Shown here: positions 1-64,000 of the stretch, one piece after another
Layout of the letters: each line of letters starts with the position of its first letter
How positions within the stretch are numbered: position 1 is the first letter of the stretch
NCBI GenBank assembly: GCA_947493495.1
Contig: CANLRN010000001.1
Location: 1-64,000, forward strand
Direction: 5' to 3'
Origin: an uncultured Aquimarina sp.
GTDB lineage: Bacteria > Bacteroidota > Bacteroidia > Flavobacteriales > Flavobacteriaceae
DNA: 64,000 nt
Notes under the pieces: model-generated
What the model was told of the DNA's origin: nothing
Database searches by the model: none
What the model saw: only the letters and a program-made list of their open reading frames with translations
Program-made: the position numbers and the translations under genes

Positions 1-303
1 ATCTTTAACATCGGTTTTTGCTCTGAGGTTCTTGGTTTGATGGCCAGAAACCAATACAACTTCAAAACCTGCTTTTTATAGTGCAAAAAATAGTGTCTGC
101 CAATAACTCCCCGTACTTTCCATAGCGATCGTAGTAATCCTGTTTTCATTAAGATAAGCAATCATAGCTTGGTGATCAGAACTATAAACTCCAAATTCTT
201 TGACAGCATTCAAATTTTGACCAACTCCTACATAATGACTCTTTGAGCCAACATCAATTCCTGCTGCTTGAGGATTGATAATTTTCATTTCTTGTGTTTT
301 CAT
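1..303 (-). pseudogene. IS110-family transposase, N-terminal part, broken by an in-frame stop
   Basis: The reading frame from the ATG at 303 encodes the N-terminal DEDD (RuvC-like) domain of an IS110-family transposase. The first catalytic Asp is in AGIDVGS and the Glu in AMESTGSYW. A TAA at 76-78 interrupts the frame after LFFAL. The same frame continues without a shift to the window edge as KAGFEVVLVSGHQTKNLRA, which is family-typical sequence. One C-to-T change (CAA to TAA, Gln to stop) would explain the break. The DDE-like start is intact, so the lesion looks recent. The C-terminal transposase domain lies outside the window. An upstream ATG at 480 in the same frame would add sequence with no family similarity, so I prefer 303. 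Confidence 0.85.
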
Positions 304-551
304 AGATAACATAGTTTTTAAAAATGCAGCAAGAAATGTATCTTTGACTATAAATATTCCATACGGGATTTCTGAGAAAATCAGAATCACCAATAAATGT
401 TTCAAAGGCTCTGATGGCAAAATCAGAGCTTTTACATTTCTACCAGAATGCGGGAAGGGATCAAATTCACCACTATGCAATTTAGGCTTCAGAGCTGCTC
501 CTTAAAGTTAGCAACTTTATGTTACAGTGAAACAATGTCTATGAATGCGGG
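304..551 (-). ncRNA. Candidate IS110 bridge RNA region (non-coding left end)
   Basis: IS110-group elements transcribe a structured bridge RNA from the non-coding end upstream of the transposase. This 248-bp interval is in that place. It holds three clear inverted repeats: 367-375/381-388 (8 pairs with one bulge), 404-415/422-433 (12 pairs, one G-T, six-base loop) and 503-509/513-519 (7 perfect pairs, three-base loop). No convincing reading frame occupies it. The exact RNA ends, guide loops and promoter cannot be fixed from sequence alone. Confidence 0.4.
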
Positions 552-716
552 TTCAACTGAAAATAATTTTTAAGATTCCGAAGCAAGCTTCGAGGTATTA
601 GACCTGAGATCCCGCTAGATACTGAAACGAGTTCAGCAAACAGCGAGATTAGTTTAACTATCTGATTTGAAGTCATTGCTGTGCAACTTTTCAAATCAGA
701 GTTTCACTAATAAAAA
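552..716 (+). repeat. Dispersed multi-hairpin repeat, copy 1 (5' truncated)
   Basis: It is nearly identical to copies at 9651-9837 and 27508-27675 but lacks their first roughly 25 bases, apparently cut off by the IS110 element. Hairpins visible are CGAAGC/GCTTCG around 580-593, AGGT/ACCT around 593-605, ATCCCGCT (609-616) with AGCGAGAT (642-649) enclosing CTGAA/TTCAG, and a perfect 10-bp stem CTGATTTGAA (662-671) with TTCAAATCAG (690-699). It lies 3' of the gene at 777-3476. The remaining 717-776 shows nothing I can name. Confidence 0.85.
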
Positions 717-776
717 GTAAGACTTAAAAAAGATGCAAATTTAGTATTGTTGTATTTTGCAACTGCATATTTCTTA

Positions 777-3476
777 TTAGTTTCTGATTAATTTTACAGA
801 TTTTTTTGCTTCAGAATTTACAACTGACAAGAAATAAATCCCTTTAGGTAAGCTCGCTATATCGATTGTATGATTTGTACTTAGTTCTTTTTCTAAATAT
901 TGAGCTCCTTTGATATCAAATACACGGATTGTATGTGTGAGATCTCTTTCTAGTCCTTGTATCGTAACAATACCATTTGTAGGATTAGGATATAGAGATA
1001 ATTGTTGTGCAATAATATCTAAACCAGAATCTCTTACAGATCCTGTAGATAAGGTAATCTTATCTAGATTCCATTGCCAAGTAGTATCACTTGATCCTAC
1101 AACTCGTATCGTGTGTGATCCTGCTGATAACGTAACACTATCACTTGATGTTAGCGATGTAAAACTATCCCAACCTCCATTATTAGGAACATTGGTCGTA
1201 GAAACTACTACACCATCCACCAATAACTGAATCTGTGATCCATCTGATGGAGTGGATATTAAGTATTCGATACTATAAGTCCCTGCAGTGGTAACATTTA
1301 CTGTATACTCTGCCCAATCTCCATTATTTACATAATTGATATTGGTTCCTCCTCTGTTTACTCCTAAGCCTGGACCTCCTGCAAAGGCATCATCAAAGGT
1401 TCCGCCTGTAGCAACAAAATCCTCTGCCTCAATGACCAAAGTAGCATTACCACTTGGTGGTGGAGGTGGTGGAGTACCTTGTACTCTAGATAAGGTAATT
1501 CTATCCAAGTTCCATTGCCAAGGGTTAGATCCAGAAGCTACTACTCGTACGGTATGAGTACCAGCACTTAGATTACTAATCGTACTCGAAGATACAATAG
1601 CTCTGTAAGCATCCCAATCTCCATTATTAGGCACATCATCTGTAGCCACAACAGTACCATCTATCAATAATTGAATCTGTGCATTGTCTGATGGTGTAGA
1701 AATCTGATACGTAATGTTATATTCTCCTGCAGTACCTACATTGATGGTATACTCTGCAAAATCTCCACTGTTTACAAAATTGATAGTATTTGCAGTAGCA
1801 TTAACTCCAAAGCCAGGACCTCCAGGAACAAAAGAATCATCAAAAGTACCTCCGGTATTGGTAAATGTCTCTGCTTCTATCACGATATCATTTCCTGATG
1901 GTGGTGGAGGCGGTGGAGGTGGATTATTTCCATTAACTGTTATTCGGCTTGTTGCTGTAAACCCTCCATCTGTAGTTGTTACAGTTACTGTTGCTGTACC
2001 AGCAGATACTGCCGTTACTACACCATTGTTGTTTACAGTGGCTACATTGGTATTATTCGAACTCCAAGACACTGCTTTATTAGTAGCATTATTTGGAGCT
2101 ACTGTGGCATCTAAATCTCTGGTTTGATTCGTATTTAGAACTACATTACTATCTGATATATTCACTCCTGTAACAGAAATATTGTTACCTCCTCCTCCAT
2201 TGTTATCACCTGGAGTATAGTAATATACATCATTTCTAACGTTGGGTTTTGGATCTTCATATGGTAATTTCCTTTCGATAGATTGCCATACGTAATTATT
2301 TTCAAAAACAATGGATTCTCTTACGATCCTTCTTCTTGGGTTTAGAACAAAACCTCGATTACCTTTATTCAAATCTGCATAAAAAACATGATTATTAGAA
2401 TAGGTATTATCCTTTGTAGGTGGTTGAGAAGTTTCACTTCCATTTTCTTGAAAAGCTAAAGCTTTTCTATCAGCATTAGGCATAAATAAACCTATATTCT
2501 GATCAACAAGGGTATTCTCTACAGCAATTTCTGTCCAGATCATAAAACGATCTCCTGTATGACATACTACATTTTTACTAACAGTAGATTTTTTTGCAAA
2601 AGCATCAACATCAATACCATCTACTTTTTCTTCAAAAATTAAATTTTTGGATACTTCAACGGTGTTAGTTGCTTTTAGGTGTATAGCGCGTCTTTCTGAA
2701 TTATCGATATAATTACCTATCAATTTACTATCAACTGTATTATTAATAAACAATACGTTTCTACAACGTTCAAAATTTATCCCTGAAACTTCTAAGTTTC
2801 TCACAAATCTTGTATATACTCCTGCACAACGTCCATTAGTAATGATTTTTCCTCTTTTAGTCCCCATAAACTTCACATTGTTTTTTCGGTTACCGTTATT
2901 AGTACCGCGTACTTCAAACACACCATTAATCACATCAGAGACTGAATATTGATCTGGCACTGTTCCTGGTGGTTGTGGACCTGTATATGTTACAGTTCCA
3001 TCAATCCAGATTGTTGTATTGCTTCCTACCTGAATGAATTTAGAAATTGCATCAACAATAACATTTCCTCTAAAAATAAAAGTCCCTCCGTTGTTTGCTA
3101 TTGCATTTCTATTCTGCTCTAGATTAGATTGTGTAATTACAGTTCCACTTCCTGTATAAGTAGCTCGTCTGGAAGCTAATGATTCTGCAGTTTCTTTTAA
3201 GGCAGGTAAACTAGCCATATGATTGGCAAATTCTCCATTAACGAGTCGAGAATTTAATACTTTATTCGGTATTCCGGCATCACGTAATAAATTCTTTATC
3301 GCATTTGCATTTCCTGTAGGAGCAGGTGCTTTTCGAACACATACTTGATTGCCTCCAGAATTATCGGCTTGTACAAATGTACAATTCCGGTTATCATTAA
3401 ATATTTGTGCATTTAATGATGTAAATACTGTTATTATACTCAATAACAGTATAGTAATATTAGTTGGTTTTTTCAT
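777..3476 (-). CDS. T9SS-secreted beta-helix protein with Big2 and two CBM6 domains (probable polysaccharide lyase or hydrolase)
   Basis: This is an 899-residue secreted multidomain protein. A Sec signal peptide (about 1-24, ending LNAQ) is followed by a right-handed parallel beta-helix region (about 100-410), as in pectate-lyase-like enzymes. A bacterial Ig-like group 2 domain (about 435-520) comes next, then a proline run, a CBM6-type carbohydrate-binding module (about 530-665, opening VIEAETF), a second proline run and a second CBM6 (about 675-810, opening VIEAEDF). The last 75 residues (LYPNPTNG motif, ending KSVKLIRN) are a type A T9SS sorting domain, so the protein should be exported across the outer membrane and attached or released there. 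The exact catalytic family is not recognisable by eye; lyase or hydrolase of an external polysaccharide is inferred from the fold and CBMs. The TRAP transporter nearby could import the products. Confidence 0.8.
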   Translation of the reverse strand: MKKPTNITILLLSIITVFTSLNAQIFNDNRNCTFVQADNSGGNQVCVRKAPAPTGNANAIKNLLRDAGIPNKVLNSRLVNGEFANHMASLPALKETAESLASRRATYTGSGTVITQSNLEQNRNAIANNGGTFIFRGNVIVDAISKFIQVGSNTTIWIDGTVTYTGPQPPGTVPDQYSVSDVINGVFEVRGTNNGNRKNNVKFMGTKRGKIITNGRCAGVYTRFVRNLEVSGINFERCRNVLFINNTVDSKLIGNYIDNSERRAIHLKATNTVEVSKNLIFEEKVDGIDVDAFAKKSTVSKNVVCHTGDRFMIWTEIAVENTLVDQNIGLFMPNADRKALAFQENGSETSQPPTKDNTYSNNHVFYADLNKGNRGFVLNPRRRIVRESIVFENNYVWQSIERKLPYEDPKPNVRNDVYYYTPGDNNGGGGNNISVTGVNISDSNVVLNTNQTRDLDATVAPNNATNKAVSWSSNNTNVATVNNNGVVTAVSAGTATVTVTTTDGGFTATSRITVNGNNPPPPPPPPSGNDIVIEAETFTNTGGTFDDSFVPGGPGFGVNATANTINFVNSGDFAEYTINVGTAGEYNITYQISTPSDNAQIQLLIDGTVVATDDVPNNGDWDAYRAIVSSSTISNLSAGTHTVRVVASGSNPWQWNLDRITLSRVQGTPPPPPPSGNATLVIEAEDFVATGGTFDDAFAGGPGLGVNRGGTNINYVNNGDWAEYTVNVTTAGTYSIEYLISTPSDGSQIQLLVDGVVVSTTNVPNNGGWDSFTSLTSSDSVTLSAGSHTIRVVGSSDTTWQWNLDKITLSTGSVRDSGLDIIAQQLSLYPNPTNGIVTIQGLERDLTHTIRVFDIKGAQYLEKELSTNHTIDIASLPKGIYFLSVVNSEAKKSVKLIRN

Positions 3477-3583
3477 AGTAAAGTAAATTAAGTAACCAAT
3501 TTACAATTATTTTGATCTTAAATATAAAAACAAAAGCAATCTTAATCCTACAAAATGAATACTGTAGAAATTGATAAACTATA

Positions 3584-6500
3584 TCACTTAAGGACTACAT
3601 GATTTATGCTTTTAGAATACGTAACACCATCATTAGCTACAAATGAAGCTTGTAAAATATAGAAATTTCCTTTTTTTAGTTTTTCTGAAGGAACTATATT
3701 CTTTAAAGGAACAGATATCTCTGAGGTTCCTGATCGTTTTCCAACTGCGGTTTTATCTACACGAGTTACATCTTTGACAAAAATCCAATCCTTGGTAAAT
3801 TCTCTTAGCCAGACCTTTACACCACCATGATTAGACATTAATATTTTACCATTTGTCCCAGCATCATAATTCACAGTGACTTTTATTTCTTTCTCGTCAA
3901 TCAATATTGTTTTGTATTTTGATTCACTATCAAAGTTTACGCTTGGTTTTATAAATGGGAGGATTTTTATTTTGAATTCGGCAGAAATTGATGACGTATC
4001 AACACTGGTTACTTTTATAGTTACATTTCCTTCGGCAAGGGCAGTAATTTTACCACTAGTATCAACAGAAGCAATTTTATCATCAGTACTTGTCCACTGA
4101 AAGCTCTGTTGATCTGCATTTTCTGGTACCAATGTAGTAGTAAGTTGTAAAACATCATTTACAATTAGTTCTGTAGTATTGGAGTTGATTGCAATTGATG
4201 TAAGTGGCTTAGGAAAAAAGGAGGTCGTCTTTATTTTTAATTTTCCTTGTACAGTATTAGCTGTACTATGAGCAGTTACGGTTACAGATTTATTAGCTTG
4301 TAATGCTGTAATGACGCCATTTTTGGTAATGGTTGCTATACTCGGATCACTTGACGACCAAATAATAGTTTTGTCTGCATGATCAGGAGCTATACGTGCA
4401 GATAATTGAATAGAAGTTCCTTTTCTTATCTTTTCGGTTATATTGCTAATTTCAATATTGGTTGGATCAACTTTATTAGTATCATATAATTGGTTGGCAT
4501 TTTTGTTTTTAAAAAACATAGTCTCGCCATTGCGCCATGTTATCTTAATCTGTTTTATATTTTTTTCTTTTCCTAATCCAAAATGTATCGTATTTAGTAG
4601 GCTCTGAGAAAACACTTCTCCAGAGGATCCCACTCTTTTGCGATACACTTTAGTATCTGTTGTTAAAGTTACTACTGCAGCCATGGGATCTATATGAGAT
4701 TTTGGAGCGTAATTCACACGAACTAAAGCATAGTTTCCTTTCGTCATACTATTGTTTTCGTACAAATACCATTTTCCTATATCATCACTGCCATTAAGCA
4801 CATCTATATCTCCGTCTAAATCAAAATCAAATGCTTGTCCCATATCTCCGTGTCCTTCATCATTCGGATCAATAGCCCTATGAGCTGTTGTAGCCATAAA
4901 ACCTTTTCCAGTGTTAAGTAGCATATAATCTGTAGGATGTGATGCTAAGAACCCCCACCGATGAATAAATAAATCTTCTCTACCATCATTATTAAAATCA
5001 GCGACAGATACTCCTTGATGATCTCCTCCTTTCAGGATATTCCATTCGGTAGAAACATCTGTAAAACTCCCTTTGTTGTTTTGTAAAAGAATATCATCTA
5101 CATTTCTATTTCCAGGAATAAAATCTGGTGTCACTTCTTCTACATTAGAAATGCTGAAATTCAGATTCCAGAAGATATAATCATTTCTTACAATAGCAAC
5201 TTTCCATTTTTTTTCTTTGGTATACCCAAAATATATTCCATTTTCTGTCATCTGAGAAGGCCATCCTTTTGCTTCTTCTGCATTGATCGATAATGAATCT
5301 TTAGCTTTTATTGATTTTTTTTGTTTTGATGCTCCTAGATATATTGGATACGCTGCTTTAAATTTTCTCCTAGAGTTATTATAATTAAAGAAATTTATGG
5401 TTTGCTTGCCTTTAAAATCCATTTTTGTGACTCCTTTAACTCCTCTAATTTTGATATCCAATTGTTCTGTATTAACATCATAATCCAAAGAAGGAATTTC
5501 TCCAACACCAAAAACTTTTCCTCTAGAAAGGTATAAGTCTAAATCACCATCATTGTCAATATCGATATCAGTAGCCCCTGTTACCTGATTAGTGTTTATT
5601 ATAGTTTCTGGAAATTGTGAATTTACATTCGTAAAGCTAAAATTACCATTGCCTTTCCAGAAAGACAGAGGGCTAAAAAGTACAATATCATCAATATGAT
5701 CATTCGTGAAATCAGTAACCAAAATACGTTCTGCATTCGTGTTTTCTATCTGATCAACTCGTACATCTTGAAAAGTTCCATCTCCATTATTTTTATAAAA
5801 TAGATGTTGAGGAAAATCTGTTTCTACAATAGATGCTGCATTGATCAATATTAGATCTAAATCGCCATCTTGATCCATATCAGACCATCTCGCTGCTCTA
5901 CCCCTTGCTCCTTTAGTGATACCCACATCGCCAGTAGTAAGTATTAGTTTTCCGTTATCATTGAGATAAAATAAAGGCGGTATTGGGGCGGTTCCATTTC
6001 CTCCGCCTAAAGCAACAACAATATCTAAATCTCCATCATTGTCAAAATCAGCTGCAGTTGACCCGTGTAAATCATGGCGATACCACTTCGATAGATGTGT
6101 AGGATGTTTTTGTACTGTTCCATCTCCATTATTCCAATACAACTTATTAGGTTCTTCGTTATGATTATTAACAATAAAATCATAATAACCATCATTATCA
6201 ATATCTGCTATTGTAGGCCCTCCATACTTAATAGATTTGGCATCTTCTAGACCTGCTTTTTTAGAAATATCAACAAATATTGGCAATGATATATCCTTAC
6301 TATCAGTAATTTTTAGATATTCTATGATAACTTTTCCGCGTCTAGCTTTAATTTTTAAGGTAGTCTTATGTATGTCTACAAAGTCACATAAAAGGGTATA
6401 CTTATGTGTTCCTGCAGATGGAATATCTATATCATCTACGAGCAAAGTTTCTTCAGCATATAAACTAAGATTGGCATATGTGGCTTGGGTAGTAACTGTC

Positions 6501-6667
6501 AATTCTACTTTTTTTATTGAAACTCCTTTATTTTCATATGCAACCGTAATAAAACTGTCGGCATCAATTTCTGTAGGAGTTTTGATCAATTGTGCTTGGA
6601 TTGGTATTGTAAGTAGTATACTTAAAGTAAGTATTTTAAAAAGTAATGATTGTAAATAGTTGTTCAT
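3584..6667 (-). CDS. Secreted FG-GAP/VCBS repeat protein with ASPIC/UnbV and two Big2 domains
   Basis: This is a 1027-residue protein with a signal peptide (about 1-26, ending PIQAQ). An N-terminal beta-rich domain (about 30-125) precedes at least six FG-GAP/VCBS calcium-binding-type repeats (about 135-640) of the form D-x-D-x-D-G-x-x-D, for example ADFDNDGDLD and DFDLDGDID. An ASPIC/UnbV domain follows (about 650-715, with ITWRNGE). Two Big2 Ig-like domains (about 715-795 and 805-890) and an unassigned C-terminal domain of about 125 residues complete it. Such proteins are usually surface-exposed propeller proteins in polysaccharide-use clusters. I see no standard type A sorting tail, so its export route is unclear. 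It lies 107 bp upstream of the beta-helix gene in the same orientation, and both carry Big2 domains, which suggests joint function. Confidence 0.75.
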   Translation of the reverse strand: MNNYLQSLLFKILTLSILLTIPIQAQLIKTPTEIDADSFITVAYENKGVSIKKVELTVTTQATYANLSLYAEETLLVDDIDIPSAGTHKYTLLCDFVDIHKTTLKIKARRGKVIIEYLKITDSKDISLPIFVDISKKAGLEDAKSIKYGGPTIADIDNDGYYDFIVNNHNEEPNKLYWNNGDGTVQKHPTHLSKWYRHDLHGSTAADFDNDGDLDIVVALGGGNGTAPIPPLFYLNDNGKLILTTGDVGITKGARGRAARWSDMDQDGDLDLILINAASIVETDFPQHLFYKNNGDGTFQDVRVDQIENTNAERILVTDFTNDHIDDIVLFSPLSFWKGNGNFSFTNVNSQFPETIINTNQVTGATDIDIDNDGDLDLYLSRGKVFGVGEIPSLDYDVNTEQLDIKIRGVKGVTKMDFKGKQTINFFNYNNSRRKFKAAYPIYLGASKQKKSIKAKDSLSINAEEAKGWPSQMTENGIYFGYTKEKKWKVAIVRNDYIFWNLNFSISNVEEVTPDFIPGNRNVDDILLQNNKGSFTDVSTEWNILKGGDHQGVSVADFNNDGREDLFIHRWGFLASHPTDYMLLNTGKGFMATTAHRAIDPNDEGHGDMGQAFDFDLDGDIDVLNGSDDIGKWYLYENNSMTKGNYALVRVNYAPKSHIDPMAAVVTLTTDTKVYRKRVGSSGEVFSQSLLNTIHFGLGKEKNIKQIKITWRNGETMFFKNKNANQLYDTNKVDPTNIEISNITEKIRKGTSIQLSARIAPDHADKTIIWSSSDPSIATITKNGVITALQANKSVTVTAHSTANTVQGKLKIKTTSFFPKPLTSIAINSNTTELIVNDVLQLTTTLVPENADQQSFQWTSTDDKIASVDTSGKITALAEGNVTIKVTSVDTSSISAEFKIKILPFIKPSVNFDSESKYKTILIDEKEIKVTVNYDAGTNGKILMSNHGGVKVWLREFTKDWIFVKDVTRVDKTAVGKRSGTSEISVPLKNIVPSEKLKKGNFYILQASFVANDGVTYSKSINHVVLK

Positions 6668-6767
6668 AAAAGTACTTGTTGTGGTTATTTTTTATCTTGA
6701 AAATGTAAATATATTTAAGTGGTTTATTACCACCTAGTGTTGTTGAAATTAATTATATACTAATCGG

Positions 6768-8042
6768 TTAATCCATAAATAATCTAGGCAAGAACAATGA
6801 AATTTCAGGAAATAAGGTTACTAATACTAATACTCCTAGACTGATAAATAAAAAGGGAAGACCAGCTTTACTTACTTTGCCAATAGAGACTTTTCCGATA
6901 CTAGAAGCCACAAAAAGGCATATTCCTAAGGGTGGTGTAGTAAGACCTATCATCAGATTAAGTAAGGCAATAACAGCAAAATGTATGGGGTCTACCTCTA
7001 CTGCTACTGCTACTTTTAATAAAATTGGGAATAATATCAAAAGTGCTGCAATAGTTTCCATAAATGTACCAACAAAAATTAATAGTAAATTGATCAATAA
7101 TAATACTACATATTTATTCTGTGAAAAAAGAAGAATCTCATTAGAAACAAGTTGTGGTAATTGCTCTACAATCAATATCCAACCAAAAAGATTAGCAAAA
7201 CCTATTAATACCATAAGTGAAGCCGAAGTTTTCATGGCATCCAATATGGTAACCAAAATCTTTTTAAAATTCAATTGTTTATAGACCAATACCCCTACTA
7301 ATAGCGCATATAGCACGGCAATAATAGAAGCTTCTGTTGGTGTAAATACTCCTCCTATAATACCAAATAAAATGATAAAGGTCATTAGTAAAGCCCAAAA
7401 AGTATCTAGGAAACCTATAAGAATCTGCTTTAAACTACTTCTTTTTAGCTTTGGATATTTTCTTTTTACAGAGATAAAATAAGTAACTAACATTAAACTA
7501 ACTCCTAATAAAAGCCCTGGAATAGCTCCTGCCAAAAATAATTTACCTACAGATAACCCACTCAGAGTGGCTGCAATAATCATCGGAACACTTGGTGGAA
7601 TAATAGGTCCTACCGTAGAAGAAGAAGCAGTAACAGCACAAGAAAAATCTGTATCGTATCCTTCTTTTTTCATGGCAGGAATCATAACAGATCCAATACT
7701 GGCAGTATCAGAGATTGCTGTCCCAGAAATCCCTGCAAAAAGCATAGAAGCACCAATATTAGCTAAGGCAAGTCCACCTCTGACATGTCCGATTAAGTGA
7801 TTACAGAATGTAATGATTCGTTCGGTTAACCCTCCTAGATTCATTAAATTACCTGTTAATATAAATCCAGGAATACTCATTAACACAAAAACATCCATCC
7901 CAGAATACATTTTCATTGGAATTACTGTTAGAGGAATACCTGAAACCATAAGATATACTAAACAAGAGATCCCTAACGAAAAAGCGATAGGAAATCGAAA
8001 TATCAGGCAAACCACAAACAATAGAATCAGTAACCAAATCAT
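6768..8042 (-). CDS. dctM: TRAP transporter large permease (DctM family)
   Basis: This 424-residue, very hydrophobic protein has about 12 membrane segments and is the ion-coupled translocation subunit of a TRAP transporter in the inner membrane. Family hallmarks are visible: the GISGTAISDTASIGSVMIP stretch and the STVGPIIPPSVPMII loop near residues 110-160, and the matching TTPPLGICLF in the second half. It follows dctQ with a single base between stop and start (TAG 8044-8046, ATG 8042-8040), so the two are translationally linked. With dctP it forms a complete three-gene system. The substrate cannot be read from this subunit. Confidence 0.95.
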   Translation of the reverse strand: MIWLLILLFVVCLIFRFPIAFSLGISCLVYLMVSGIPLTVIPMKMYSGMDVFVLMSIPGFILTGNLMNLGGLTERIITFCNHLIGHVRGGLALANIGASMLFAGISGTAISDTASIGSVMIPAMKKEGYDTDFSCAVTASSSTVGPIIPPSVPMIIAATLSGLSVGKLFLAGAIPGLLLGVSLMLVTYFISVKRKYPKLKRSSLKQILIGFLDTFWALLMTFIILFGIIGGVFTPTEASIIAVLYALLVGVLVYKQLNFKKILVTILDAMKTSASLMVLIGFANLFGWILIVEQLPQLVSNEILLFSQNKYVVLLLINLLLIFVGTFMETIAALLILFPILLKVAVAVEVDPIHFAVIALLNLMIGLTTPPLGICLFVASSIGKVSIGKVSKAGLPFLFISLGVLVLVTLFPEISLFLPRLFMD

Positions 8043-8043
8043 A

Positions 8044-8517
8044 CTACTCTTTTTTAGTTTTAAAAATTTTAATCATTTTAATAAAAGCATAAAAAGCAAT
8101 GGCAAATCCCAATAAAGGGATACTCATAAATGCTATTGCCATAGGAAATTTCATGCTTGGTGATTGCTCTTGCCATCCTGCTTGTACTAGTAGCAATCCA
8201 TACGCTACTATAATGGTACACAAAATAATTACAAATATGTATGTGATTTTTTTGATCCGTGTTTGCCACTCAGCAGTAATTTTTTTAAAAATAAAATCAA
8301 AAGAAACATAAAAATTACCTTTCATAGCCAGTCCAGATGAAAAAGCAATAGCAAAGACGAAGAATAAGCGTGCTGCTTCTTCTGTCCATGAAGGCGCTTT
8401 TTCCATGAAAAAACGTCCATAAATTTGAATAAGAGTACTTATGATAAAACTTAATGTACTTAATATCGTTCCAACTTTTAAAAAAATTCCTACTAGCCTC
8501 TGCATTTTAATGATCAT
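8044..8517 (-). CDS. dctQ: TRAP transporter small permease (DctQ family)
   Basis: This is a 157-residue protein with four predicted membrane segments. The typical WTEEAARLFFVFAIAFSSG sequence follows the second segment. It is the small membrane subunit that docks the binding protein onto DctM. I place the start at the ATG 8517-8515 (MIIKMQRLVG) rather than an in-frame ATG at 8595. The former overlaps the dctP stop TGA (8516-8514) in an ATGA junction and gives the normal family length; the latter would overlap dctP by 82 bp with an unrelated charged extension. Confidence 0.9.
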   Translation of the reverse strand: MIIKMQRLVGIFLKVGTILSTLSFIISTLIQIYGRFFMEKAPSWTEEAARLFFVFAIAFSSGLAMKGNFYVSFDFIFKKITAEWQTRIKKITYIFVIILCTIIVAYGLLLVQAGWQEQSPSMKFPMAIAFMSIPLLGFAIAFYAFIKMIKIFKTKKE

Positions 8518-9515
8518 TTGTCTGTATCGTGCTTTATAGTTGTGTAAATCTCTTGCATTTCTGGGGATAAAGTATTGAAGATAGCGCTGCCACATTTTTC
8601 TATAAAAGCTGCATTATCAACAGTTACGAAAGTCATACCCAAGGCTTCTAATTCTTCTTTAATTTTCTTTTCATTTTCTAAAAAAAGCCTGCGTTCATAG
8701 GCTTGCATATCACTTGCTGCTTGGAGAACTATTTTTTTAAGATCATCAGGAAATTTCTGAAACTGCTTCTCTCCTATCACTGGATATGTCCAGCTAACCA
8801 CATGTCCCGTAAGGTTGACATATTTCTGAACTTCATAAAATCCTGATACTTTGATTAATGCCAGCGGGTTTTCTTGCGCATCTATAGTACCTTGTTGCAA
8901 AGAGGTAAATACCTCAGAAAAAGCCATCGGTGTTGTTTTGGCACCCAAAGCTTCCCAAGCAGTTACAAATGAAGGAACATTAGGTACTCTAAGTATCAAT
9001 CCTTTTAATTCATCTGGATGTTTTATAGGTCGGTTAGATGTTAAATGTCTGGCTCCAGCCTGAAAATAACCTAGAGGTCGTAAACCAGTCTTTTCTAACA
9101 TTTCTTTTTGTATTCTTTTACCTAATGGTCCATTGATAAGATTGGCAACCTGATTTGGATTTTCTAACAAAAAAGGCATCTCACAAAAGGTCATGACTTC
9201 TGTCCAATTACTTAATAACGAGCTAGTAGTAGTCATATCAATCACTCCTGCCTGGATCATTCTGATAGCTTCAATCTCTTTAGCCAACTGTTCTGAGTGA
9301 TAGCTATGTACTATTATTCGCCCTCCTGAGCGTTCTTCTATAATTTTTTCGAAATATTCAAAGGCTTTAAACCAAGTATGTTCTTCTCCTACTAATAGAC
9401 TAGCTCTAATTAAAAATTCAGGCTCTTTTTTTGCTGTGCAACCACTAAATATTAAAAAAAATAATACTGATTTAATTAAAAATTTAGTATACAATTTTAG
9501 AAATGCAATTTTCAC
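8514..9515 (-). CDS. dctP: TRAP transporter solute-binding lipoprotein (DctP family)
   Basis: This 333-residue binding protein delivers the solute to DctQM. The N-terminus is a lipoprotein signal (hydrophobic run ending FSGC, Cys at about 26), so it is probably membrane-anchored rather than free in the periplasm. The conserved core LRVPNVPSFVTAWEALGAK with TPMAFSEVFTSLQQGTIDAQEN carries the Arg that grips the substrate carboxylate in DctP proteins. Sugar acids, C4-dicarboxylates or sialic acid are all possible. Proximity to a secreted beta-helix enzyme makes uronates an attractive guess, not more. Translation starts at a GTG (9515-9513); no upstream ATG fits. It is the first gene of the dctPQM operon. 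Confidence 0.92.
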   Translation of the reverse strand: MKIAFLKLYTKFLIKSVLFFLIFSGCTAKKEPEFLIRASLLVGEEHTWFKAFEYFEKIIEERSGGRIIVHSYHSEQLAKEIEAIRMIQAGVIDMTTTSSLLSNWTEVMTFCEMPFLLENPNQVANLINGPLGKRIQKEMLEKTGLRPLGYFQAGARHLTSNRPIKHPDELKGLILRVPNVPSFVTAWEALGAKTTPMAFSEVFTSLQQGTIDAQENPLALIKVSGFYEVQKYVNLTGHVVSWTYPVIGEKQFQKFPDDLKKIVLQAASDMQAYERRLFLENEKKIKEELEALGMTFVTVDNAAFIEKCGSAIFNTLSPEMQEIYTTIKHDTDK

Positions 9516-9573
9516 CTAATTCAAATTTAAGACACCTATTAAATATGGATACAATATACTACCTTTTGTTAGT

Positions 9574-9899
9574 GTATACCACTTCAGATGTAAAAATACC
9601 CACTTAAAATGGTTCTTTTAGCCCTATACTTTAAAATAAAAGTTAATAATCCTCAAGGCAAGCCCGCGAGGCATTCGACTGAAAATAATTTTTAAGATTC
9701 TGAAGCAAGTTTCGAGGTATTAAACCTAAGATCCCACTAGATACTGAAACGAGTTCAGCAAACAGCGAGATTAGTTCAACTATCTGATTTGAAGGCATTG
9801 CTGTGCAACTTTTCAAATCAGAGTTTCATTAATAAAATGTAGCTACGTGGCTATTCTTGATTTTTATTTTTGAATATTTTTACATCAGAAGTGATATAC
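9574..9899. repeat. Pair of 25-bp inverted repeats flanking repeat copy 2
   Basis: Bases 9574-9598 and 9875-9899 are inverted copies matching at 23 of 25 positions (core TTTTTACATC-x-GAAGTG). They are 276 bp apart, in the divergent region between dctP and the cpsB-like gene, and enclose the dispersed repeat at 9651-9837. They could be terminal inverted repeats of a small non-autonomous element, or a duplicated operator. No matching target-site duplication is evident, and the other two repeat copies lack these arms. Confidence 0.7.
9651..9837 (+). repeat. Dispersed multi-hairpin repeat, copy 2
   Basis: This full-length copy opens with CCTCAAGGCAAGCCCGCGAG. It keeps all hairpins of the family; its two differences from copy 1 in the CGAAGC/GCTTCG hairpin (C to T and C to T) still allow G-T pairs. 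The perfect terminal stem is 9784-9793/9812-9821. It occupies most of the 529-bp intergenic region between the divergent dctP and cpsB-like genes. Flanking DNA shows TAnnTTTG-like octamers at 9907-9914 (plus strand) and 9532-9539 (minus strand), but no matching -33 boxes. Confidence 0.85.
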
Positions 9900-10044
9900 T
9901 AAAATGTAATTTTGTATTTCATTTTCTGAATACGACTATTTTTTTATGTTTATACTGCTTATTTTTGTAAATTACTCATTGAATTTATATGGTATTACTA
10001 TAAAGTAATACATATCAGTTTATTCACCCCATAATTTACCTATA

Positions 10045-10779
10045 TTGTTATTTTTATCAAAAAAGAAAATTCGACTTAATGAATTAATTCCTAATGAATA
10101 TGTTGATATCCACTCTCATCTACTACCCAATATAGATGATGGTGTAAAAACTGTGCATCAATCTGCTTACATAATTGAACAATTACACCAATTAGGAATT
10201 AAAAAAATCATTACCACTCCTCATGTTATGAAGGATGTATGGCCTAATACAACTGCTATTATTAATAGTAAATGTCAGGAGATGGCTAAAGTTCTTACAT
10301 CACTAGACATAAGTGTAAAATTAGAAGCTAGTGCAGAATATATGCTCGATGATCTTTTTTATGAGCGCATAAAAGAGAAAGATATTATTCCATTACCAAA
10401 AAAGTATCTTCTTGTAGAGATGTCGACTTTTAGTCCGCCTCTTAACCTTAATGAAATGCTTTTCGAGATTAAATTAGCAGGCTTTACTCCTATTCTTGCG
10501 CATCCAGAACGGTATTCTTTTTATCAAGATGATATGAATAAATATAAAACACTAAAAGATCAAGGGGTTTTTTTTCAATTAAATTTATTATCCCTTTCTG
10601 GATATTATGGAGAGAAAGTAAAAAGTACTGCTATAAAACTTCTGAATAATGATTATTTTGATTTTGCAGGTTCGGATATACACAATCACCAACAATTAGA
10701 GATATTAGAAAAAGGGTTCTTACCAAAAAATGCTAGTAAAATCAAGCTGTTAATGAAAAATAACAGTATTTTTTCTTAG
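10045..10779 (+). CDS. CpsB/CapC-family tyrosine phosphatase (PHP domain)
   Basis: This 244-residue metal-dependent phosphatase of the PHP fold probably dephosphorylates the Wzc-type kinase encoded next to it. Metal ligands are visible: DIHSH (21-25), DDG (31-33), TPHVM near 59, AHPERY near 157 and GSDIHNH near 214. The start is a TTG (10045-10047). No ATG is available before the essential HSH motif, and the peptide it opens (LFLSKKK) is normal for the family. The gene faces the kinase gene tail to tail with 16 bp between the stops, so phosphatase and kinase are not co-transcribed, which is unusual because they are commonly in one operon. Confidence 0.88.
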   Translation: MLFLSKKKIRLNELIPNEYVDIHSHLLPNIDDGVKTVHQSAYIIEQLHQLGIKKIITTPHVMKDVWPNTTAIINSKCQEMAKVLTSLDISVKLEASAEYMLDDLFYERIKEKDIIPLPKKYLLVEMSTFSPPLNLNEMLFEIKLAGFTPILAHPERYSFYQDDMNKYKTLKDQGVFFQLNLLSLSGYYGEKVKSTAIKLLNNDYFDFAGSDIHNHQQLEILEKGFLPKNASKIKLLMKNNSIFS

Positions 10780-10795
10780 AAGCTAATTTTGATTT

Positions 10796-13150
10796 TTAAT
10801 TCTTAGCACCATATCCATACCCGTATCCATATCCTGCCTTAGAAGCTGCTGCATTAAGTAAGATGGCCATATTAGGCAAGCGTTTTTCTCTATAGAAATT
10901 CTCAGGTATTTGCAAAATTCTTTTATCAGAATAATTTTCTCTTACGATATATATACAAAGATCTGCATAATGACCAATTAATAGTGTATCTGTGACTAAA
11001 CTTACAGGAGCAGTGTCTACAACTATGTAATCAAAATTCGCTTCTAAATACGTAAACATTTGTTGTACTCTATCATTCATCAAAAGTTCTGCTGGATTTG
11101 GAGGAATAACTCCAGAAGGAATAATAAATAAAGGATCTTCTGCTTTTTCTTCGTGTATGATATCTTCAGGATTAATTTTAGAATCCATGATATAATTAGT
11201 AAATCCGCTAGTATCTTTCCCTTTAGGTAATTCAAAAAAGTTATGAAACTTTGGATCTCTAAAGTCTGTCCCTAAATAAGCAACCTTAGTATTAGAAATA
11301 GCTAATGTTTTTGCTAGATTAGAAGACACTAATGTCTTTCCCTCTCCTGATATCGTAGATGTTACGAATATAATCTTACCTGATTTCTTTTGTGAACTAG
11401 CCATTAAGAAATCAAGATTTGTTCTTAATATCCTAAATGCTTCTGAAATAGGTGTTCTACTATTTCTGGAAACTACAACTTTACTTTTCTTGGTTTTGGT
11501 TTTTGGAATTGCTCCAAGGATTGGCATAGATAATGCTTTATCCAGATCTTCTCTTGAGCTAATTTTGGTATTAAAAAGGTCAAATAAATAGATCACCAAA
11601 AATGGTATTGCTAATCCGAAGAAAATAGCTGCTAGAAAAATCATTTTTTTATTTGGAGATACAGGATATGAACCCAAAGTTGATGCTTTATCGATTACTC
11701 TAGCATTGGATAGTGTAATATGGCTGGTTATCTCTGCTTCTTCTCTCTTCTGTAATAGATAAAGATATAATTGCTCTTTTATTCCTTGTTCTCTACCAAT
11801 AGCTGTTAGTTCTTTCTGACGCAATGGAGCATTATATAACTTTCCGCTAAAATACTTATCTTGAGTTCTTAAGCTATTTAAACTAATCCCAATAGAATTT
11901 TTTGCACTATTTAAACTAGCAATAAGTCCTTGCCGTAATGAAGCTATTTGTTCGTCTATATTGACTACAACTGGATTTTGTATACTAGATGATTTTAATA
12001 ATCGTTTTCTCTGACTTATCAATCCATTATATCGCGCAACAGTTGATGTAACTGACGGATCATCAAACCCTAATGTAGAAGGTAATATATCATATTTTCC
12101 ATCCTGACTCAATACAAATCTTCTTGTAGACTCTATTTTACGCATCTGAGTTTCTAGTCTATTGATTTCTTGAACATTTCTAGAATCTATATCGGCTACT
12201 CTTTGGGTTTGTGCTTCTACATCATTCGTTAATCCGAATTTTGATTTATATCCTGCAGCTTCGTCATCGACCTCAGATAAATCACCAGATATCAAATCTA
12301 ATCGTTCGCTAATAAATCCAGCAGTTCTAGCAGAGGTTAGTTTTTTATTTGCAATAGTTGCTTTGTTGTATTCTTCTACAAGGTTATTGATAATATCTTT
12401 TGCTTTCTCTTTTACAGGATCACTTAATGACAGCTTTACAATAGAAGAACCTTTTCCAATAGTGATAACAGATAATTTATTTCTATACGCGTGTGCTACA
12501 GACTTTACAGGAGAGAGCTTTATATGAATAACTTTACCTGCATTTGCAGATATATTTTCTATACTGGGTGTAATTACTACATCTCCTACACTAGTATTTA
12601 TAGTTTTACCAAAAAAATGATCGTTTAGTTTATTGCCTTCTGCATCTACAAAAGAAAAAGAAGTACCAGAATTAATCAATACTCTAAAATCTTTGGATTT
12701 TGTTTGAACAATTGAATCGGCAGCTAAAAAACTTATCTCTATTATAGGTTTAGGATAACTTTCTAATTCTAATATTCTGCCTTTAGAAAAATATTGAACA
12801 TTTAATTTCAGATTATTAACGACATTAGTAATCAATGTTCTAGATTTTATAATCTGAATTTCGTTTTCTATCTTATTACTAGTATTATCAAGAAGTCCTA
12901 AATCCTTGAAGGCTGATAACTCTGATTCACTTACACTTTCTTCTTGTGAGATTAAAATAGTACCCGAAACATTATACTGAGGAATGGTATAGCGGATATA
13001 CAAAAATGCTAATGTCCCAAAAATAATAAGGCTAAGAATAAACCAATACCATTTTTTTAGATATGCACCTACGATCTCTTTGATATCAATAGAGGGTTTC
13101 ATACTGGTAGTAGTAACTGTATTATTAGAATTGGTAGAATCAGGAAGCAT
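10796..13150 (-). CDS. wzc: Wzc-type polysaccharide co-polymerase and tyrosine autokinase
   Basis: This 784-residue inner-membrane protein controls chain length and export of polysaccharide. Order: Wzz domain with TM1 near 34-54, a long periplasmic coiled-coil region (about 270-460), a GNVR-type segment (about 475-500), TM2 near 505-530 and a cytoplasmic BY-kinase domain. Walker A is GEGKT (602-606), Walker A' is GTDFRD (627-632) and Walker B is VVDTAP (about 710-715). The C-terminus is a tyrosine cluster with four Tyr alternating with Gly (774-782), the autophosphorylation tail. It follows wza by 12 bp in the same direction. The convergent CpsB-like phosphatase is the expected antagonist. 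Confidence 0.93.
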   Translation of the reverse strand: MLPDSTNSNNTVTTTSMKPSIDIKEIVGAYLKKWYWFILSLIIFGTLAFLYIRYTIPQYNVSGTILISQEESVSESELSAFKDLGLLDNTSNKIENEIQIIKSRTLITNVVNNLKLNVQYFSKGRILELESYPKPIIEISFLAADSIVQTKSKDFRVLINSGTSFSFVDAEGNKLNDHFFGKTINTSVGDVVITPSIENISANAGKVIHIKLSPVKSVAHAYRNKLSVITIGKGSSIVKLSLSDPVKEKAKDIINNLVEEYNKATIANKKLTSARTAGFISERLDLISGDLSEVDDEAAGYKSKFGLTNDVEAQTQRVADIDSRNVQEINRLETQMRKIESTRRFVLSQDGKYDILPSTLGFDDPSVTSTVARYNGLISQRKRLLKSSSIQNPVVVNIDEQIASLRQGLIASLNSAKNSIGISLNSLRTQDKYFSGKLYNAPLRQKELTAIGREQGIKEQLYLYLLQKREEAEITSHITLSNARVIDKASTLGSYPVSPNKKMIFLAAIFFGLAIPFLVIYLFDLFNTKISSREDLDKALSMPILGAIPKTKTKKSKVVVSRNSRTPISEAFRILRTNLDFLMASSQKKSGKIIFVTSTISGEGKTLVSSNLAKTLAISNTKVAYLGTDFRDPKFHNFFELPKGKDTSGFTNYIMDSKINPEDIIHEEKAEDPLFIIPSGVIPPNPAELLMNDRVQQMFTYLEANFDYIVVDTAPVSLVTDTLLIGHYADLCIYIVRENYSDKRILQIPENFYREKRLPNMAILLNAAASKAGYGYGYGYGAKN

Positions 13151-13162
13151 AGGTGTTTTTTA

Positions 13163-13948
13163 CTATCTTAAAATCAAAGTTAATGCAGATAAAACTACAC
13201 CAATAATACTTAATACTAACCCAACAGTATTTCTATTTCCTTCAGAGCTTTTTACTCTTGCAGTATTAGGTTCTACATACAAGACATCATTTTGGGCTAA
13301 ATAATATATTGGAGAATCAAATATATTTTTTGAAGTAAGGTCTATCCTATGATATGTATTTACACCATCATTTTCTCGGATAACTACCATGTTCTCTCTT
13401 TTTCCAGTGATGGTAAGATCTCCCGCCAGACCAAGAGCTTCTATAATGGTAATTCTTTCATTAGGTATTGTATAGGAACCAGGTCTATTTACTTCTCCTA
13501 TCACTGTAATTTTAAAGTTTTTTAATCGAACATTGACGATTGGATCTTTTATATATACTTTTAATTGCGTTTTGATGATATCTTTTGTTTGTACGCGTGT
13601 TAAACCAGCGATTTTCAGTTTCCCCAAAACAGGAAAATCAATATTACCATCTTCATCGATTAGATATGTGGGTTCTGTTGTTCCAGCTGGTGCAGGTGCT
13701 GATGTATCAGAAGCAGAAGGTATAGATGCTCCTTGCATCAAGTTAAAAGGTCTTGCCGCATCCATATCTGTTGCAGAAACAAGAATGCTTACTATATCAT
13801 CTACTTTAAATACTGGTGTAAAAGAATTCGTTGATGAAATCTTTTCTAAATTCTCTGATTCTTGAAAATAAACAACATCTGTCGGTGTCTTACACGAAGA
13901 AACAAAACCAACTACTATTACTATAAATAAAAACTTGTATAATTGCAT
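13163..13948 (-). CDS. wza: Wza-type polysaccharide export lipoprotein
   Basis: This protein of the polysaccharide export family (Poly_export plus SLBB domains) forms the outer-membrane or periplasmic exit channel with Wzc. The start at 13948 (MQLYKFLFIVIVVGFVSSC) gives a compact lipoprotein signal with Cys19. An ATG 30 bp upstream (13978) would add ten residues that disturb it. Export motifs include DEDGNIDFPVLGKLKIAGLT and the SLBB stretch ITVIGEVNRPGSYTIPNE. A C-terminal membrane segment (TVGLVLSIIGVVLSALTLIL) is as seen in Bacteroidota Wza proteins. It is immediately upstream of wzc. Confidence 0.92.
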   Translation of the reverse strand: MQLYKFLFIVIVVGFVSSCKTPTDVVYFQESENLEKISSTNSFTPVFKVDDIVSILVSATDMDAARPFNLMQGASIPSASDTSAPAPAGTTEPTYLIDEDGNIDFPVLGKLKIAGLTRVQTKDIIKTQLKVYIKDPIVNVRLKNFKITVIGEVNRPGSYTIPNERITIIEALGLAGDLTITGKRENMVVIRENDGVNTYHRIDLTSKNIFDSPIYYLAQNDVLYVEPNTARVKSSEGNRNTVGLVLSIIGVVLSALTLILR

Positions 13949-14090
13949 ATAACACAAATACTTTAATATTTTAAACAAATGTAGAACTTTATTTACAGTT
14001 GAAAAAAACTATTTTTAGCGTTAATTAAAACCTATTGTAATATTCTAGTAAATACAATTAATTATTAAACTTATCTTGAGTAACAAAAAA

Positions 14091-16022
14091 TTAAACTAAA
14101 ACTTTTTGCTTTCTTACTTGAGCTATTTGGTTTTTCTTATCTATACTTTCAAATTCTGAATTTTTAGAAATATATTCTGGTACAATTTCTTTTAATTTAC
14201 CTACAATTAAATCGTCTTGGTTAAATAAATTCATTATACACAGATCATCGATTTTATCCATGATTAGTGAACAATCATCATTATCATCGTGTTTACTAAT
14301 CATTATCTTTTTATGATAAGTAGGCAATGTATTTTCTGTATCAGCTAATAGTTCTTCGTATAGTTTCTCTCCTGGTCTTAATCCCGTTATTTTTATATCG
14401 ATGTCATTAGGATAGTTTAATCCTGATAGTCTAATCATTTTCTTAGCGAGATCAAATATTTTTACAGATTCTCCCATATCAAAAATAAATATCTCTCCTC
14501 CATTACCCATAGTTCCTGCTTCTATTACTAACTGAGAAGCTTCTGGGATTGTCATAAAGAATCGAGTTACATCTTTGTGCGTTACAGTTAATGGTCCGCC
14601 TTTTTCTATTTGTTTTTTAAATAAAGGAATCACAGATCCATTAGAACCAAGTACATTACCAAATCGCGTAGTAATAAATTTAGTTTTACTTTTATTGTGT
14701 AAACACTTAATATACATTTCTGCAACTCTTTTTGTTGCTCCCATTACATTCGTAGGATTTACAGCTTTGTCTGTAGAAACAAAAACAAATTTATCCACAT
14801 TATATTTAACAGACATATCTGCTAATTTTCTTGTTCCGAGCACATTGATTTTAATAGCTTCACAAGGATTATTTTCCATTAGTGGCACATGCTTGTATGC
14901 AGCTGCGTGAAAAACCATGTTTGGCTTAAATCTGTCGAATATAATTTCAATTCTTTGGTGATCTCTTATATCAGCTACAATTGGAGTGAAGTTTTCAACT
15001 CCTTTACTAATCAATTCTTGCTGAAGATCATATAATGCTGACTCAGCTTGATCTACTAATACTAGGTGTTTATATTTATAGAAAGAAGCTTGTCTTACAA
15101 TTTCACTACCAATAGAACCTGCAGCACCAGTAATCATGATTACTTTTTCATGAAGTTGTTTTTTGATTTTTAGATTTTCTAGTGCAATAGGTGCTCGATC
15201 TAATAAATCTTCAATCTCTATTGGTTTGATCTGAGAAACATTTAATTTACCATCAATCCAATCATTAACAGCAGGTATTATTTTTACTTTTACATTTAAT
15301 TTTAGTAATCCATCAGATATCTCAGATAATCTTTTCTTTTCTATATGCGGAATGGATACAATGATTTCATTAATATTATTTTTTTTGATAAAATCACGAT
15401 CTACAATTTTAGAGTTAACTATTTTTATCCCATTAATAGTTTTTCCTATTTTCTGTGTATTATCATCCATAAATCCAACTACCGTAACTGATTTATTAGA
15501 ATCATTAGTGATAGCTGCTAATGTAATTAGGCCTGAGTCTCCTGCACCATATATCAAGACTCTGGATGAATCTCCTAATTTTGACTTTATATAGTAATAA
15601 CAATATTTAAATATAAGTCGACTTGTGGTTAATGTTATAATGTTTAATAAATAATGTATACATATAATTGATACAGGGATATTAAGCAATTCTGGAATTA
15701 ATGATAATCTACTGGATACCATAAGAGCACCGCTTAAACAAATTAATACAGTTACTGCCAGAAACAAGTTATATGCATCTCTCATTCCTGTGTGTCTTAC
15801 AACTCCTTTATAAGATCCAATAAGCATAAAACTAATGATAGATATAACCACCATAACTGGCAGTTGATATTCTAGATTAGTAATATTAAAATCTAGGGTT
15901 ATCCCAAACCGTATTACATATGCTAAAAAGAAATTAAAAATAGTAATAGCTACATCAATTGTCAATACCAACCATTTTGATGCGTGCTTATGCGAATTAT
16001 TAATTATATAATCCTTTATCAT
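14091..16022 (-). CDS. Membrane-bound nucleotide-sugar 4,6-dehydratase (CapD/PglF/FlaA1 family)
   Basis: This 643-residue enzyme converts UDP-GlcNAc to the 4-keto-6-deoxy sugar, the first step to bacillosamine-type or QuiNAc sugars. Four N-terminal membrane segments (to about 140) precede an NAD-like fold (GAGDSG, 159-164) and the catalytic SDR domain (TGAAGSIG, 298-305). The family-specific catalytic block STDKA (416-420) and MGATKR (427-432) has Met-Lys in place of the usual Tyr-x-x-x-Lys, as in PglF-type dehydratases. It overlaps the upstream aminotransferase gene by four bases (ATGA), so the two are coupled. Together they should make a 4-amino sugar nucleotide. Confidence 0.9.
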   Translation of the reverse strand: MIKDYIINNSHKHASKWLVLTIDVAITIFNFFLAYVIRFGITLDFNITNLEYQLPVMVVISIISFMLIGSYKGVVRHTGMRDAYNLFLAVTVLICLSGALMVSSRLSLIPELLNIPVSIICIHYLLNIITLTTSRLIFKYCYYYIKSKLGDSSRVLIYGAGDSGLITLAAITNDSNKSVTVVGFMDDNTQKIGKTINGIKIVNSKIVDRDFIKKNNINEIIVSIPHIEKKRLSEISDGLLKLNVKVKIIPAVNDWIDGKLNVSQIKPIEIEDLLDRAPIALENLKIKKQLHEKVIMITGAAGSIGSEIVRQASFYKYKHLVLVDQAESALYDLQQELISKGVENFTPIVADIRDHQRIEIIFDRFKPNMVFHAAAYKHVPLMENNPCEAIKINVLGTRKLADMSVKYNVDKFVFVSTDKAVNPTNVMGATKRVAEMYIKCLHNKSKTKFITTRFGNVLGSNGSVIPLFKKQIEKGGPLTVTHKDVTRFFMTIPEASQLVIEAGTMGNGGEIFIFDMGESVKIFDLAKKMIRLSGLNYPNDIDIKITGLRPGEKLYEELLADTENTLPTYHKKIMISKHDDNDDCSLIMDKIDDLCIMNLFNQDDLIVGKLKEIVPEYISKNSEFESIDKKNQIAQVRKQKVLV

Positions 16023-17161
16023 CCCAATATATTTTTAATTATAGTTACTATTCTAAGTAAATCATCTTCTTCAAGATTAGAACCGCTTGGTAAGCAAAGT
16101 CCTCCGTCAAATAAATCACCAGATATACCATTGATGTATGCTTCACACTCAGCAAAAACTGGCTGCAAATGCATGGGTTTCCACAATGGTCTAGATTCTA
16201 TATTCTCATTAGCTAGCGCTAGCCTAATCTCTTCTCTTAATTGATATGATCGAGTTTTGATACAGCTAAGCCATCTGTTCGAATAATAACCGTTTGGTTC
16301 TTCTTGGAATTCTAGTTCTGGGTGATCCCCAAGTTGTTGTTTATAAAAGTTGAAATTAGTGCGTCTATATGTTATGTGCTTGTCTAATACTTCCATCTGG
16401 CCTCTACCAATCCCGGCAATTACATTGCTCATCCTATAATTATTACCAATCTCAGTATGCTCATAATGAGGAGCATTATCTCTTGCTTGTGTTGCAAGAA
16501 AAATTGCTTTTTCTTTATCTTTCTTTGATTTTGTAATTAAAGCGCCTCCACCAGAAGTGGTTATAATCTTATTCCCATTGAATGATAATATTGCTAGATC
16601 ACCAAAAGTTCCACACTTAATATTATGATAAGAACTTCCTAGTGATTCTGCGCTGTCTTCTAATACGGGGATTTCATATGCTCTTGCTATTTTGTGTATT
16701 GCATCAACATTATACGGCATCCCATACAGATGAACAGTAATAATAGCTTTAGGTTTCTTCCCTTTGGCTATTCTATCTTTTATAGCAATTTCTAATTGTT
16801 CTGGGCAAATATTCCAAGTCTGTGATTCACTATCAATAAATATTGGTTTTGCTCCCAAGTATACAATCGGATTGGCTGAAGCTGCAAAAGTCATACTCTG
16901 ACATAATACTTCATCATCTCTTTCTACACCTAATAATTGTAGCCCTAAATGCAATGCAGCTGTTCCAGAACTAAGCGCCGCAACATAAATATCATTAGAA
17001 AGATAATTCTTGATATCTTGTTCGAATCCATCAACATTAGGACCCAATGGAGCTATCCAATTTGTATTGAACGCTTCTTGTACGTAGGTTAATTCTTTAC
17101 CGCCCATATGCGGAGAAGAAAGCCATATTTTTTTAGATTTAATCACATTCATTTTTCCCAT
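16019..17161 (-). CDS. DegT/DnrJ/EryC1/StrS-family sugar aminotransferase (PglE-like)
   Basis: This 380-residue PLP enzyme transfers an amino group to a keto-sugar nucleotide. The Schiff-base Lys is K198 in SFNGNKIITTSGGG. LEDSAESLGS carries the PLP-contacting Asp, and the N-terminal WLSSPHMGGKE opening is typical of PglE-like members. Coupling to the PglF-like dehydratase indicates production of UDP-4-amino-4,6-dideoxy-GlcNAc. The PglD-like acyltransferase that would complete the pathway is about 7 kb away in another operon. It is the first gene of the minus-strand operon 17161 to 10796, with a strong inverted repeat 22 bp upstream of its ATG. Confidence 0.92.
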   Translation of the reverse strand: MGKMNVIKSKKIWLSSPHMGGKELTYVQEAFNTNWIAPLGPNVDGFEQDIKNYLSNDIYVAALSSGTAALHLGLQLLGVERDDEVLCQSMTFAASANPIVYLGAKPIFIDSESQTWNICPEQLEIAIKDRIAKGKKPKAIITVHLYGMPYNVDAIHKIARAYEIPVLEDSAESLGSSYHNIKCGTFGDLAILSFNGNKIITTSGGGALITKSKKDKEKAIFLATQARDNAPHYEHTEIGNNYRMSNVIAGIGRGQMEVLDKHITYRRTNFNFYKQQLGDHPELEFQEEPNGYYSNRWLSCIKTRSYQLREEIRLALANENIESRPLWKPMHLQPVFAECEAYINGISGDLFDGGLCLPSGSNLEEDDLLRIVTIIKNILG

Positions 17162-17182
17162 TAATAATGAATAAAAATTAAT

Positions 17183-17216
17183 ATTTATAGTATCGTTTGG
17201 GGATGATACTATAAAT
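17183..17216 (-). promoter_or_regulatory. Perfect 12-bp inverted repeat upstream of the aminotransferase-to-wzc operon
   Basis: ATTTATAGTATC (17183-17194) and GATACTATAAAT (17205-17216) are perfect inverted copies around a ten-base loop. They lie 22-55 bp before the ATG at 17161. This may be an operator for a dimeric regulator or a leader hairpin. It has no T-run on the operon side, so it is not a standard terminator. Confidence 0.6.
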
Positions 17217-18073
17217 TCACTTTTTTGTTAATCTAAAAAATCTAAGGAAGTCAAAAGGGGGTAGTACTTCCAAAAATCTTAATTAATACAATTTACTTTT
17301 TCCGTTATGTTTTACTTAACAAAAATACTTTAGTTAAACGAAATATTGAGCAATTTTTCGGTATTTTAGACAGAATACTAAAAAAAAACGTTTAACAACA
17401 TACACTGTTTCAAATATACATCAAAAAAAAGGTATTACCGTAAGAATTTTATCATAAATTCCCACGTTTAATATGAACTTTTCTTCGGAAAAACACATAA
17501 TTTTCAAACAAAAAGCTATTTTAACATTGATTTTAACTTTATTTAACTATTTTTTATTATAATTTTTCTTACCTGACCAATTCAATCAGATATACTACAA
17601 AGATATAAATCATTTTTAGTATAAACACCAGTAAATCACCTAAATTATAGCAGTTATTTTCCCCATAAGTAGTAAAAGTAAATTTCCCTCTATATTTCTT
17701 ATTTTTTTGTTAAAATAGACTGTTTTAATTTTTCATATTAAAAATAGATATGTTAAAACTTATATCAATTAATGGGTTAAAAAAATAATAACTTAAAAAG
17801 ATGAACTACTTAATATACCGACCAAAAACATAAATAATGTATGTTTTTCACGTATTCTTACTCATATTGATCTTGTAAAATGAAATCCATAAGAAGAAGG
17901 TTAATATCGAAGTAGTAATAAATTTGATATAAGTATCAATAGGCATTCATAAAAAATCTTGGTATTTATTTGTGTAATCAAACTAATTAATTAAAATTTA
18001 CCGAATTCAAATTAAATATGATACATAAGTTATTACTTCTGTATAAAAACGACAATAATTCATTTAGTTATAG
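17217..18073. other. Long AT-rich divergent intergenic region
   Basis: About 860 bp separate the divergent aminotransferase and MBOAT genes. I find no reading frame, tRNA or strong repeat. TAnnTTTG-type octamers occur on the minus strand at 17411-17418 and 17598-17605 and on the plus strand at 17919-17926. None has a clear TTTG at the expected -33 spacing, so I do not call promoters. The length suggests promoters for both operons and long untranslated leaders. Confidence 0.5.
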
Positions 18074-19525
18074 ATGATATTTAATTCTTTAAATTTCTTT
18101 GTATTCTTACCTGTTGTTTTTTTGGGGTATTGGCTTTTATTTAAAAATAAAAGAAAATCGCAGAATATATTTATCCTTATAGCTAGCTATTTTTTTTATG
18201 GCATATGGGATTGGCGATTTTTATTTTTGATAATGGCTAGTACTATAGTAGATTTTATTGTTGGACAGCGTATTTATGATAGTGATCAGCAGAAACATAA
18301 GAAGAAATGGTTATGGATCAGTATACTGTTTAATATTAGTTTACTAGGTTTTTTTAAGTATTATAACTTTTTTATTGACTCTTGGGTAGATTTTACCAGT
18401 ATTCTAGGGTATCAAATAGGCAGCTCTTGGACATTACAAATTATTCTACCTGTTGGAATCTCTTTTTATACATTCCAAACGATGTCGTATTCACTAGACA
18501 TATATTATAAACGATTAGTTCCCACTAAAGATTTTATTGCTTTTTCTGCTTTTGTCAGTTTTTTTCCTCAATTAGTGGCTGGACCGATTGAACGAGCTTC
18601 TAATTTATTATCACAGATAACGAATACAAGAAAATTTGACTATACGCAATGTACAGATGGTATGAAACTTATCGTATGGGGATTGTTTAAAAAAGTAGTA
18701 ATTGCAGATGCTATAGCACCTATAGTTGATGATGTTTTTGCAAATTATATGGATTACCCAGCTTCTACTCTACTTCTTGGTATATGTTTATTTAGTTTTC
18801 AGGTATATAGCGATTTTAGTGGCTATTCTGATATCGCAATAGGAACAGCAAAGCTTTTTGGAATAGAATTGATGTCTAATTTTAAGTTTCCAAATTTCTC
18901 TCGGAATGTTGCAGAATATTGGCAACGCTGGCACGTGTCACTTTCTACTTGGTTTAGACATTACGTATATATTCCACTTGGAGGTAGTAGAGTAAGTACT
19001 ATGAAATCTATACGGAATATTAGTATAATTTTTTTGGTTAGTGGATTTTGGCATGGGGCTAACTGGACCTTTATTGTGTGGGGTGCCATACACGCTTTAT
19101 TCTATATTCCTGTATTTTTGATGGGTAGAAATCGTATATACATGAATACTGTAGTTGCTCAGAATTCTTGGTTGCCTTCTATAAAAGAAGTACTGCAAAT
19201 AATGCTAACCTTTTCGTTAGTTACTTTCTCCAGAATATTTTTTAGATCTGAATCAATTACTGACGCTTTTAATTTTATAAAACAGTTGTGTACTAATTTT
19301 AGGTTTGAGATGTATGAACATCCTCTAGGATATCGTATGATTGATTATTTCATTTTACTTGGGCTATTCACTATTTATGAGTTTATCATTAGAAAAGATG
19401 AGCGCTCACCCTTTAAATTTAAATCAAAATATATACGTTTCTTAATGTATACAATAGTGATACTGGCCATGTTATTATTTTATGATGACCGAATTGACAG
19501 ATCTTTTATCTATTTTCAATTTTAA
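18074..19525 (+). CDS. MBOAT-family O-acyltransferase (AlgI/DltB-like), paralogue 1
   Basis: This 483-residue polytopic membrane enzyme is predicted to move an acyl group across the inner membrane onto a polysaccharide. MBOAT marks are visible: the EYWQRWHVSLSTWFRHYVYIP block (about 281-301), the invariant His in GFWHGANW (H327) and the family-typical ending FIYFQF. The SGNH protein starts three bases after its stop, forming a pair like AlgI-AlgJ or DltB-DltD. The pair converges on the operon carrying an adenylation protein and carrier protein, which makes a Dlt-like donor system worth considering. Acetyl donors are equally possible from sequence. Confidence 0.92.
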   Translation: MIFNSLNFFVFLPVVFLGYWLLFKNKRKSQNIFILIASYFFYGIWDWRFLFLIMASTIVDFIVGQRIYDSDQQKHKKKWLWISILFNISLLGFFKYYNFFIDSWVDFTSILGYQIGSSWTLQIILPVGISFYTFQTMSYSLDIYYKRLVPTKDFIAFSAFVSFFPQLVAGPIERASNLLSQITNTRKFDYTQCTDGMKLIVWGLFKKVVIADAIAPIVDDVFANYMDYPASTLLLGICLFSFQVYSDFSGYSDIAIGTAKLFGIELMSNFKFPNFSRNVAEYWQRWHVSLSTWFRHYVYIPLGGSRVSTMKSIRNISIIFLVSGFWHGANWTFIVWGAIHALFYIPVFLMGRNRIYMNTVVAQNSWLPSIKEVLQIMLTFSLVTFSRIFFRSESITDAFNFIKQLCTNFRFEMYEHPLGYRMIDYFILLGLFTIYEFIIRKDERSPFKFKSKYIRFLMYTIVILAMLLFYDDRIDRSFIYFQF

Positions 19526-19528
19526 GGT

Positions 19529-20506
19529 ATGATGAAACAAGGTATAAAAAAAATAATCGTAAAGTCTGCACTATATTTTTTCATACTCCTAATAGTATTA
19601 GAATTAGTAGTCCGAGTATTACACTTGGCAAAAGATACTCCAAGCAGATTCCTTGATGAGCACAATGTCGAAAAATGGATTCCTAATCAACAAGGATATT
19701 CTGTTACTGGAAATCGTAGACAAAATTTTTCTGAGTATCGCATCAATACTTTTGGGTTTAATTCATACAGAGAATTTACACCAACAAAAGAAAAAATTGA
19801 AGTTGCTCTCGTAGGGGATTCCTTTATACAGGGGTTTCATCAGGATTACTACAATTCTATTGGCAAAAAAATTGAGCATATGATTCCATCTATTGAGGTA
19901 TATGAATATGGATATGCAGGCTATGATTTTGCAGATCAGTTACATCTAATACACGCTTATAAAGAAGATTTTGACCTTATCGATCATGTAGTATTAGGTA
20001 TCAAATTTTCTAATGACCTTACTCGAGGAGATTATAAGGTAATGACCGAAAGACTGGCATTAGAATCACCTATTAATAAACTTCTCAGAAAAAGTAAATT
20101 ATTGGTCTATTGCAAAAGTATTGGGATTTTGGATTCTCCTCAATTATTAGTTCACCAAATCCTAAATATTGCGAAACCTTCAAAAGTATCAAAATCATTA
20201 AATGAAGAAGAGATTCGGAAAGAAAAAGAAAAAAAGATACAAAAGTATATTGAAAATTTTGAAAGTTTAATTGGACAGTATGGGTATGATATGAATCGAA
20301 ATATATTGTTGCTTGATGCAAAAGCCACAGATCCTGTTTTCATGAATTACCTAAAAAAGAATAACTATAAATATATAGACTATGCTACATATTTCTCTAC
20401 TTCTAAAAAACCTACAACATTACTATATGATAGACATTGGAATGATCACGGGAGAACATTAATTGCTATAGCAATTTCTGAGTATCTTGAGGTACACAAA
20501 AATTAG
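19529..20506 (+). CDS. SGNH-hydrolase-like partner of MBOAT paralogue 1 (AlgJ/AlgX/DltD-like)
   Basis: This 325-residue protein has one N-terminal membrane anchor (about 9-31) and an extracytoplasmic SGNH fold. The nucleophile motif is GDSF (96-99, Ser98), and the C-terminal Asp/His block is DRHWND-H (301-307). Such partners hand the acyl group from the MBOAT to the polysaccharide. The gene begins three bases after the MBOAT stop. Its TAG (20504-20506) overlaps the stop of the convergent gene 20503-21663, so no room is left for a terminator between the operons. Confidence 0.82.
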   Translation: MMKQGIKKIIVKSALYFFILLIVLELVVRVLHLAKDTPSRFLDEHNVEKWIPNQQGYSVTGNRRQNFSEYRINTFGFNSYREFTPTKEKIEVALVGDSFIQGFHQDYYNSIGKKIEHMIPSIEVYEYGYAGYDFADQLHLIHAYKEDFDLIDHVVLGIKFSNDLTRGDYKVMTERLALESPINKLLRKSKLLVYCKSIGILDSPQLLVHQILNIAKPSKVSKSLNEEEIRKEKEKKIQKYIENFESLIGQYGYDMNRNILLLDAKATDPVFMNYLKKNNYKYIDYATYFSTSKKPTTLLYDRHWNDHGRTLIAIAISEYLEVHKN

Positions 20507-21663
20507 ATAGTAACTGTTATTTTTTGCATTTTAGATTTGCCTATAATCCAATACGATTTTGATTTACCATCAGAGATTTGATGTACTGTAACATCTGTAG
20601 CCTTCTCTATACCGACATATATAAAATCAAACACAAGCCTTCTTAAAAAAGAATTCTCTTTTGAATTATAATCTACAATTGGTAATTTTTTTTCTGTTTC
20701 TTGTACATCGGTTATGTCATATACTTGTGGAGTTAACCTCTGCTCTACAGTCTTTTTCTGCTTTGCTTTAAAGTTTTTATAGCGTACATAAGCTATCTTA
20801 TATATGAACTCTTTTATCTGAACTTTTATGTATTCTATATTTCCTATAATCCATCCGCGTAGGTTTTTTTTAGGATATAAAATTTGATGTTCAAAATTAT
20901 AAATATGATTACACCATTCTCTCTTATAGGTAAGATCTCCCATCCCCATTTCGTATGATAAATATTTGTTTTCTATTAACCAGTCTAATTTTTTATAAAT
21001 CTCTACACTCCCCAAACTAAACTTCGCGTAATCTATATCATATGATGAGATGGCACTAAAGAGTCTTCTATTAAAATGGTGGTTCAATGAAACAATAATT
21101 GGTTTATCTTTTTCTAATGCAACAAATAATGAAGCTCTTTTTTCATTAATCAATGAAAAATACATTTTCTTGTAATGTTCCCAATTAAGCAATGTCTGGC
21201 TAGTATCATTACGCTCATCAAACCTTCTGATCAACATTTTTTTAAGGCAATCCATAAAAAAATCATATTCTTCTTGATCAATATGGCCTAGATACGTTTT
21301 GTAGGATACCTCAAAACAAGATTCGAGTCTCTTAACTCTTCTTCTTATTGTTTTTGCGTTACTTCTAAAACGTTTTTTTATATATGCATCTACACTATCA
21401 AAACCTTCTAGAAAAATAGCATATCCTTTAAAAAACTGAGGAATTCGTTTTATCGTAAATGTATCTTTTTCTATCACAGGCAGAAAGTAGTCTGGAATAA
21501 AAAAAATAGAATATACTTTATTGGTTATATTGACAGCTTTTGGGTTATATTCTGGATTGATAAATCCTTCTTTATGATTTGCAGACTTTACCTTTGAAAA
21601 TAGTACTGGAATAGAGTTTTTTTCATATAGTTCAAAAAAGTAATCAATAAATATTTTTTTCAC
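20503..21663 (-). CDS. FemAB/BioF2-like GNAT-fold N-acyltransferase A
   Basis: This 386-residue soluble protein looks like the BioF2-like/FemAB branch of the GNAT fold. A block IKKRFRSNAKTIRRRVKRLE (about 97-120) is typical of these transferases, and a later segment has FSAISSYDIDYAKFSLGSVEIYKKLDWLI, as in enzymes that place an acyl or aminoacyl group on an amino acceptor. The last 90 residues are less conserved. It is the last gene of the minus-strand operon that includes the adenylation and carrier proteins. Use of aminoacyl-carrier rather than aminoacyl-tRNA as donor is my inference. Confidence 0.6.
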   Translation of the reverse strand: MKKIFIDYFFELYEKNSIPVLFSKVKSANHKEGFINPEYNPKAVNITNKVYSIFFIPDYFLPVIEKDTFTIKRIPQFFKGYAIFLEGFDSVDAYIKKRFRSNAKTIRRRVKRLESCFEVSYKTYLGHIDQEEYDFFMDCLKKMLIRRFDERNDTSQTLLNWEHYKKMYFSLINEKRASLFVALEKDKPIIVSLNHHFNRRLFSAISSYDIDYAKFSLGSVEIYKKLDWLIENKYLSYEMGMGDLTYKREWCNHIYNFEHQILYPKKNLRGWIIGNIEYIKVQIKEFIYKIAYVRYKNFKAKQKKTVEQRLTPQVYDITDVQETEKKLPIVDYNSKENSFLRRLVFDFIYVGIEKATDVTVHQISDGKSKSYWIIGKSKMQKITVTI

Positions 21664-21722
21664 GTATTCAGATTTTTAGTAATCACTTAGGGCTTCTTGG
21701 TTGACACATTATCAATTACATT

Positions 21723-22814
21723 TTATGCATGATTAATTCTATAAAATGGAAAAAAATAATTTTTTAATGTTTCTTTATCCATATCTGCATATGCAATATT
21801 AGACACAAGGCATAATTCATCGTATTGTTTCTTATTAACTATTTTTCTTCCTGTATAAAAAATCACATCATCATCTTTGGGAAATAATGATTTCTTATTC
21901 TTGTACAAACCATCACCATCTTTCATCCCTCCTCCAAGAACATAGTACTTTTTGCCTTGACTAATTGCCCATTCTATAATTTTCACTCTCAGAAAATCAT
22001 TTGGCCTATAACTAAAATATTCGGCATTAGTTCCTCCTAAAAACGCAAATAATGTTTCTCTATAGTTTATAATTAGCTCTATAGAAATAGGTGTTTCTTG
22101 ATGGTATGCTACTGCAATCGAAAAATTATCTATGTTAGAGAGTATTAAGTTTTCGAAATATGTATATGAAAAAAAGTAAATACTATCCGCATTATTGCGA
22201 GTCATAGTATTGACATAAATATTATTAAATATTTCAATAATTCCTTTTGTAATTTCTTTTTGGTGAAAGACCTTAAAACTCAAATTATGATTCATCGCTT
22301 TTCTAAAATTATTTCTAACCTTAGAGACAAATCCATTCCACTGGTCTTCAAATACATTCATCAAATTACCTCTTACATTTGATAAACTCTCAATCACTAT
22401 CCCAGAATAGTTTCTATGGTTATCATTAAGACTAAAACGAATGAACTCGGTGATAACATTATTTTTCTGATACCATATATCAGTATTTTTCCAAAATTGA
22501 GTAATGTCATCAATCGTTACATCATCATTAAACAATGGACCATTGTATCCATATGGACTGATTACATCATAATATGGATATTTTATATTTTTTATGGTGA
22601 TTTCTCTATATATAAATGGCATCATGATAATGGGAGTATCATTTTTTACAAATAGAAAATATTTTAAATGATCCGATTCTTTTTCGAAATGAGATAGATG
22701 TTCCATAGAATAATATACATTATTATCCCATTTTGTTTGAAGAAGGTCTTTGTACTCAATATAATCAGATTCTTGATCTAGATTTTTTACATATATTTTA
22801 TAGTTTTCTTTCAA
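21723..22814 (-). CDS. FemAB-like GNAT-fold N-acyltransferase B
   Basis: This 363-residue protein has the layout of FemAB-related acyltransferases. The N-terminal half includes YPYYDVISPYGYNGPLF (about 78-96), which is strongly typical of this family in polysaccharide loci. The second half has a RNNFRKAMNHN block (about 165-176) and the closing FAFLGGTNAEYFSYRPNDFL and YVLGGGMKDGDGLYKNKK motifs, which mark the GNAT core. It is unlike its neighbour in detail, so the two probably act on different acceptors or donors. It lies 59 bp from gene A and 52 bp from the flavoprotein gene, in the same direction. Confidence 0.7.
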   Translation of the reverse strand: MKENYKIYVKNLDQESDYIEYKDLLQTKWDNNVYYSMEHLSHFEKESDHLKYFLFVKNDTPIIMMPFIYREITIKNIKYPYYDVISPYGYNGPLFNDDVTIDDITQFWKNTDIWYQKNNVITEFIRFSLNDNHRNYSGIVIESLSNVRGNLMNVFEDQWNGFVSKVRNNFRKAMNHNLSFKVFHQKEITKGIIEIFNNIYVNTMTRNNADSIYFFSYTYFENLILSNIDNFSIAVAYHQETPISIELIINYRETLFAFLGGTNAEYFSYRPNDFLRVKIIEWAISQGKKYYVLGGGMKDGDGLYKNKKSLFPKDDDVIFYTGRKIVNKKQYDELCLVSNIAYADMDKETLKNYFFPFYRINHA

Positions 22815-22866
22815 TATAATTACTATTAGGTTTGATATTTAGGCTTATTAGGGTATATTTCCATTT

Positions 22867-24405
22867 TTAGTCAAAAAAATAGTCGTTTAGTTTTTTTGAT
22901 AGTAATTTTGATAACCAGATAATTCTACCACAGTGCTCTACATGCCATACAGCTTTACCTTCGAATATATTACCCGCTAATAAAGGTCCTATTACATGTA
23001 AATTTTCAGAAGTCTCAAAAGAGTCGTTTACATCAAAACCAATATGAGATTCATTAGGTATACATAATTTTTTATCCACCATCTTTTTTAATAATTCTGG
23101 TATATTATCTTTTGTTAACTTAGTACTTCCTATACAGTTAAAAACAATTTGTATAGGATCATCAAGAGATTTATTACTCTCCGTTTTTGTATCTAAATAT
23201 TCTAATTGATATCCATTATCATTTTTATAAATATTAGAAAACCTGCCTGCGATATGCTTAAATCTACCACTTTCTTTGAGATCTTCAATAATTTTAGAAT
23301 AATGATATCCTGCGCACCGTTGCCTTCTTCCTATTTCATTACCATGTATACACGCAAACTTTTTAAGCTCTTCTGTATTTAATTTATTTAATAATACACC
23401 AAATCCATTAGAGATTATATCTACTGTAGATGCTGCTCCTAGTTTTATCTCATCAGCGCGATCTAAGTCTTTGTAGGCAGCACTAGCAATGCGATCTGCT
23501 GTTAGACGATCATGATCCTTTAATGAAAGTAAATATGTAGGAGAAAAGCTTTTTTTACGCTCTTCATCTATTACAGAATCAGGAGATAAGCCTTGAGTGG
23601 ATAAAAGTGTGAATTGATCTATATGAGTTTGTATTTCTTTTAAATCGTTTAGTTTGTATAACATCTCTAATCCACTGGCATTTGCACCTATGATAAGTAC
23701 ATTACATTTTTGAGCAGGTTTTTTGGTTATAAATTTTTCTACTTTTTGCAATACATGTTTTAAATCTGGTTTGTATGGATTGTTAACAAACAATAGCTCA
23801 TTATTTTCTATCAAACTTTCTTGTTTCCATAAATAGTTAGCAGGTAATGATCCAACAGAAAGTACTACTTTTTCAGAGACTAATGTTTTTTTTGAATGTA
23901 ATAGCAATTCGTAACTATCATTTTTATGCTGTATATCTAAAACTTCTGCATTGATATAATCAACGTTAACATAGCCTAACTGTTCTGATTCTTGTATTTT
24001 ATTTTTTACTTTCTGATTGATATAACTGCCAAAAAAGCGTCTAGGAATAAAAAGGTCTTTCCAATCGTTATTTTTTATTTTTTCTGAGTGCTTAGATGCC
24101 CATTCTGACGATAAGGTGCCTCCTTCTTTTAAGAATTCTTCTAATAACCAATCTTTATTCTGATTTAGCCATTCTATAAATATCTCTAACTCGGGCTGCG
24201 GTAAGAAATTTTTTAATGATGTAATTAAAAGAACACAAAAACCTGATCGCTTTCCGTAAGCAATACCCGTGTAGAACTCTGAATACCTATCAATAATCGT
24301 TATCGATATCTTTTTTTTGGTTTTATTAGTTTTTAGTTGATCCAAAAAATGCAATATCGTAAATGACGACGAAATCCCTGATCCTATAAATGTAATATGC
24401 GACAT
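22867..24405 (-). CDS. FAD/NAD(P)-binding oxidoreductase in the adenylation-carrier operon
   Basis: This protein of about 512 residues has an N-terminal Rossmann dinucleotide motif (FIGSGISSSF) and a TGIAYG segment near 50-56, as in the FAD-NAD(P)-binding family related to N-hydroxylating monooxygenases. A second nucleotide-binding motif, LIIGANASGLEML, is near 235. The C-terminal VIGPLLAGNIFEGKAVWHVE is a conserved closing element. The substrate is unknown; oxidation of a carrier-bound or free amino acid is suggested only by context. I use the ATG at 24405; an in-frame GTG at 24429 would extend it by eight residues. It lies between the PglD-like and FemAB-like genes. Confidence 0.65.
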   Translation of the reverse strand: MSHITFIGSGISSSFTILHFLDQLKTNKTKKKISITIIDRYSEFYTGIAYGKRSGFCVLLITSLKNFLPQPELEIFIEWLNQNKDWLLEEFLKEGGTLSSEWASKHSEKIKNNDWKDLFIPRRFFGSYINQKVKNKIQESEQLGYVNVDYINAEVLDIQHKNDSYELLLHSKKTLVSEKVVLSVGSLPANYLWKQESLIENNELLFVNNPYKPDLKHVLQKVEKFITKKPAQKCNVLIIGANASGLEMLYKLNDLKEIQTHIDQFTLLSTQGLSPDSVIDEERKKSFSPTYLLSLKDHDRLTADRIASAAYKDLDRADEIKLGAASTVDIISNGFGVLLNKLNTEELKKFACIHGNEIGRRQRCAGYHYSKIIEDLKESGRFKHIAGRFSNIYKNDNGYQLEYLDTKTESNKSLDDPIQIVFNCIGSTKLTKDNIPELLKKMVDKKLCIPNESHIGFDVNDSFETSENLHVIGPLLAGNIFEGKAVWHVEHCGRIIWLSKLLSKKLNDYFFD

Positions 24406-24433
24406 TTTATTTTTGTTTTGAGCAAGCACAAGA

Positions 24434-25078
24434 TTAAGGTTGTTTCGTTTTTATCACTCTTCCTGGGTTACCGACCATTGTAACATAATCAGGGACATCT
24501 TTTATAATCACTGTCCCCGCTCCTAATAAAGTTTCTCTACCAATTTCTTTAACTCCTGTCATTACAGTAACTCCCATACCTATGTATGCTTTTTCTTTTA
24601 CGTGTATCAATGCTCCAATATTCACCCCTGATGACATAAAAACTCCATCTTCTAGGGTTACATGGTGTGCTATCGTACTATCCATATTTATCATAATATA
24701 ATTACCTATTACTGTATGTGGCATTACTATATTACCTGCTAACATATATACTGCCTCTCCTATAGATACATCAGGAGCAATCGATACTGTATGATGTATA
24801 AATCCTGGAATATTATATCCTTCTTTTTTTAATGTTGATAAATAGTTAACACGTACAGTATTATTCCCTATGGGGCAATATACATCTTGTATTTTTTTTT
24901 TAAACTCATGAAGAAACAAATCTTCATATTTTCCTATGACAGGTATCCCAATTACTTTTTGTTTTATTAATTCTGGATTATCATCAATAAACCCAATAAT
25001 ATTAACTCCAGCTTCTTTAAGATACGAGGCATATACTTGCCCTTGTGTTCCTGCACCTATGATTACAGCTTTATTCAT
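24434..25078 (-). CDS. PglD/NeuD-family sugar acyltransferase (left-handed beta-helix)
   Basis: This 214-residue enzyme has an N-terminal nucleotide-sugar-binding Rossmann-like part (AVIIGAGTQGQVYASYL, FIDDNP) and a C-terminal hexapeptide-repeat helix ending GNPGRVIK. The catalytic His region is IAHHV (137-141). In the bacillosamine pathway PglD acetylates the 4-amino group made by PglE. Here the PglF- and PglE-like enzymes sit in a separate operon, while the PglC-like transferase is four bases upstream. The natural acyl donor could be acetyl-CoA; whether it uses the carrier protein nearby cannot be told. Confidence 0.88.
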   Translation of the reverse strand: MNKAVIIGAGTQGQVYASYLKEAGVNIIGFIDDNPELIKQKVIGIPVIGKYEDLFLHEFKKKIQDVYCPIGNNTVRVNYLSTLKKEGYNIPGFIHHTVSIAPDVSIGEAVYMLAGNIVMPHTVIGNYIMINMDSTIAHHVTLEDGVFMSSGVNIGALIHVKEKAYIGMGVTVMTGVKEIGRETLLGAGTVIIKDVPDYVTMVGNPGRVIKTKQP

Positions 25079-25082
25079 TATG

Positions 25083-25688
25083 CTAATTATTTCCTGTAAA
25101 AGTAGGCATATTTATATTTTCACCACTATTAATATCTTCTTTAAAAAGTACTTTTTTTATAGTTAGAAAAACGATTTTCACATCAGTCATTACTGTAACA
25201 TTTTTGGTATACCAAACATCTAATTCAAATTTCTGATTCCAAGAAATCGTATTCCGCCCATTAACTTGTGCCCATCCTGTGATACCAGGTCTTACATCAT
25301 GACGTTTTTTTTGTTCTGCATTATAAAGAGGTAAATATTTTACTAACAAAGGTCTTGGTCCTATTAAACTCATATCTCCCTTAAGAACATTAAATAGTTG
25401 AGGAATTTCATCTAATGAATATTTTCTGATAAATTTTCCTATAGTAGTAATTCTTTGTTCGAATGGCAACAACTCTCCCTTCTCATCTTTTTTATCATTC
25501 ATACTTTTTAGTTTAATGATCTTAAATATCTCTTCTTTTTTACCTGGACGAGATTGAAAGAAAAATGGTTTACCATTATTAGCAAATAATAATATAATAA
25601 TTACCACCAGTAAAATAGGCGATACTAGTAAAATACCTAATAATGCTCCAAAAAAATCTATAAAACGTTTAATGAATAATTTATACAT
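25083..25688 (-). CDS. PglC-type phospho-sugar transferase, paralogue 1
   Basis: This 201-residue small polyprenyl-phosphate sugar-1-phosphate transferase starts repeat-unit assembly on the lipid carrier. One N-terminal re-entrant membrane segment (about 9-33) precedes the catalytic core. Conserved motifs are RPGKKEEIFKIIKLKSM, SLDEIPQLFNVLKGDMSLIGPRP (catalytic Asp-Glu pair) and GITGWAQVNGRN. Its length matches the PglC class with no extra domain. It is close to the product of 28777-29433 through most of its length. It is flanked by the PglD-like gene (4 bp) and the carrier protein gene (18 bp). Confidence 0.93.
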   Translation of the reverse strand: MYKLFIKRFIDFFGALLGILLVSPILLVVIIILLFANNGKPFFFQSRPGKKEEIFKIIKLKSMNDKKDEKGELLPFEQRITTIGKFIRKYSLDEIPQLFNVLKGDMSLIGPRPLLVKYLPLYNAEQKKRHDVRPGITGWAQVNGRNTISWNQKFELDVWYTKNVTVMTDVKIVFLTIKKVLFKEDINSGENINMPTFTGNN

Positions 25689-25706
25689 GGGTAATATGAA
25701 AATGTA

Positions 25707-25946
25707 TTACAGCTCTGATTCGATAGTGTTTAGTAGATCTCCTATATTATCCATATTCATTAAATCCATGAGTTTAAATTTAATATCAAATGTTTTTTCA
25801 ATTTCTGTAATAATCATCATATGGGTAATTGATTCCCATCCATCTACATCATTTGCCGTAGTCTCTTCAAGGAGTTGAAAATTTTCATGTTCTAATACAG
25901 TAACAAAAGCTTTTGTTACTTTAGATAAGATCTCTTCTTTGTTCAT
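25707..25946 (-). CDS. Acyl/aminoacyl carrier protein
   Basis: This 79-residue acidic four-helix carrier protein has the phosphopantetheine attachment Ser at 39 in DGWESITHM, a variant of the usual DSL motif. It is a stand-alone carrier placed 26 bp after an amino-acid-type adenylation gene, in the manner of DltC after DltA. It is not the fatty-acid AcpP, which has a different core (GADSLD). A phosphopantetheinyl transferase is not in the window. Confidence 0.88.
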   Translation of the reverse strand: MNKEEILSKVTKAFVTVLEHENFQLLEETTANDVDGWESITHMMIITEIEKTFDIKFKLMDLMNMDNIGDLLNTIESEL

Positions 25947-25972
25947 TTATAATTTATTTTGGTTGAAGTAGC

Positions 25973-27475
25973 TTACGCTACAATATTATTAAAATGTTTT
26001 TTTAACTCTTTTCTATTTATTTTTCCATTTATACTATGTGGAAATTCTTTTATAAACCTGACATGCATTGGGATCATATATGATGGCATCATTGTTTTCA
26101 TATGATCAAAAATTAAAGTGGTATCAAATTCATCAGACTCTATAGCGAGTCCTAATTCTGCATTACCTAAGGAATTAGTTATGTCTAATGCAACTATATT
26201 CACTTTTTTTTCTGATTTTGATTTGGCATGAAATTCGATTTCTGCTAATTCTACACGATATCCTCTAATTTTTACCTGAAAATCTGCTCTACCTACATAT
26301 AGAAAATCTCCATCGTTATCTTTGATACAGAGATCTCCTGTTTTATAATAGCGTACTTCCACTCCATCTTCTGTTCTATTAAAAAAACTTTGTTTGTTCT
26401 TTTCTGGATTTTTCCAGTAACCAGGAGTAATTTGAGGGCCTGCTAAGCATAATTCTCCTGTTTCTTCAATAGCTACTTCTTCATTATTTTCATTAACTAC
26501 TATATACGATGTGTTTTTTTGTGGAGTGCCGATTGCTATGATGCCATTATAGGCTTTTTGATGCGTATCTTTATGATATGGGTAAAAACCACTATAGACT
26601 GTAAATTCTGTTGGACCATAGTAATTAAAGATTTTACAATTAGGAAGACAATCACTCCATTCTTTTGCGATATCACTATGTAATGCTCCTCCTCCAAAAC
26701 TACAATACCTAACATCTGGTGCATGAATCTCTGAGAAATAAGGTCTTAGATAATTTATAATAGAAGGAACCATTGTTAATACCGTAAGCTTTTCTTCATT
26801 TATCAATTTAAATATATAAAAATATTTGATAGCTCCTTTGGGGATGGTATACATACAAGATCCGGATAATAATGGAAATAAGTAAGTAACCACTGAAAAA
26901 TCAAAGGTAAGTTCAAACATCTGTAGGCATCTATCTGATGCTATTAAATTAAAATCAGGCTCTGCATCAATGGCATCTACTAACCCTTGTACATTAGCAA
27001 AAGTTATAGGTACACCTTTAGGAAGTCCTGTAGTACCGGATGTAAATAAAATATAGGCTAAATCACTACTTATTGCGTTTTTTGGTTCTAAATCAATAGC
27101 TACTTCTGGAATATCTTTAGTAGCAATAATAGTATAGTTATCGTAGATAGATTGGTCAGAAGAATCAAGTATAATAGTAGTTCCTGTAAGCTTAAAAACA
27201 GTATGATTTCTTTCTACAGGGACTTCTGGATTAACAGGCACATATGCTTTTCCTTCTAGCCATAATGCAATAATACTAGCATATGTATATATATCATCAT
27301 TAGTAACTAGGCCTATTAATTTTTCTGTTTCTTTTGTCACACTAGCAATAGCACTTCGTATTTTAGAAACTTCTATAGCAAAATCATGATACGTATACAA
27401 CTTACCTTTGATACATAATACATTATGATCTGGATGCTTTTCAATTGATTGCGCTATTTTTTTTATGTATTCCAT
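25973..27475 (-). CDS. Stand-alone amino-acid adenylation protein (DltA/NRPS A-domain-like)
   Basis: This 500-residue adenylate-forming enzyme has all core motifs in order: A3 LFTSGTTGLPKG (143-154), A4 FDFS (191-194), A5 NYYGPTE (284-290), A7 YKTGDL (377-382), A8 RGYRVELAEIE and the A10 lysine in NGKINRKEL near the C-terminus. Asp192 in A4 is the residue that holds the alpha-amino group in amino-acid-activating domains, so an amino acid is the likely substrate. It should load the carrier protein encoded 26 bp downstream. The length fits DltA. The promoter region contains dispersed repeat copy 3. Confidence 0.88.
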   Translation of the reverse strand: MEYIKKIAQSIEKHPDHNVLCIKGKLYTYHDFAIEVSKIRSAIASVTKETEKLIGLVTNDDIYTYASIIALWLEGKAYVPVNPEVPVERNHTVFKLTGTTIILDSSDQSIYDNYTIIATKDIPEVAIDLEPKNAISSDLAYILFTSGTTGLPKGVPITFANVQGLVDAIDAEPDFNLIASDRCLQMFELTFDFSVVTYLFPLLSGSCMYTIPKGAIKYFYIFKLINEEKLTVLTMVPSIINYLRPYFSEIHAPDVRYCSFGGGALHSDIAKEWSDCLPNCKIFNYYGPTEFTVYSGFYPYHKDTHQKAYNGIIAIGTPQKNTSYIVVNENNEEVAIEETGELCLAGPQITPGYWKNPEKNKQSFFNRTEDGVEVRYYKTGDLCIKDNDGDFLYVGRADFQVKIRGYRVELAEIEFHAKSKSEKKVNIVALDITNSLGNAELGLAIESDEFDTTLIFDHMKTMMPSYMIPMHVRFIKEFPHSINGKINRKELKKHFNNIVA

Positions 27476-27507
27476 ATACTCTTTACGTTATCGAGTTTAG
27501 TAAACTA

Positions 27508-27675
27508 CCTCGGAGCAAGCCCACGAGACATTCAACTAAAAATAATTTTTAAGATTCCGAAGCAAGCTTCGAGGTTTTAAACCTGAGATTCCACTGAAAA
27601 AGCGGAATTAGTTCAATTATCTGATTTGAAAGCATTGCTGTGTAACTTTTCAAATCAGAGTTTCACTAATAAAAA
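27508..27675 (+). repeat. Dispersed multi-hairpin repeat, copy 3 (inside the capsule operon)
   Basis: This copy opens with CCTCGGAGCAAGCCCACGAG. It has a shorter central hairpin than copies 1 and 2: ATTCCACT pairs with AGCGGAAT around a five-base loop, where the other copies have a 25-base insert. Relative to copy 1 one stem pair has changed from C-G to T-A. The invariant terminal stem is 27621-27630/27649-27658. It fills the 190-bp gap between two same-strand genes. The end of the repeat (CACTAATAAAA) supplies the TAG stop of the gene at 27666-28757 when read on the minus strand. Confidence 0.87.
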
Positions 27676-28757
27676 TGGCCATCTCTATTAAGCATATTGA
27701 CATTTTTAAAATCAATCACAGTTTTATTATGTGCCAATCCTTTTTTAGCGACTTTATGCGTAAATATAGTTGTAAATCTACTAGTGATTGCGTCCGATAA
27801 TTTCGTGTCATCTGTGAAAATGAATTTTGCTTTTTTTGCATTAAAATTATCTATCAAAACATCAATACAACTATTATAATAGCTGTCTTCTTTTACTAAA
27901 AAATATTTAACATTAAATTCATTAAAATTAATAATATATGATAAAAAACCTATTACCTCTTGTTCTTTTATAATTTTAAGGTTGTGAATATGTATATTAT
28001 TACTTACACCTGTTTGCAATGATTTATATGGATGCTTATGTGAGATTGGTGTTTGCATATATTGACTAGCATCAATCTGCCAATTGATATATTCTTTTGT
28101 TTTATAAATCATATCATGAGCACACAAAGGCTCGATAAAACTCCAAGTAGCATCATCTATCTGATTGATATACTCATATGATAAACTTTTTACACTATTT
28201 TTAAGCTTACTAGCATTAATCCGTCGGATGATATATGCTGTGAAATTATCAATTCTGTTTAGTAAAAACTTAAAAGATTTTAAAAATTTAAATTTGCCAA
28301 TAAGCATAGATGCATCTAGGCTTAAAAATAATGTATGTCGCAATCTAGCAGCAATCACTGTAAAGGGTTGTTTTTTATAAAAAGCAGTTACATTCTCGGC
28401 ATATGATTTAATAACTATTTGTTTATCAGCTAGATTTAGTGACTCATTAAAAATATATGTTCCCAATACTGTATCCTTATATGTTTTGTGCACCCACCAA
28501 GATATCATCCAATATACTTTGTTTTTTTCTGCTGTATTCAATACATCAGGAAACATAAAAATGAATGAAATCATTTTTTTATCCTCATAGCCTATAACAC
28601 CACAATACTCCTCATCTCTAATTCTATTATTAGCAACTAACCACGAGGCTTTGCTCTTGGGTAATGGCGAAAGATCGTTTTTCCAATAGGTATTTTTATC
28701 AATAGCTTCGCGTAACATTTTTTTTGTTACGCCTATAACTTGTAAATCTTTACTCAT
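27666..28757 (-). CDS. Putative GNAT-like acyltransferase in the capsule locus
   Basis: This is a 363-residue soluble protein. The first half (EYCGVIGYEDKKMISFIF, then TVLGTYIFNESL and AENVTAFYKKQPF near 128-140) resembles a GNAT N-acetyltransferase with its acyl-CoA loop region. The second half has KIIKEQEVIGFLSYI, which may be a second GNAT-like half. I do not recognise a specific family. Its final codons (GHFY and stop) read into the dispersed repeat, so the native C-terminus may have been altered by arrival of the repeat. It follows the second PglC-like gene by 19 bp. Confidence 0.5.
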   Translation of the reverse strand: MSKDLQVIGVTKKMLREAIDKNTYWKNDLSPLPKSKASWLVANNRIRDEEYCGVIGYEDKKMISFIFMFPDVLNTAEKNKVYWMISWWVHKTYKDTVLGTYIFNESLNLADKQIVIKSYAENVTAFYKKQPFTVIAARLRHTLFLSLDASMLIGKFKFLKSFKFLLNRIDNFTAYIIRRINASKLKNSVKSLSYEYINQIDDATWSFIEPLCAHDMIYKTKEYINWQIDASQYMQTPISHKHPYKSLQTGVSNNIHIHNLKIIKEQEVIGFLSYIINFNEFNVKYFLVKEDSYYNSCIDVLIDNFNAKKAKFIFTDDTKLSDAITSRFTTIFTHKVAKKGLAHNKTVIDFKNVNMLNRDGHFY

Positions 28758-28776
28758 TCTTTTATCCCCAAACTAA

Positions 28777-29433
28777 TTAGTTAGTGCCGTTAAACCATTC
28801 TGATGTCATTTCTTTTGATAGATTAACATCTTCTTTTTTTATTACTTTTTTTAGGGTAAGTCCTATTATCTTAAGGTCTACAAGAAAACTGCAATTCTTC
28901 ACATACCATACATCGTATTCGAATTTTTGTTTCCAACTTATCGAATTTCTTCCATTTACTTGCGCCCAACCGGTGATTCCTGGTCTTACATTATGTCTTT
29001 TTTTTTGTTCTTCGTTATACACTGGCAAATATTCTATAATCAAAGGTCTTGGACCAATTAATGACATTTCTCCTTTTAAAACATTAATCAACTGAGGAAT
29101 TTCATCTAAAGAAGTTTTTCTAACAAAAGTCCCAATCTTAGTCATTCTGTCTTTATCTGGTAATAAATTACCTTCAGAATCTTTATCGTCATTCATAGTT
29201 TTAAACTTTAGAATGCTAAATATTTTTTCATGTTTGCCTGGTCTTTTTTGTATAAAAAAAGGCTTACCATTATTGGCAATACTTAAAAACAATATGAGTA
29301 TGATAAATATTGGAGAAATAAGTATTAATACTGTTAATGAAACACTAAAATCCAACAGTCTTTTCATGAAATATATATACACCCTCTCTAAAATTTTACT
29401 AATACTATTTGGTCCAACAAATGTATGAACCAT
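28777..29433 (-). CDS. PglC-type phospho-sugar transferase, paralogue 2
   Basis: This is a second small initiating sugar-phosphate transferase, up to 218 residues, with the same motifs as paralogue 1: RPGKHEKIFSILKFKTM, SLDEIPQLINVLKGEMSLIGPRP and GITGWAQVNGRN. Differences concentrate in the last 20 residues and the N-terminus. The start is uncertain. The ATG at 29433 adds a 17-residue head absent from paralogue 1, a GTG at 29382 aligns exactly with the paralogue's start and is preceded by AGAGAGG, and an ATG at 29367 is also possible. Two initiators suggest two polymers, or a recent duplication within one locus. Confidence 0.88.
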   Translation of the reverse strand: MVHTFVGPNSISKILERVYIYFMKRLLDFSVSLTVLILISPIFIILILFLSIANNGKPFFIQKRPGKHEKIFSILKFKTMNDDKDSEGNLLPDKDRMTKIGTFVRKTSLDEIPQLINVLKGEMSLIGPRPLIIEYLPVYNEEQKKRHNVRPGITGWAQVNGRNSISWKQKFEYDVWYVKNCSFLVDLKIIGLTLKKVIKKEDVNLSKEMTSEWFNGTN

Positions 29434-29900
29434 TTAGTAACTATCGAAATAAATGGATCATTATCTCTGTCTATGTTTAACACGTTTTATTCATTAAGAA
29501 ATCTATTCCTTCTTCTAACTGCTTCAAACACTACTACTTCACTATGTTTTTTAATCTTACCGTAGGATGGTACTACGCTAAAATTAAGAAAACATCAGTG
29601 TTTATTGAATTTGAAAGCTTCTTGATGAAGTCTTAACGCATAAACCGAGTTTAAGCAATTTTTTACATCATAAAGTAAAATGACAATTATTTATTACGTT
29701 AAATTTTTAACACTCATATAGGAGTTATTGAATACTATAAAAAATCTGTAATATGGAGTATTCAATATATAGCATTAAAATAATTGTTAGGGGAATATTA
29801 CAAATATACAATCATATTTTTAGTATTCGAATACCTCTCTTTTTATAAATTAATTATGATAGGATTACTTTTAGTTCGAATTCGTAATCAACACTATTAC
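29434..29900. other. Intergenic region without recognisable genes
   Basis: This is about 467 bp of AT-rich DNA between two same-strand capsule genes. I see no reading frame, repeat copy or strong hairpin. It probably holds a promoter for the operon from 29433 leftward. Confidence 0.4.
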
Positions 29901-31211
29901 TTAACAATAGGCTTCATCAATAATTACTCTTTGCTTACCAGATGTTAATAGTGGAATCTCTGTAACGTATTCAATTTTTATGATGGCATCTTTACCTAGG
30001 TATTTTTCAAACTCTTTTATAAATACTTGTTCTTTACGAAAAGAATTATTTTTTACTTTGAGTTTAAAAACATATTCTTTTTTAGTTTTTTGTATAATTT
30101 GCCTTTGTTCTATTTCTCTGTATTTATTTATTATTAGTAATATACTTGTGGATAATAATTCACCTGATGTATTCCGAATCATATCCATTTTTCTTCCTTC
30201 TACTTTAGTCAATACAAGCTGCTGTTTAGTACTTTCTGTTCTTGTATGATAATCCATAATTCCAATATCACCAGTATCATATCTAATAAACGGAGTATAG
30301 TAATTAAACAAATCTGTAATCACTATTCGACCTAATTCTCCAGGTTGTACTCTCTGATTAGTATTTAAATTTAGGATTTCTACATAATAACTCGCCCAAT
30401 TAATTTTAAAATACTCTTTGCCAGTAGGTTGTTGGGCAATCATTCCATTTTCGGCGTTAGAATATCGTGATATCATATCTACATTAAAATACTTTTTTAT
30501 AGATAACTTGGTTGAGAGATCTAATCTTTCTGAAATACCTACAACCGATTTTAGATTACAATGTATAGGTTCTGATCCAATAGAATCTAAATACTTTCCA
30601 ATTTTATCAAATGATGAGGCATAGCCTATCATTCCTTTATTCGATTGATCATTTTTTAAAGCAGCTATTAATTTTTCTATGTTTTTAAATGTCAAATCAA
30701 AAACACTAACTGGTACTACATTCTGTAAAAAGGATTGAAGCTTATTTTTTTGTTTAAACATAGTCCAAAATCTTAAGTAAAATAACTTAAATCCTAATTT
30801 AAATCCAGCCAATTCTGAGAAGTAAATAATATCAGCAGTATTTCTATATTTTTTATTAAAGTCTTGATGTATTGTAAATGCTGAGCCTGTGGATCCACTA
30901 GTAGATACACTTACACTTTTCTTTGTGGTATACGTTTCTGATTGAAAATCTGAATATCTAGATTTAATAATTTCCTTATCAATTACAGGAAAATTAGTAA
31001 GATCTGTAGGGTTTATTTCTTTATAAAAATTAGTGGTAGAAGATGCATGCGTAAGTAATTCTGATAGATATTGATGTTGCATGGCAATTGTATCTTCGCC
31101 ATCTTCATTTTCAGAAAGAGCTTTAATATCAATATAATGACGCTTAATGCTACCGCCTCTTATAAAATCTATAATCCAAAATACAATATTCCTTACTTTT
31201 TCTAGGGTCAT
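29901..31211 (-). CDS. PaaK/CapK-like adenylate-forming enzyme A
   Basis: This 436-residue protein is related to phenylacetate-CoA ligase and coenzyme F390 synthetase. The P-loop is STSGSTGSAFTIHQD (about 104-118). The acceptor-side motif is YSNAENGMIAQQ, followed by YTPFIRYDTGDIG and GRKMDMIRN, which are the A7/A8-like hinge motifs. CapK-family members occur in capsule loci but their substrates are mostly unknown; activation of a carboxylic acid for transfer to sugar is inferred. It is separated by 467 bp from the next operon gene. A second, only distantly similar, member is at 37562. Confidence 0.8.
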   Translation of the reverse strand: MTLEKVRNIVFWIIDFIRGGSIKRHYIDIKALSENEDGEDTIAMQHQYLSELLTHASSTTNFYKEINPTDLTNFPVIDKEIIKSRYSDFQSETYTTKKSVSVSTSGSTGSAFTIHQDFNKKYRNTADIIYFSELAGFKLGFKLFYLRFWTMFKQKNKLQSFLQNVVPVSVFDLTFKNIEKLIAALKNDQSNKGMIGYASSFDKIGKYLDSIGSEPIHCNLKSVVGISERLDLSTKLSIKKYFNVDMISRYSNAENGMIAQQPTGKEYFKINWASYYVEILNLNTNQRVQPGELGRIVITDLFNYYTPFIRYDTGDIGIMDYHTRTESTKQQLVLTKVEGRKMDMIRNTSGELLSTSILLIINKYREIEQRQIIQKTKKEYVFKLKVKNNSFRKEQVFIKEFEKYLGKDAIIKIEYVTEIPLLTSGKQRVIIDEAYC

Positions 31212-31502
31212 TAGCTACGCTCTACAACTATATCATTAATTACAAAAATGATCGAGCAATAATTAAAGTCATCGAAAAAAATATAATTCAAAAATAAAGA
31301 CATTGATAATCTGGGAAGACAATCCATATCCACAAAAAACTTGACGATGTTATGTACTCTCTCTTATAATTTTGTTAGCCTACAATATAAAAATATTTTT
31401 TTTACCTGATCAATAGTCATATTAAGTACGAGATAATTAAGAAATCATATAACATATTATGATCAATCTTTTTTTATCAATTTAGATAAGGTATAAATAA
31501 TA

Positions 31503-32657
31503 TTATAATTGTCTATATTCTTCTAATATAGCATTCCACACATATTTTCTTTCATAACGTTCACATATCATATTTCTTGCTTTGAGTGATAATTGATTTG
31601 CATATTTTTTATCAGAAATAATTTTTTCCATGGCTTCATATAATGCTTCCGAGCTTTTGGGAGGTATAATTGTACCGTTTACTCCTTCAGAAACAATCTC
31701 ATTACAGCCATTAATATTAGTAACGATACTTGGCAATCCCATAGCACCTGCTTGCATTACTACATTAGGAAAACCTTCTCTATAACTGGGAAAAGTTAAA
31801 ACATCTGCTATAGAAAAAAAAGGTCTTACATCTTTCTGCCAGCCTACGGATATAATTGATGAGTTCGTATGTATCTCATTTTCTGTTTCGGGCAGTAGTG
31901 GATCTAATTCTTTCTCATAGGTTCCAACTAATAATAATTTAGCATTCTTATAATTAGCGGTTAAAGATATAAAAGAAGCTACTAATTCATTAATCCCTTT
32001 ATCTTTAACAAACCTGCCTACAAAAACAAATATGTAATCTTTTTCGTCGATACCTAGTTCTCTTCTTAATTTCAGATTATCTTCTGTAGCATACTTATGA
32101 GGATCAAAATGAGCTGTATCAATACCGTTAGAACTTCCGTTTGCTAATACCTTAAGTTTATTTTCATTTGTAAACTTATTTTCGATAATGATATCATACA
32201 ACCCAAAAGAATTAGGATATATCTTTGTCGCACAATAATAAGTAACCTTTTCTACGGTATCTAATAATTTTCTTTTTAATCCCGTGGCTTCTAGCAATGG
32301 TAAACCTGCAATGGTATGCAATCGATGAGGTACTCCTGCGAATTTTGCAGCAATCATAGATAGTGTTCCTGCCTTTGGGGTGTGACTGTGTACAATATGT
32401 GGTTTTTCTTTCCTGAATATTTTATACAATTGATATACTGCCTTTAAATCTTGTATAGGAGTTATCTTTCGAGTCATTTCTACAGCTATTGTATCGATGC
32501 CTTCATTTTTTCCTACACGATCTAGAATATCACCTTCAGTACTAGACACGCCTATTACCTTATAATATTGGGACATAAATTTTGATTGTCCTTGTAGCAA
32601 TCCACCAAGAGATCTAGGAACAGTAGTAACGCGTATAATCTTATGTATATCTTTCAC
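31503..32657 (-). CDS. Glycosyltransferase family 4 (CapM/PglA-like)
   Basis: This 384-residue GT-B glycosyltransferase has an N-terminal acceptor half with VHSHTPKAGTLSMIAA (about 94-109) and RLHTIAGLPL, features of CapM/PglA-like enzymes that add the second sugar. The C-terminal nucleotide-sugar half carries FVFVGRFVKDKGINEL and PSYREGFPNVVMQAGAMG, the E-x7-E-like region, although the second Glu is replaced by Gln. It stands alone with about 290 bp on the downstream side. Linkage to the undecaprenyl-PP-sugar made by a PglC-like enzyme is inferred. Confidence 0.88.
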   Translation of the reverse strand: MKDIHKIIRVTTVPRSLGGLLQGQSKFMSQYYKVIGVSSTEGDILDRVGKNEGIDTIAVEMTRKITPIQDLKAVYQLYKIFRKEKPHIVHSHTPKAGTLSMIAAKFAGVPHRLHTIAGLPLLEATGLKRKLLDTVEKVTYYCATKIYPNSFGLYDIIIENKFTNENKLKVLANGSSNGIDTAHFDPHKYATEDNLKLRRELGIDEKDYIFVFVGRFVKDKGINELVASFISLTANYKNAKLLLVGTYEKELDPLLPETENEIHTNSSIISVGWQKDVRPFFSIADVLTFPSYREGFPNVVMQAGAMGLPSIVTNINGCNEIVSEGVNGTIIPPKSSEALYEAMEKIISDKKYANQLSLKARNMICERYERKYVWNAILEEYRQL

Positions 32658-33121
32658 TTTATGTATAAAAACTTTTCTTCAGAGACAATGTGAATACAAA
32701 TATAGATATATGATCAGTTTATAAAAGGATTTATATTTTTTTGTAAGTTAAATAATCTTTTTTCGATAAAGAGAAGGTAAATAAATATACTTTCGTTTTT
32801 TTTTAAGACTATAAAACCTGTAAGTAAATACTTCTTTTGTAGAATTTAAATTATAAAATTTAATTTAGAATATGTGTGAAATTGATCAAATCTTTTAGGG
32901 GGAAAAAATTTTTACTAAAAAAAATATCCATATTTATGTAGGATTATTTACAAAAATTTATATTTTAGAGATTATATTTATGGTTTAACCATAAGGTTTT
33001 AACTGTTTAATAGCGAGAGACTTGTGGTTTAACAAACTTTAACATCTTTTTCGATATAATACACAATACATCCGACGAAACAACGTTAAACTCAATACTA
33101 TAAACCAAAAAAAAACTCCAA
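32658..33121. other. Divergent intergenic region
   Basis: These 464 bp lie between the divergent GT4 gene and the beta-helix lipoprotein gene. The DNA is AT-rich with several A/T runs. I see no gene or strong repeat. It must contain promoters for both directions. Confidence 0.4.
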
Positions 33122-35122
33122 ATGAATACTCCCCCCTATTTATTGATGTTAGTATTAAGCCTATTTATTATCTCTTGCTCTAATGAAAGTATAGAAGAAG
33201 CTGTTTCTGAAGAAATTGAAGAACAAATAGAAGAAGAAACCGAAGAAGAGGAAGAAGAGGAAGAAGAAGAAATTGTTAATTCTGATACTCCTTGTACGTT
33301 TACCCTTGAAGGTTTAGAGCCAAATTCTACAATTAAGATCAATTGCATCATGGATCTTAATAAATCTACTGTAACATTGCCCGCTAATACAATATTAGAG
33401 TTTGATGGCGGACAAATTATTAACGGCACATTAGCTTTCCAGGATAGTGGTGCTGGATTTATCGATGGCAGATTAATGAATTCTGATCTCATTTTATCAG
33501 GTGATGTAAAACTAATCGGAGCTCCAACTGCTACGTTTATATTTACACCTGCTAAGTGGAAAAACATTGTCCAAGGGCAAACTATTTCTGATATCGCTTT
33601 AAGCAATACGAAAAATTTTGAAAATATTATGTTATGCACTAGAAATATGGGAGCTACTATTTTCGAAGTAGATAAATTCGATGCATATTTTCAGACTACT
33701 TTAGTAACCAGTACTACTACAAATCAGAATTTTTATGCCTCTCGAGAAGCTGTAAATGTGCCTTCAGATTTTCATCTAAAAATGTCTAATAAAACATATC
33801 TAAGACAATATCCAGCAGAAGATGATATCGAAAATGGTACCATTCTGGCTATAAGAGAAGCCTCGAATGTTAAAATAACTGGAGGTAATTTAGTTGGAGA
33901 TAGAAGAGTTAGGCGATACACTCCAGACGATGTTGGCTTACAAGGAACGCACCTCTGTCATATTCATGCCTCCAAAAATGTTACTATTGATGGTATAAAC
34001 TTTATTGAAGGGTCTAAAGGAGGATTGGTTATTTATGCCTTAGGATTTTCTTTTAACCCTGACTATAATCCCTCAAAAAATGTAAAAGTTTTGAATTGTT
34101 CTTTCGAAAATATTAGAAGAATGGGTATTGCATTAACTGATGGTCGTGATGTAACTATACAAGGAAATACTTTTTTAAATGTAGGACAACCGATGAATAA
34201 TTCGGACGGTGGTGAAGTAGGTTATGCAATAAATGTTGAAGCTTACAGAACTAGAGATAGTAATGGAAACTTACAAGAAAATGAAATAGCTAGAGATATA
34301 TTGATTACGAATAATACTGAGAAAAACAGTAGAGTTGGTTTTGTATCTGTACATATTGGCCAAAATGTTACTATAGAAAATAATGATATCAGTACTAGAG
34401 TTGTGTATTCATTAACTAACGGAACTAAGGTTTTACGAAATAAGTTTAATGCATTTTCTAATAATGAGGATTTTGCGATTTTTGCAGCAGGAAAAGGAGA
34501 AACTGTTTTTAATAATGAAATCGCTTATAATGAAATTAATGGTTATGGATTAGGTATAGCCACTAACACCAGAGATGTAGAAATCCATAACAACACCATA
34601 ACTAATTGCGAAAATGGGTTACAAATTACTAAAACTACAAATGCAATTTTTAGAAATAATACTGTTGATGTGAATAACAATGGTATTTCTGCTACAAGTA
34701 CATTTGCTAATAATGTTAGTTTTACTGATAATACAATTACTGCAAGAGGGTTTCATGTTAAATTTTCTTTATTGAATAAAGGCAATGACGACCTAAATAA
34801 TAGAGTAAATCTGGATGGTAATGTATTCTTAAATAATCGAAAAGTTAACTTTTTTAAATCCAACGGGATTAATTTCACCAATAATGATGTCACAGGAGGT
34901 ATTGAAATCGGAGATGTTACCAATATTGATATTTCATCAAATTCTAAAATAGATCCTTCAGATAGTGATGGCATTAGATTATTTGGCACACACTCTTCTG
35001 TTAAGATATTAGATAATAATATATTAAAACCTACTGGAAGCACCAGATTTGATTGTATAAATAATAATTCTAATACCCCTAATGGTATTAGAATAAGTAA
35101 TAATACTTGTGCGACTAGATAG
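33122..35122 (+). CDS. Surface lipoprotein with right-handed parallel beta-helix
   Basis: This is a 666-residue protein. The lipoprotein signal ends LFIISC (Cys19). A Glu-rich tether follows, with an uninterrupted run of 10 Glu within about 20-52. In Bacteroidota, acidic residues just after the lipid Cys direct lipoproteins to the cell surface, so surface exposure is inferred. From about 110 to the end the chain is a repeated N-x-F/I-x-x-N pattern (NNTEKN, ENNDIS, HNNTIT, RNNTVD), the NosD/pectate-lyase-like beta-helix. Because it sits in the capsule locus on the opposite strand, it may trim, modify or hold the polymer (as epimerases and lyases do), but no catalytic motif is certain. The Glu tract is coded by a GAA/GAG repeat. 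Confidence 0.75.
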   Translation: MNTPPYLLMLVLSLFIISCSNESIEEAVSEEIEEQIEEETEEEEEEEEEEIVNSDTPCTFTLEGLEPNSTIKINCIMDLNKSTVTLPANTILEFDGGQIINGTLAFQDSGAGFIDGRLMNSDLILSGDVKLIGAPTATFIFTPAKWKNIVQGQTISDIALSNTKNFENIMLCTRNMGATIFEVDKFDAYFQTTLVTSTTTNQNFYASREAVNVPSDFHLKMSNKTYLRQYPAEDDIENGTILAIREASNVKITGGNLVGDRRVRRYTPDDVGLQGTHLCHIHASKNVTIDGINFIEGSKGGLVIYALGFSFNPDYNPSKNVKVLNCSFENIRRMGIALTDGRDVTIQGNTFLNVGQPMNNSDGGEVGYAINVEAYRTRDSNGNLQENEIARDILITNNTEKNSRVGFVSVHIGQNVTIENNDISTRVVYSLTNGTKVLRNKFNAFSNNEDFAIFAAGKGETVFNNEIAYNEINGYGLGIATNTRDVEIHNNTITNCENGLQITKTTNAIFRNNTVDVNNNGISATSTFANNVSFTDNTITARGFHVKFSLLNKGNDDLNNRVNLDGNVFLNNRKVNFFKSNGINFTNNDVTGGIEIGDVTNIDISSNSKIDPSDSDGIRLFGTHSSVKILDNNILKPTGSTRFDCINNNSNTPNGIRISNNTCATR

Positions 35123-35154
35123 ATAATTAGAAAAATTGACTTTTAGTATATTAA

Positions 35155-35198
35155 TTGGCTAACCTTGAAAACTTTTATTTTTTTTCAAGGTTAGTCAA
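35155..35198 (+). terminator. Rho-independent terminator with 17-bp stem
   Basis: Arms 35155-35171 and 35182-35198 (core CTAACCTTGAAAA/TTTTCAAGGTTAG) pair over 17 positions with one G-T, around a ten-base loop, and are followed by a T-run (35199-35206). It ends transcription of the beta-helix lipoprotein gene. Its right arm lies inside the last codons of the convergent gene 35175-36119. Confidence 0.85.
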
Positions 35199-36119
35199 TA
35201 TTTTTTGATTAATACGCTCAGAAACGAGTTTGGTAAAATGCCTAGCTCCCTGATCATTAAGATGTGATGGATCATGAAACCAATCTAATTTGTTATCAAA
35301 ATTAGTATCCTCTGCAAAATTAAATATTGATACATTTTCCTTAGTAGCTATTTTATTAATAATTGCTAAGGACTTATTATTTGGATTTATTTTTTTTAGT
35401 GTTGGAGATATCACAAAAACTAAATTCACATCATTTGATTTTGCATTATCAATAAACTCTTTTAGAGCAAAAACAAAGTTTTTATCAATTTCTTTAGCTT
35501 CATCATCAAGCTTGATTAAATTAGAGGTAGTTTGATCAGTAGTCATAGTTCCGTGAAGAGGTCTATATCCTTTATAGTCTAATTGAGGAGATAGATAATA
35601 TCGTATTATGTGAATGATTGTTGAGTTTACTAAATATGATCTAAAAAACATCTCTATATCAATGAATTTAGAATTTAATTTAAATAATGGCCTTAGTTCA
35701 TTTTTAAATTCGTTATAGTAAGGATGTAAGTCATTAAGTCTATCATATGCAATATCAGAAGAATACAAAAAATCTTCATCTATATTAAGAATGAACAAAT
35801 TGGGGGTACTACGTTTTAGAACCATTTCCTGTAATGCCAAATGATATATTAATTGTTGTCCCTCTGCACCTGCATTATAGGCAGTAGTCTTTAGTTCTTT
35901 TTCTAGAATCTCTGGGACATAATGTCTATGTGCATGTGAGCTTCCAAAAATCAATACTTCTGCTTCTGTATCATAGATCACATGATTCGCTCGGGCATAT
36001 TTACCCGTTTTCTGTAAAAAGAATACATGATTACTAATTATTCCAAAAAGGAGATCTACAATCAAAACAAGTATCACAAATTTTACCATCTTAGAAAATA
36101 TAGTAATATATCCTTTCAT
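35175..36119 (-). CDS. SGNH-hydrolase-like partner of MBOAT paralogue 2
   Basis: This 314-residue protein has an N-terminal membrane anchor (about 11-33) and an extracytoplasmic SGNH-like domain. The nucleophile block is LIFGSSHAHRHY (Ser at 60 or 61), and the closing catalytic block is DWFHDPSHLN (279-288) with the Asp and His. It follows its MBOAT by ten bases, as in AlgI-AlgJ and DltB-DltD pairs. The last residues (TNLEKK) are encoded by the right arm of the terminator shared with the convergent gene. Confidence 0.8.
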   Translation of the reverse strand: MKGYITIFSKMVKFVILVLIVDLLFGIISNHVFFLQKTGKYARANHVIYDTEAEVLIFGSSHAHRHYVPEILEKELKTTAYNAGAEGQQLIYHLALQEMVLKRSTPNLFILNIDEDFLYSSDIAYDRLNDLHPYYNEFKNELRPLFKLNSKFIDIEMFFRSYLVNSTIIHIIRYYLSPQLDYKGYRPLHGTMTTDQTTSNLIKLDDEAKEIDKNFVFALKEFIDNAKSNDVNLVFVISPTLKKINPNNKSLAIINKIATKENVSIFNFAEDTNFDNKLDWFHDPSHLNDQGARHFTKLVSERINQKILTNLEKK

Positions 36120-36129
36120 AAATAAACCT

Positions 36130-37545
36130 TTAAAATTGAAAATATATAAATTGACTATTTCCGAAAACTCCTAAATAAAGAATTAAATATATCAATGTGG
36201 CATACATAAACATACGTCCAATTTCTCTTTTTATAATGAAATTTATGACAACAGTATTTTTTAAATACTCTCTTCTAAACTCAATGACAACAAGTAAAAA
36301 AATAGCCAACACAGCGTAGATCGAAGCAGCTATATCATCACCACTACCAATATATAATTTACCAGGTTTAGTAAAAATTTTGCTAATGATGTAGAAAGCA
36401 TCAAGAACACTATTAGCTCTAAAAAAAATCCAAGCAAAACTTATAAAACAAAAAGTACTTATAATATTAAGAGTACCTTTTCTTTTTTTACCATTACAAA
36501 GTATTTCTATAATTAAATAAATCCCATTAATTGCTCCCCAAATCACAAATGTCCATTTAGCACCATGCCATAAACCACTTATTAAAAATGTAATAAATAA
36601 GTTAAAAAACCACCTGTATCTACCTACACGATTTCCTCCTAAAGGGATATACAAATAATCTCGAAACCAAGTAGATAAAGAAATATGCCATCTGTTCCAA
36701 AATTCATGAATTGAAGCAGAGAAATAAGGTCTTCTAAAATTAGTCATCAAATTGAACCCGAAGAGTTTTGCTGTTCCAATTGCTATTAGAGAATAGCCAG
36801 CAAAATCCCCATAGATCTGAAATGCAAATAAAATTGTTGCAAAAATCAAGCTTAACCCATCATGATATTCTACATTATTATAGACTGAATTTACATAGAT
36901 AGCAGCTCTATCTGCAACTACTAGTTTCAAGAAAAATCCCCAAATAATCAATTTTACTCCATAAGATATTGACTCTATTGTATACTTCCTTTTTTCTAAA
37001 AACTGGGGTAATAAATGGGTAGCTCTTTCGATAGGCCCAGCAACCAATTGCGGAAAAAAAGAAACAAAAGCTGCAAATGATATAAAATCTCTGGTTGGTT
37101 GTAATTTACCCCGATAAACATCAATCGTGTATGACATTGTTTGAAAAGTATAAAAAGAAATGCCAACTGGTAGGATAATACTCAAAGTAGTCACATTTTT
37201 TATATCATAGCCTATAGAATTAAATAAATCAACCCAAGAATCAATAAAAAAGTTGCAATACTTAAAAAACGACAATACTCCTAAATTGAAAAACACACTT
37301 ACTAGAAGCCACCTTTTTTTAAATTTATGATCGTCACAATGACTTATTTTAATCCCAACCAAATAATCTACTAAAGTACTTAAAGCAATTAATGCTATGA
37401 ATCTATAATCCCACCAACCATAAAAAATATAACTTGCTACTAACAATAGTATATTTTGGAAATGAATTTTACGTTTCTGGAAAAACCAATAAACAACAAA
37501 AATAATTGGAAGAAATAATAGAAAATCAAAAGAATTGAAATACAT
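36130..37545 (-). CDS. MBOAT-family O-acyltransferase, paralogue 2
   Basis: This 471-residue polytopic enzyme is highly similar to the two other MBOATs here. Key blocks are EFWNRWHISLSTWFRDYLYIP and the catalytic His region GLWHGAKWTF, ending QFIYFQF. It is paired with the SGNH gene downstream (10 bp). It lies at the end of the long minus-strand operon from 52894, so its target is probably the polymer built by that operon. Acetylation is the default assumption for AlgI-like members. Confidence 0.93.
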   Translation of the reverse strand: MYFNSFDFLLFLPIIFVVYWFFQKRKIHFQNILLLVASYIFYGWWDYRFIALIALSTLVDYLVGIKISHCDDHKFKKRWLLVSVFFNLGVLSFFKYCNFFIDSWVDLFNSIGYDIKNVTTLSIILPVGISFYTFQTMSYTIDVYRGKLQPTRDFISFAAFVSFFPQLVAGPIERATHLLPQFLEKRKYTIESISYGVKLIIWGFFLKLVVADRAAIYVNSVYNNVEYHDGLSLIFATILFAFQIYGDFAGYSLIAIGTAKLFGFNLMTNFRRPYFSASIHEFWNRWHISLSTWFRDYLYIPLGGNRVGRYRWFFNLFITFLISGLWHGAKWTFVIWGAINGIYLIIEILCNGKKRKGTLNIISTFCFISFAWIFFRANSVLDAFYIISKIFTKPGKLYIGSGDDIAASIYAVLAIFLLVVIEFRREYLKNTVVINFIIKREIGRMFMYATLIYLILYLGVFGNSQFIYFQF

Positions 37546-37561
37546 AATCTAAATAAACTCT

Positions 37562-38965
37562 TTAAATATTTATTGTAAAATTTCTTTTAACTGCGTCGAA
37601 TTTCCCATTTGCTCCTAATGGGATGTCATGTACAATATGTATCTGATAATTTATATTTTCTCCTAATCTATCTTTCATATTGTCTACAAGTTGTTGCTTC
37701 ATTACATCATTGAATTTTTCATCAGCAATTAAATTAACGATGACTTCATTAGGATTTTCCTGTATGATTTGACTTTTTACTATTCCTTCTAAACCTTTAT
37801 AAGCGGTATCCATTCTACCTACATATCCTTTTTCTTTGGTCCATAATATATCATCTTCTCTACCAGTTAATTTCTCTATCATTGGCATTTTGCAACCACA
37901 GTTACAAATCTTACCTTCTTCAGAAAGTAATACTGTATCTTCTATATTATATCTAATCAAAGGTGTTTTTAGATTTGTAAAACTCGTAACCACTAGTTGC
38001 GCTACTTCTCCTGACTTTGCTTTTTCTCCCTTATTATTTATAAACTCAAAAACTCCCGAATCTGTGTTTAAATGCAAATTACCTTGAGTACATTCGGTAA
38101 TAAAAGGACTACCTTCGCTAGAAGCGTATTGATTATACACTTGGCAATTAAATGCCTTCTCGATTTCCAGTCGTTGATAATCATACAAGGTTTCTGCTGT
38201 AACTGCAATTGCTTTTGGAGTGAAGTTTAGTGTCAAATTATTCTTATTAATAAACCTACTAATAATATATATAGCAGATGGATATCCGTCTAACAAAATA
38301 GGTTTAAAACGATTTAGTTTTTTTACATAATGACCTAAATTATCATCTGTTAAATGATATGTAGACATTAATAATTGATTTTCGAAATAATTATAGACCC
38401 AAAATGGTGGTTTTTTAGAATCTGGTTTTACAATTAACCTCCCAGAAAATCTAACTTGTTTTACTCTCTTAGTGTCTAGACCAATCGATTTATGAAATCT
38501 ACGCCATAGCGCAAAGGATCTATTGATTGATTCTTTATCTAGATAATTAATTGTAGGAGCGCCAGATGTTCCACTAGTATAACCAACACCATCAGTGTTT
38601 CGACTTTTGTTAACAAGGATATCCGGATTTGTTTTACGTTCTGCTTTAGTAAGAATTGGCATTTTCTGAAGCACGGCATAAGGATTCTCTTCTATATCGG
38701 TACGTGTAATTCCTAATTCCTTCATTTTTTTACTATACCAATCAGAGTATTGAAAAGCTTCGGATAATAAGAGAATTAATCTACTTTTTTGATATGCTTT
38801 GATTGAAGCGTTATCTGCATTCCATAAATCGACATATTCCTTTAAAAAAGCGTCAAACTCCTTGGTATATCGCTGTTTAGAATTTTGAAAAGCCTTAATA
38901 TTGAGTAATACAAACTTAAAAGGATAAGGTAAACTGTTATAAATTTTCTCTTGCATCTTTCCCAT
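37562..38965 (-). CDS. PaaK/CapK-like adenylate-forming enzyme B
   Basis: This 467-residue relative of phenylacetate-CoA ligase has the P-loop GYTSGTSGAPTINYLDK (about 126-142), the acceptor motif YASSEGSPFITEC, then LIRYNIEDTV and LTGREDDILW. A short cysteine pair motif CNCGC near 355 is typical of the CapK subgroup and may bind zinc. This type is common in Gram-negative capsule clusters. It lies two bases after the GT4 gene. The substrate is unknown; it could activate the acyl group moved by the adjacent MBOAT, but that is speculation. Confidence 0.85.
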   Translation of the reverse strand: MGKMQEKIYNSLPYPFKFVLLNIKAFQNSKQRYTKEFDAFLKEYVDLWNADNASIKAYQKSRLILLLSEAFQYSDWYSKKMKELGITRTDIEENPYAVLQKMPILTKAERKTNPDILVNKSRNTDGVGYTSGTSGAPTINYLDKESINRSFALWRRFHKSIGLDTKRVKQVRFSGRLIVKPDSKKPPFWVYNYFENQLLMSTYHLTDDNLGHYVKKLNRFKPILLDGYPSAIYIISRFINKNNLTLNFTPKAIAVTAETLYDYQRLEIEKAFNCQVYNQYASSEGSPFITECTQGNLHLNTDSGVFEFINNKGEKAKSGEVAQLVVTSFTNLKTPLIRYNIEDTVLLSEEGKICNCGCKMPMIEKLTGREDDILWTKEKGYVGRMDTAYKGLEGIVKSQIIQENPNEVIVNLIADEKFNDVMKQQLVDNMKDRLGENINYQIHIVHDIPLGANGKFDAVKRNFTINI

Positions 38966-38967
38966 AA

Positions 38968-40110
38968 CTACAGTCTTACGTGTTCTTTATAAAATTCCTG
39001 AATCTTTTTGGTATTAGAAATGATATCGTAATCTCCTTTTACTATTTTTTCTGTATTAGTATTCTTTTTGGAAGCATCCGTCTCTATTATTTTTCCTGCC
39101 CAATATTCTGCAGGTTTATCTATAGACAAAAATTCTATATCATCGGTAAGACTCACTTCTGTAGTAATACTATCCGAAGCAAATACTTTAATTCCTGCTG
39201 CTTGTGCTTCGATCAACGTCACTGGAAGGCCTTCATAAAAAGATGGAAAGACAAACACATCGAACATTTGGAATAATTCTGGAACATCTGCTCGCACACC
39301 TAAAAAATGGACATTAGTATTAATCCCTAAGTTTTCTACTTCTTTTTCCATTACTTTTCTAAGAGGACCATCCCCGATCATCACCAAATCACAGTCTGGT
39401 TTTTCTTTTAATACAGCTGAGAAAATCTTTACTAAAAAAGCATGATTTTTTTGACTGGCAAACCGTCCGACATGGCCAATTACCAAACGATTTTTTAAAT
39501 TAAACTCTTCCTTATATTTATTAGCTATAACTGAATTATATGCAAATTTTTCTGTGTCAATTGCATTATTCATGGTAATAAATGAAGTACTATCACCAAA
39601 TAACCATTTCCCGGCTTTATCTCCACAAGAAAATAAATGGGTAGCATCTTTCTTTACCTTCTTTTTAAGCTGAAGTTTGATTAATTTCTTAAACGTTTCT
39701 TTTTTACTTTCCTTTTTAGAAAATAATGACATAAAATTAACATCATCAATGGCAATATGTGCGTGCGCAATTCTACAAGGAATATCGAATTCTTTAGCTA
39801 TTTTAAGAGGAAAACAACTAAAAGTATTCAAATGAGAATGTATGATAGCATACTCTTTATGATCTTCAAAAAATAATCTAAGTTTCTTATAATAATCTCC
39901 TGGAAAAAGTGGATTTATTGGGTCAAATCTATATATTTTACCTCCCAAACTTTCTATTTCTTCATCAAAGGCAGCTTGTTCTTTTCTATGTACTAAAAAA
40001 TCAAACTGCACTTTATCTCTATCAATTTTTCTGTAATAATTCATGATCATGGATTCAGCTCCTCCTCTATTCATGATTGTAAAAACCTGTAAAACACGTA
40101 TTGCCCCCAT
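38968..40110 (-). CDS. Glycosyltransferase family 4/1
   Basis: This 380-residue GT-B enzyme has an N-terminal RVLQVFTIMNRGGAESM start, characteristic of exopolysaccharide GTs such as EpsF, IIHSHLNTFS near 90, and a C-terminal domain with IGHVGRFASQKNH and FPSFYEGLPVTLIEAQAAG (E-x7-E intact). It overlaps the preceding GT2 stop by one base (TAATG junction), showing tight co-translation. Donor and linkage are not predictable. Confidence 0.92.
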   Translation of the reverse strand: MGAIRVLQVFTIMNRGGAESMIMNYYRKIDRDKVQFDFLVHRKEQAAFDEEIESLGGKIYRFDPINPLFPGDYYKKLRLFFEDHKEYAIIHSHLNTFSCFPLKIAKEFDIPCRIAHAHIAIDDVNFMSLFSKKESKKETFKKLIKLQLKKKVKKDATHLFSCGDKAGKWLFGDSTSFITMNNAIDTEKFAYNSVIANKYKEEFNLKNRLVIGHVGRFASQKNHAFLVKIFSAVLKEKPDCDLVMIGDGPLRKVMEKEVENLGINTNVHFLGVRADVPELFQMFDVFVFPSFYEGLPVTLIEAQAAGIKVFASDSITTEVSLTDDIEFLSIDKPAEYWAGKIIETDASKKNTNTEKIVKGDYDIISNTKKIQEFYKEHVRL

Positions 40111-41000
40111 TAGAATTCTCCTTTTGTTTTATATCGTATATATAGGTTTAATAATATTCCAAATGGTATTGCTAAAACAGTAGTCAGCTTCTTTGGAGAT
40201 TCACTGATAAAAGTTCCATTTTTAGTAAAAATAGCGCTAGACACATAATGAATTGCATTCTTAAATTGATCTTTAAAATTCTCGGCAAGCTTCATTCTAC
40301 TCTTTCTAGAGAATGCAAAGCCTTTAGGATGTCTTCTATATTGTTTTAATATATTCATACTAGATCCATCTTGCATATACTCTACCTCGCATAACACCTC
40401 ATTAATAGGTAGTAATTTATAATCTTGATCAATTAATTGATATAAATACCCTAGAGGAACGAAACGTTCTCCTTCGAAAATAGGATATGCTGGATATTTC
40501 TTTACAACTTCTGTTCTATACACTAATTTTTTATCTCCTAATACTTTATGCACATTATATAAATCGTACAATGTAGTTTCTTTTATATGCTCGGGAATTT
40601 TAGTTCCAATTATTTTCCCTTCAGGATCCGCATCTAATCCTACCAAACCAGCAAATTCGGGTTTGTCCTTTATTTTTTCCCAAGCAACAAGGATTTTTTC
40701 TATTGCTTCCTCTCCTATACAATCATCACTATCAACACATACGTTTAGTGTAGTTTCTGTCAATCTATACGCAGCATTATGCCCTCCATGCATCCCTTGG
40801 TTTTCTTGATAATGATATTGTATATCAATTTTTCCTTCCTTGATCCAAGAAGACACTAATGTTTCTGTATCATCAGTAGAACCATCATCAATAATTAACC
40901 AAACAAAATCCTGATTAGACTGCTTAATTAAACTCTCATAGCACTTATGTAAACAGTACGCTCGATTGTATGTTGGTGTAAATACGGTTATAGTTTTCAT
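40110..41000 (-). CDS. Glycosyltransferase family 2
   Basis: This 296-residue GT-A enzyme has the opening VFTPTYNRAYCL, the nucleotide-binding IIDDGSTDDTETLV (about 36-49) and a VDSDD metal-binding motif near 91. The C-terminus has one hydrophobic stretch that may touch the membrane. It is coupled to the GT4 gene downstream through a one-base overlap. About 164 bp upstream separate it from the polymerase gene; nothing notable is in that gap. Confidence 0.92.
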   Translation of the reverse strand: MKTITVFTPTYNRAYCLHKCYESLIKQSNQDFVWLIIDDGSTDDTETLVSSWIKEGKIDIQYHYQENQGMHGGHNAAYRLTETTLNVCVDSDDCIGEEAIEKILVAWEKIKDKPEFAGLVGLDADPEGKIIGTKIPEHIKETTLYDLYNVHKVLGDKKLVYRTEVVKKYPAYPIFEGERFVPLGYLYQLIDQDYKLLPINEVLCEVEYMQDGSSMNILKQYRRHPKGFAFSRKSRMKLAENFKDQFKNAIHYVSSAIFTKNGTFISESPKKLTTVLAIPFGILLNLYIRYKTKGEF

Positions 41001-41164
41001 CAGCTCCCTTTTATTGCTTTTTTAGTATTTAGGACTCGTTATATCTAGTTGTTAAAATTTATCTGTAAATGCTTAATCTATTTTGTTTTTGAATTATAAA
41101 TTCTTTAATGTCTTTAGGTCTTGGCATACTAATTATCGGTTTTTTTTATATTCCTGAAATAAAA

Positions 41165-42259
41165 TTAACTATATAAATAATACATTAAATATGTAAAAGA
41201 AAAATAAGCAGCCATTACCTTACCTATCATGAAATGATGATTAGTAAAAGAACTTTTTTTAAGGAAGGGGTATATGATAACCAGCCCCATCATAAACCAA
41301 GATAAGTAAGCAAAACGATTAGAATAATTAGCTTTAATAATTAAAATCCAAAATCCATTACAAATCAAATAGGTATTAAAGAGTTGATAATAAAATTTAT
41401 CTTCAAACTTTTTTTTGTAAATAAAATAACATCCTGCAAATACGGCAAAGGCACTATGAAAAAGAAAATCCCACCTAAACCCTGTACTTGAAAAAGTACC
41501 TGCCTCACTCTCTCCTGTTAAGTATCCTGCTAATCGGTCATCTGCAAAACCTAAACTACTAAAAAAAGAAATCCATAAACCACTTAAAACAAGAGACAGA
41601 GGAATACAAGCAATCCACCCTATAAAAAAGCTTTTGGGAGCATTATACAAATAAGTAAGTACAAACGCCAGTACGGGCAAAAACATAGTCTTATGAAATG
41701 AAACAGAAAGAATGAAAAATAATGCCATTAGTACTTTTTTATCTTTATAACATAACCCCCATAAAAAAAAAGAAGTGGCCATACCATTTCTTATACCATT
41801 AACTCCATACGTATAAAACGAAAAAGACACAACAAACATAAAAAATGCGTAGAACCAATACTCTTTAAACATTTTTTTTGATATTCTGAACATTGGGTAT
41901 AAGTAGAGGAATACACACAAGGTAAAAAACATATGAACGTTCATCATAGAAGAGCAAAATTTCATAAAAACATGAAAGAGGATATCTTTGTCAGAGACTA
42001 TTTGACCTCCATATACGTAATACTCAAAATATCTAGCATAGGTAATTGTGTCTCCAAAATACCTTCCACTTATAGGGCGTAAACCTAGATAAATAAGTAT
42101 TCCAAAAAACATAAAATAGCCAGATAAATTACTAAAAGATAAATTTTTAGAGCTATTAATAGGTAGCATAGCAGAATTTAATAAGCATATCATTGTTATT
42201 GCCAATAATATATTTATATACAATCCAAAATAATTTTCTAATGGAATAAAATCAATCAT
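41165..42259 (-). CDS. EpsG/Wzy-like polysaccharide polymerase
   Basis: This 364-residue protein has about ten membrane segments and little else. The arrangement resembles the EpsG family of O-antigen/exopolysaccharide polymerases, with a large loop and Arg-rich ISGRYFGDTITYARYF near 65-80 and FYTYGVNGIRNGMATSFFLW near 160-180, which is the most conserved region of EpsG proteins. It is the only obvious Wzy candidate in the window. Position among GT genes and before wzx supports the role. Confidence 0.78.
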   Translation of the reverse strand: MIDFIPLENYFGLYINILLAITMICLLNSAMLPINSSKNLSFSNLSGYFMFFGILIYLGLRPISGRYFGDTITYARYFEYYVYGGQIVSDKDILFHVFMKFCSSMMNVHMFFTLCVFLYLYPMFRISKKMFKEYWFYAFFMFVVSFSFYTYGVNGIRNGMATSFFLWGLCYKDKKVLMALFFILSVSFHKTMFLPVLAFVLTYLYNAPKSFFIGWIACIPLSLVLSGLWISFFSSLGFADDRLAGYLTGESEAGTFSSTGFRWDFLFHSAFAVFAGCYFIYKKKFEDKFYYQLFNTYLICNGFWILIIKANYSNRFAYLSWFMMGLVIIYPFLKKSSFTNHHFMIGKVMAAYFSFTYLMYYLYS

Positions 42260-42311
42260 ACTATGCTTTTAATATATAGTTATCACTATATACTCTGAAA
42301 ATACCAAATCA

Positions 42312-43520
42312 TTATGATAATGGTTGTAAATATTCTTCTGCTACTTTACTAACATCAAATTTATCTAATAATTTATCTTTGTTATTCTTTATTTCATTTT
42401 TAAATTTATCCGTATTCAATATTTCTAATAATGCGTTAGAAAAATGTTTTTCTTCGCTAATAATTTCATCATTACTTGGTATAGACAAATCTCCTTTATA
42501 AAAATTGGGTGTGATAATTCCAGACTCAACCGCAACGTTTTCTTCTTTTACCACTATTTTTTTATTGCTCATTAACTCAATGATTCCTTCAGTACAATTA
42601 GAAGATACTATCGGGATACCCAGACATATCGATTCTACTATAACATTAGGAGTGCCTTCATACAACGAAGACAATGCCAGCAAGTTAGATTGTGCCAAGT
42701 ATGTATAAGGATTGCTTTTTCTTCCTAAAAAAATAACTTTATCAGTTAGGTCATATTTGGATAATAAATGATGACAATAATCAATCACTTCTTTTACTCC
42801 ATCACCTACGAATACCAATTTTACATCTTTATTCTTTTTTTCTAGTAAGTAAAAAGACTTAATTAAATGCCACGGTGATTTCTGATGCGATAATCGTCCC
42901 AAAAAAAGAATGACATTACCAGAAAATAATTTTTTTTCTACTGGATCGGTGATAGGTTCTAGAGATTTATGGCGTATTTCATGTAAATCGTGAGGATTAT
43001 AAATTACCTTTAAGTTATCTAACCGATATTCACAATTCGTAATCAAATCTTCTTTTATTGCTTTACTAATGCAAATTAGTTTATTGAGTTTATTAAAACT
43101 GGTTTTAAAACATATCCTGAGCAACTTGTTCAGTAGTGTTTTATTTTTAAGTTCTACACTTTTTAGGGCATGTAAGCTTCCTACTTTAAGTTCTTTAGTG
43201 AATGTTAAAGAACTAAAGATGTTAGCCATATCGCCAAATGCAATAGAATGAGTGATTTTTTCTTTTTTAATTATTTTTCTTAATAACAATGGCGCTTTTA
43301 AATAAAATAAAATACGCTCACTCTTTTTCATTTTATTAAAGTCATGAGGTTTGAAAAATAATTCATCATCGCCAAAGTTAATAATGTCGTTATCTAGTTT
43401 TATGATTTTCATAGCTTTGACATGATACCCTTTTTCTTTATAATGATTATAAAAAGTAAGTGCTAGTCTCTCCATTCCTCCTACACTTCCATATGGCATT
43501 ATGAGTAATATTCTTCTCAT
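42312..43520 (-). CDS. Glycosyltransferase family 4
   Basis: This 402-residue GT-B enzyme has an opening LLIMPYGSVGGMERLALTFY typical of GT4, an internal VIYNPHDLHEI hinge near 180 and the donor-side FLGRLSHQKSPWHL with SSLYEGTPNVIVESICLG (E-x7-E intact). The linkage is unknown. It is 52 bp from the polymerase and 28 bp from the SGNH gene, within the same operon. Confidence 0.9.
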   Translation of the reverse strand: MRRILLIMPYGSVGGMERLALTFYNHYKEKGYHVKAMKIIKLDNDIINFGDDELFFKPHDFNKMKKSERILFYLKAPLLLRKIIKKEKITHSIAFGDMANIFSSLTFTKELKVGSLHALKSVELKNKTLLNKLLRICFKTSFNKLNKLICISKAIKEDLITNCEYRLDNLKVIYNPHDLHEIRHKSLEPITDPVEKKLFSGNVILFLGRLSHQKSPWHLIKSFYLLEKKNKDVKLVFVGDGVKEVIDYCHHLLSKYDLTDKVIFLGRKSNPYTYLAQSNLLALSSLYEGTPNVIVESICLGIPIVSSNCTEGIIELMSNKKIVVKEENVAVESGIITPNFYKGDLSIPSNDEIISEEKHFSNALLEILNTDKFKNEIKNNKDKLLDKFDVSKVAEEYLQPLS

Positions 43521-43548
43521 GTATTTTCTTTTATTACTTTTTTACGGA

Positions 43549-44496
43549 TTATTTTGATATTATTTTTCTATTGATTAACTCAGATCTACTCATAATTGAA
43601 TCGCACAATACTTTTGTAAAATCAGCTCCCAGAAATTTATCTAAATGTACCCCATCATATGTATTAAATTGATTTTTATCAGTATTAAAATTAATATATT
43701 CTATATTTTTCCCGTCACAAATTTTTCTAATATCTGTATCAAAATCTGTCCAGTAATCATTTTCTATTTTCAAAAGCTCTTTTGCTATAGGCAATCTTAC
43801 TATAAAAACTTTTCCATGGTTCTTTAATTGTTTTGATAATGATACCAGAGCATTGAATCGAGCTGTTGATTTCTTCCAACTAGTTGCGTATTTTCCATAT
43901 AGTTTTAGCTGTCTCTTTTTCCAAGAATCTAATACGTTTTTATCATCCGGAAGATTTTTTTCTTCTAGCCATCCATCCATATGCGTTTTTGAGGTTTTTC
44001 TTAATATCCCTCTAAAGTGAAAGTAATCAAAATTCTTAAAAAAATACTCAAAATTAGGGCTCATACTCACATAAGACATATTACTTGGTGGTTTTTGAGT
44101 TTCAAAATAGATTCCATGATCTGGGTCATCATCTTGATCTCTTTTAGAAAGTACAAAAGGATGAACTGATAAAATAAATATTCCACCTTTAGTGTTGGGG
44201 TCGAGTTTGCGAAGTATACTTTCTGTATAGGGTTCTCCATATGATACATCCATTATCGTAAAACAATAATTAAGTACTGGAAGCTCAATTCCTTTATTTT
44301 CAAAATACGTATTCATTACTACTGGTTGTATCCCTTGAAAACTTCTAGAATCACCAATAATCATTGATTTTGCAGGAGGGCTAGCAAACTTATTGTAATA
44401 ATAGTCTACATATCCACCGTAATAAATAAGTGTAACATTAATGATAGCTAACACTATAAAAAGAAAAAACAAACATCTGATGATAAATTTTCTCAT
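43549..44496 (-). CDS. SGNH-hydrolase-like partner of MBOAT paralogue 3
   Basis: This 315-residue protein has one N-terminal membrane anchor and an SGNH-like periplasmic domain. The nucleophile block is MIIGDSRSFQGIQP, and the C-terminal Asp/His block is YDGVHLDKFLG. I take the ATG at 44496-44494 (MRKFIIRCLFFLF) because it begins one base after the MBOAT stop (TAG 44500-44498) and directly opens the anchor. An ATG at 44535 would overlap the MBOAT gene and add 13 residues. The pair is arranged exactly as the two others. Confidence 0.8.
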   Translation of the reverse strand: MRKFIIRCLFFLFIVLAIINVTLIYYGGYVDYYYNKFASPPAKSMIIGDSRSFQGIQPVVMNTYFENKGIELPVLNYCFTIMDVSYGEPYTESILRKLDPNTKGGIFILSVHPFVLSKRDQDDDPDHGIYFETQKPPSNMSYVSMSPNFEYFFKNFDYFHFRGILRKTSKTHMDGWLEEKNLPDDKNVLDSWKKRQLKLYGKYATSWKKSTARFNALVSLSKQLKNHGKVFIVRLPIAKELLKIENDYWTDFDTDIRKICDGKNIEYINFNTDKNQFNTYDGVHLDKFLGADFTKVLCDSIMSRSELINRKIISK

Positions 44497-44497
44497 A

Positions 44498-45928
44498 CTA
44501 AAATTGAAAATAAATAAATGATTGCGATTGGGCACCTAAAAATAAAATCATACAAAAAATAAATGTATATAAGCTCCATCGTATAGGAGTGATCCTTATC
44601 GCGCTAATTTCTAATCCGTGTTGTTTTTCTCTTTGAAACCACTCTATTAACAATAATACAACTATGTATAAAAAAGGTTTGATATCTACTTCTGGAAATG
44701 TAAATAATGAACGATTAAAAATAGCTCCAATGTATTTTACAGCTATAGCTATACTATCTGCTCTGAAAAATATCCAAGCAAATATGGTAAGAATAAAAGT
44801 AATACCAACTTGTAGGATTTCTTTAAGGCTGAAAAACAGCCTCCCTTGGGCTACCACATTGGTATGTGTCCTGTTTTTATCTAAAAGTAGAAGAGGTAAA
44901 AAATATAAGGCATTCAAAAAACCCCAAACCATAAAAGTCCAATTGGCTCCATGCCAAAATCCACTTACAACAAAAATAATAAAGGTATTTCGTATTTTCA
45001 TCCATATCCCACCTCTACTACCCCCTAAGGGAATATACACATAATCTCTAAACCAAGTAGATAATGAAATATGCCATCTTCTCCAAAACTCTGCAATATC
45101 CCTGGAGAAATAAGGAAATGCAAAATTTTGTTTCAAATTAAAGCCAAATAATCTCGAGGTTCCAATAGCAATATCCGAATATCCAGAGAAATCTCCATAG
45201 ATCTGGAATGCAAAAAATATAGCACCTATAACTAATGAGCTAGCATTCATTGTTGTATATCCATCAAACACTTCATTTACTACAATGGCGCAATTATCGG
45301 CAATAACAATTTTTTTAAACAATCCCCATAAAATTTGCCTTAATCCATCACTAGCCTTCGCATAATCAAATTTTCTTTTTCTATAAAATTGAGGCAACAA
45401 ATTTGTAGCTCTTTCTATAGGTCCTGCTACTAACTGAGGAAAAAAACTCACAAAAGCAAAAAAAGCTATGATATCATTTGATGGTTTCAGCTTTTCTCTA
45501 TAAATATCGATCGTATAGCTCATCGTCTGAAAAGTATAAAAACTTATCCCTACAGGAAGTATAATATCAAGTGTTAAAGCATCTATTGTATATCCGAAAG
45601 ATGCAAAACCTTCAGCCATTGATTCAGAGAAAAAATTAAAATATTTAAACACTCCTAAGAATCCTAAATTTACAAGCATGCTTAGAGTGAGTACTATTTT
45701 TTTTTGTTTTTTATTGTTAGTTTTGGCTATAGCTAAACCACAAAAAAAATCTACAACAGAGCTAAATAAGATTAGAGATAAAAAACGCCAATCCCACCAT
45801 CCGTAAAAAACATAACTTACAGTTAGTAATAAAAAATTCTGAACTTTTAGGTTACGATTCAACACAAACCAGTATAGAACAAAAACAGTAGGTAGAAAAA
45901 TTAAATATTCAAATGAATTAAATAACAT
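44498..45928 (-). CDS. MBOAT-family O-acyltransferase, paralogue 3
   Basis: This 476-residue polytopic enzyme has EFWRRWHISLSTWFRDYVYIP and the catalytic His region GFWHGANWTF, ending SFIYFQF as the other two copies do. The SGNH partner follows after one base. It is preceded by the GT32-like gene (24 bp). Three MBOATs of nearly equal length in one locus suggest different acceptor sugars or different acyl groups. Confidence 0.93.
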   Translation of the reverse strand: MLFNSFEYLIFLPTVFVLYWFVLNRNLKVQNFLLLTVSYVFYGWWDWRFLSLILFSSVVDFFCGLAIAKTNNKKQKKIVLTLSMLVNLGFLGVFKYFNFFSESMAEGFASFGYTIDALTLDIILPVGISFYTFQTMSYTIDIYREKLKPSNDIIAFFAFVSFFPQLVAGPIERATNLLPQFYRKRKFDYAKASDGLRQILWGLFKKIVIADNCAIVVNEVFDGYTTMNASSLVIGAIFFAFQIYGDFSGYSDIAIGTSRLFGFNLKQNFAFPYFSRDIAEFWRRWHISLSTWFRDYVYIPLGGSRGGIWMKIRNTFIIFVVSGFWHGANWTFMVWGFLNALYFLPLLLLDKNRTHTNVVAQGRLFFSLKEILQVGITFILTIFAWIFFRADSIAIAVKYIGAIFNRSLFTFPEVDIKPFLYIVVLLLIEWFQREKQHGLEISAIRITPIRWSLYTFIFCMILFLGAQSQSFIYFQF

Positions 45929-45952
45929 TTTTAAGCTATTAATTTATACCAT

Positions 45953-46729
45953 TTACTTTTTAAAAATCGATGATTTTATTTTTTTTAAACCTAAAAAATT
46001 TATGATTCCTAAAACAAATTTTACTCCAAACACGCTAATTAATTTTCGCTTTAGGTTAGGCAAAAACGTAGTCTTTTTTGGCAACCAAGACATTGCAAAA
46101 TGATGGATCGAAAATGTTCTAGTAGTTTTTTCGATCACTCCAGTTCCTTGGTTTTTTGCACAGAAAAAATCTTCTGGAAACATAAATAGTTGTTGATCAG
46201 ATGTGTTATACGTTAATTCCTCTATATCAGGATCTTCTACTTCAATGATCGTGTGATTTTGTTGAATCCTATCCATCATAATTCTAGGAAGCGTTAAGGT
46301 GTCATGACTATCATCTTTCTTGATAAAAGATCTTTCTTTATAATGGCCTAGGCAATCATGAATCCATTTTGATCCCTTTTCAGCTCCAAAGACACCTGCT
46401 TCTATAATTCCTCCTCCTTCAGAACCTATAAAATATGGGAGATGCAATAATGGATTAAAACTTTTGATCACTTCGATATCTGTATCCAAATAAATTCCTC
46501 CATAAGTATGTACAGCATGTAGCCTAATATAATCTGCTGCAAAAGCATATTTTTTTGTTTCAAAAGCTTGTCGTACCCAATCATTACTTTCTAAAGGAAA
46601 CCTTTCAGTATCCCATAACATAAATTCATAATCAGGAAGTTTTTCTTTCCAAGTAGCAATACATTTTGCAATCAGACTTGGAAACTCATCACCACTTAAC
46701 CAACAATAATGTATTATTTTAGGTATCAT
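45953..46729 (-). CDS. GT32-like glycosyltransferase (Gly_transf_sug, DXD motif)
   Basis: This 258-residue enzyme has an opening IPKIIHYCWLSGDEFP and the metal-binding motif GGIYLDTDIEV (about 95-105), as in Gly_transf_sug enzymes related to Och1 and capsular polysaccharide synthesis proteins. This family often adds mannose- or galactose-type side branches. It follows the pyruvyltransferase gene by six bases, so it may make the residue that is pyruvylated. The polymer position is unknown. Confidence 0.9.
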   Translation of the reverse strand: MIPKIIHYCWLSGDEFPSLIAKCIATWKEKLPDYEFMLWDTERFPLESNDWVRQAFETKKYAFAADYIRLHAVHTYGGIYLDTDIEVIKSFNPLLHLPYFIGSEGGGIIEAGVFGAEKGSKWIHDCLGHYKERSFIKKDDSHDTLTLPRIMMDRIQQNHTIIEVEDPDIEELTYNTSDQQLFMFPEDFFCAKNQGTGVIEKTTRTFSIHHFAMSWLPKKTTFLPNLKRKLISVFGVKFVLGIINFLGLKKIKSSIFKK

Positions 46730-46735
46730 ATCTTA

Positions 46736-47704
46736 CTAATTAATAAACTTTTTACAGATGTCTTTTAGTGGATTAGCTAAATCGTGATGTTTTTCTAAAT
46801 TAATGATCTTGGTGTCTTTTTCTATTTTATTTTTTAATCCAAAATTATTAGTAAATGTTCCTGTTTTTGCATTCACATCTATGCGGTTAAATAGTTCTAA
46901 AATGCCATCAAATCTGCAGGAATCTACAAAACTATCAAAACCATTAACAAAAATTACTGGTGTCCCTAATGCCAAACAAGGCAATGCACAGTGAATTCTT
47001 GAGGTAATTACTAGTTTTGCTCGTGCATATTTACCAAGTAATTCCTCTGCCATGGCAAATTTCTGATCGTCTGTATATGTATTAGAAGGTGGTTCTTGAT
47101 TGATAAATACTGCAGTATCTAGCACTTCTTTACTGACAAAGTTTTTTAGGTGTTTTTTCTTTTTTCCTAACTGAAAAGCAGATCCGTTAAGTATATTTTT
47201 GATGGTTTGTTTTGTATTATAAAATATTCTCTCTGGTCTAGGATAGCTATACAACGGATCTACAATATAGATATCATTTCCTCTCTCTGAGTCTTCTACT
47301 TTATAAGAATCTAAGGTTAGTGTAAGACAGCCTGTAAAATGAGCCTCTATTCCTTTTGCTTTTAGTGTATCTGCAGTAAATTGATCTCTACAACCGATAG
47401 GTTCGTGTTTCTTAAGATAGGCTATCCCTTTTTCACTAAGCATAGCAGGTGCAGCAGTATTGTTCATATGAAATGAAACAAAAAGCGGAAGAATATCATC
47501 TGAAGGTACCCAATGATGAGTATTGTGCGTAAACCAACCATTCATAATCAATTTTATAGGATCTCCACTGTATTCTCCTAATCTCTCACGATTGAGTAAT
47601 GTATCTACCTTAGGTAAAAACTGTTTGGCAGCCAAGCTCTGAATATTATCTCCAACGTTGAAAAAACGTTTGTTCTCATCGTATGTAAGTAGTCCATGTT
47701 TCAT
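46736..47704 (-). CDS. Polysaccharide pyruvyltransferase family protein
   Basis: This 322-residue member of the family that transfers pyruvate from PEP to sugar hydroxyls as ketals has visible elements: NVGDNIQSLAA near 17-27, an IGCRDQFTADTLKAKGI block near 111-127, and TSRIHCALPCLALGTPVIFVNG near 232-253 with the conserved Arg-His pair. Addition of a ketal would give a negative charge to the polymer. It lies between the PP-loop gene (30 bp) and the GT32-like gene (6 bp). Confidence 0.88.
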   Translation of the reverse strand: MKHGLLTYDENKRFFNVGDNIQSLAAKQFLPKVDTLLNRERLGEYSGDPIKLIMNGWFTHNTHHWVPSDDILPLFVSFHMNNTAAPAMLSEKGIAYLKKHEPIGCRDQFTADTLKAKGIEAHFTGCLTLTLDSYKVEDSERGNDIYIVDPLYSYPRPERIFYNTKQTIKNILNGSAFQLGKKKKHLKNFVSKEVLDTAVFINQEPPSNTYTDDQKFAMAEELLGKYARAKLVITSRIHCALPCLALGTPVIFVNGFDSFVDSCRFDGILELFNRIDVNAKTGTFTNNFGLKNKIEKDTKIINLEKHHDLANPLKDICKKFIN

Positions 47705-47734
47705 GAAATTCTGCTATTAACTAGATTCAATTCT

Positions 47735-49021
47735 TTATTTTAATTTTCTGTACAAGGTATGTAACCAAGGAAATTTGTTTCTAATAACAAATTTTAATCT
47801 ACTACTCCCTGTGGTGTTTTTATTAATTTTTTGCTCTAATAAGCGATCCACTTTACCGTTTCTAAAATCATTCATCTCTTTGGTTTCGGCATCAATATCT
47901 TCAAAAACAAAAAATGCATCTACACTTTTTGCTTTCTCCATCAATTCCCACCAAAAGTATTTCACTCCTTTGCTACCAGAACCAATATTTAATATTTCAT
48001 AAATTTTAGTATATACTGTACCATCTACATTAAACCCATATTCATTTGGATTTTGGTTATTGAGTATAAGCCCCAATATGGTTCTAAAACATTTTTCGCA
48101 GTAACTACAATTAAATTCTGTTCTTTTCTCAGAATAGCAAACCCTTAACCTAAAGCTAGCATTAGTTTTGGCTCCAAATTGCGAAATTAGATCCACTTTA
48201 TCTTGTCTTTTTAACTCATAACCATCATGATATACGCTAAATCCATTTGCCCAAGTTATCTTCTCATCTATCTCTGGAGTTGATCCCCAATCAATATCAA
48301 TATGATCTGTATAAGATGACGCTATATAAATGGATTTATATTGATGTATATATGATAACGGTGCTACCGATCCAATGAGTGCTAATCCGTGCTGTACTTT
48401 ACCCCACCATCCAATATCTGGCAATAATAATTCTACCTGATATGTGTAAAAATCTCTAAGATTAGTTTCTATAAATTCTTTATGATTAGTAGCAAGCAGC
48501 TCTTCTGTTTCTATGAAATCAGTGAACTCTCTCCATTGTTCTTGATCCTTAATTTCTATATCAGCTCCTAATAAGGTTATTAGGTCAGGTTTCTGATCAT
48601 AAATCCTTATATATGTTGCATATGCATCTACTCCCCCACTATATAGCATGGCAGTTTTAGTCCCTTTTATATGATTCTTTATTATTTTTTTAGCCTGTAA
48701 CCCTCCAAGAAAATCACTAGGAACATCTCGTTGAGAAAATTCTTTTTTTAGCAGTTTTTGAGCCTTATAAAAATCTTCATCTATTTCATCTACTTCTATA
48801 GTGAATCCAGCAAACCACGCTATAGGTAATACATTGGATAAAAATGGTATTACTGCAAGGCTCTGAGGAGTATCACTAACATCTACTAAGTACTTAGTAT
48901 ATAACAGTTGGTTTAAGTTAAAAAACTTTTGTATAGATGAGTCTATCTCATACTCATAATTAATTCTCTTCCCTTTTTCAGAATATGATATTGTATGTAA
49001 TTTAAGCATATCCATACTCAT
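47735..49021 (-). CDS. PP-loop ATPase-like protein with QueC-like cysteine cluster, unknown function
   Basis: This is a 428-residue protein. A PP-loop pyrophosphatase motif, YSGGVDAYAT (127-136), is the ATP-binding signature of GMP synthetase, asparagine synthase and QueC-type enzymes. Further on are four Cys at 295, 305, 308 and 311 (C-x9-C-x2-C-x2-C) followed by FR, similar to the zinc site of QueC. The chain is about twice as long as QueC, with an extra N-terminal 120 residues, and does not look like a house-keeping queuosine enzyme. It overlaps the wzx stop by four bases (ATGA). I do not know its substrate; ATP-dependent amide or nitrile-type chemistry on a carboxylated sugar is one idea. 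Confidence 0.65.
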   Translation of the reverse strand: MSMDMLKLHTISYSEKGKRINYEYEIDSSIQKFFNLNQLLYTKYLVDVSDTPQSLAVIPFLSNVLPIAWFAGFTIEVDEIDEDFYKAQKLLKKEFSQRDVPSDFLGGLQAKKIIKNHIKGTKTAMLYSGGVDAYATYIRIYDQKPDLITLLGADIEIKDQEQWREFTDFIETEELLATNHKEFIETNLRDFYTYQVELLLPDIGWWGKVQHGLALIGSVAPLSYIHQYKSIYIASSYTDHIDIDWGSTPEIDEKITWANGFSVYHDGYELKRQDKVDLISQFGAKTNASFRLRVCYSEKRTEFNCSYCEKCFRTILGLILNNQNPNEYGFNVDGTVYTKIYEILNIGSGSKGVKYFWWELMEKAKSVDAFFVFEDIDAETKEMNDFRNGKVDRLLEQKINKNTTGSSRLKFVIRNKFPWLHTLYRKLK

Positions 49022-50538
49022 TTTCTTTTGATTAAAGAGGTTATTGGCTTTATAAATAATTGTTTTTCATATTCTAACATCCCTATCGAATACATTAAAA
49101 AAACAAAAACTACTGTAAATATACTTCCTTTAAGAATAAAATTTAACCAACCAGTCCCTGGTATATAGTTAATTCCATATCCAATAGCAGCAATAAGAAG
49201 TATGGCTAAGACAGTCTTATTAGCTAATTCTTTAAAAAATTTAGGGATATTAAGTTTTATGACTTTGTGATAGTATACATTCATAACATTTTGCACAATC
49301 AACCAACTTATGATTGATCCTCCCATCATCCCTAACGCACCATAATCCTTTGCCAAAAAAGCTCCTAATATTGTGCCTAAAATCATAAACGACAAATATA
49401 ATAGTGCCTTAAAAGATAATTTATTTTTTGCTTCTAAAATCGAATTGCCAAAATGTTGTACCAATGGTAAGGTATATGCTATCATGATCATTAGTGCAAT
49501 GGTCCATGAGGTCATGCTACCTTCTATGCCTATCGTTTTGCCTACCCATAAGTTTACAAATTGATTTCCATATAGAAAAAAAGCTATTAATATATACATC
49601 AGTATGATAAATGATAGACGTCCTATTTTTATCATCATAGCTGTCAATTCTTCTCCCGATGCATTTCCTACTGACATCTGGGTAGCTCTAGGTAAAAACA
49701 CACTAGAAATAGCCGTAGAAAATGCTCCATAATATGTTCCTAATGTAATTCCTATCCCATATATGGTAAGTACTGCTGGCTCACTAATACGACCTAAAAC
49801 CCAATGACCTGCTTTCCATTGAAACATTCCTACCAATGAAAATATAAAAATCCATATAGAATATTTTAATATCTGCTTGATAAAATGTTTACTAAAAAAA
49901 TGAAGTTTAAACCGTACTTTTAATTTATTGAATACATAATATCCTGTACTACCGATTATCAAAATATTAAAAATAGTATCAGTAATTACCAATGCTATAG
50001 ATCGACCTCCTAATAAAAGGATTCCTACTACAGTTATTGATCTTAGTATATATCGAAATATATTTAAAGATTTTGGGAAAACAAAAGCTTCATAACCAGA
50101 GCAAATGCCTGTAAAAGCACCACCAGGTAACTTAATAGCTAAATTAAATATTAATATTACGAACATCATCTTAGCGATCTCTATTTCTTCCTGATTCATT
50201 TTAGTAAAATAAGAGTCAATATTACTATAAAAAATAAAACCAGTAAGTACTACTAAAAAAGAGATCATTGTGTATATGATCATAGTTGTAGCTAGAAAGT
50301 TCTCTTCTCCTTCTCTATCTTTTTCTGCTCTATATTTTGCAACAAATCGAACTATTGTATTATTTAAACCAAAATCTAATATAGAAATCGTACCAATAAG
50401 TGCACCTATGGTAATATATATACCATATTCATCTTTACCCAGATAATCAAGAACGAATGGAGTAAGTAATAATCCTACAACATTCGTTAAGATAATAGTT
50501 AAGTAATTAAGAAGAGCTCCTTTTTTTAGTTGATTCAA
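49018..50538 (-). CDS. wzx: Wzx-type polysaccharide flippase (MOP superfamily)
   Basis: This 506-residue protein has about 12-14 membrane segments and the opening GALLNYLTIILTNVVGLLLTPFVLDYLGKDEYGIY, diagnostic of the polysaccharide transporter family. It moves lipid-linked repeat units across the inner membrane for polymerisation by Wzy. It is translationally coupled to the PP-loop gene. No other flippase is in the window, so the polymers implied by two initiating transferases may share it. Confidence 0.93.
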   Translation of the reverse strand: MNQLKKGALLNYLTIILTNVVGLLLTPFVLDYLGKDEYGIYITIGALIGTISILDFGLNNTIVRFVAKYRAEKDREGEENFLATTMIIYTMISFLVVLTGFIFYSNIDSYFTKMNQEEIEIAKMMFVILIFNLAIKLPGGAFTGICSGYEAFVFPKSLNIFRYILRSITVVGILLLGGRSIALVITDTIFNILIIGSTGYYVFNKLKVRFKLHFFSKHFIKQILKYSIWIFIFSLVGMFQWKAGHWVLGRISEPAVLTIYGIGITLGTYYGAFSTAISSVFLPRATQMSVGNASGEELTAMMIKIGRLSFIILMYILIAFFLYGNQFVNLWVGKTIGIEGSMTSWTIALMIMIAYTLPLVQHFGNSILEAKNKLSFKALLYLSFMILGTILGAFLAKDYGALGMMGGSIISWLIVQNVMNVYYHKVIKLNIPKFFKELANKTVLAILLIAAIGYGINYIPGTGWLNFILKGSIFTVVFVFLMYSIGMLEYEKQLFIKPITSLIKRK

Positions 50539-50577
50539 ATTGGATGGTTTATTGTTTTTCGCTATAAATAAATTATA

Positions 50578-51858
50578 TCACAATCTTCCGTGTACTTTTT
50601 CTTCAAGAATTCCTTTTACATCATATAAAACGCCATTAGGTTTTAGTAATGCTTTAAGATCAATATCCAAATATTCTTTATGAGCTACAGTTAATACAAC
50701 TGCATCAAATTTTACATCAGGTAATTCTTTTACTGTTTCAAGTTTATATTCGTGTTTAACTTCTTCTGGATTTGCCCAAGGATCATAAATAGTTATATCA
50801 GTCCCAAAATCTTTGAGGTTATTAATAACATCTACTGCTCTTGTATTTCTAACATCAGGGCAGTTTTCTTTAAAAGTAATTCCTAGCACTAATACATTTG
50901 ATCCTTTAATCCGAATATCATGAGATACCATTAACTTAATCACCTCTGAGGCAACATACTGTCCCATACTATCATTCAATCTTCTTCCTGCCAATATAAT
51001 CTCTGGGTGATACCCAAATTCTTGAGCTCGTTGTGCTAGGTAATAAGGGTCTACTCCTATGCAGTGTCCTCCAACTAATCCAGGTTTAAAAGGAAGAAAA
51101 TTCCATTTGGTTCCAGCAGCTTCCAATACAGCACTCGTATCAATATCCATTAAATTAAAAATCTTAGCCAATTCATTAACAAAAGCAATATTAATATCTC
51201 GTTGAGAATTTTCTATTACTTTTGCAGCTTCTGCTACTTTTATGGTAGGTGCTAAGTGTGTTCCTGCTGTAATTACAGATTTATAAAGATCATCTACTTT
51301 TTTTCCTATTTCAGGTGTAGAACCTGCAGTAACTTTTAATATTTTTTCTACAGTATGTAATTTATCCCCTGGATTGATACGCTCTGGAGAATATCCAGCA
51401 TAAAAATCTTTATTAAATTTTAATCCGCTAACACGTTCCAATACAGGGATACACTCTTCTTCTGTAACACCAGGATATACTGTAGATTCATAAATTACTA
51501 TATCCCCCTTTTTCAATACCTTTCCTACAGTTTCGCTAGATTTGTATAAAGGAGTTAAATCGGGTCTATTATTCTTGTCTACAGGAGTTGGTACTGTAAC
51601 AATATAATAGTTACAGTCTCTGATGTCATCTAATGAAGCTGAACAATATAAACCTTGCTCCATGTTTGGTGTTTCTTTTAGAACTGATTGTAAAACGTCG
51701 TCTTCTACTTCTAATGTAGAATCACTACCTGATTGTAATTCTTTTATACGTTCTTGATTGATATCAAAACCGATTACAGGGAATTTTGTTGCGAACAATC
51801 GCGCTAGAGGTAGTCCTACGTATCCTAGTCCAATGACAGCTACTTTAATGTCTTTCAT
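50578..51858 (-). CDS. UDP-N-acetyl-hexosamine 6-dehydrogenase (TviB/WbpA family)
   Basis: This 426-residue NAD-dependent dehydrogenase oxidises C6 of a UDP-HexNAc to the uronic acid. The Rossmann motif is GLGYVG (10-15). The catalytic Cys is C266 in LVGGHCIGVDPYYLA, and ENSQRDINIAFVNELA near 215-230 is conserved in the TviB/WbpA group. With the epimerase encoded 37 bp upstream it should give UDP-GalNAcA, as for the Salmonella Vi antigen. The whole-length similarity is to the UDP-GlcNAc type rather than UDP-glucose type. Confidence 0.88.
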   Translation of the reverse strand: MKDIKVAVIGLGYVGLPLARLFATKFPVIGFDINQERIKELQSGSDSTLEVEDDVLQSVLKETPNMEQGLYCSASLDDIRDCNYYIVTVPTPVDKNNRPDLTPLYKSSETVGKVLKKGDIVIYESTVYPGVTEEECIPVLERVSGLKFNKDFYAGYSPERINPGDKLHTVEKILKVTAGSTPEIGKKVDDLYKSVITAGTHLAPTIKVAEAAKVIENSQRDINIAFVNELAKIFNLMDIDTSAVLEAAGTKWNFLPFKPGLVGGHCIGVDPYYLAQRAQEFGYHPEIILAGRRLNDSMGQYVASEVIKLMVSHDIRIKGSNVLVLGITFKENCPDVRNTRAVDVINNLKDFGTDITIYDPWANPEEVKHEYKLETVKELPDVKFDAVVLTVAHKEYLDIDLKALLKPNGVLYDVKGILEEKVHGRL

Positions 51859-51895
51859 TTTTTTTAATTTTATTTATATAATGGGGTGTGGGAGT

Positions 51896-52894
51896 TTATT
51901 CTAAATTTTTCCAATACCATTTTACAGCTTCTTTTAATCCAGTTTTTATATCAAACTGTGGATCATATTTAAGAAGCTCTTTGGCTTTATCTACTGATGC
52001 TAATGAATGAGGTACATCTCCTTTTCGTTCTATTCCATTTTTTACGGTTACTTGTCCTATAGCTGAATCAAATTCTGACAAATACTCTTTTAACAGGGTA
52101 ACCAATTCATTCAATGTAGTACGCTCTCCATAAGCAGTATTATATACTGTGTTCAATGCTTCTTTATTTTCTGACACAATGGCTCTTACATTCATCTGAA
52201 TTACATTATCTATATATGTAAAATCTCTAGAGAAAGAACCATCTCCATTAATTACTGGAGATTCAAGTTTCATAAATTGCATTACAAATTTAGGGATTAC
52301 AGCCGCATATGCTCCATCTGGATCTTGTTTACGGCCAAATACATTAAAATAGCGTAAGCCTATAGTGTCTAAATTATAGGTTTTTTTAAAATTATCTGCA
52401 TATAGTTCATTAACATATTTGGTAATTGCATATGGAGATAACGGTTTTCCTATCTTATCTTCTACTTTAGGTAAAGCAACAGAATCTCCATAGGTAGAAG
52501 AACTTGCAGCATATATAAATCGTTTAACACTTGCATCTCTTGCTGCTACTAACATATTTAAAAAACCTCCTACATTTACATCATTACTAGTAATTGGATC
52601 GTTAATTGATCTTGGTACAGATCCTAGTGCGGCTTGGTGTAATACATAGTCAACTCCTACGCTAGCTTTATGACAGTCATCAAGCTTACGGATATCTCCT
52701 TCTATAAAAGTGAAATTGGGATGATTACTAATTGCAGCTATATTTTTTTTATGTCCCGTCGCAAAGTTATCTAAACCTACAACTGTACTACCAAATTCAA
52801 GTAAGGCTTCACAGAGGTTAGATCCAATAAACCCTGCTGCACCAGTCACTAATATTTTTGATGATTTTAAAAGCTCTAATTCGTTAACATCCAT
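51896..52894 (-). CDS. UDP-N-acetyl-hexosamine 4-epimerase (TviC/WbpP family)
   Basis: This 332-residue extended SDR enzyme has the NAD motif TGAAGFIG (17-24), a Ser-rich active-site strand SSSTYGDS and the catalytic Tyr155-x-x-x-Lys159 in SPYAITK. The ending and [15 protein letters not shown] block match the TviC/WbpP group that interconverts UDP-GlcNAc/GalNAc and their uronic forms. It is the promoter-proximal gene of the long operon reaching to 35175. The 248 bp upstream (52895-53142) contain no gene. Confidence 0.88.
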
Positions 52895-53142
52895 ATATTT
52901 ATATTATCCTTACTTGATTCAAATCTTAACAGATTCATATGTAAACAGCGCGAAATTAACATATAACTATCGAACATACAACATATAAGCAGGGGATTTT
53001 AACCCTTATAAAGTTTTGAAGTTGTTTGTCATCCTTAAAAAAAACTGTTTATCGAAAAAACAAAAAAACACATGCTGATAATCAATTACTTAAACGCAAT
53101 AGATAATTTATTAACAATACCGTTTTTTTAAAAACACAAGTT

Positions 53143-55140
53143 TTAATATTCAAGCAATTCTACTAATGCTTTTTCGAATCTATCTTTTGCTAAATATTGT
53201 TTTTCTAGTGAAGCATCAAAAGGAATAGGTGTTTCTAAACTAGCGACTCTTTTTACAGGTGCGTCTAGATATTCAAAACAATGTTCTGCCAATAAAGCAG
53301 AAATATCAGAAGCGACACCGCCAAACATAGAATCTTCTTGCAAGATAATTACCTTTCCTGTTTTCTTTACGGATTGATATATTGTCTCAGTATCTAATGG
53401 GCTCAATGTTCTTAAATCGATGATGTCAGCACTTATTTCTGAATGTTTTTCTATAATTTCTATAGCCCAATGAATACCCGCTCCATAACTAATGATAGAA
53501 ACATCATTTCCGTGTTCAATCACCATAGCTTTACCTAAAGGAATCGTAAAATATCCTTCTGGCACTTGTTGTCTAATACTTCTGTATAATGCTTTATGTT
53601 CAAAAAACAAAACAGGATTAGGATCTTCAATAGCGGCAGCTAATAATCCTTTTGCATCACTTGGAAAAGCAGGATACACTACTTTTAGTCCAGGTGTTTT
53701 TGTAAACCAAGCTTCATTTGTCTGACTATGAAAAGGGCCAGCTCCTACACCTCCACCACAGGGCATCCTAATAACTACATCTGCATTTTGACCCCATCTG
53801 TAATATGATTTTGCTAATAGATTTACTATTGGATTAAATCCAGAAGAAACAAAATCTGCAAATTGCATCTCTACAATAGCTTTGGTATGATTTACTGATA
53901 ATCCATACGCAGTAGATACGATTGCAGATTCGCATATTGGAGTATTGCGAACTCTTTCTTTTCCAAAAAGATTCATAAATCCATCTGTAATCTTAAAAAC
54001 ACCTCCATAATCAGCTATGTCCTGCCCCATAATAACCATAGTAGCATAACGATACATAGCTAGTTTCAAACTTTCTGATATCGCATCTATAAACCTAAGT
54101 TCTTTGGTTACAGCTGTTGGTTGTATTTCCTTAAAATCATAATCTTGATAAACATCGTGTAATTCTTTATCTAGATCAACATCAATATTTTTTTCATCAT
54201 TTGCCTGTTTCCAATGAGACTCTATTTCATTTTTTATAGCTTCTCTTTTCTGCTCATCTATCTTTGTTGACAATATGTTTTTTTCTAACAAAAAACTTTT
54301 AAAATTTTCAATAGGATCTTTTTCTGCCCAATACGCTATCATATCTTTAGGAACATATTTGATGCCACTTGCTTCTTCGTGACCACGCATCCTGAAAGTT
54401 TTAAACTCTATCAAAACTGGTTTTGGGTTTTTCCGTATATCAATTGCTATTTCTAGTACTTTATGATATACTTCGAGTATATTATTACCATCTATGACAT
54501 GGGATTCTATTCCATAACCTACTCCTCTATCTGCTAAATTCTCACAATGATACTGCTCTGTAGTTGGTGTAGATAATCCGTACCCATTATTTTCTATACA
54601 AAATAGCACGGGTAAACTCCAGACTGATGCTATATTTAGTGCTTCATGAAAATCTCCTTCGCTAGTACCTCCTTCTCCTGTAAACACTGCAGTAACTTTA
54701 TTATTTTGTTGTAATAAATTACCTAAGGCTATCCCACAAGCAACCCCCATCTGAGGACCTAAATGAGAAATCATACCTACAATATTGTATTCTTGGGTTC
54801 CAAAATGAAAAGAACGATCACGACCATTAGTAAATCCACTTTTTTTTCCTTGCCATTGGGCAAAAAGTTTATATAACGGAATTTTTCTAGTAGTAAACAC
54901 ACCCAAATTGCGATGCATAGGTAATATATATTCATCATCTTGTAATGCCGAAGTAATACCAACAGAAATCGCTTCTTGTCCAATACCACTAAACCATTTA
55001 GATATTTTGCCTTGCCGTAATAACACCAGCATTTTTTCTTCAATTAATCTTGGAATAAGAAGACGCGTATACAAAGAAATCAATGTGTCATCGCTGTATT
55101 GTTTTTTATCGAAGTTAAGCTGTGATTTGTATTCAATCAT
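53143..55140 (-). CDS. 2-oxoacid dehydrogenase E1 component, fused alpha and beta subunits
   Basis: This 665-residue thiamine-diphosphate enzyme joins both halves of a branched-chain/pyruvate-type E1. The alpha half (1-320) has the ThDP motif GEGGTSEGDFHEALN...ENNGYG (about 155-190). The beta half begins near 345 (LRFIDAISESLKLAM) with MGQDIADYGG, VVIRMPCGGGVGAGPFHSQ and SYGAGIHWAIE. Fusions of this kind are common in Bacteroidota and feed acyl-CoA into branched-chain fatty acid metabolism; the exact 2-oxoacid is not settled by sequence. It is transcribed separately from the capsule operon, and I treat it as core metabolism. Confidence 0.9.
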   Translation of the reverse strand: MIEYKSQLNFDKKQYSDDTLISLYTRLLIPRLIEEKMLVLLRQGKISKWFSGIGQEAISVGITSALQDDEYILPMHRNLGVFTTRKIPLYKLFAQWQGKKSGFTNGRDRSFHFGTQEYNIVGMISHLGPQMGVACGIALGNLLQQNNKVTAVFTGEGGTSEGDFHEALNIASVWSLPVLFCIENNGYGLSTPTTEQYHCENLADRGVGYGIESHVIDGNNILEVYHKVLEIAIDIRKNPKPVLIEFKTFRMRGHEEASGIKYVPKDMIAYWAEKDPIENFKSFLLEKNILSTKIDEQKREAIKNEIESHWKQANDEKNIDVDLDKELHDVYQDYDFKEIQPTAVTKELRFIDAISESLKLAMYRYATMVIMGQDIADYGGVFKITDGFMNLFGKERVRNTPICESAIVSTAYGLSVNHTKAIVEMQFADFVSSGFNPIVNLLAKSYYRWGQNADVVIRMPCGGGVGAGPFHSQTNEAWFTKTPGLKVVYPAFPSDAKGLLAAAIEDPNPVLFFEHKALYRSIRQQVPEGYFTIPLGKAMVIEHGNDVSIISYGAGIHWAIEIIEKHSEISADIIDLRTLSPLDTETIYQSVKKTGKVIILQEDSMFGGVASDISALLAEHCFEYLDAPVKRVASLETPIPFDASLEKQYLAKDRFEKALVELLEY

Positions 55141-55430
55141 ATACTTTATAGGTGTATTTTATTCAATAATTAGTAAATGTAATTATTTTTATCTCATAAT
55201 TATTACAATAGTGTTAGAGATATGTTACAAAATTATAATACTCAAAATTTTAGATAGAGCATTAGCTTATTTTTATCTAATTTGTTGATAATTATGAGTG
55301 TGCTAAAAATAACTATTTTGCTATTTGGTCTAGCGTACAGCATAATTTACAAACATCTCACATAAAAAAAAACGTAAACTTTTATGTATATTCTACAAAT
55401 ACAACTATTTTAGTTACAGAAAAATAGAAT

Positions 55431-56381
55431 ATGAATACCATACCAAGTGTAAATCTGGCAGATTTTTTATCTAATGATCCTATATTGAAACAAAAATTTG
55501 TTAATGAAATTGGATCAGCTTATGAAGAAATTGGCTTTGTAGCATTAAAAAATCATTTTTTGGATGATGACTTAGTCAAAAAACTTTATAAAGAGGTCAA
55601 AGCATTTTTTGCTTTGCCTACTGAGACTAAAAAGAAATATGAAATCGAAGGTCTTGGAGGTCAAAGAGGCTATATTTCTTTTGGTAAAGAACATGCAAAA
55701 GGTAAAAAAGAAGGGGATTTAAAAGAATTTTGGCATTTTGGTCAAGAACCAGATCCCGATGCTAATTTAATCGAAAAATATCCTGCAAATATAACGGTAA
55801 ATGAGTTGAAAAACTTTAATACTACAGGCATGAAAGCATACAAGATGCTCGAAAAAACTGGGATATATGTACTCAGAGCACTAGCTATATACATAGGCTT
55901 GGATGAATATTATTTTGATCATTGGGGAAGTAATGGCAATAGCATTTTACGCCCTATTCATTATCCCCCAATAACTGAAGAGCCTAAAGGAGCGGTTCGT
56001 GCAGGTGCTCATGGAGATATTAATCTAATTACATTACTTATGGGAGCCTCTACAGGAGGGTTGCAAGTACAACGAAAAGATGGAAAATGGATTGATGCCA
56101 TCCCACAAGAAGATGAACTAGTTATTAATGTCGGAGACATGTTAGAACGCCATACTAATAATAAACTACGATCAACAATTCATAAGGTTATAAACCCCCC
56201 AAAAGAACAGTGGAGCAAACCTCGATATTCTATTCCTTTCTTTATGCACCCAAGAAGTGATATGAAACTCAATTGCTTAGAAGAATGTATTACCGCAGAC
56301 AACCCCAAGCAATATGAAGATATTACTGCTGGAGAATTCTTGCACCAACGCCTTGTAGAAATAGGATTGATTAAAAAATAA
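55431..56381 (+). CDS. 2-oxoglutarate/Fe(II)-type oxygenase, isopenicillin N synthase family
   Basis: This 316-residue double-stranded beta-helix oxygenase has Fe ligands HGD in AGAHGDINLITLL (about 194-206) and the distal His in LRSTIHKV. RYSIPFF supplies the Arg-x-Ser that binds the 2-oxoacid carboxylate. An N-terminal DIOX_N region (SVNLADFL onward) precedes it. This type is widespread in flavobacteria and has no assigned substrate there. The 290 bp upstream, divergent from the E1 gene, show no gene. The SUI1 gene follows nine bases later. Confidence 0.9.
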   Translation: MNTIPSVNLADFLSNDPILKQKFVNEIGSAYEEIGFVALKNHFLDDDLVKKLYKEVKAFFALPTETKKKYEIEGLGGQRGYISFGKEHAKGKKEGDLKEFWHFGQEPDPDANLIEKYPANITVNELKNFNTTGMKAYKMLEKTGIYVLRALAIYIGLDEYYFDHWGSNGNSILRPIHYPPITEEPKGAVRAGAHGDINLITLLMGASTGGLQVQRKDGKWIDAIPQEDELVINVGDMLERHTNNKLRSTIHKVINPPKEQWSKPRYSIPFFMHPRSDMKLNCLEECITADNPKQYEDITAGEFLHQRLVEIGLIKK

Positions 56382-56390
56382 CCTGGAACC

Positions 56391-56720
56391 ATGGATTTAA
56401 AAGAGCAATTAAAAAATTTATTCCCCGACCATGAACCTCTCGAAGAAGAAGAAAATATTCCAGTACAAGATGATATATGGATGCAAGACTCTCCTATTAT
56501 CTGTAAATACGAAAAGAGGAAAGGGAAACCAATTACTATTTTAGAAGGATATACTGGTGCAGATAAGGATTTTAAAAAGTTAGCTAAAGAGCTAAAAACC
56601 AAACTTAGTGTTGGAGGTAGTTTTAAAAACAATTGCATCATCATCCAAGGCGATTATCGAGATAAAATTATGGCTATTTTAAAAGAAAAAGGATTTAAAG
56701 TAAAACGCGTAGGAGGATAA
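56391..56720 (+). CDS. yciH: SUI1/YciH-family translation factor
   Basis: This 109-residue protein has a SUI1 domain in the C-terminal two thirds: KRKGKPITILEGYTG, LKTKLSVGGSFKNNCIIIQGD and ILKEKGFKVKRVGG are the core strands of the eIF1-like fold. It probably affects start-codon fidelity at the ribosome. The N-terminal 40 residues are acidic and variable, as usual in bacteria. It lies between the oxygenase and DUF1835 genes. Confidence 0.93.
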   Translation: MDLKEQLKNLFPDHEPLEEEENIPVQDDIWMQDSPIICKYEKRKGKPITILEGYTGADKDFKKLAKELKTKLSVGGSFKNNCIIIQGDYRDKIMAILKEKGFKVKRVGG

Positions 56721-56755
56721 CAAATAGGCGTTTCACATCACATAATACACTAATA

Positions 56756-57694
56756 TTGGATAAAAAAACACTACACATAACTAACGGTGACGTCTTAACG
56801 GATCGATTACAGGAGATTCAACTTGTACATGGAGATTTTTTGGTATGGAGAGAAATGCTCTGCGAAGGACCTACCTGTATAGAGGTCGAAAAAAAACAAT
56901 CTATACAATTTCGCAAATCTTTTTTAAGCAAATATTATGACATTTCTTATGAAGACTATGATGCAAAGTTTATTTCCGAATTACAAAAAATAAAATCATT
57001 AAAAAAATACAATGAAGTAGTCCTTTGGTTTGAATATGATCTATTCTGTCACGTCAATTTAATTGCAGCAATAAGCTTATTATTACGAAAAGGCATTAAA
57101 AATACTCCTGTATATCTAGTATGTAGTGGTCGTGTAAAAAATGAACAAAAACTATATGGACTTAATGAATTATCAGACGCTCAACTAAAGATTCATTATG
57201 AAAACAAAAAAATATTAGACATTAATGATTTAGAGTTAGCCTCTCATATATGGACATTGTATTGTGAAGCTAATCCAACCAAAATCGCTGGTCAAATAAA
57301 AAATAAATCTTCGTTTGATTATCTATCCATTTGTTTACGTGCTCATCTACAGCGATTTCCCAACATGCTTACAGGACTTAATGTATTAGAACACAATATT
57401 TTGGAAATAATAAGCACCTACCAAATTAAAAACATTAGTCAACTAATGGGGTATGCATTAGAATACCAAGGGTTTTATGGATATGGTGATATGCAAATGA
57501 AACGAGTCCTTGCCAGATTATTTCAATTTTTAGATCAAACCAAAGAACAGCTAGTATTATCCGAAAGAGGAAAATTAGCTTTAGATCAAAAGAAGAATTT
57601 CTACAATACACAGATGCTGGATTGGTATTATGGAGGTGTAAAAAAATATGATTATTTGTATAATAATCAGACTAATAATTTATTAAAATTATGA
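56756..57694 (+). CDS. DUF1835-domain protein
   Basis: This is a 312-residue soluble protein. The N-terminal DUF1835 domain is marked by LHITNGDVLTDRLQ and HGDFLVWREMLCEGP, with VLWFEYDLFCHVNLIA near 88-103. Function is unknown for the family. It starts at TTG (56756-56758), since the first ATG lies beyond the conserved NGD motif. The downstream phosphorylase gene starts one base after its stop, so they are co-translated. Confidence 0.85.
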   Translation: MDKKTLHITNGDVLTDRLQEIQLVHGDFLVWREMLCEGPTCIEVEKKQSIQFRKSFLSKYYDISYEDYDAKFISELQKIKSLKKYNEVVLWFEYDLFCHVNLIAAISLLLRKGIKNTPVYLVCSGRVKNEQKLYGLNELSDAQLKIHYENKKILDINDLELASHIWTLYCEANPTKIAGQIKNKSSFDYLSICLRAHLQRFPNMLTGLNVLEHNILEIISTYQIKNISQLMGYALEYQGFYGYGDMQMKRVLARLFQFLDQTKEQLVLSERGKLALDQKKNFYNTQMLDWYYGGVKKYDYLYNNQTNNLLKL

Positions 57695-57695
57695 T

Positions 57696-58574
57696 ATGCC
57701 CATAGCTAATTCAGAGCTGATTCTCAATAGTGATGGTAGCATCTATCATCTACATTTAAAACCTGAACATATTGCCAAAAACATCATAACAGTTGGTGAT
57801 CCAGATCGTGTATCACAGGTCACTAAACACTTTAATCATATAGAATGTAGCATACAAAAAAGAGAATTCCATACACAGACAGGCATATACAGAGGAAAAA
57901 GAATAACTGTAATCTCTACTGGTATAGGAACAGATAATATTGATATTGTCTTAAACGAGTTAGATGCATTGGTCAATATAGATTTTAAAACCAAAGAAGT
58001 TAAAAAAAATCTCACCTCCTTAAATATCATACGTGTAGGCACCTCTGGTGCTATACAATCGTACATCCCTATCGATAGTTATATTGTAACAGAAGTAGCT
58101 ATTGGTTTTGATAGTTTATTACATTTTTATGATAGTGCAGCCATACAATTTCCACAGATTTCTACTGCATTAGTAGCACATCTTAATTGGGCAACTGATA
58201 AATCTGTTCCCTACGTGGTGCTTTTTGATAAAAAATTAGGAAGACATATGCAGAGTGATCTTACTCAAAAAGGTTTTACAATTACTAATGCTGGATTTTA
58301 TGGCCCTCAAGGACGTACACTAAGATTGGCAATATCAGATACCGCTATGAATACAAAAATTAATTCATTCCAATATGCAGACAAAAAAATTACTAATCTC
58401 GAAATGGAAACAGCAGGAATTTATGGTATTGCAAAACTTTTAGGACATCGTGCAGTATCTATGAATGCAATTTTAGCCAATAGAATTACTGGAGAATTTA
58501 GTACGAATCCACAAAAAACAATAGATAATTTGATCAAATATACACTGGATAAATTAGTAGTATACCCTGAATAA
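57696..58574 (+). CDS. Nucleoside phosphorylase (uridine phosphorylase type)
   Basis: This 292-residue member of the PNP/UDP family cleaves a nucleoside with phosphate for salvage. The phosphate-binding opening is TVGDPDRVSQV. Also present are STGIGTDNIDIVLNELDAL, the RVGTSGAIQ motif and NLEMETAGIYGIAKL with the ribose-binding Met-Glu pair. It is of the type usual in Bacteroidota, with uridine the most probable substrate. A strong hairpin follows its stop. Confidence 0.92.
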   Translation: MPIANSELILNSDGSIYHLHLKPEHIAKNIITVGDPDRVSQVTKHFNHIECSIQKREFHTQTGIYRGKRITVISTGIGTDNIDIVLNELDALVNIDFKTKEVKKNLTSLNIIRVGTSGAIQSYIPIDSYIVTEVAIGFDSLLHFYDSAAIQFPQISTALVAHLNWATDKSVPYVVLFDKKLGRHMQSDLTQKGFTITNAGFYGPQGRTLRLAISDTAMNTKINSFQYADKKITNLEMETAGIYGIAKLLGHRAVSMNAILANRITGEFSTNPQKTIDNLIKYTLDKLVVYPE

Positions 58575-58594
58575 GGTTTTTCTTTTGTACATAA

Positions 58595-58640
58595 AAAGTA
58601 AAAAAAATATAAACAATAAACTGTCTATATTTTTTACTTT
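58595..58640 (+). terminator. Hairpin terminator after the nucleoside phosphorylase gene
   Basis: AAAGTA at 58595 onward and TACTTT ending at 58640 form a 15-bp A/T-rich stem (arms 58595-58611 and 58626-58640, two-base bulge), with the T-run inside the right arm. It begins 21 bp after the phosphorylase stop. It can work on either strand. Confidence 0.6.
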
Positions 58641-58696
58641 AAATGATCCGATTAAAATAAGGCGCATCTTATTTTATGAACTACATTTATGACGAT

Positions 58697-58843
58697 TTAT
58701 CCGAAAAGTATTTTCATACTTATCATAAAATTTATAATCAACAACAACGCTATAAAAATAACAATTCCTTTTTCTAAAGAGTCATTTTGTAATTTAGCAA
58801 CTTTCACTTTTGGACTTTTATTTCTCAAAAAATTCTTTCTCAT
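58697..58843 (-). CDS. Small single-TM protein (48 aa), hypothetical
   Basis: ATG at 58843-58841 opens a 48-residue frame: a basic head (MRKNFLRNKSPKVKV), a short amphipathic part and one membrane segment (GIVIFIALLLIINFMISM) near 26-43, closing at TAA. The basic head followed by a hydrophobic helix looks like a real small membrane protein, and it reads better than the overlapping plus-strand frame at 58689-58877. No family is recognised. The surrounding 58641-58990 otherwise holds no gene. Confidence 0.45.
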   Translation of the reverse strand: MRKNFLRNKSPKVKVAKLQNDSLEKGIVIFIALLLIINFMISMKILFG

Positions 58844-58990
58844 AGCAATATTGTTTTATTTTGTTGTTCAAATATAATTAAATAAATAAGATTTTTACTT
58901 CATATTTTATTAATTAACATATAAATCATCGATTAAATACATTTATAATCGATAAAATACATTTATTATTACTAAAAACATTTTTATAGC

Positions 58991-59842
58991 ATGGATTATT
59001 TTAAAATAGGTGGTGTTCCTGAGCACTTTAATCTACCTTGGCATTTAACTATAGATGAAGGCGCATTTAGGGCTCAAAATATAGAATTACAATGGCAGGA
59101 TTTTCCGGGAGGTACTGGTGCTATGTGCGAAGCATTACGCAATAAAGAAATTGATATTGCCATTATTCTTACTGAGGGTATCATAAAAGATATCATCGCA
59201 GGAAATCCAAGTACTATCATACAAACATATATACAATCTCCATTAATTTGGGGAATACACGTTGGATTCAATACTAACTATAAAACGATTGAAGATCTTA
59301 AAAATACAACTGCTGCAATAAGTAGATATGGTTCTGGATCACATCTTATGGCTTACGTTAATGCTCAAAAAAATAATTGGGATACAACAACCTTGCAATT
59401 CGAAGTGATAAAAAATCTGGAAGGTGCTGTAGATGCATTAACCAATGGAAGTGCAGACTATTTTATGTGGGAACACTTTACCACAAAACCTCTAGTAGAT
59501 AATAAAACATTTAGGCGAATAGATGACTGCCCCACCCCTTGGCCCTGTTTTGTTATAGCGGTAAGAAATGAAATCATTAATACTAAAAAAGAACAATTAC
59601 AAACCATCTTAAAGACTATTAATGCCACTACTACTAATTTCAAAAATATTCCTAGTATTGATAAAACCTTAGCTCATAGATATGATCAGCAATTAAATGA
59701 TATAAAAGAATGGTTGCAAAGTACAGAATGGAGTCAAGAAATACTATCCGATAGTACGATCCATAGTGTTCAAAAACAGTTATTTGCTCTTGATATTATC
59801 AAAGAAATCGTTCCTGTAGACTCTCTAACTTCTAAATTATAA
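58991..59842 (+). CDS. SsuA/THI5-like periplasmic-binding-fold protein without signal peptide
   Basis: This is a 283-residue protein with the fold of ABC-type substrate-binding proteins of the taurine/nitrate/thiamine precursor group: LTIDEGAFRAQNIELQWQDF, GTGAMCEALRNKEIDIAI and ISRYGSGSHLMAYVNA are typical. It begins directly at the mature domain with MDYFKIGGVPEHF; there is no signal peptide or lipobox and no permease or ATPase gene nearby. It may be a cytoplasmic small-molecule binder or enzyme of the THI5 kind. Confidence 0.78.
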   Translation: MDYFKIGGVPEHFNLPWHLTIDEGAFRAQNIELQWQDFPGGTGAMCEALRNKEIDIAIILTEGIIKDIIAGNPSTIIQTYIQSPLIWGIHVGFNTNYKTIEDLKNTTAAISRYGSGSHLMAYVNAQKNNWDTTTLQFEVIKNLEGAVDALTNGSADYFMWEHFTTKPLVDNKTFRRIDDCPTPWPCFVIAVRNEIINTKKEQLQTILKTINATTTNFKNIPSIDKTLAHRYDQQLNDIKEWLQSTEWSQEILSDSTIHSVQKQLFALDIIKEIVPVDSLTSKL

Positions 59843-59915
59843 AGCAACCTTTTATAAAATAAACCATCTTCATAGAGTGAAAACAAAATAACAGTATTCA
59901 TTTATCTACACTTCT

Positions 59916-60506
59916 ATGAAAAAAATCATACTAATAGTAATCAATATATTTATAAGCCAATTATTGATAGCTCAAAATCAATCTGATGTACCTTCTAGAG
60001 ATAGTACTAAAAATGAAATTAGTATCAATCCTATAAACATTGTTGCATTTGCAGCATTAGACATTGGATATGAAAGAATCCTAACAGCTAATACTACTCT
60101 TGGCTTTGATGTGTTTTATAGATTTAGTGATAATATTGATACTGATAATGATATTATTGATAGAGACGGTATTTTTGATAAAGAACTGGCGCTAACTGCT
60201 CGCTATAAATATTTCTTTGGCAATAGAGTAGCCTGGGGGTTTTATATAGAAGGTTTCGGCATGTTGTCTAATGGAGAACACGAGAAATATATAGAAATAA
60301 GGGATGAGTTTGGAGATTTTGTAAGAACCGAAGATATAGATGTTGAGTTTACTGATTTTGCGATAGGATTTGGTGTAGGTGGTAAATTTGTTACTCGAAA
60401 AGGTTTTTTTATAGATATCAGTATGGGTATTGGTCGAAATTTATTTAGTGATAATAGCCCTGATATTATTGCTAGGCCAAACTTATATCTGGGATATCGC
60501 TTCTAG
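59916..60506 (+). CDS. Secreted outer-membrane beta-barrel-like protein
   Basis: This is a 196-residue protein. The signal peptide (about 1-19, ending LLIAQ) is followed by alternating beta strands with aromatic ends: NIVAFAALDIGYERIL, LGFDVFYRF, ALTARYKYFFG, AWGFYIEGFGML and FAIGFGVGGKFVT, closing with LYLGYRF, whose terminal Phe is typical of outer-membrane barrels. It resembles DUF3575-type proteins. Function is unknown. It is on its own, with about 75 bp before it. Confidence 0.75.
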   Translation: MKKIILIVINIFISQLLIAQNQSDVPSRDSTKNEISINPINIVAFAALDIGYERILTANTTLGFDVFYRFSDNIDTDNDIIDRDGIFDKELALTARYKYFFGNRVAWGFYIEGFGMLSNGEHEKYIEIRDEFGDFVRTEDIDVEFTDFAIGFGVGGKFVTRKGFFIDISMGIGRNLFSDNSPDIIARPNLYLGYRF

Positions 60507-60765
60507 ATAGTAATTTTTATCTATAAAATGCAGAATCTATCTATTAAAAGATTCTTTCTTTCCTATTAATACAACTGTTAATGATGTTTTTTTTAGGGAT
60601 TAAATTCTATATTTCATTGCTTCGATGATAAAAAAATATAACCAATACTAGAAAACAATTACAAAATCATTAATAAATTAATAGTAATATCAAGATATTA
60701 TTATTTTTTAAACGTTATTAATAATCCATCTATAATTCCTACATATTGCGGTATACCCATAACTT

Positions 60766-60879
60766 ATGAACAAAATAATTTTGTACATTTGCATCATATC
60801 CAATACCCTAAGTACATTAATTACATTAATTACAGGATGTAAACGCAACCTATTAATCACGAATGCATCTAATAGTTAA
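60766..60879 (+). CDS. Very small lipoprotein candidate (37 aa)
   Basis: ATG at 60766 opens a 37-residue frame with a hydrophobic signal and a lipobox LITGC (Cys25), leaving only 13 residues in the mature chain. It precedes the 58-residue protein gene by 14 bp in the same direction. The signal part contains a short direct repeat (ACATTAATT twice). Entericidin-like lipoproteins are similarly small. No homologue is recognised. The rest of 60507-60765 shows nothing. Confidence 0.35.
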   Translation: MNKIILYICIISNTLSTLITLITGCKRNLLITNASNS

Positions 60880-60893
60880 CTAACAAATGAATT

Positions 60894-61070
60894 ATGGCGA
60901 CATTTTTACTTATTTTGGCTGGATTAATAATTTTTAACTTTATACTTCTAAAATTCAGTATCCAATCAGTTGATGGAGAAAAGAAAAATATAAAATTAAA
61001 AAGCACAAAAAATCCTGCTTCATTTACTCCTGAAAAACCAAAAACACCAGAAATTCCAAAAGCTGCTTAG
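60894..61070 (+). CDS. Small single-TM protein (58 aa), conserved-looking
   Basis: ATG at 60894 opens a 58-residue protein: an N-terminal membrane helix (MATFLLILAGLIIFNFILLKFS), then a basic, proline-rich soluble tail ending IPKAA. The helix and tail type is familiar from small flavobacterial proteins encoded beside ung and mutS2. Function is unknown. It converges on ung, with five bases between stops. Confidence 0.65.
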   Translation: MATFLLILAGLIIFNFILLKFSIQSVDGEKKNIKLKSTKNPASFTPEKPKTPEIPKAA

Positions 61071-61075
61071 GTATA

Positions 61076-61741
61076 TTACCACTTGATAACTAATTGATTT
61101 GTTTTTTTTAAATAATCATTAGTTTTACTAAAATGCTTATTCCCAAACCAGTATCCTCTATTCGCACTCAATGGCGATGGATGGCCACTTGTTAATACAC
61201 AATGTTTGTCGTTGTTAATCTTGGAACCTTTCTTTTTAGCATATCCACCCCAAAGTAAGAAAACAACATTTTTCTTGTGCAAAGAGATTTCTTGTATTAC
61301 TGCATCTGTAAATTGTTCCCATCCCTTTTTTTGATGAGATCCAGCTTGATGAGCTCGAACTGTCAATGTCGCATTTAGTAGCAGTACCCCTTGCCTAGCC
61401 CAGCGTTCTAAATTACCATTAGGCGCAAATGGAACACCTATATCTGTTTCTATTTCTTTAAAAATATTAATAAGTGATGGTGGTAATTCTATACCATCAT
61501 TCACAGAAAAACATAACCCATGTGCCTGATCAATACCATGATAAGGATCTTGACCTATGATAACAACTTTAAGATCATTGAAATTACAATACTTAAAGGC
61601 TGCAAATATTTCTGTCCCTTTAGGAAAACAAGTAGTAGTTTTATATTCTGTTTTTACAAAATGTACTAAATCCTTAAAATATGATTTTTCAAATTCTGCT
61701 GCTAGTTGAGTTTTCCAACTCTGTTCGATATTTACATCCAT
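61076..61741 (-). CDS. ung: Uracil-DNA glycosylase, family 1
   Basis: This 221-residue enzyme removes uracil from DNA in base excision repair. The catalytic Asp is D65 in GQDPYHG. The Leu-intercalation/His motif is HPSPLSANRG, and LLWGGYAKKKG is present in its expected place. Length and order are complete. It is transcribed away from mutS2 with about 157 bp between. Confidence 0.97.
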   Translation of the reverse strand: MDVNIEQSWKTQLAAEFEKSYFKDLVHFVKTEYKTTTCFPKGTEIFAAFKYCNFNDLKVVIIGQDPYHGIDQAHGLCFSVNDGIELPPSLINIFKEIETDIGVPFAPNGNLERWARQGVLLLNATLTVRAHQAGSHQKKGWEQFTDAVIQEISLHKKNVVFLLWGGYAKKKGSKINNDKHCVLTSGHPSPLSANRGYWFGNKHFSKTNDYLKKTNQLVIKW

Positions 61742-61899
61742 AAAAATATCTATATAAATAGTGTAATTGTTTATTTTTGCTGCGTTGTAAAATTAGGGTA
61801 AATTAATTGTATTACTAAATCAACTAATGCATAAACCTGACAATGTCGTTAAGTTAAACTCCACAATGTGGATTAAAATAGTAATAGAGAAAGGAAAAA

Positions 61900-64000
61900 A
61901 TGATTCGTATTTCCGAAAAAACATTAAATGACCTAGAATTTGATATCGTATTAACTCATATTGCAGAGCTATGCAATACTGATTACGGAAAAATCAAAGC
62001 ACTTAAAATTACACCTCTAAGTACTAAAGAGAAGTTACACATAGCATTACAACATGTATCCGAGTATAAATCTTCGCATCTTCAGGATGCTAAAATACCT
62101 AATCATGGATTTGATAGTATTGATAAAGAAATACAATTATTAAGTATCGAAAATACTTTTTTAGAATCACTACATCTAAAAAAAATAGTAACAATTAGTA
62201 CTACTACAAATGAATTAGTACTGTTTTTAAGAAAAAACAAAGAATTATACCCAACATTATATACCACTTCTATAGAAATTCCATTTACTAAAGAGATTAT
62301 CAATCATATCCAAGCTATTATAGATAAATATGGCGAAATAAAAGATAATGCTTCTTCTACATTATCTAGCCTTAGGAAGGATATCAATGAGGTGCAAGCA
62401 AAACTTAATGGAAGCTTTAGCAAAGATCTGACTAGGTATCACAATTTGGATTATCTCGATGAGATTAAAGAGAGTGTGGTAGATAATCGTAGAGTCTTAG
62501 CCGTAAAAGCCATGTATCGCCGTAAAGTAAAAGGGAGTATTATGGGTAGCTCCAAAACTGGAAGTATCGTATACATAGAACCAGAGACTACTATCCAATT
62601 TAGCAGAACACTTAGTAATTTAAGATATGATGAGCGCGAAGAAATTGTAAGAATATTAAAAGATCTTACTAATAAAATAAGGCCTTATACAGATGTATTA
62701 GTACACTATCAAGAATATCTAAGTGATATTGATATCGTAGCTGCCAAATCAAAATATGCAACTAAACTTAATGCAATACTACCTAAGATATCCGATCATA
62801 AGGAGATGATATTAAAAGATGCATACCATCCTCTACTCTATTTAAACAATCAATCTAAAGATGAAAAAACATATCCCCAAACAATATCTTTAGATAGTAA
62901 GAATCGGATTATAGTTATATCTGGACCCAATGCAGGCGGTAAAAGTATTACGCTAAAAACAGTAGGCCTATTACAAGTAATGCTACAAAGTGGTATGCTG
63001 GTTCCTGTACATGAATATAGTAGAATGTGTATATTTTCTTTAATACTAACTGATATTGGAGACAATCAATCTATAGAAAATCAATTAAGCACGTATAGTT
63101 ATCGCTTAAAGAATATGAATTATTTTTTAAGAAAATGTAATGATAAAACATTATTTCTAATTGATGAGTTTGGTACGGGTAGTGATCCAGAATTGGGAGG
63201 TGCATTAGCAGAGGCTTTTTTAGAAGTTTTTTATGAACGTGAATCATATGGAATTATCACTACACATTATGCGAACCTAAAAATGCTAGCCAATGAATTA
63301 CCTCATATGAGTAATGCCAATATGCTTTTTGATGCCAGAACGCTAGAACCTCTCTTTAAATTACATCTGGGAGAGGCTGGTAGTTCATTTACCTTTGAGG
63401 TAGCACAGAAAAATGGAATTCCTTATAGTTTAATTAATAAAGCCAAGAAAAAAGTAGAACGAGGCAAAATTCGTTTTGATAAAAGTATTGCTAATCTTCA
63501 AAAAGAACGATCTAAATTACAAAAAACTACTTCTTCGCTTAAATCTAAAGAGCTAAAAACTGAAGAAGAGAAAGAACGTTTGGAAAAAATAAATGCTAGA
63601 ATTCAACAAAAACTAGAAAATTATCAAGAGCTTTATGATAGCAACCAACGCATGATTTATTTGGGACAAAAGATAAATGAGATTAGTGAACACTATTTTA
63701 ATAATAAAAAGAAAAGAGTTCTTATCGATGAGTTTATGAAAATAGTACAAATCGAAAATTCGAAAAGAAAAAAACAAACTGCTCGACAAAAAAAAGTAAT
63801 CAAAGAGAAAGAAAAGAAAATTAAAACAGAAGTCGAGAAAAAAATAGATGTCATTAGGGTTCAGAAAAAAAATCAAAAAAAGAAAGAAGAAAAATTAGAA
63901 AAAACTAAACCCAAAATCAAATTACAGCTCGGTGATAAAGTTCGAATGATCGATGGAAAATCCACGGGTACCATCGATAGTATAGAAAAAGGAAAGGCAG
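61900..64000 (+). CDS. mutS2: MutS2-family DNA/ribosome-associated ATPase, 3' end beyond window
   Basis: The first 700 residues of a MutS2 protein run open to the right edge. Order: N-terminal core and lever (1-330); the ATPase with Walker A GPNAGGKS (about 342-349, Lys348), Walker B LIDEFGTGS near 418-426 and the HYANLK switch; then a long, charged coiled coil (about 510-670) and the start of the KOW-like segment (KLQLGDKVRMIDGKSTGTID). The Smr nuclease domain should follow outside the window. MutS2 acts in suppression of recombination or in rescue of collided ribosomes. Translation is assigned at ATG 61900, which has AAGGAAAAA just before it. Confidence 0.95.
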   Translation, partial: MIRISEKTLNDLEFDIVLTHIAELCNTDYGKIKALKITPLSTKEKLHIALQHVSEYKSSHLQDAKIPNHGFDSIDKEIQLLSIENTFLESLHLKKIVTISTTTNELVLFLRKNKELYPTLYTTSIEIPFTKEIINHIQAIIDKYGEIKDNASSTLSSLRKDINEVQAKLNGSFSKDLTRYHNLDYLDEIKESVVDNRRVLAVKAMYRRKVKGSIMGSSKTGSIVYIEPETTIQFSRTLSNLRYDEREEIVRILKDLTNKIRPYTDVLVHYQEYLSDIDIVAAKSKYATKLNAILPKISDHKEMILKDAYHPLLYLNNQSKDEKTYPQTISLDSKNRIIVISGPNAGGKSITLKTVGLLQVMLQSGMLVPVHEYSRMCIFSLILTDIGDNQSIENQLSTYSYRLKNMNYFLRKCNDKTLFLIDEFGTGSDPELGGALAEAFLEVFYERESYGIITTHYANLKMLANELPHMSNANMLFDARTLEPLFKLHLGEAGSSFTFEVAQKNGIPYSLINKAKKKVERGKIRFDKSIANLQKERSKLQKTTSSLKSKELKTEEEKERLEKINARIQQKLENYQELYDSNQRMIYLGQKINEISEHYFNNKKKRVLIDEFMKIVQIENSKRKKQTARQKKVIKEKEKKIKTEVEKKIDVIRVQKKNQKKKEEKLEKTKPKIKLQLGDKVRMIDGKSTGTIDSIEKGKA

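Follow-up and report, generated by a model that had tools for sequence, protein, structure and literature searches.

We asked what an amino acid adenylation enzyme (A) and a free carrier protein (CP) might do in a Gram-negative polysaccharide locus, where they share the neighborhood with MBOAT and SGNH genes. Amino acids on surface polymers alter charge and resistance to cationic peptides, and the known carrier-protein routes are Dlt, the D-alanylation of teichoic acids in Gram-positive bacteria, and AlmEFG in Vibrio. The window, i.e. the whole stretch of DNA analyzed here, comprises 64,000 nt of an uncultured Aquimarina sp. (GCA_947493495.1, contig CANLRN010000001.1, positions 1–64,000). An earlier sequence-only reading had recognized in it a Dlt-like parts list. 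An open reading frame was found wherever that reading had placed a gene: A and the carrier are adjacent (25707–27475), one MBOAT/SGNH pair on the plus strand (18074–20506) converges on the minus-strand operon, and two more MBOAT/SGNH-like pairs lie downstream (36130–37545/35175–36119 and 44498–45928/43549–44535). Profile matches confirmed A (PF00501/TIGR01733), the carrier (PF00550) and the convergent MBOAT (PF03062), while its SGNH partner was recognized by motif only. Since the gene arrangement is kept across genomes of the genus, it is not a product of chance. The features are listed below; neighbor counts refer to genes within 12 genes of the module in 47 loci, some of which are 20 kb pieces only.

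14091..16022, minus strand, PglF/CapD-type nucleotide-sugar dehydratase (PF02719)
16019..17161, minus strand, DegT-type sugar aminotransferase (PF01041)
18074..19525, plus strand, MBOAT1, C-terminus SFIYFQF, considered not to belong to the A/CP/GX module (PF03062)
19529..20506, plus strand, SGNH-like partner of MBOAT1, GDSF at residue 96 and DRHW at residue 301 (motifs only)
20503..21663, minus strand, GNAT protein (PF13480), nearby in 36/47 loci
21723..22814, minus strand, GNAT protein, FemAB-like (PF13480), nearby in 43/47 loci
22867..24429, minus strand, FAD/NAD(P)-binding protein (PF13454), a frequent but inconstant neighbor (33/47 loci)
24434..25078, minus strand, NeuD/PglD-type sugar N-acetyltransferase (TIGR03570, 168.9 bits, cut-off 160.8)
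25083..25688, minus strand, sugar-1-phosphate transferase (PF02397)
25707..25946, minus strand, CP, carrier protein with the phosphopantetheine Ser39 in GWESITH (PF00550)
25973..27475, minus strand, A, stand-alone amino acid adenylation enzyme (PF00501, TIGR01733), pocket code DFVSSGYVYK at aligned positions
27666..28757, minus strand, GX, predicted tandem-GNAT acyltransferase and candidate aminoacyl transferase of the module (predicted fold)
35175..36119, minus strand, SGNH-like partner of MBOAT2, FGSS and DPSH (motifs only)
36130..37545, minus strand, MBOAT2, C-terminus QFIYFQF (domain scan, motif)
43549..44535, minus strand, SGNH-like partner of MBOAT3, GDSR and DGVH (motifs only)
44498..45928, minus strand, MBOAT3, C-terminus SFIYFQF (domain scan, motif), near EpsG, the site of the A2-CP2-MBOAT-SGNH cassette of relatives

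Two features in this list had gone unremarked in the sequence-only reading, namely GX (27666–28757), to which A is most closely tied, and the FIYFQF in which all three MBOATs end. The product of 19529–20506 gave no Pfam match even at an E-value of 5, a PDB sequence search with the FAD protein returned no informative match, and promoter and terminator scans of the locus stayed at chance level.

The enzyme A reaches 293.9 bits against TIGR01733, slightly below the cut-off of 317.4, and carries the A4 motif FDFS, whose Asp192 is invariant in 31 aligned homologues. Its PDB sequence matches include NRPS domains and the AlmE-like chain 4oxi. The assignment of A to the amino-acid-adenylating kind, with the amino-group Asp retained, is supported. 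The carrier scores 23.7 bits against PF00550 (cut-off 20.8) with Ser39 as the attachment residue, and its WES form is typical of GX-linked carriers (19 carriers with a cut-off partner being omitted, and a carrier behind an A without an MBOAT counted as GX-linked). The substrate amino acid is not readable from the pocket code; some GX-linked relatives show the code DATSIGHVCK, which presumably resembles aspartate codes. In a profile scan of genome contigs with the A alignment, only one of the matches listed (L007, 51% identity) was close, the rest being swamped by NRPS domains.

The sequence-only reading had proposed to compare the specificity residues of A with DltA and NRPS codes, and this comparison bore out the amino-group Asp but not a DltA pocket. 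Against the DltA model TIGR01734, A scores 260.6 bits and misses the cut-off of 559.85, while a control, the DltA of L. panis, reaches 603.8. The pocket DFVSSGYVYK has 4/10 positions in common with DLMSLCTVAK of a real DltA; an NRPS control has 3/10. The DltA pocket contains a conserved Cys according to the accessible text of PMC9338922, and the corresponding position of the window's A is Gly261.

GX is encoded immediately upstream of A and adjoins it in all 50 genus genomes with a full-strength GX (gap 11–193 bp); A and the carrier are tightly linked to this gene, not to an MBOAT. Two genus genomes have a match of the window-A family without GX (G023, 55% complete, and G040, a fragment), and three additional weak GX-like matches of 20–22% identity (G037, G005, G028) do not lie beside A. 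The predicted structure of GX consists of two GNAT domains, with N-myristoyltransferase (NMT) nearest in shape among the matches listed. NMT entries crowd this list of 50 chains, which was drawn from a re-examination of the Foldseek top 1000, and GX shows 8–11% identity to the NMT chains in it; the absence of FemX from the list excludes nothing. The Pfam scan of GX gave only PF00583 below cut-off and one chance match, with no FemAB match and no membership in the NMT sequence family, and named homologues are annotated as hypothetical or GNAT protein. The C-terminus reads DGx[FYV]x in 35/35 complete copies from the examined loci, and tail length and DG motif are fixed in 59/59 aligned homologues. 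An argument from the GNAT CoA loop was dropped; position 99 is Gly in 49/59 homologues. In two loci partners are exchanged: in one (L252) the A paired with GX groups with the MBOAT-linked A proteins, and in the other (L223) GX and a carrier without their own A sit beside A-carrier-MBOAT, which suggests that carriers may be shared. The A-protein tree comprised 59 rows after similarity filtering, the GX tag being also given where the upstream gene falls in the next locus piece, and to L212 without that piece.

Next, we looked into the relationship of A and the MBOATs. The co-occurrence at locus level that the sequence-only reading expected was found: among 58 near-complete genus genomes, 45 have both A and MBOAT1, three have A alone, four have MBOAT1 alone and six have neither (in G013, MBOAT1 lies just outside its locus piece). 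Both genes lie at most 12 kb apart in 39/46 genomes with both. Given that A is present in 45 of the 49 near-complete genomes with MBOAT1, the two may be functionally linked. The MBOAT/SGNH pairs nevertheless are separable from GX-A-carrier, which they usually accompany, since the single-contig genome G284 has the module without any MBOAT and four genomes have MBOAT1 without a window-type A. The C-terminal F-x-Y-x-x-F acyl shuttle is present in 3/3 window MBOATs and 126/126 complete relatives. In a quick, midpoint-drawn tree (89/128 MBOATs after redundancy filtering, built without an AlgI or PatA reference), the window MBOATs fall outside the main carrier-linked clade of 18 rows. The shuttle and this placement together make acetyl transfer likelier, and the window pairs probably represent a separate O-acyl system.

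A Dlt-like cassette does exist in the lineage, at another place. Twenty-two genus genomes carry a second A, and the order A-carrier-MBOAT-SGNH was found in 19/19 of their examined loci and in 4/4 such loci at family level. Of the MBOAT-linked A rows, 26/29 have the DltA-like pocket Cys. The two A proteins of these cassettes that were compared with the DltA model reach 288.8 and 282.2 bits, below its cut-off. Judged from sequence, this cassette of sister clusters does look Dlt-like, mostly with a DltA-like pocket. According to a 2025 PatAB paper (PMC12148441), no MBOAT/SGNH pathway except Dlt has a carrier protein; this cassette would be an exception. The Dlt idea thus holds for the neighborhood, through the separate cassette of relatives, and is not supported for the window's A/carrier pair.

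Considering the tight partnership with GX, the separable MBOATs and a pocket only 4/10 like that of DltA, we infer aminoacyl transfer from the carrier to an amino sugar, rather than Dlt. The GX-A-carrier set (28757–25707, minus strand) would probably activate an amino acid and pass it via GX to a sugar amino group, with an amide-linked aminoacyl sugar as the predicted product. Its gene conservation, adjacency, families and motifs are direct observations, from which the chemistry, including the direction of transfer, is predicted as follows. A would adenylate an amino acid whose alpha-amino group is held by Asp192, and would then, as expected for its family, load the carrier's Ser39-bound phosphopantetheine with the aminoacyl group as a thioester. 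GX, with its predicted NMT-like fold, would move the aminoacyl group from the carrier to an amine. The invariant length of the DGx[FYV]x tail suggests the free C-terminal carboxylate of GX as the base; such use in NMT is described in the available text of PMC7048800, which also reports that kcat is not lowered in NMT lacking its last two residues. The acceptor would most simply be the 4-amino group of a UDP-QuiNAc4N-type sugar from the operon's PglF-like dehydratase and DegT aminotransferase. Since DegT and PglF lie within 12 genes in 29/47 and 26/47 loci, respectively, the acceptor sugar is presumably not constant. On the other side, GX could use acetyl-CoA, and the load of A and the carrier could go elsewhere. 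An aminoacyl ester or amide on the polymer, as first proposed, is still the best reading. The window itself agrees better with the alternative that had been set beside the Dlt proposal, in which acetyl is moved by the MBOATs and A and the carrier work in an N-acylation of their own.

It is unlikely that A and the carrier instead feed MBOAT1 (or MBOAT2 or MBOAT3) in a true Dlt-like pathway, with the FIYFQF tail handing over to SGNH and amino acid esters formed on the polymer. All parts are present in one locus, the window MBOATs bear the shuttle, A and MBOAT1 co-occur, and the relatives' cassettes make such chemistry plausible in this lineage. The clade argument is also weakened by the quick tree and by four carrier-linked MBOATs outside the 18-row clade (L225, L253, L007 and the second copy of L246), of which two lie close to the MBOAT2 clade; DltB sits on a very long branch of unsure placement. 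However, the DltA cut-off is missed, as is that of the DltB model TIGR04091, where MBOAT1, alone of the three in the NCBIfam scan, reaches 148.5 of the required 375 bits. Moreover, the pocket differs, MBOAT1 is convergent and 6.5 kb away, the main carrier-linked clade contains none of the window MBOATs, and G284 has the module without an MBOAT.

Equally improbable, in our estimate, is that the acyl group which A and the carrier hold as a thioester is modified or not an amino acid at all, for example an N-formyl or an oxidized aminoacyl group formed via the FAD protein or a formyltransferase, and that GX or NeuD would move it. The FAD protein lies near A in 33 loci, and a formyltransferase is found beside the module in four Pfam-tested relatives (L224, L250, L270, L271; the result for L035, a filler stretch, is meaningless) and between A and the carrier in L007. 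However, the FAD protein is missing from 14/47 loci, no formyltransferase is among the window genes scanned, and Asp192 points to an amino acid. Core-part status was rejected for the FAD protein, NeuD, the two PF13480 GNATs and the sugar transferases, as GX-A-carrier loci exist without each of them. A role of the module in small-molecule synthesis unrelated to the polymer, with an aminoacyl or dipeptide metabolite as product and the locus as a mere location, is very improbable: the related A proteins are NRPS domains and, in the distant L222 and G284, few polysaccharide genes accompany the module within the region examined, but in the genus it lies inside an export/Wzz/sugar-transferase operon and sugar transferases stay close (ST1 within 12 genes in 41/47 loci).

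Among the literature titles searched, with most subscription journals outside the scope, none addressed a GX-A-carrier module or an A-carrier-MBOAT cassette in Bacteroidota. With Dlt (DltA, DltB, DltC, DltD, DltX), as far as described in the available sources, the locus shares the stand-alone A, the free carrier, the predicted surface-polymer destination, MBOAT and SGNH genes and the F-x-Y-x-x-F shuttle motif known from Dlt (PMC12148441). In contrast to Dlt, the family cut-offs are missed, the pocket is another one, A and the carrier are partnered by a predicted tandem GNAT, the MBOAT carries the shuttle within its own chain and the module occurs without an MBOAT. The PatAB/AlgI kind resembles the window MBOATs only, through the fused C-terminal hexapeptide and the adjoining SGNH gene (recognized by motifs), an arrangement that PMC12148441 reports for PatA and further systems using acyl-CoA; this likeness is one of architecture, no AlgI or PatA sequence being in the tree, and unlike that kind, as described there, the sister MBOAT clade of relatives sits behind A and a carrier. 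AlmEFG of Vibrio cholerae places glycine on lipid A via an A enzyme, a carrier and a non-MBOAT transferase (PMC3783018, accessible text). It thus resembles the module in combining an A enzyme and a carrier with a dedicated non-MBOAT transferase, in its case for a Gram-negative surface glycolipid, and differs, by description rather than by sequence comparison, in the LPLAT kind of AlmG versus the GNAT kind of GX and in the acceptor. NMT and FemABX, the latter transferring amino acids to peptidoglycan precursors (PMC4964394, accessible text), would share with the modeled GX two GNAT domains and N-acylation; their donors are acyl-CoA and aminoacyl-tRNA, respectively, whereas GX would take aminoacyl-carrier. 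More tentatively, GX may represent a third route to aminoacylation of bacterial surfaces, NMT-like, with a carrier instead of CoA or tRNA as donor, its own C-terminal carboxylate and pocket codes varying by locus; with sister A genes wired to a shuttle-bearing MBOAT, one locus could then hold both an amide and an ester route. Altogether, GX, whose homologues are annotated as hypothetical or GNAT, gains a clear, testable candidate role, and this marine Bacteroidota lineage has two carrier-based cassettes built from sister A enzymes, one with a tandem GNAT and the other with an MBOAT/SGNH pair and a fused shuttle.

The open reading frames named in the sequence-only reading were recovered by ORF calls and family scans with the families it had assigned, and alignment showed that FDFS with Asp192 is retained in the adenylation enzyme (A) and Ser39 in the carrier. 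The genes concerned are:

18074–19525, plus strand: MBOAT1
19529–20506: SGNH-like partner of MBOAT1
22867–24429: FAD/NAD(P)-binding protein (PF13454)
25707–25946, minus strand: carrier
25973–27475, minus strand: A, a stand-alone amino-acid adenylation enzyme
27666–28757, minus strand: GX, a predicted tandem-GNAT protein
29901–31211: gene without a Pfam match above cut-off, presumably PaaK/CapK-like

MBOAT1 and its partner converge on the minus-strand operon, and two more MBOAT/SGNH-like pairs lie downstream (SGNH assigned from motifs). From these parts, a Dlt-like system aminoacylating an exopolysaccharide had been proposed. The parts are real and the kind of chemistry is probably right, but the A/carrier pair more likely belongs with GX than with the MBOATs.

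GX lies directly upstream of A and gave no match above cut-off in the Pfam scan. A matches at E 1e-60 or better were found in 53/66 genus genomes, a count including a few NRPS-module matches (e.g. G054, 31% identity, 4717-aa frame). Full-strength GX occurs in the same 50 genus genomes that carry the GX-type A, and adjoins it in all 50 (gap 11–193 bp). In all 47 loci stitched for the genus and the family, both GX and the carrier are located at most two genes from A; within 12 genes of A we counted the FAD protein in 33, DegT in 29, PglF in 26, any MBOAT in 39 and MBOAT1 in 37. The window's GX–A gap (27476–27665) measures 190 bp, with relatives often below 30 bp, and contains two short GC-rich repeats similar to CTTGCTTCGG; this 10-mer, at one mismatch or fewer, has 4 copies in the window versus 1.0 expected, and 4/100 shuffles reach 4 copies. 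Counterparts of the FAD protein in some relatives are longer frames (567 to 887 aa), and the 29901–31211 gene stays beside the module in many relatives.

Among 58 near-complete genus genomes, 45 carry both A and MBOAT1, three A only, four MBOAT1 only and six neither. This co-occurrence is real and favours the originally proposed link. The common locus alone may explain it. Of all 46 genomes with both genes, the two are at most 12 kb apart on the same contig in 39, 23.7 kb apart in one and on separate contigs in six. The MBOATs are separable from the GX-A-carrier module. Three genomes (G026, G020, G052) have MBOAT1, SGNH, DegT and PglF, and none of GX, A, carrier or FAD protein in the 20 kb examined at each locus. 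The one-contig family genome G284 has GX-A-carrier (36% identity to the window's GX, 46% to its A) and no PF03062 match. In G028 and G057, the sole MBOAT is a different kind in a 556-aa frame; the window's genome has an additional such MBOAT (C140:3611-4450), and several relatives retain this kind even without the polysaccharide MBOATs.

A second A (51–55% identity) is present in 22 genus genomes, with the order A(-A)-carrier-MBOAT-SGNH near EpsG in 19/19 loci examined and the same order in four family loci. The window lacks it, its own genome having one GX-type A, one NRPS-like frame and one weak match. Pocket codes were taken by alignment at ten positions that we take to be those of the NRPS code. 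The window A and 36 relatives read DFVSSGYVYK, and further GX-linked codes include DATSIGHVCK, DFVSCGSVTK and DMVSSAYIYK. The DltA control of Limosilactobacillus panis (L047; 603.8 bits, above the DltA cut-off) reads DLMSLCTVAK, matched at 4/10 positions by the window A and 3/10 by an NRPS control. The most frequent MBOAT-linked codes share 6 or 7 of 10 with DltA. The pocket Cys of DltA, which contributes to D-Ala/L-Ala choice in that enzyme according to an excerpt of PMC9338922, is conserved in 26/29 MBOAT-linked rows. Sister-cassette proteins scored below cut-off with the DltA (288.8 and 282.2 bits; cut-off 559.85) and DltB models (178.4; cut-off 375). F-x-Y-x-x-F forms the C-terminus of every one of the 126 complete MBOATs in the loci (exactly FIYFQF in 124). 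An excerpt of PMC12148441 describes it as DltX's acyl-shuttle motif, which PatA-type enzymes carry fused to their MBOAT. The sister cassette would thus combine a Dlt-type donor with a PatA-type MBOAT. In L232, L233 and L234, two tandem A genes with unlike pocket codes share one carrier (A-A-carrier-MBOAT-SGNH). L246 carries FkbH-carrier-MBOAT-SGNH (13610-17943) after A-carrier-MBOAT-SGNH; its 576-aa protein matches FkbH (TIGR01686) above cut-off, and the same export scheme may therefore serve a different acyl group as well.

The A tree (59 rows) places the GX-linked proteins in a single clade of 29 rows (100/99), with a sister clade of 21 rows (99/96) for the MBOAT-linked ones, which also contains the GX-linked L252, and L007; the MBOAT-linked L225 and L253 branch deeper. 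The carriers read W-E-S in 28/32 GX-linked and W-D-S-L in 24/27 MBOAT-linked cases. A quick MBOAT tree grouped 18 carrier-linked rows (support 99), with the window's three MBOATs and four carrier-linked ones outside. In L223 (G279), GX-carrier without its own A lies near A-carrier-MBOAT-SGNH, so that a single A may serve two carriers.

Among named proteins, the closest relatives of A come mainly from Aquimarina and other Flavobacteriaceae, which makes Aquimarina the probable source of the window. Proteins of the A family are uncommon across the wider family (23/349 genomes at 1e-60) and rare in a phylum sample queried with the second A (4/395 at 1e-90), the window's own genome included in both. 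Another Bacteroidota family has two genomes in which an unrelated GNAT of ~225 aa comes directly after the A genes, with a carrier next in one of them. Formyltransferase-domain genes recur beside or within cassettes (L224, L250, L270, L271, L007) and may point to N-formylation of the aminoacyl group or to formylation of amino sugars. Some family loci (L206-L211, L217, L220 and similar) have six or seven consecutive PF13480-like GNAT genes adjoining an MBOAT/SGNH pair.

For the GX-A-carrier module, transfer of the aminoacyl group from the carrier to an amino sugar is the favoured reading, with moderate confidence. The module would be a version of known carrier-based surface aminoacylation, and its closest working analogue, as described in an excerpt of PMC3783018, is AlmEFG.
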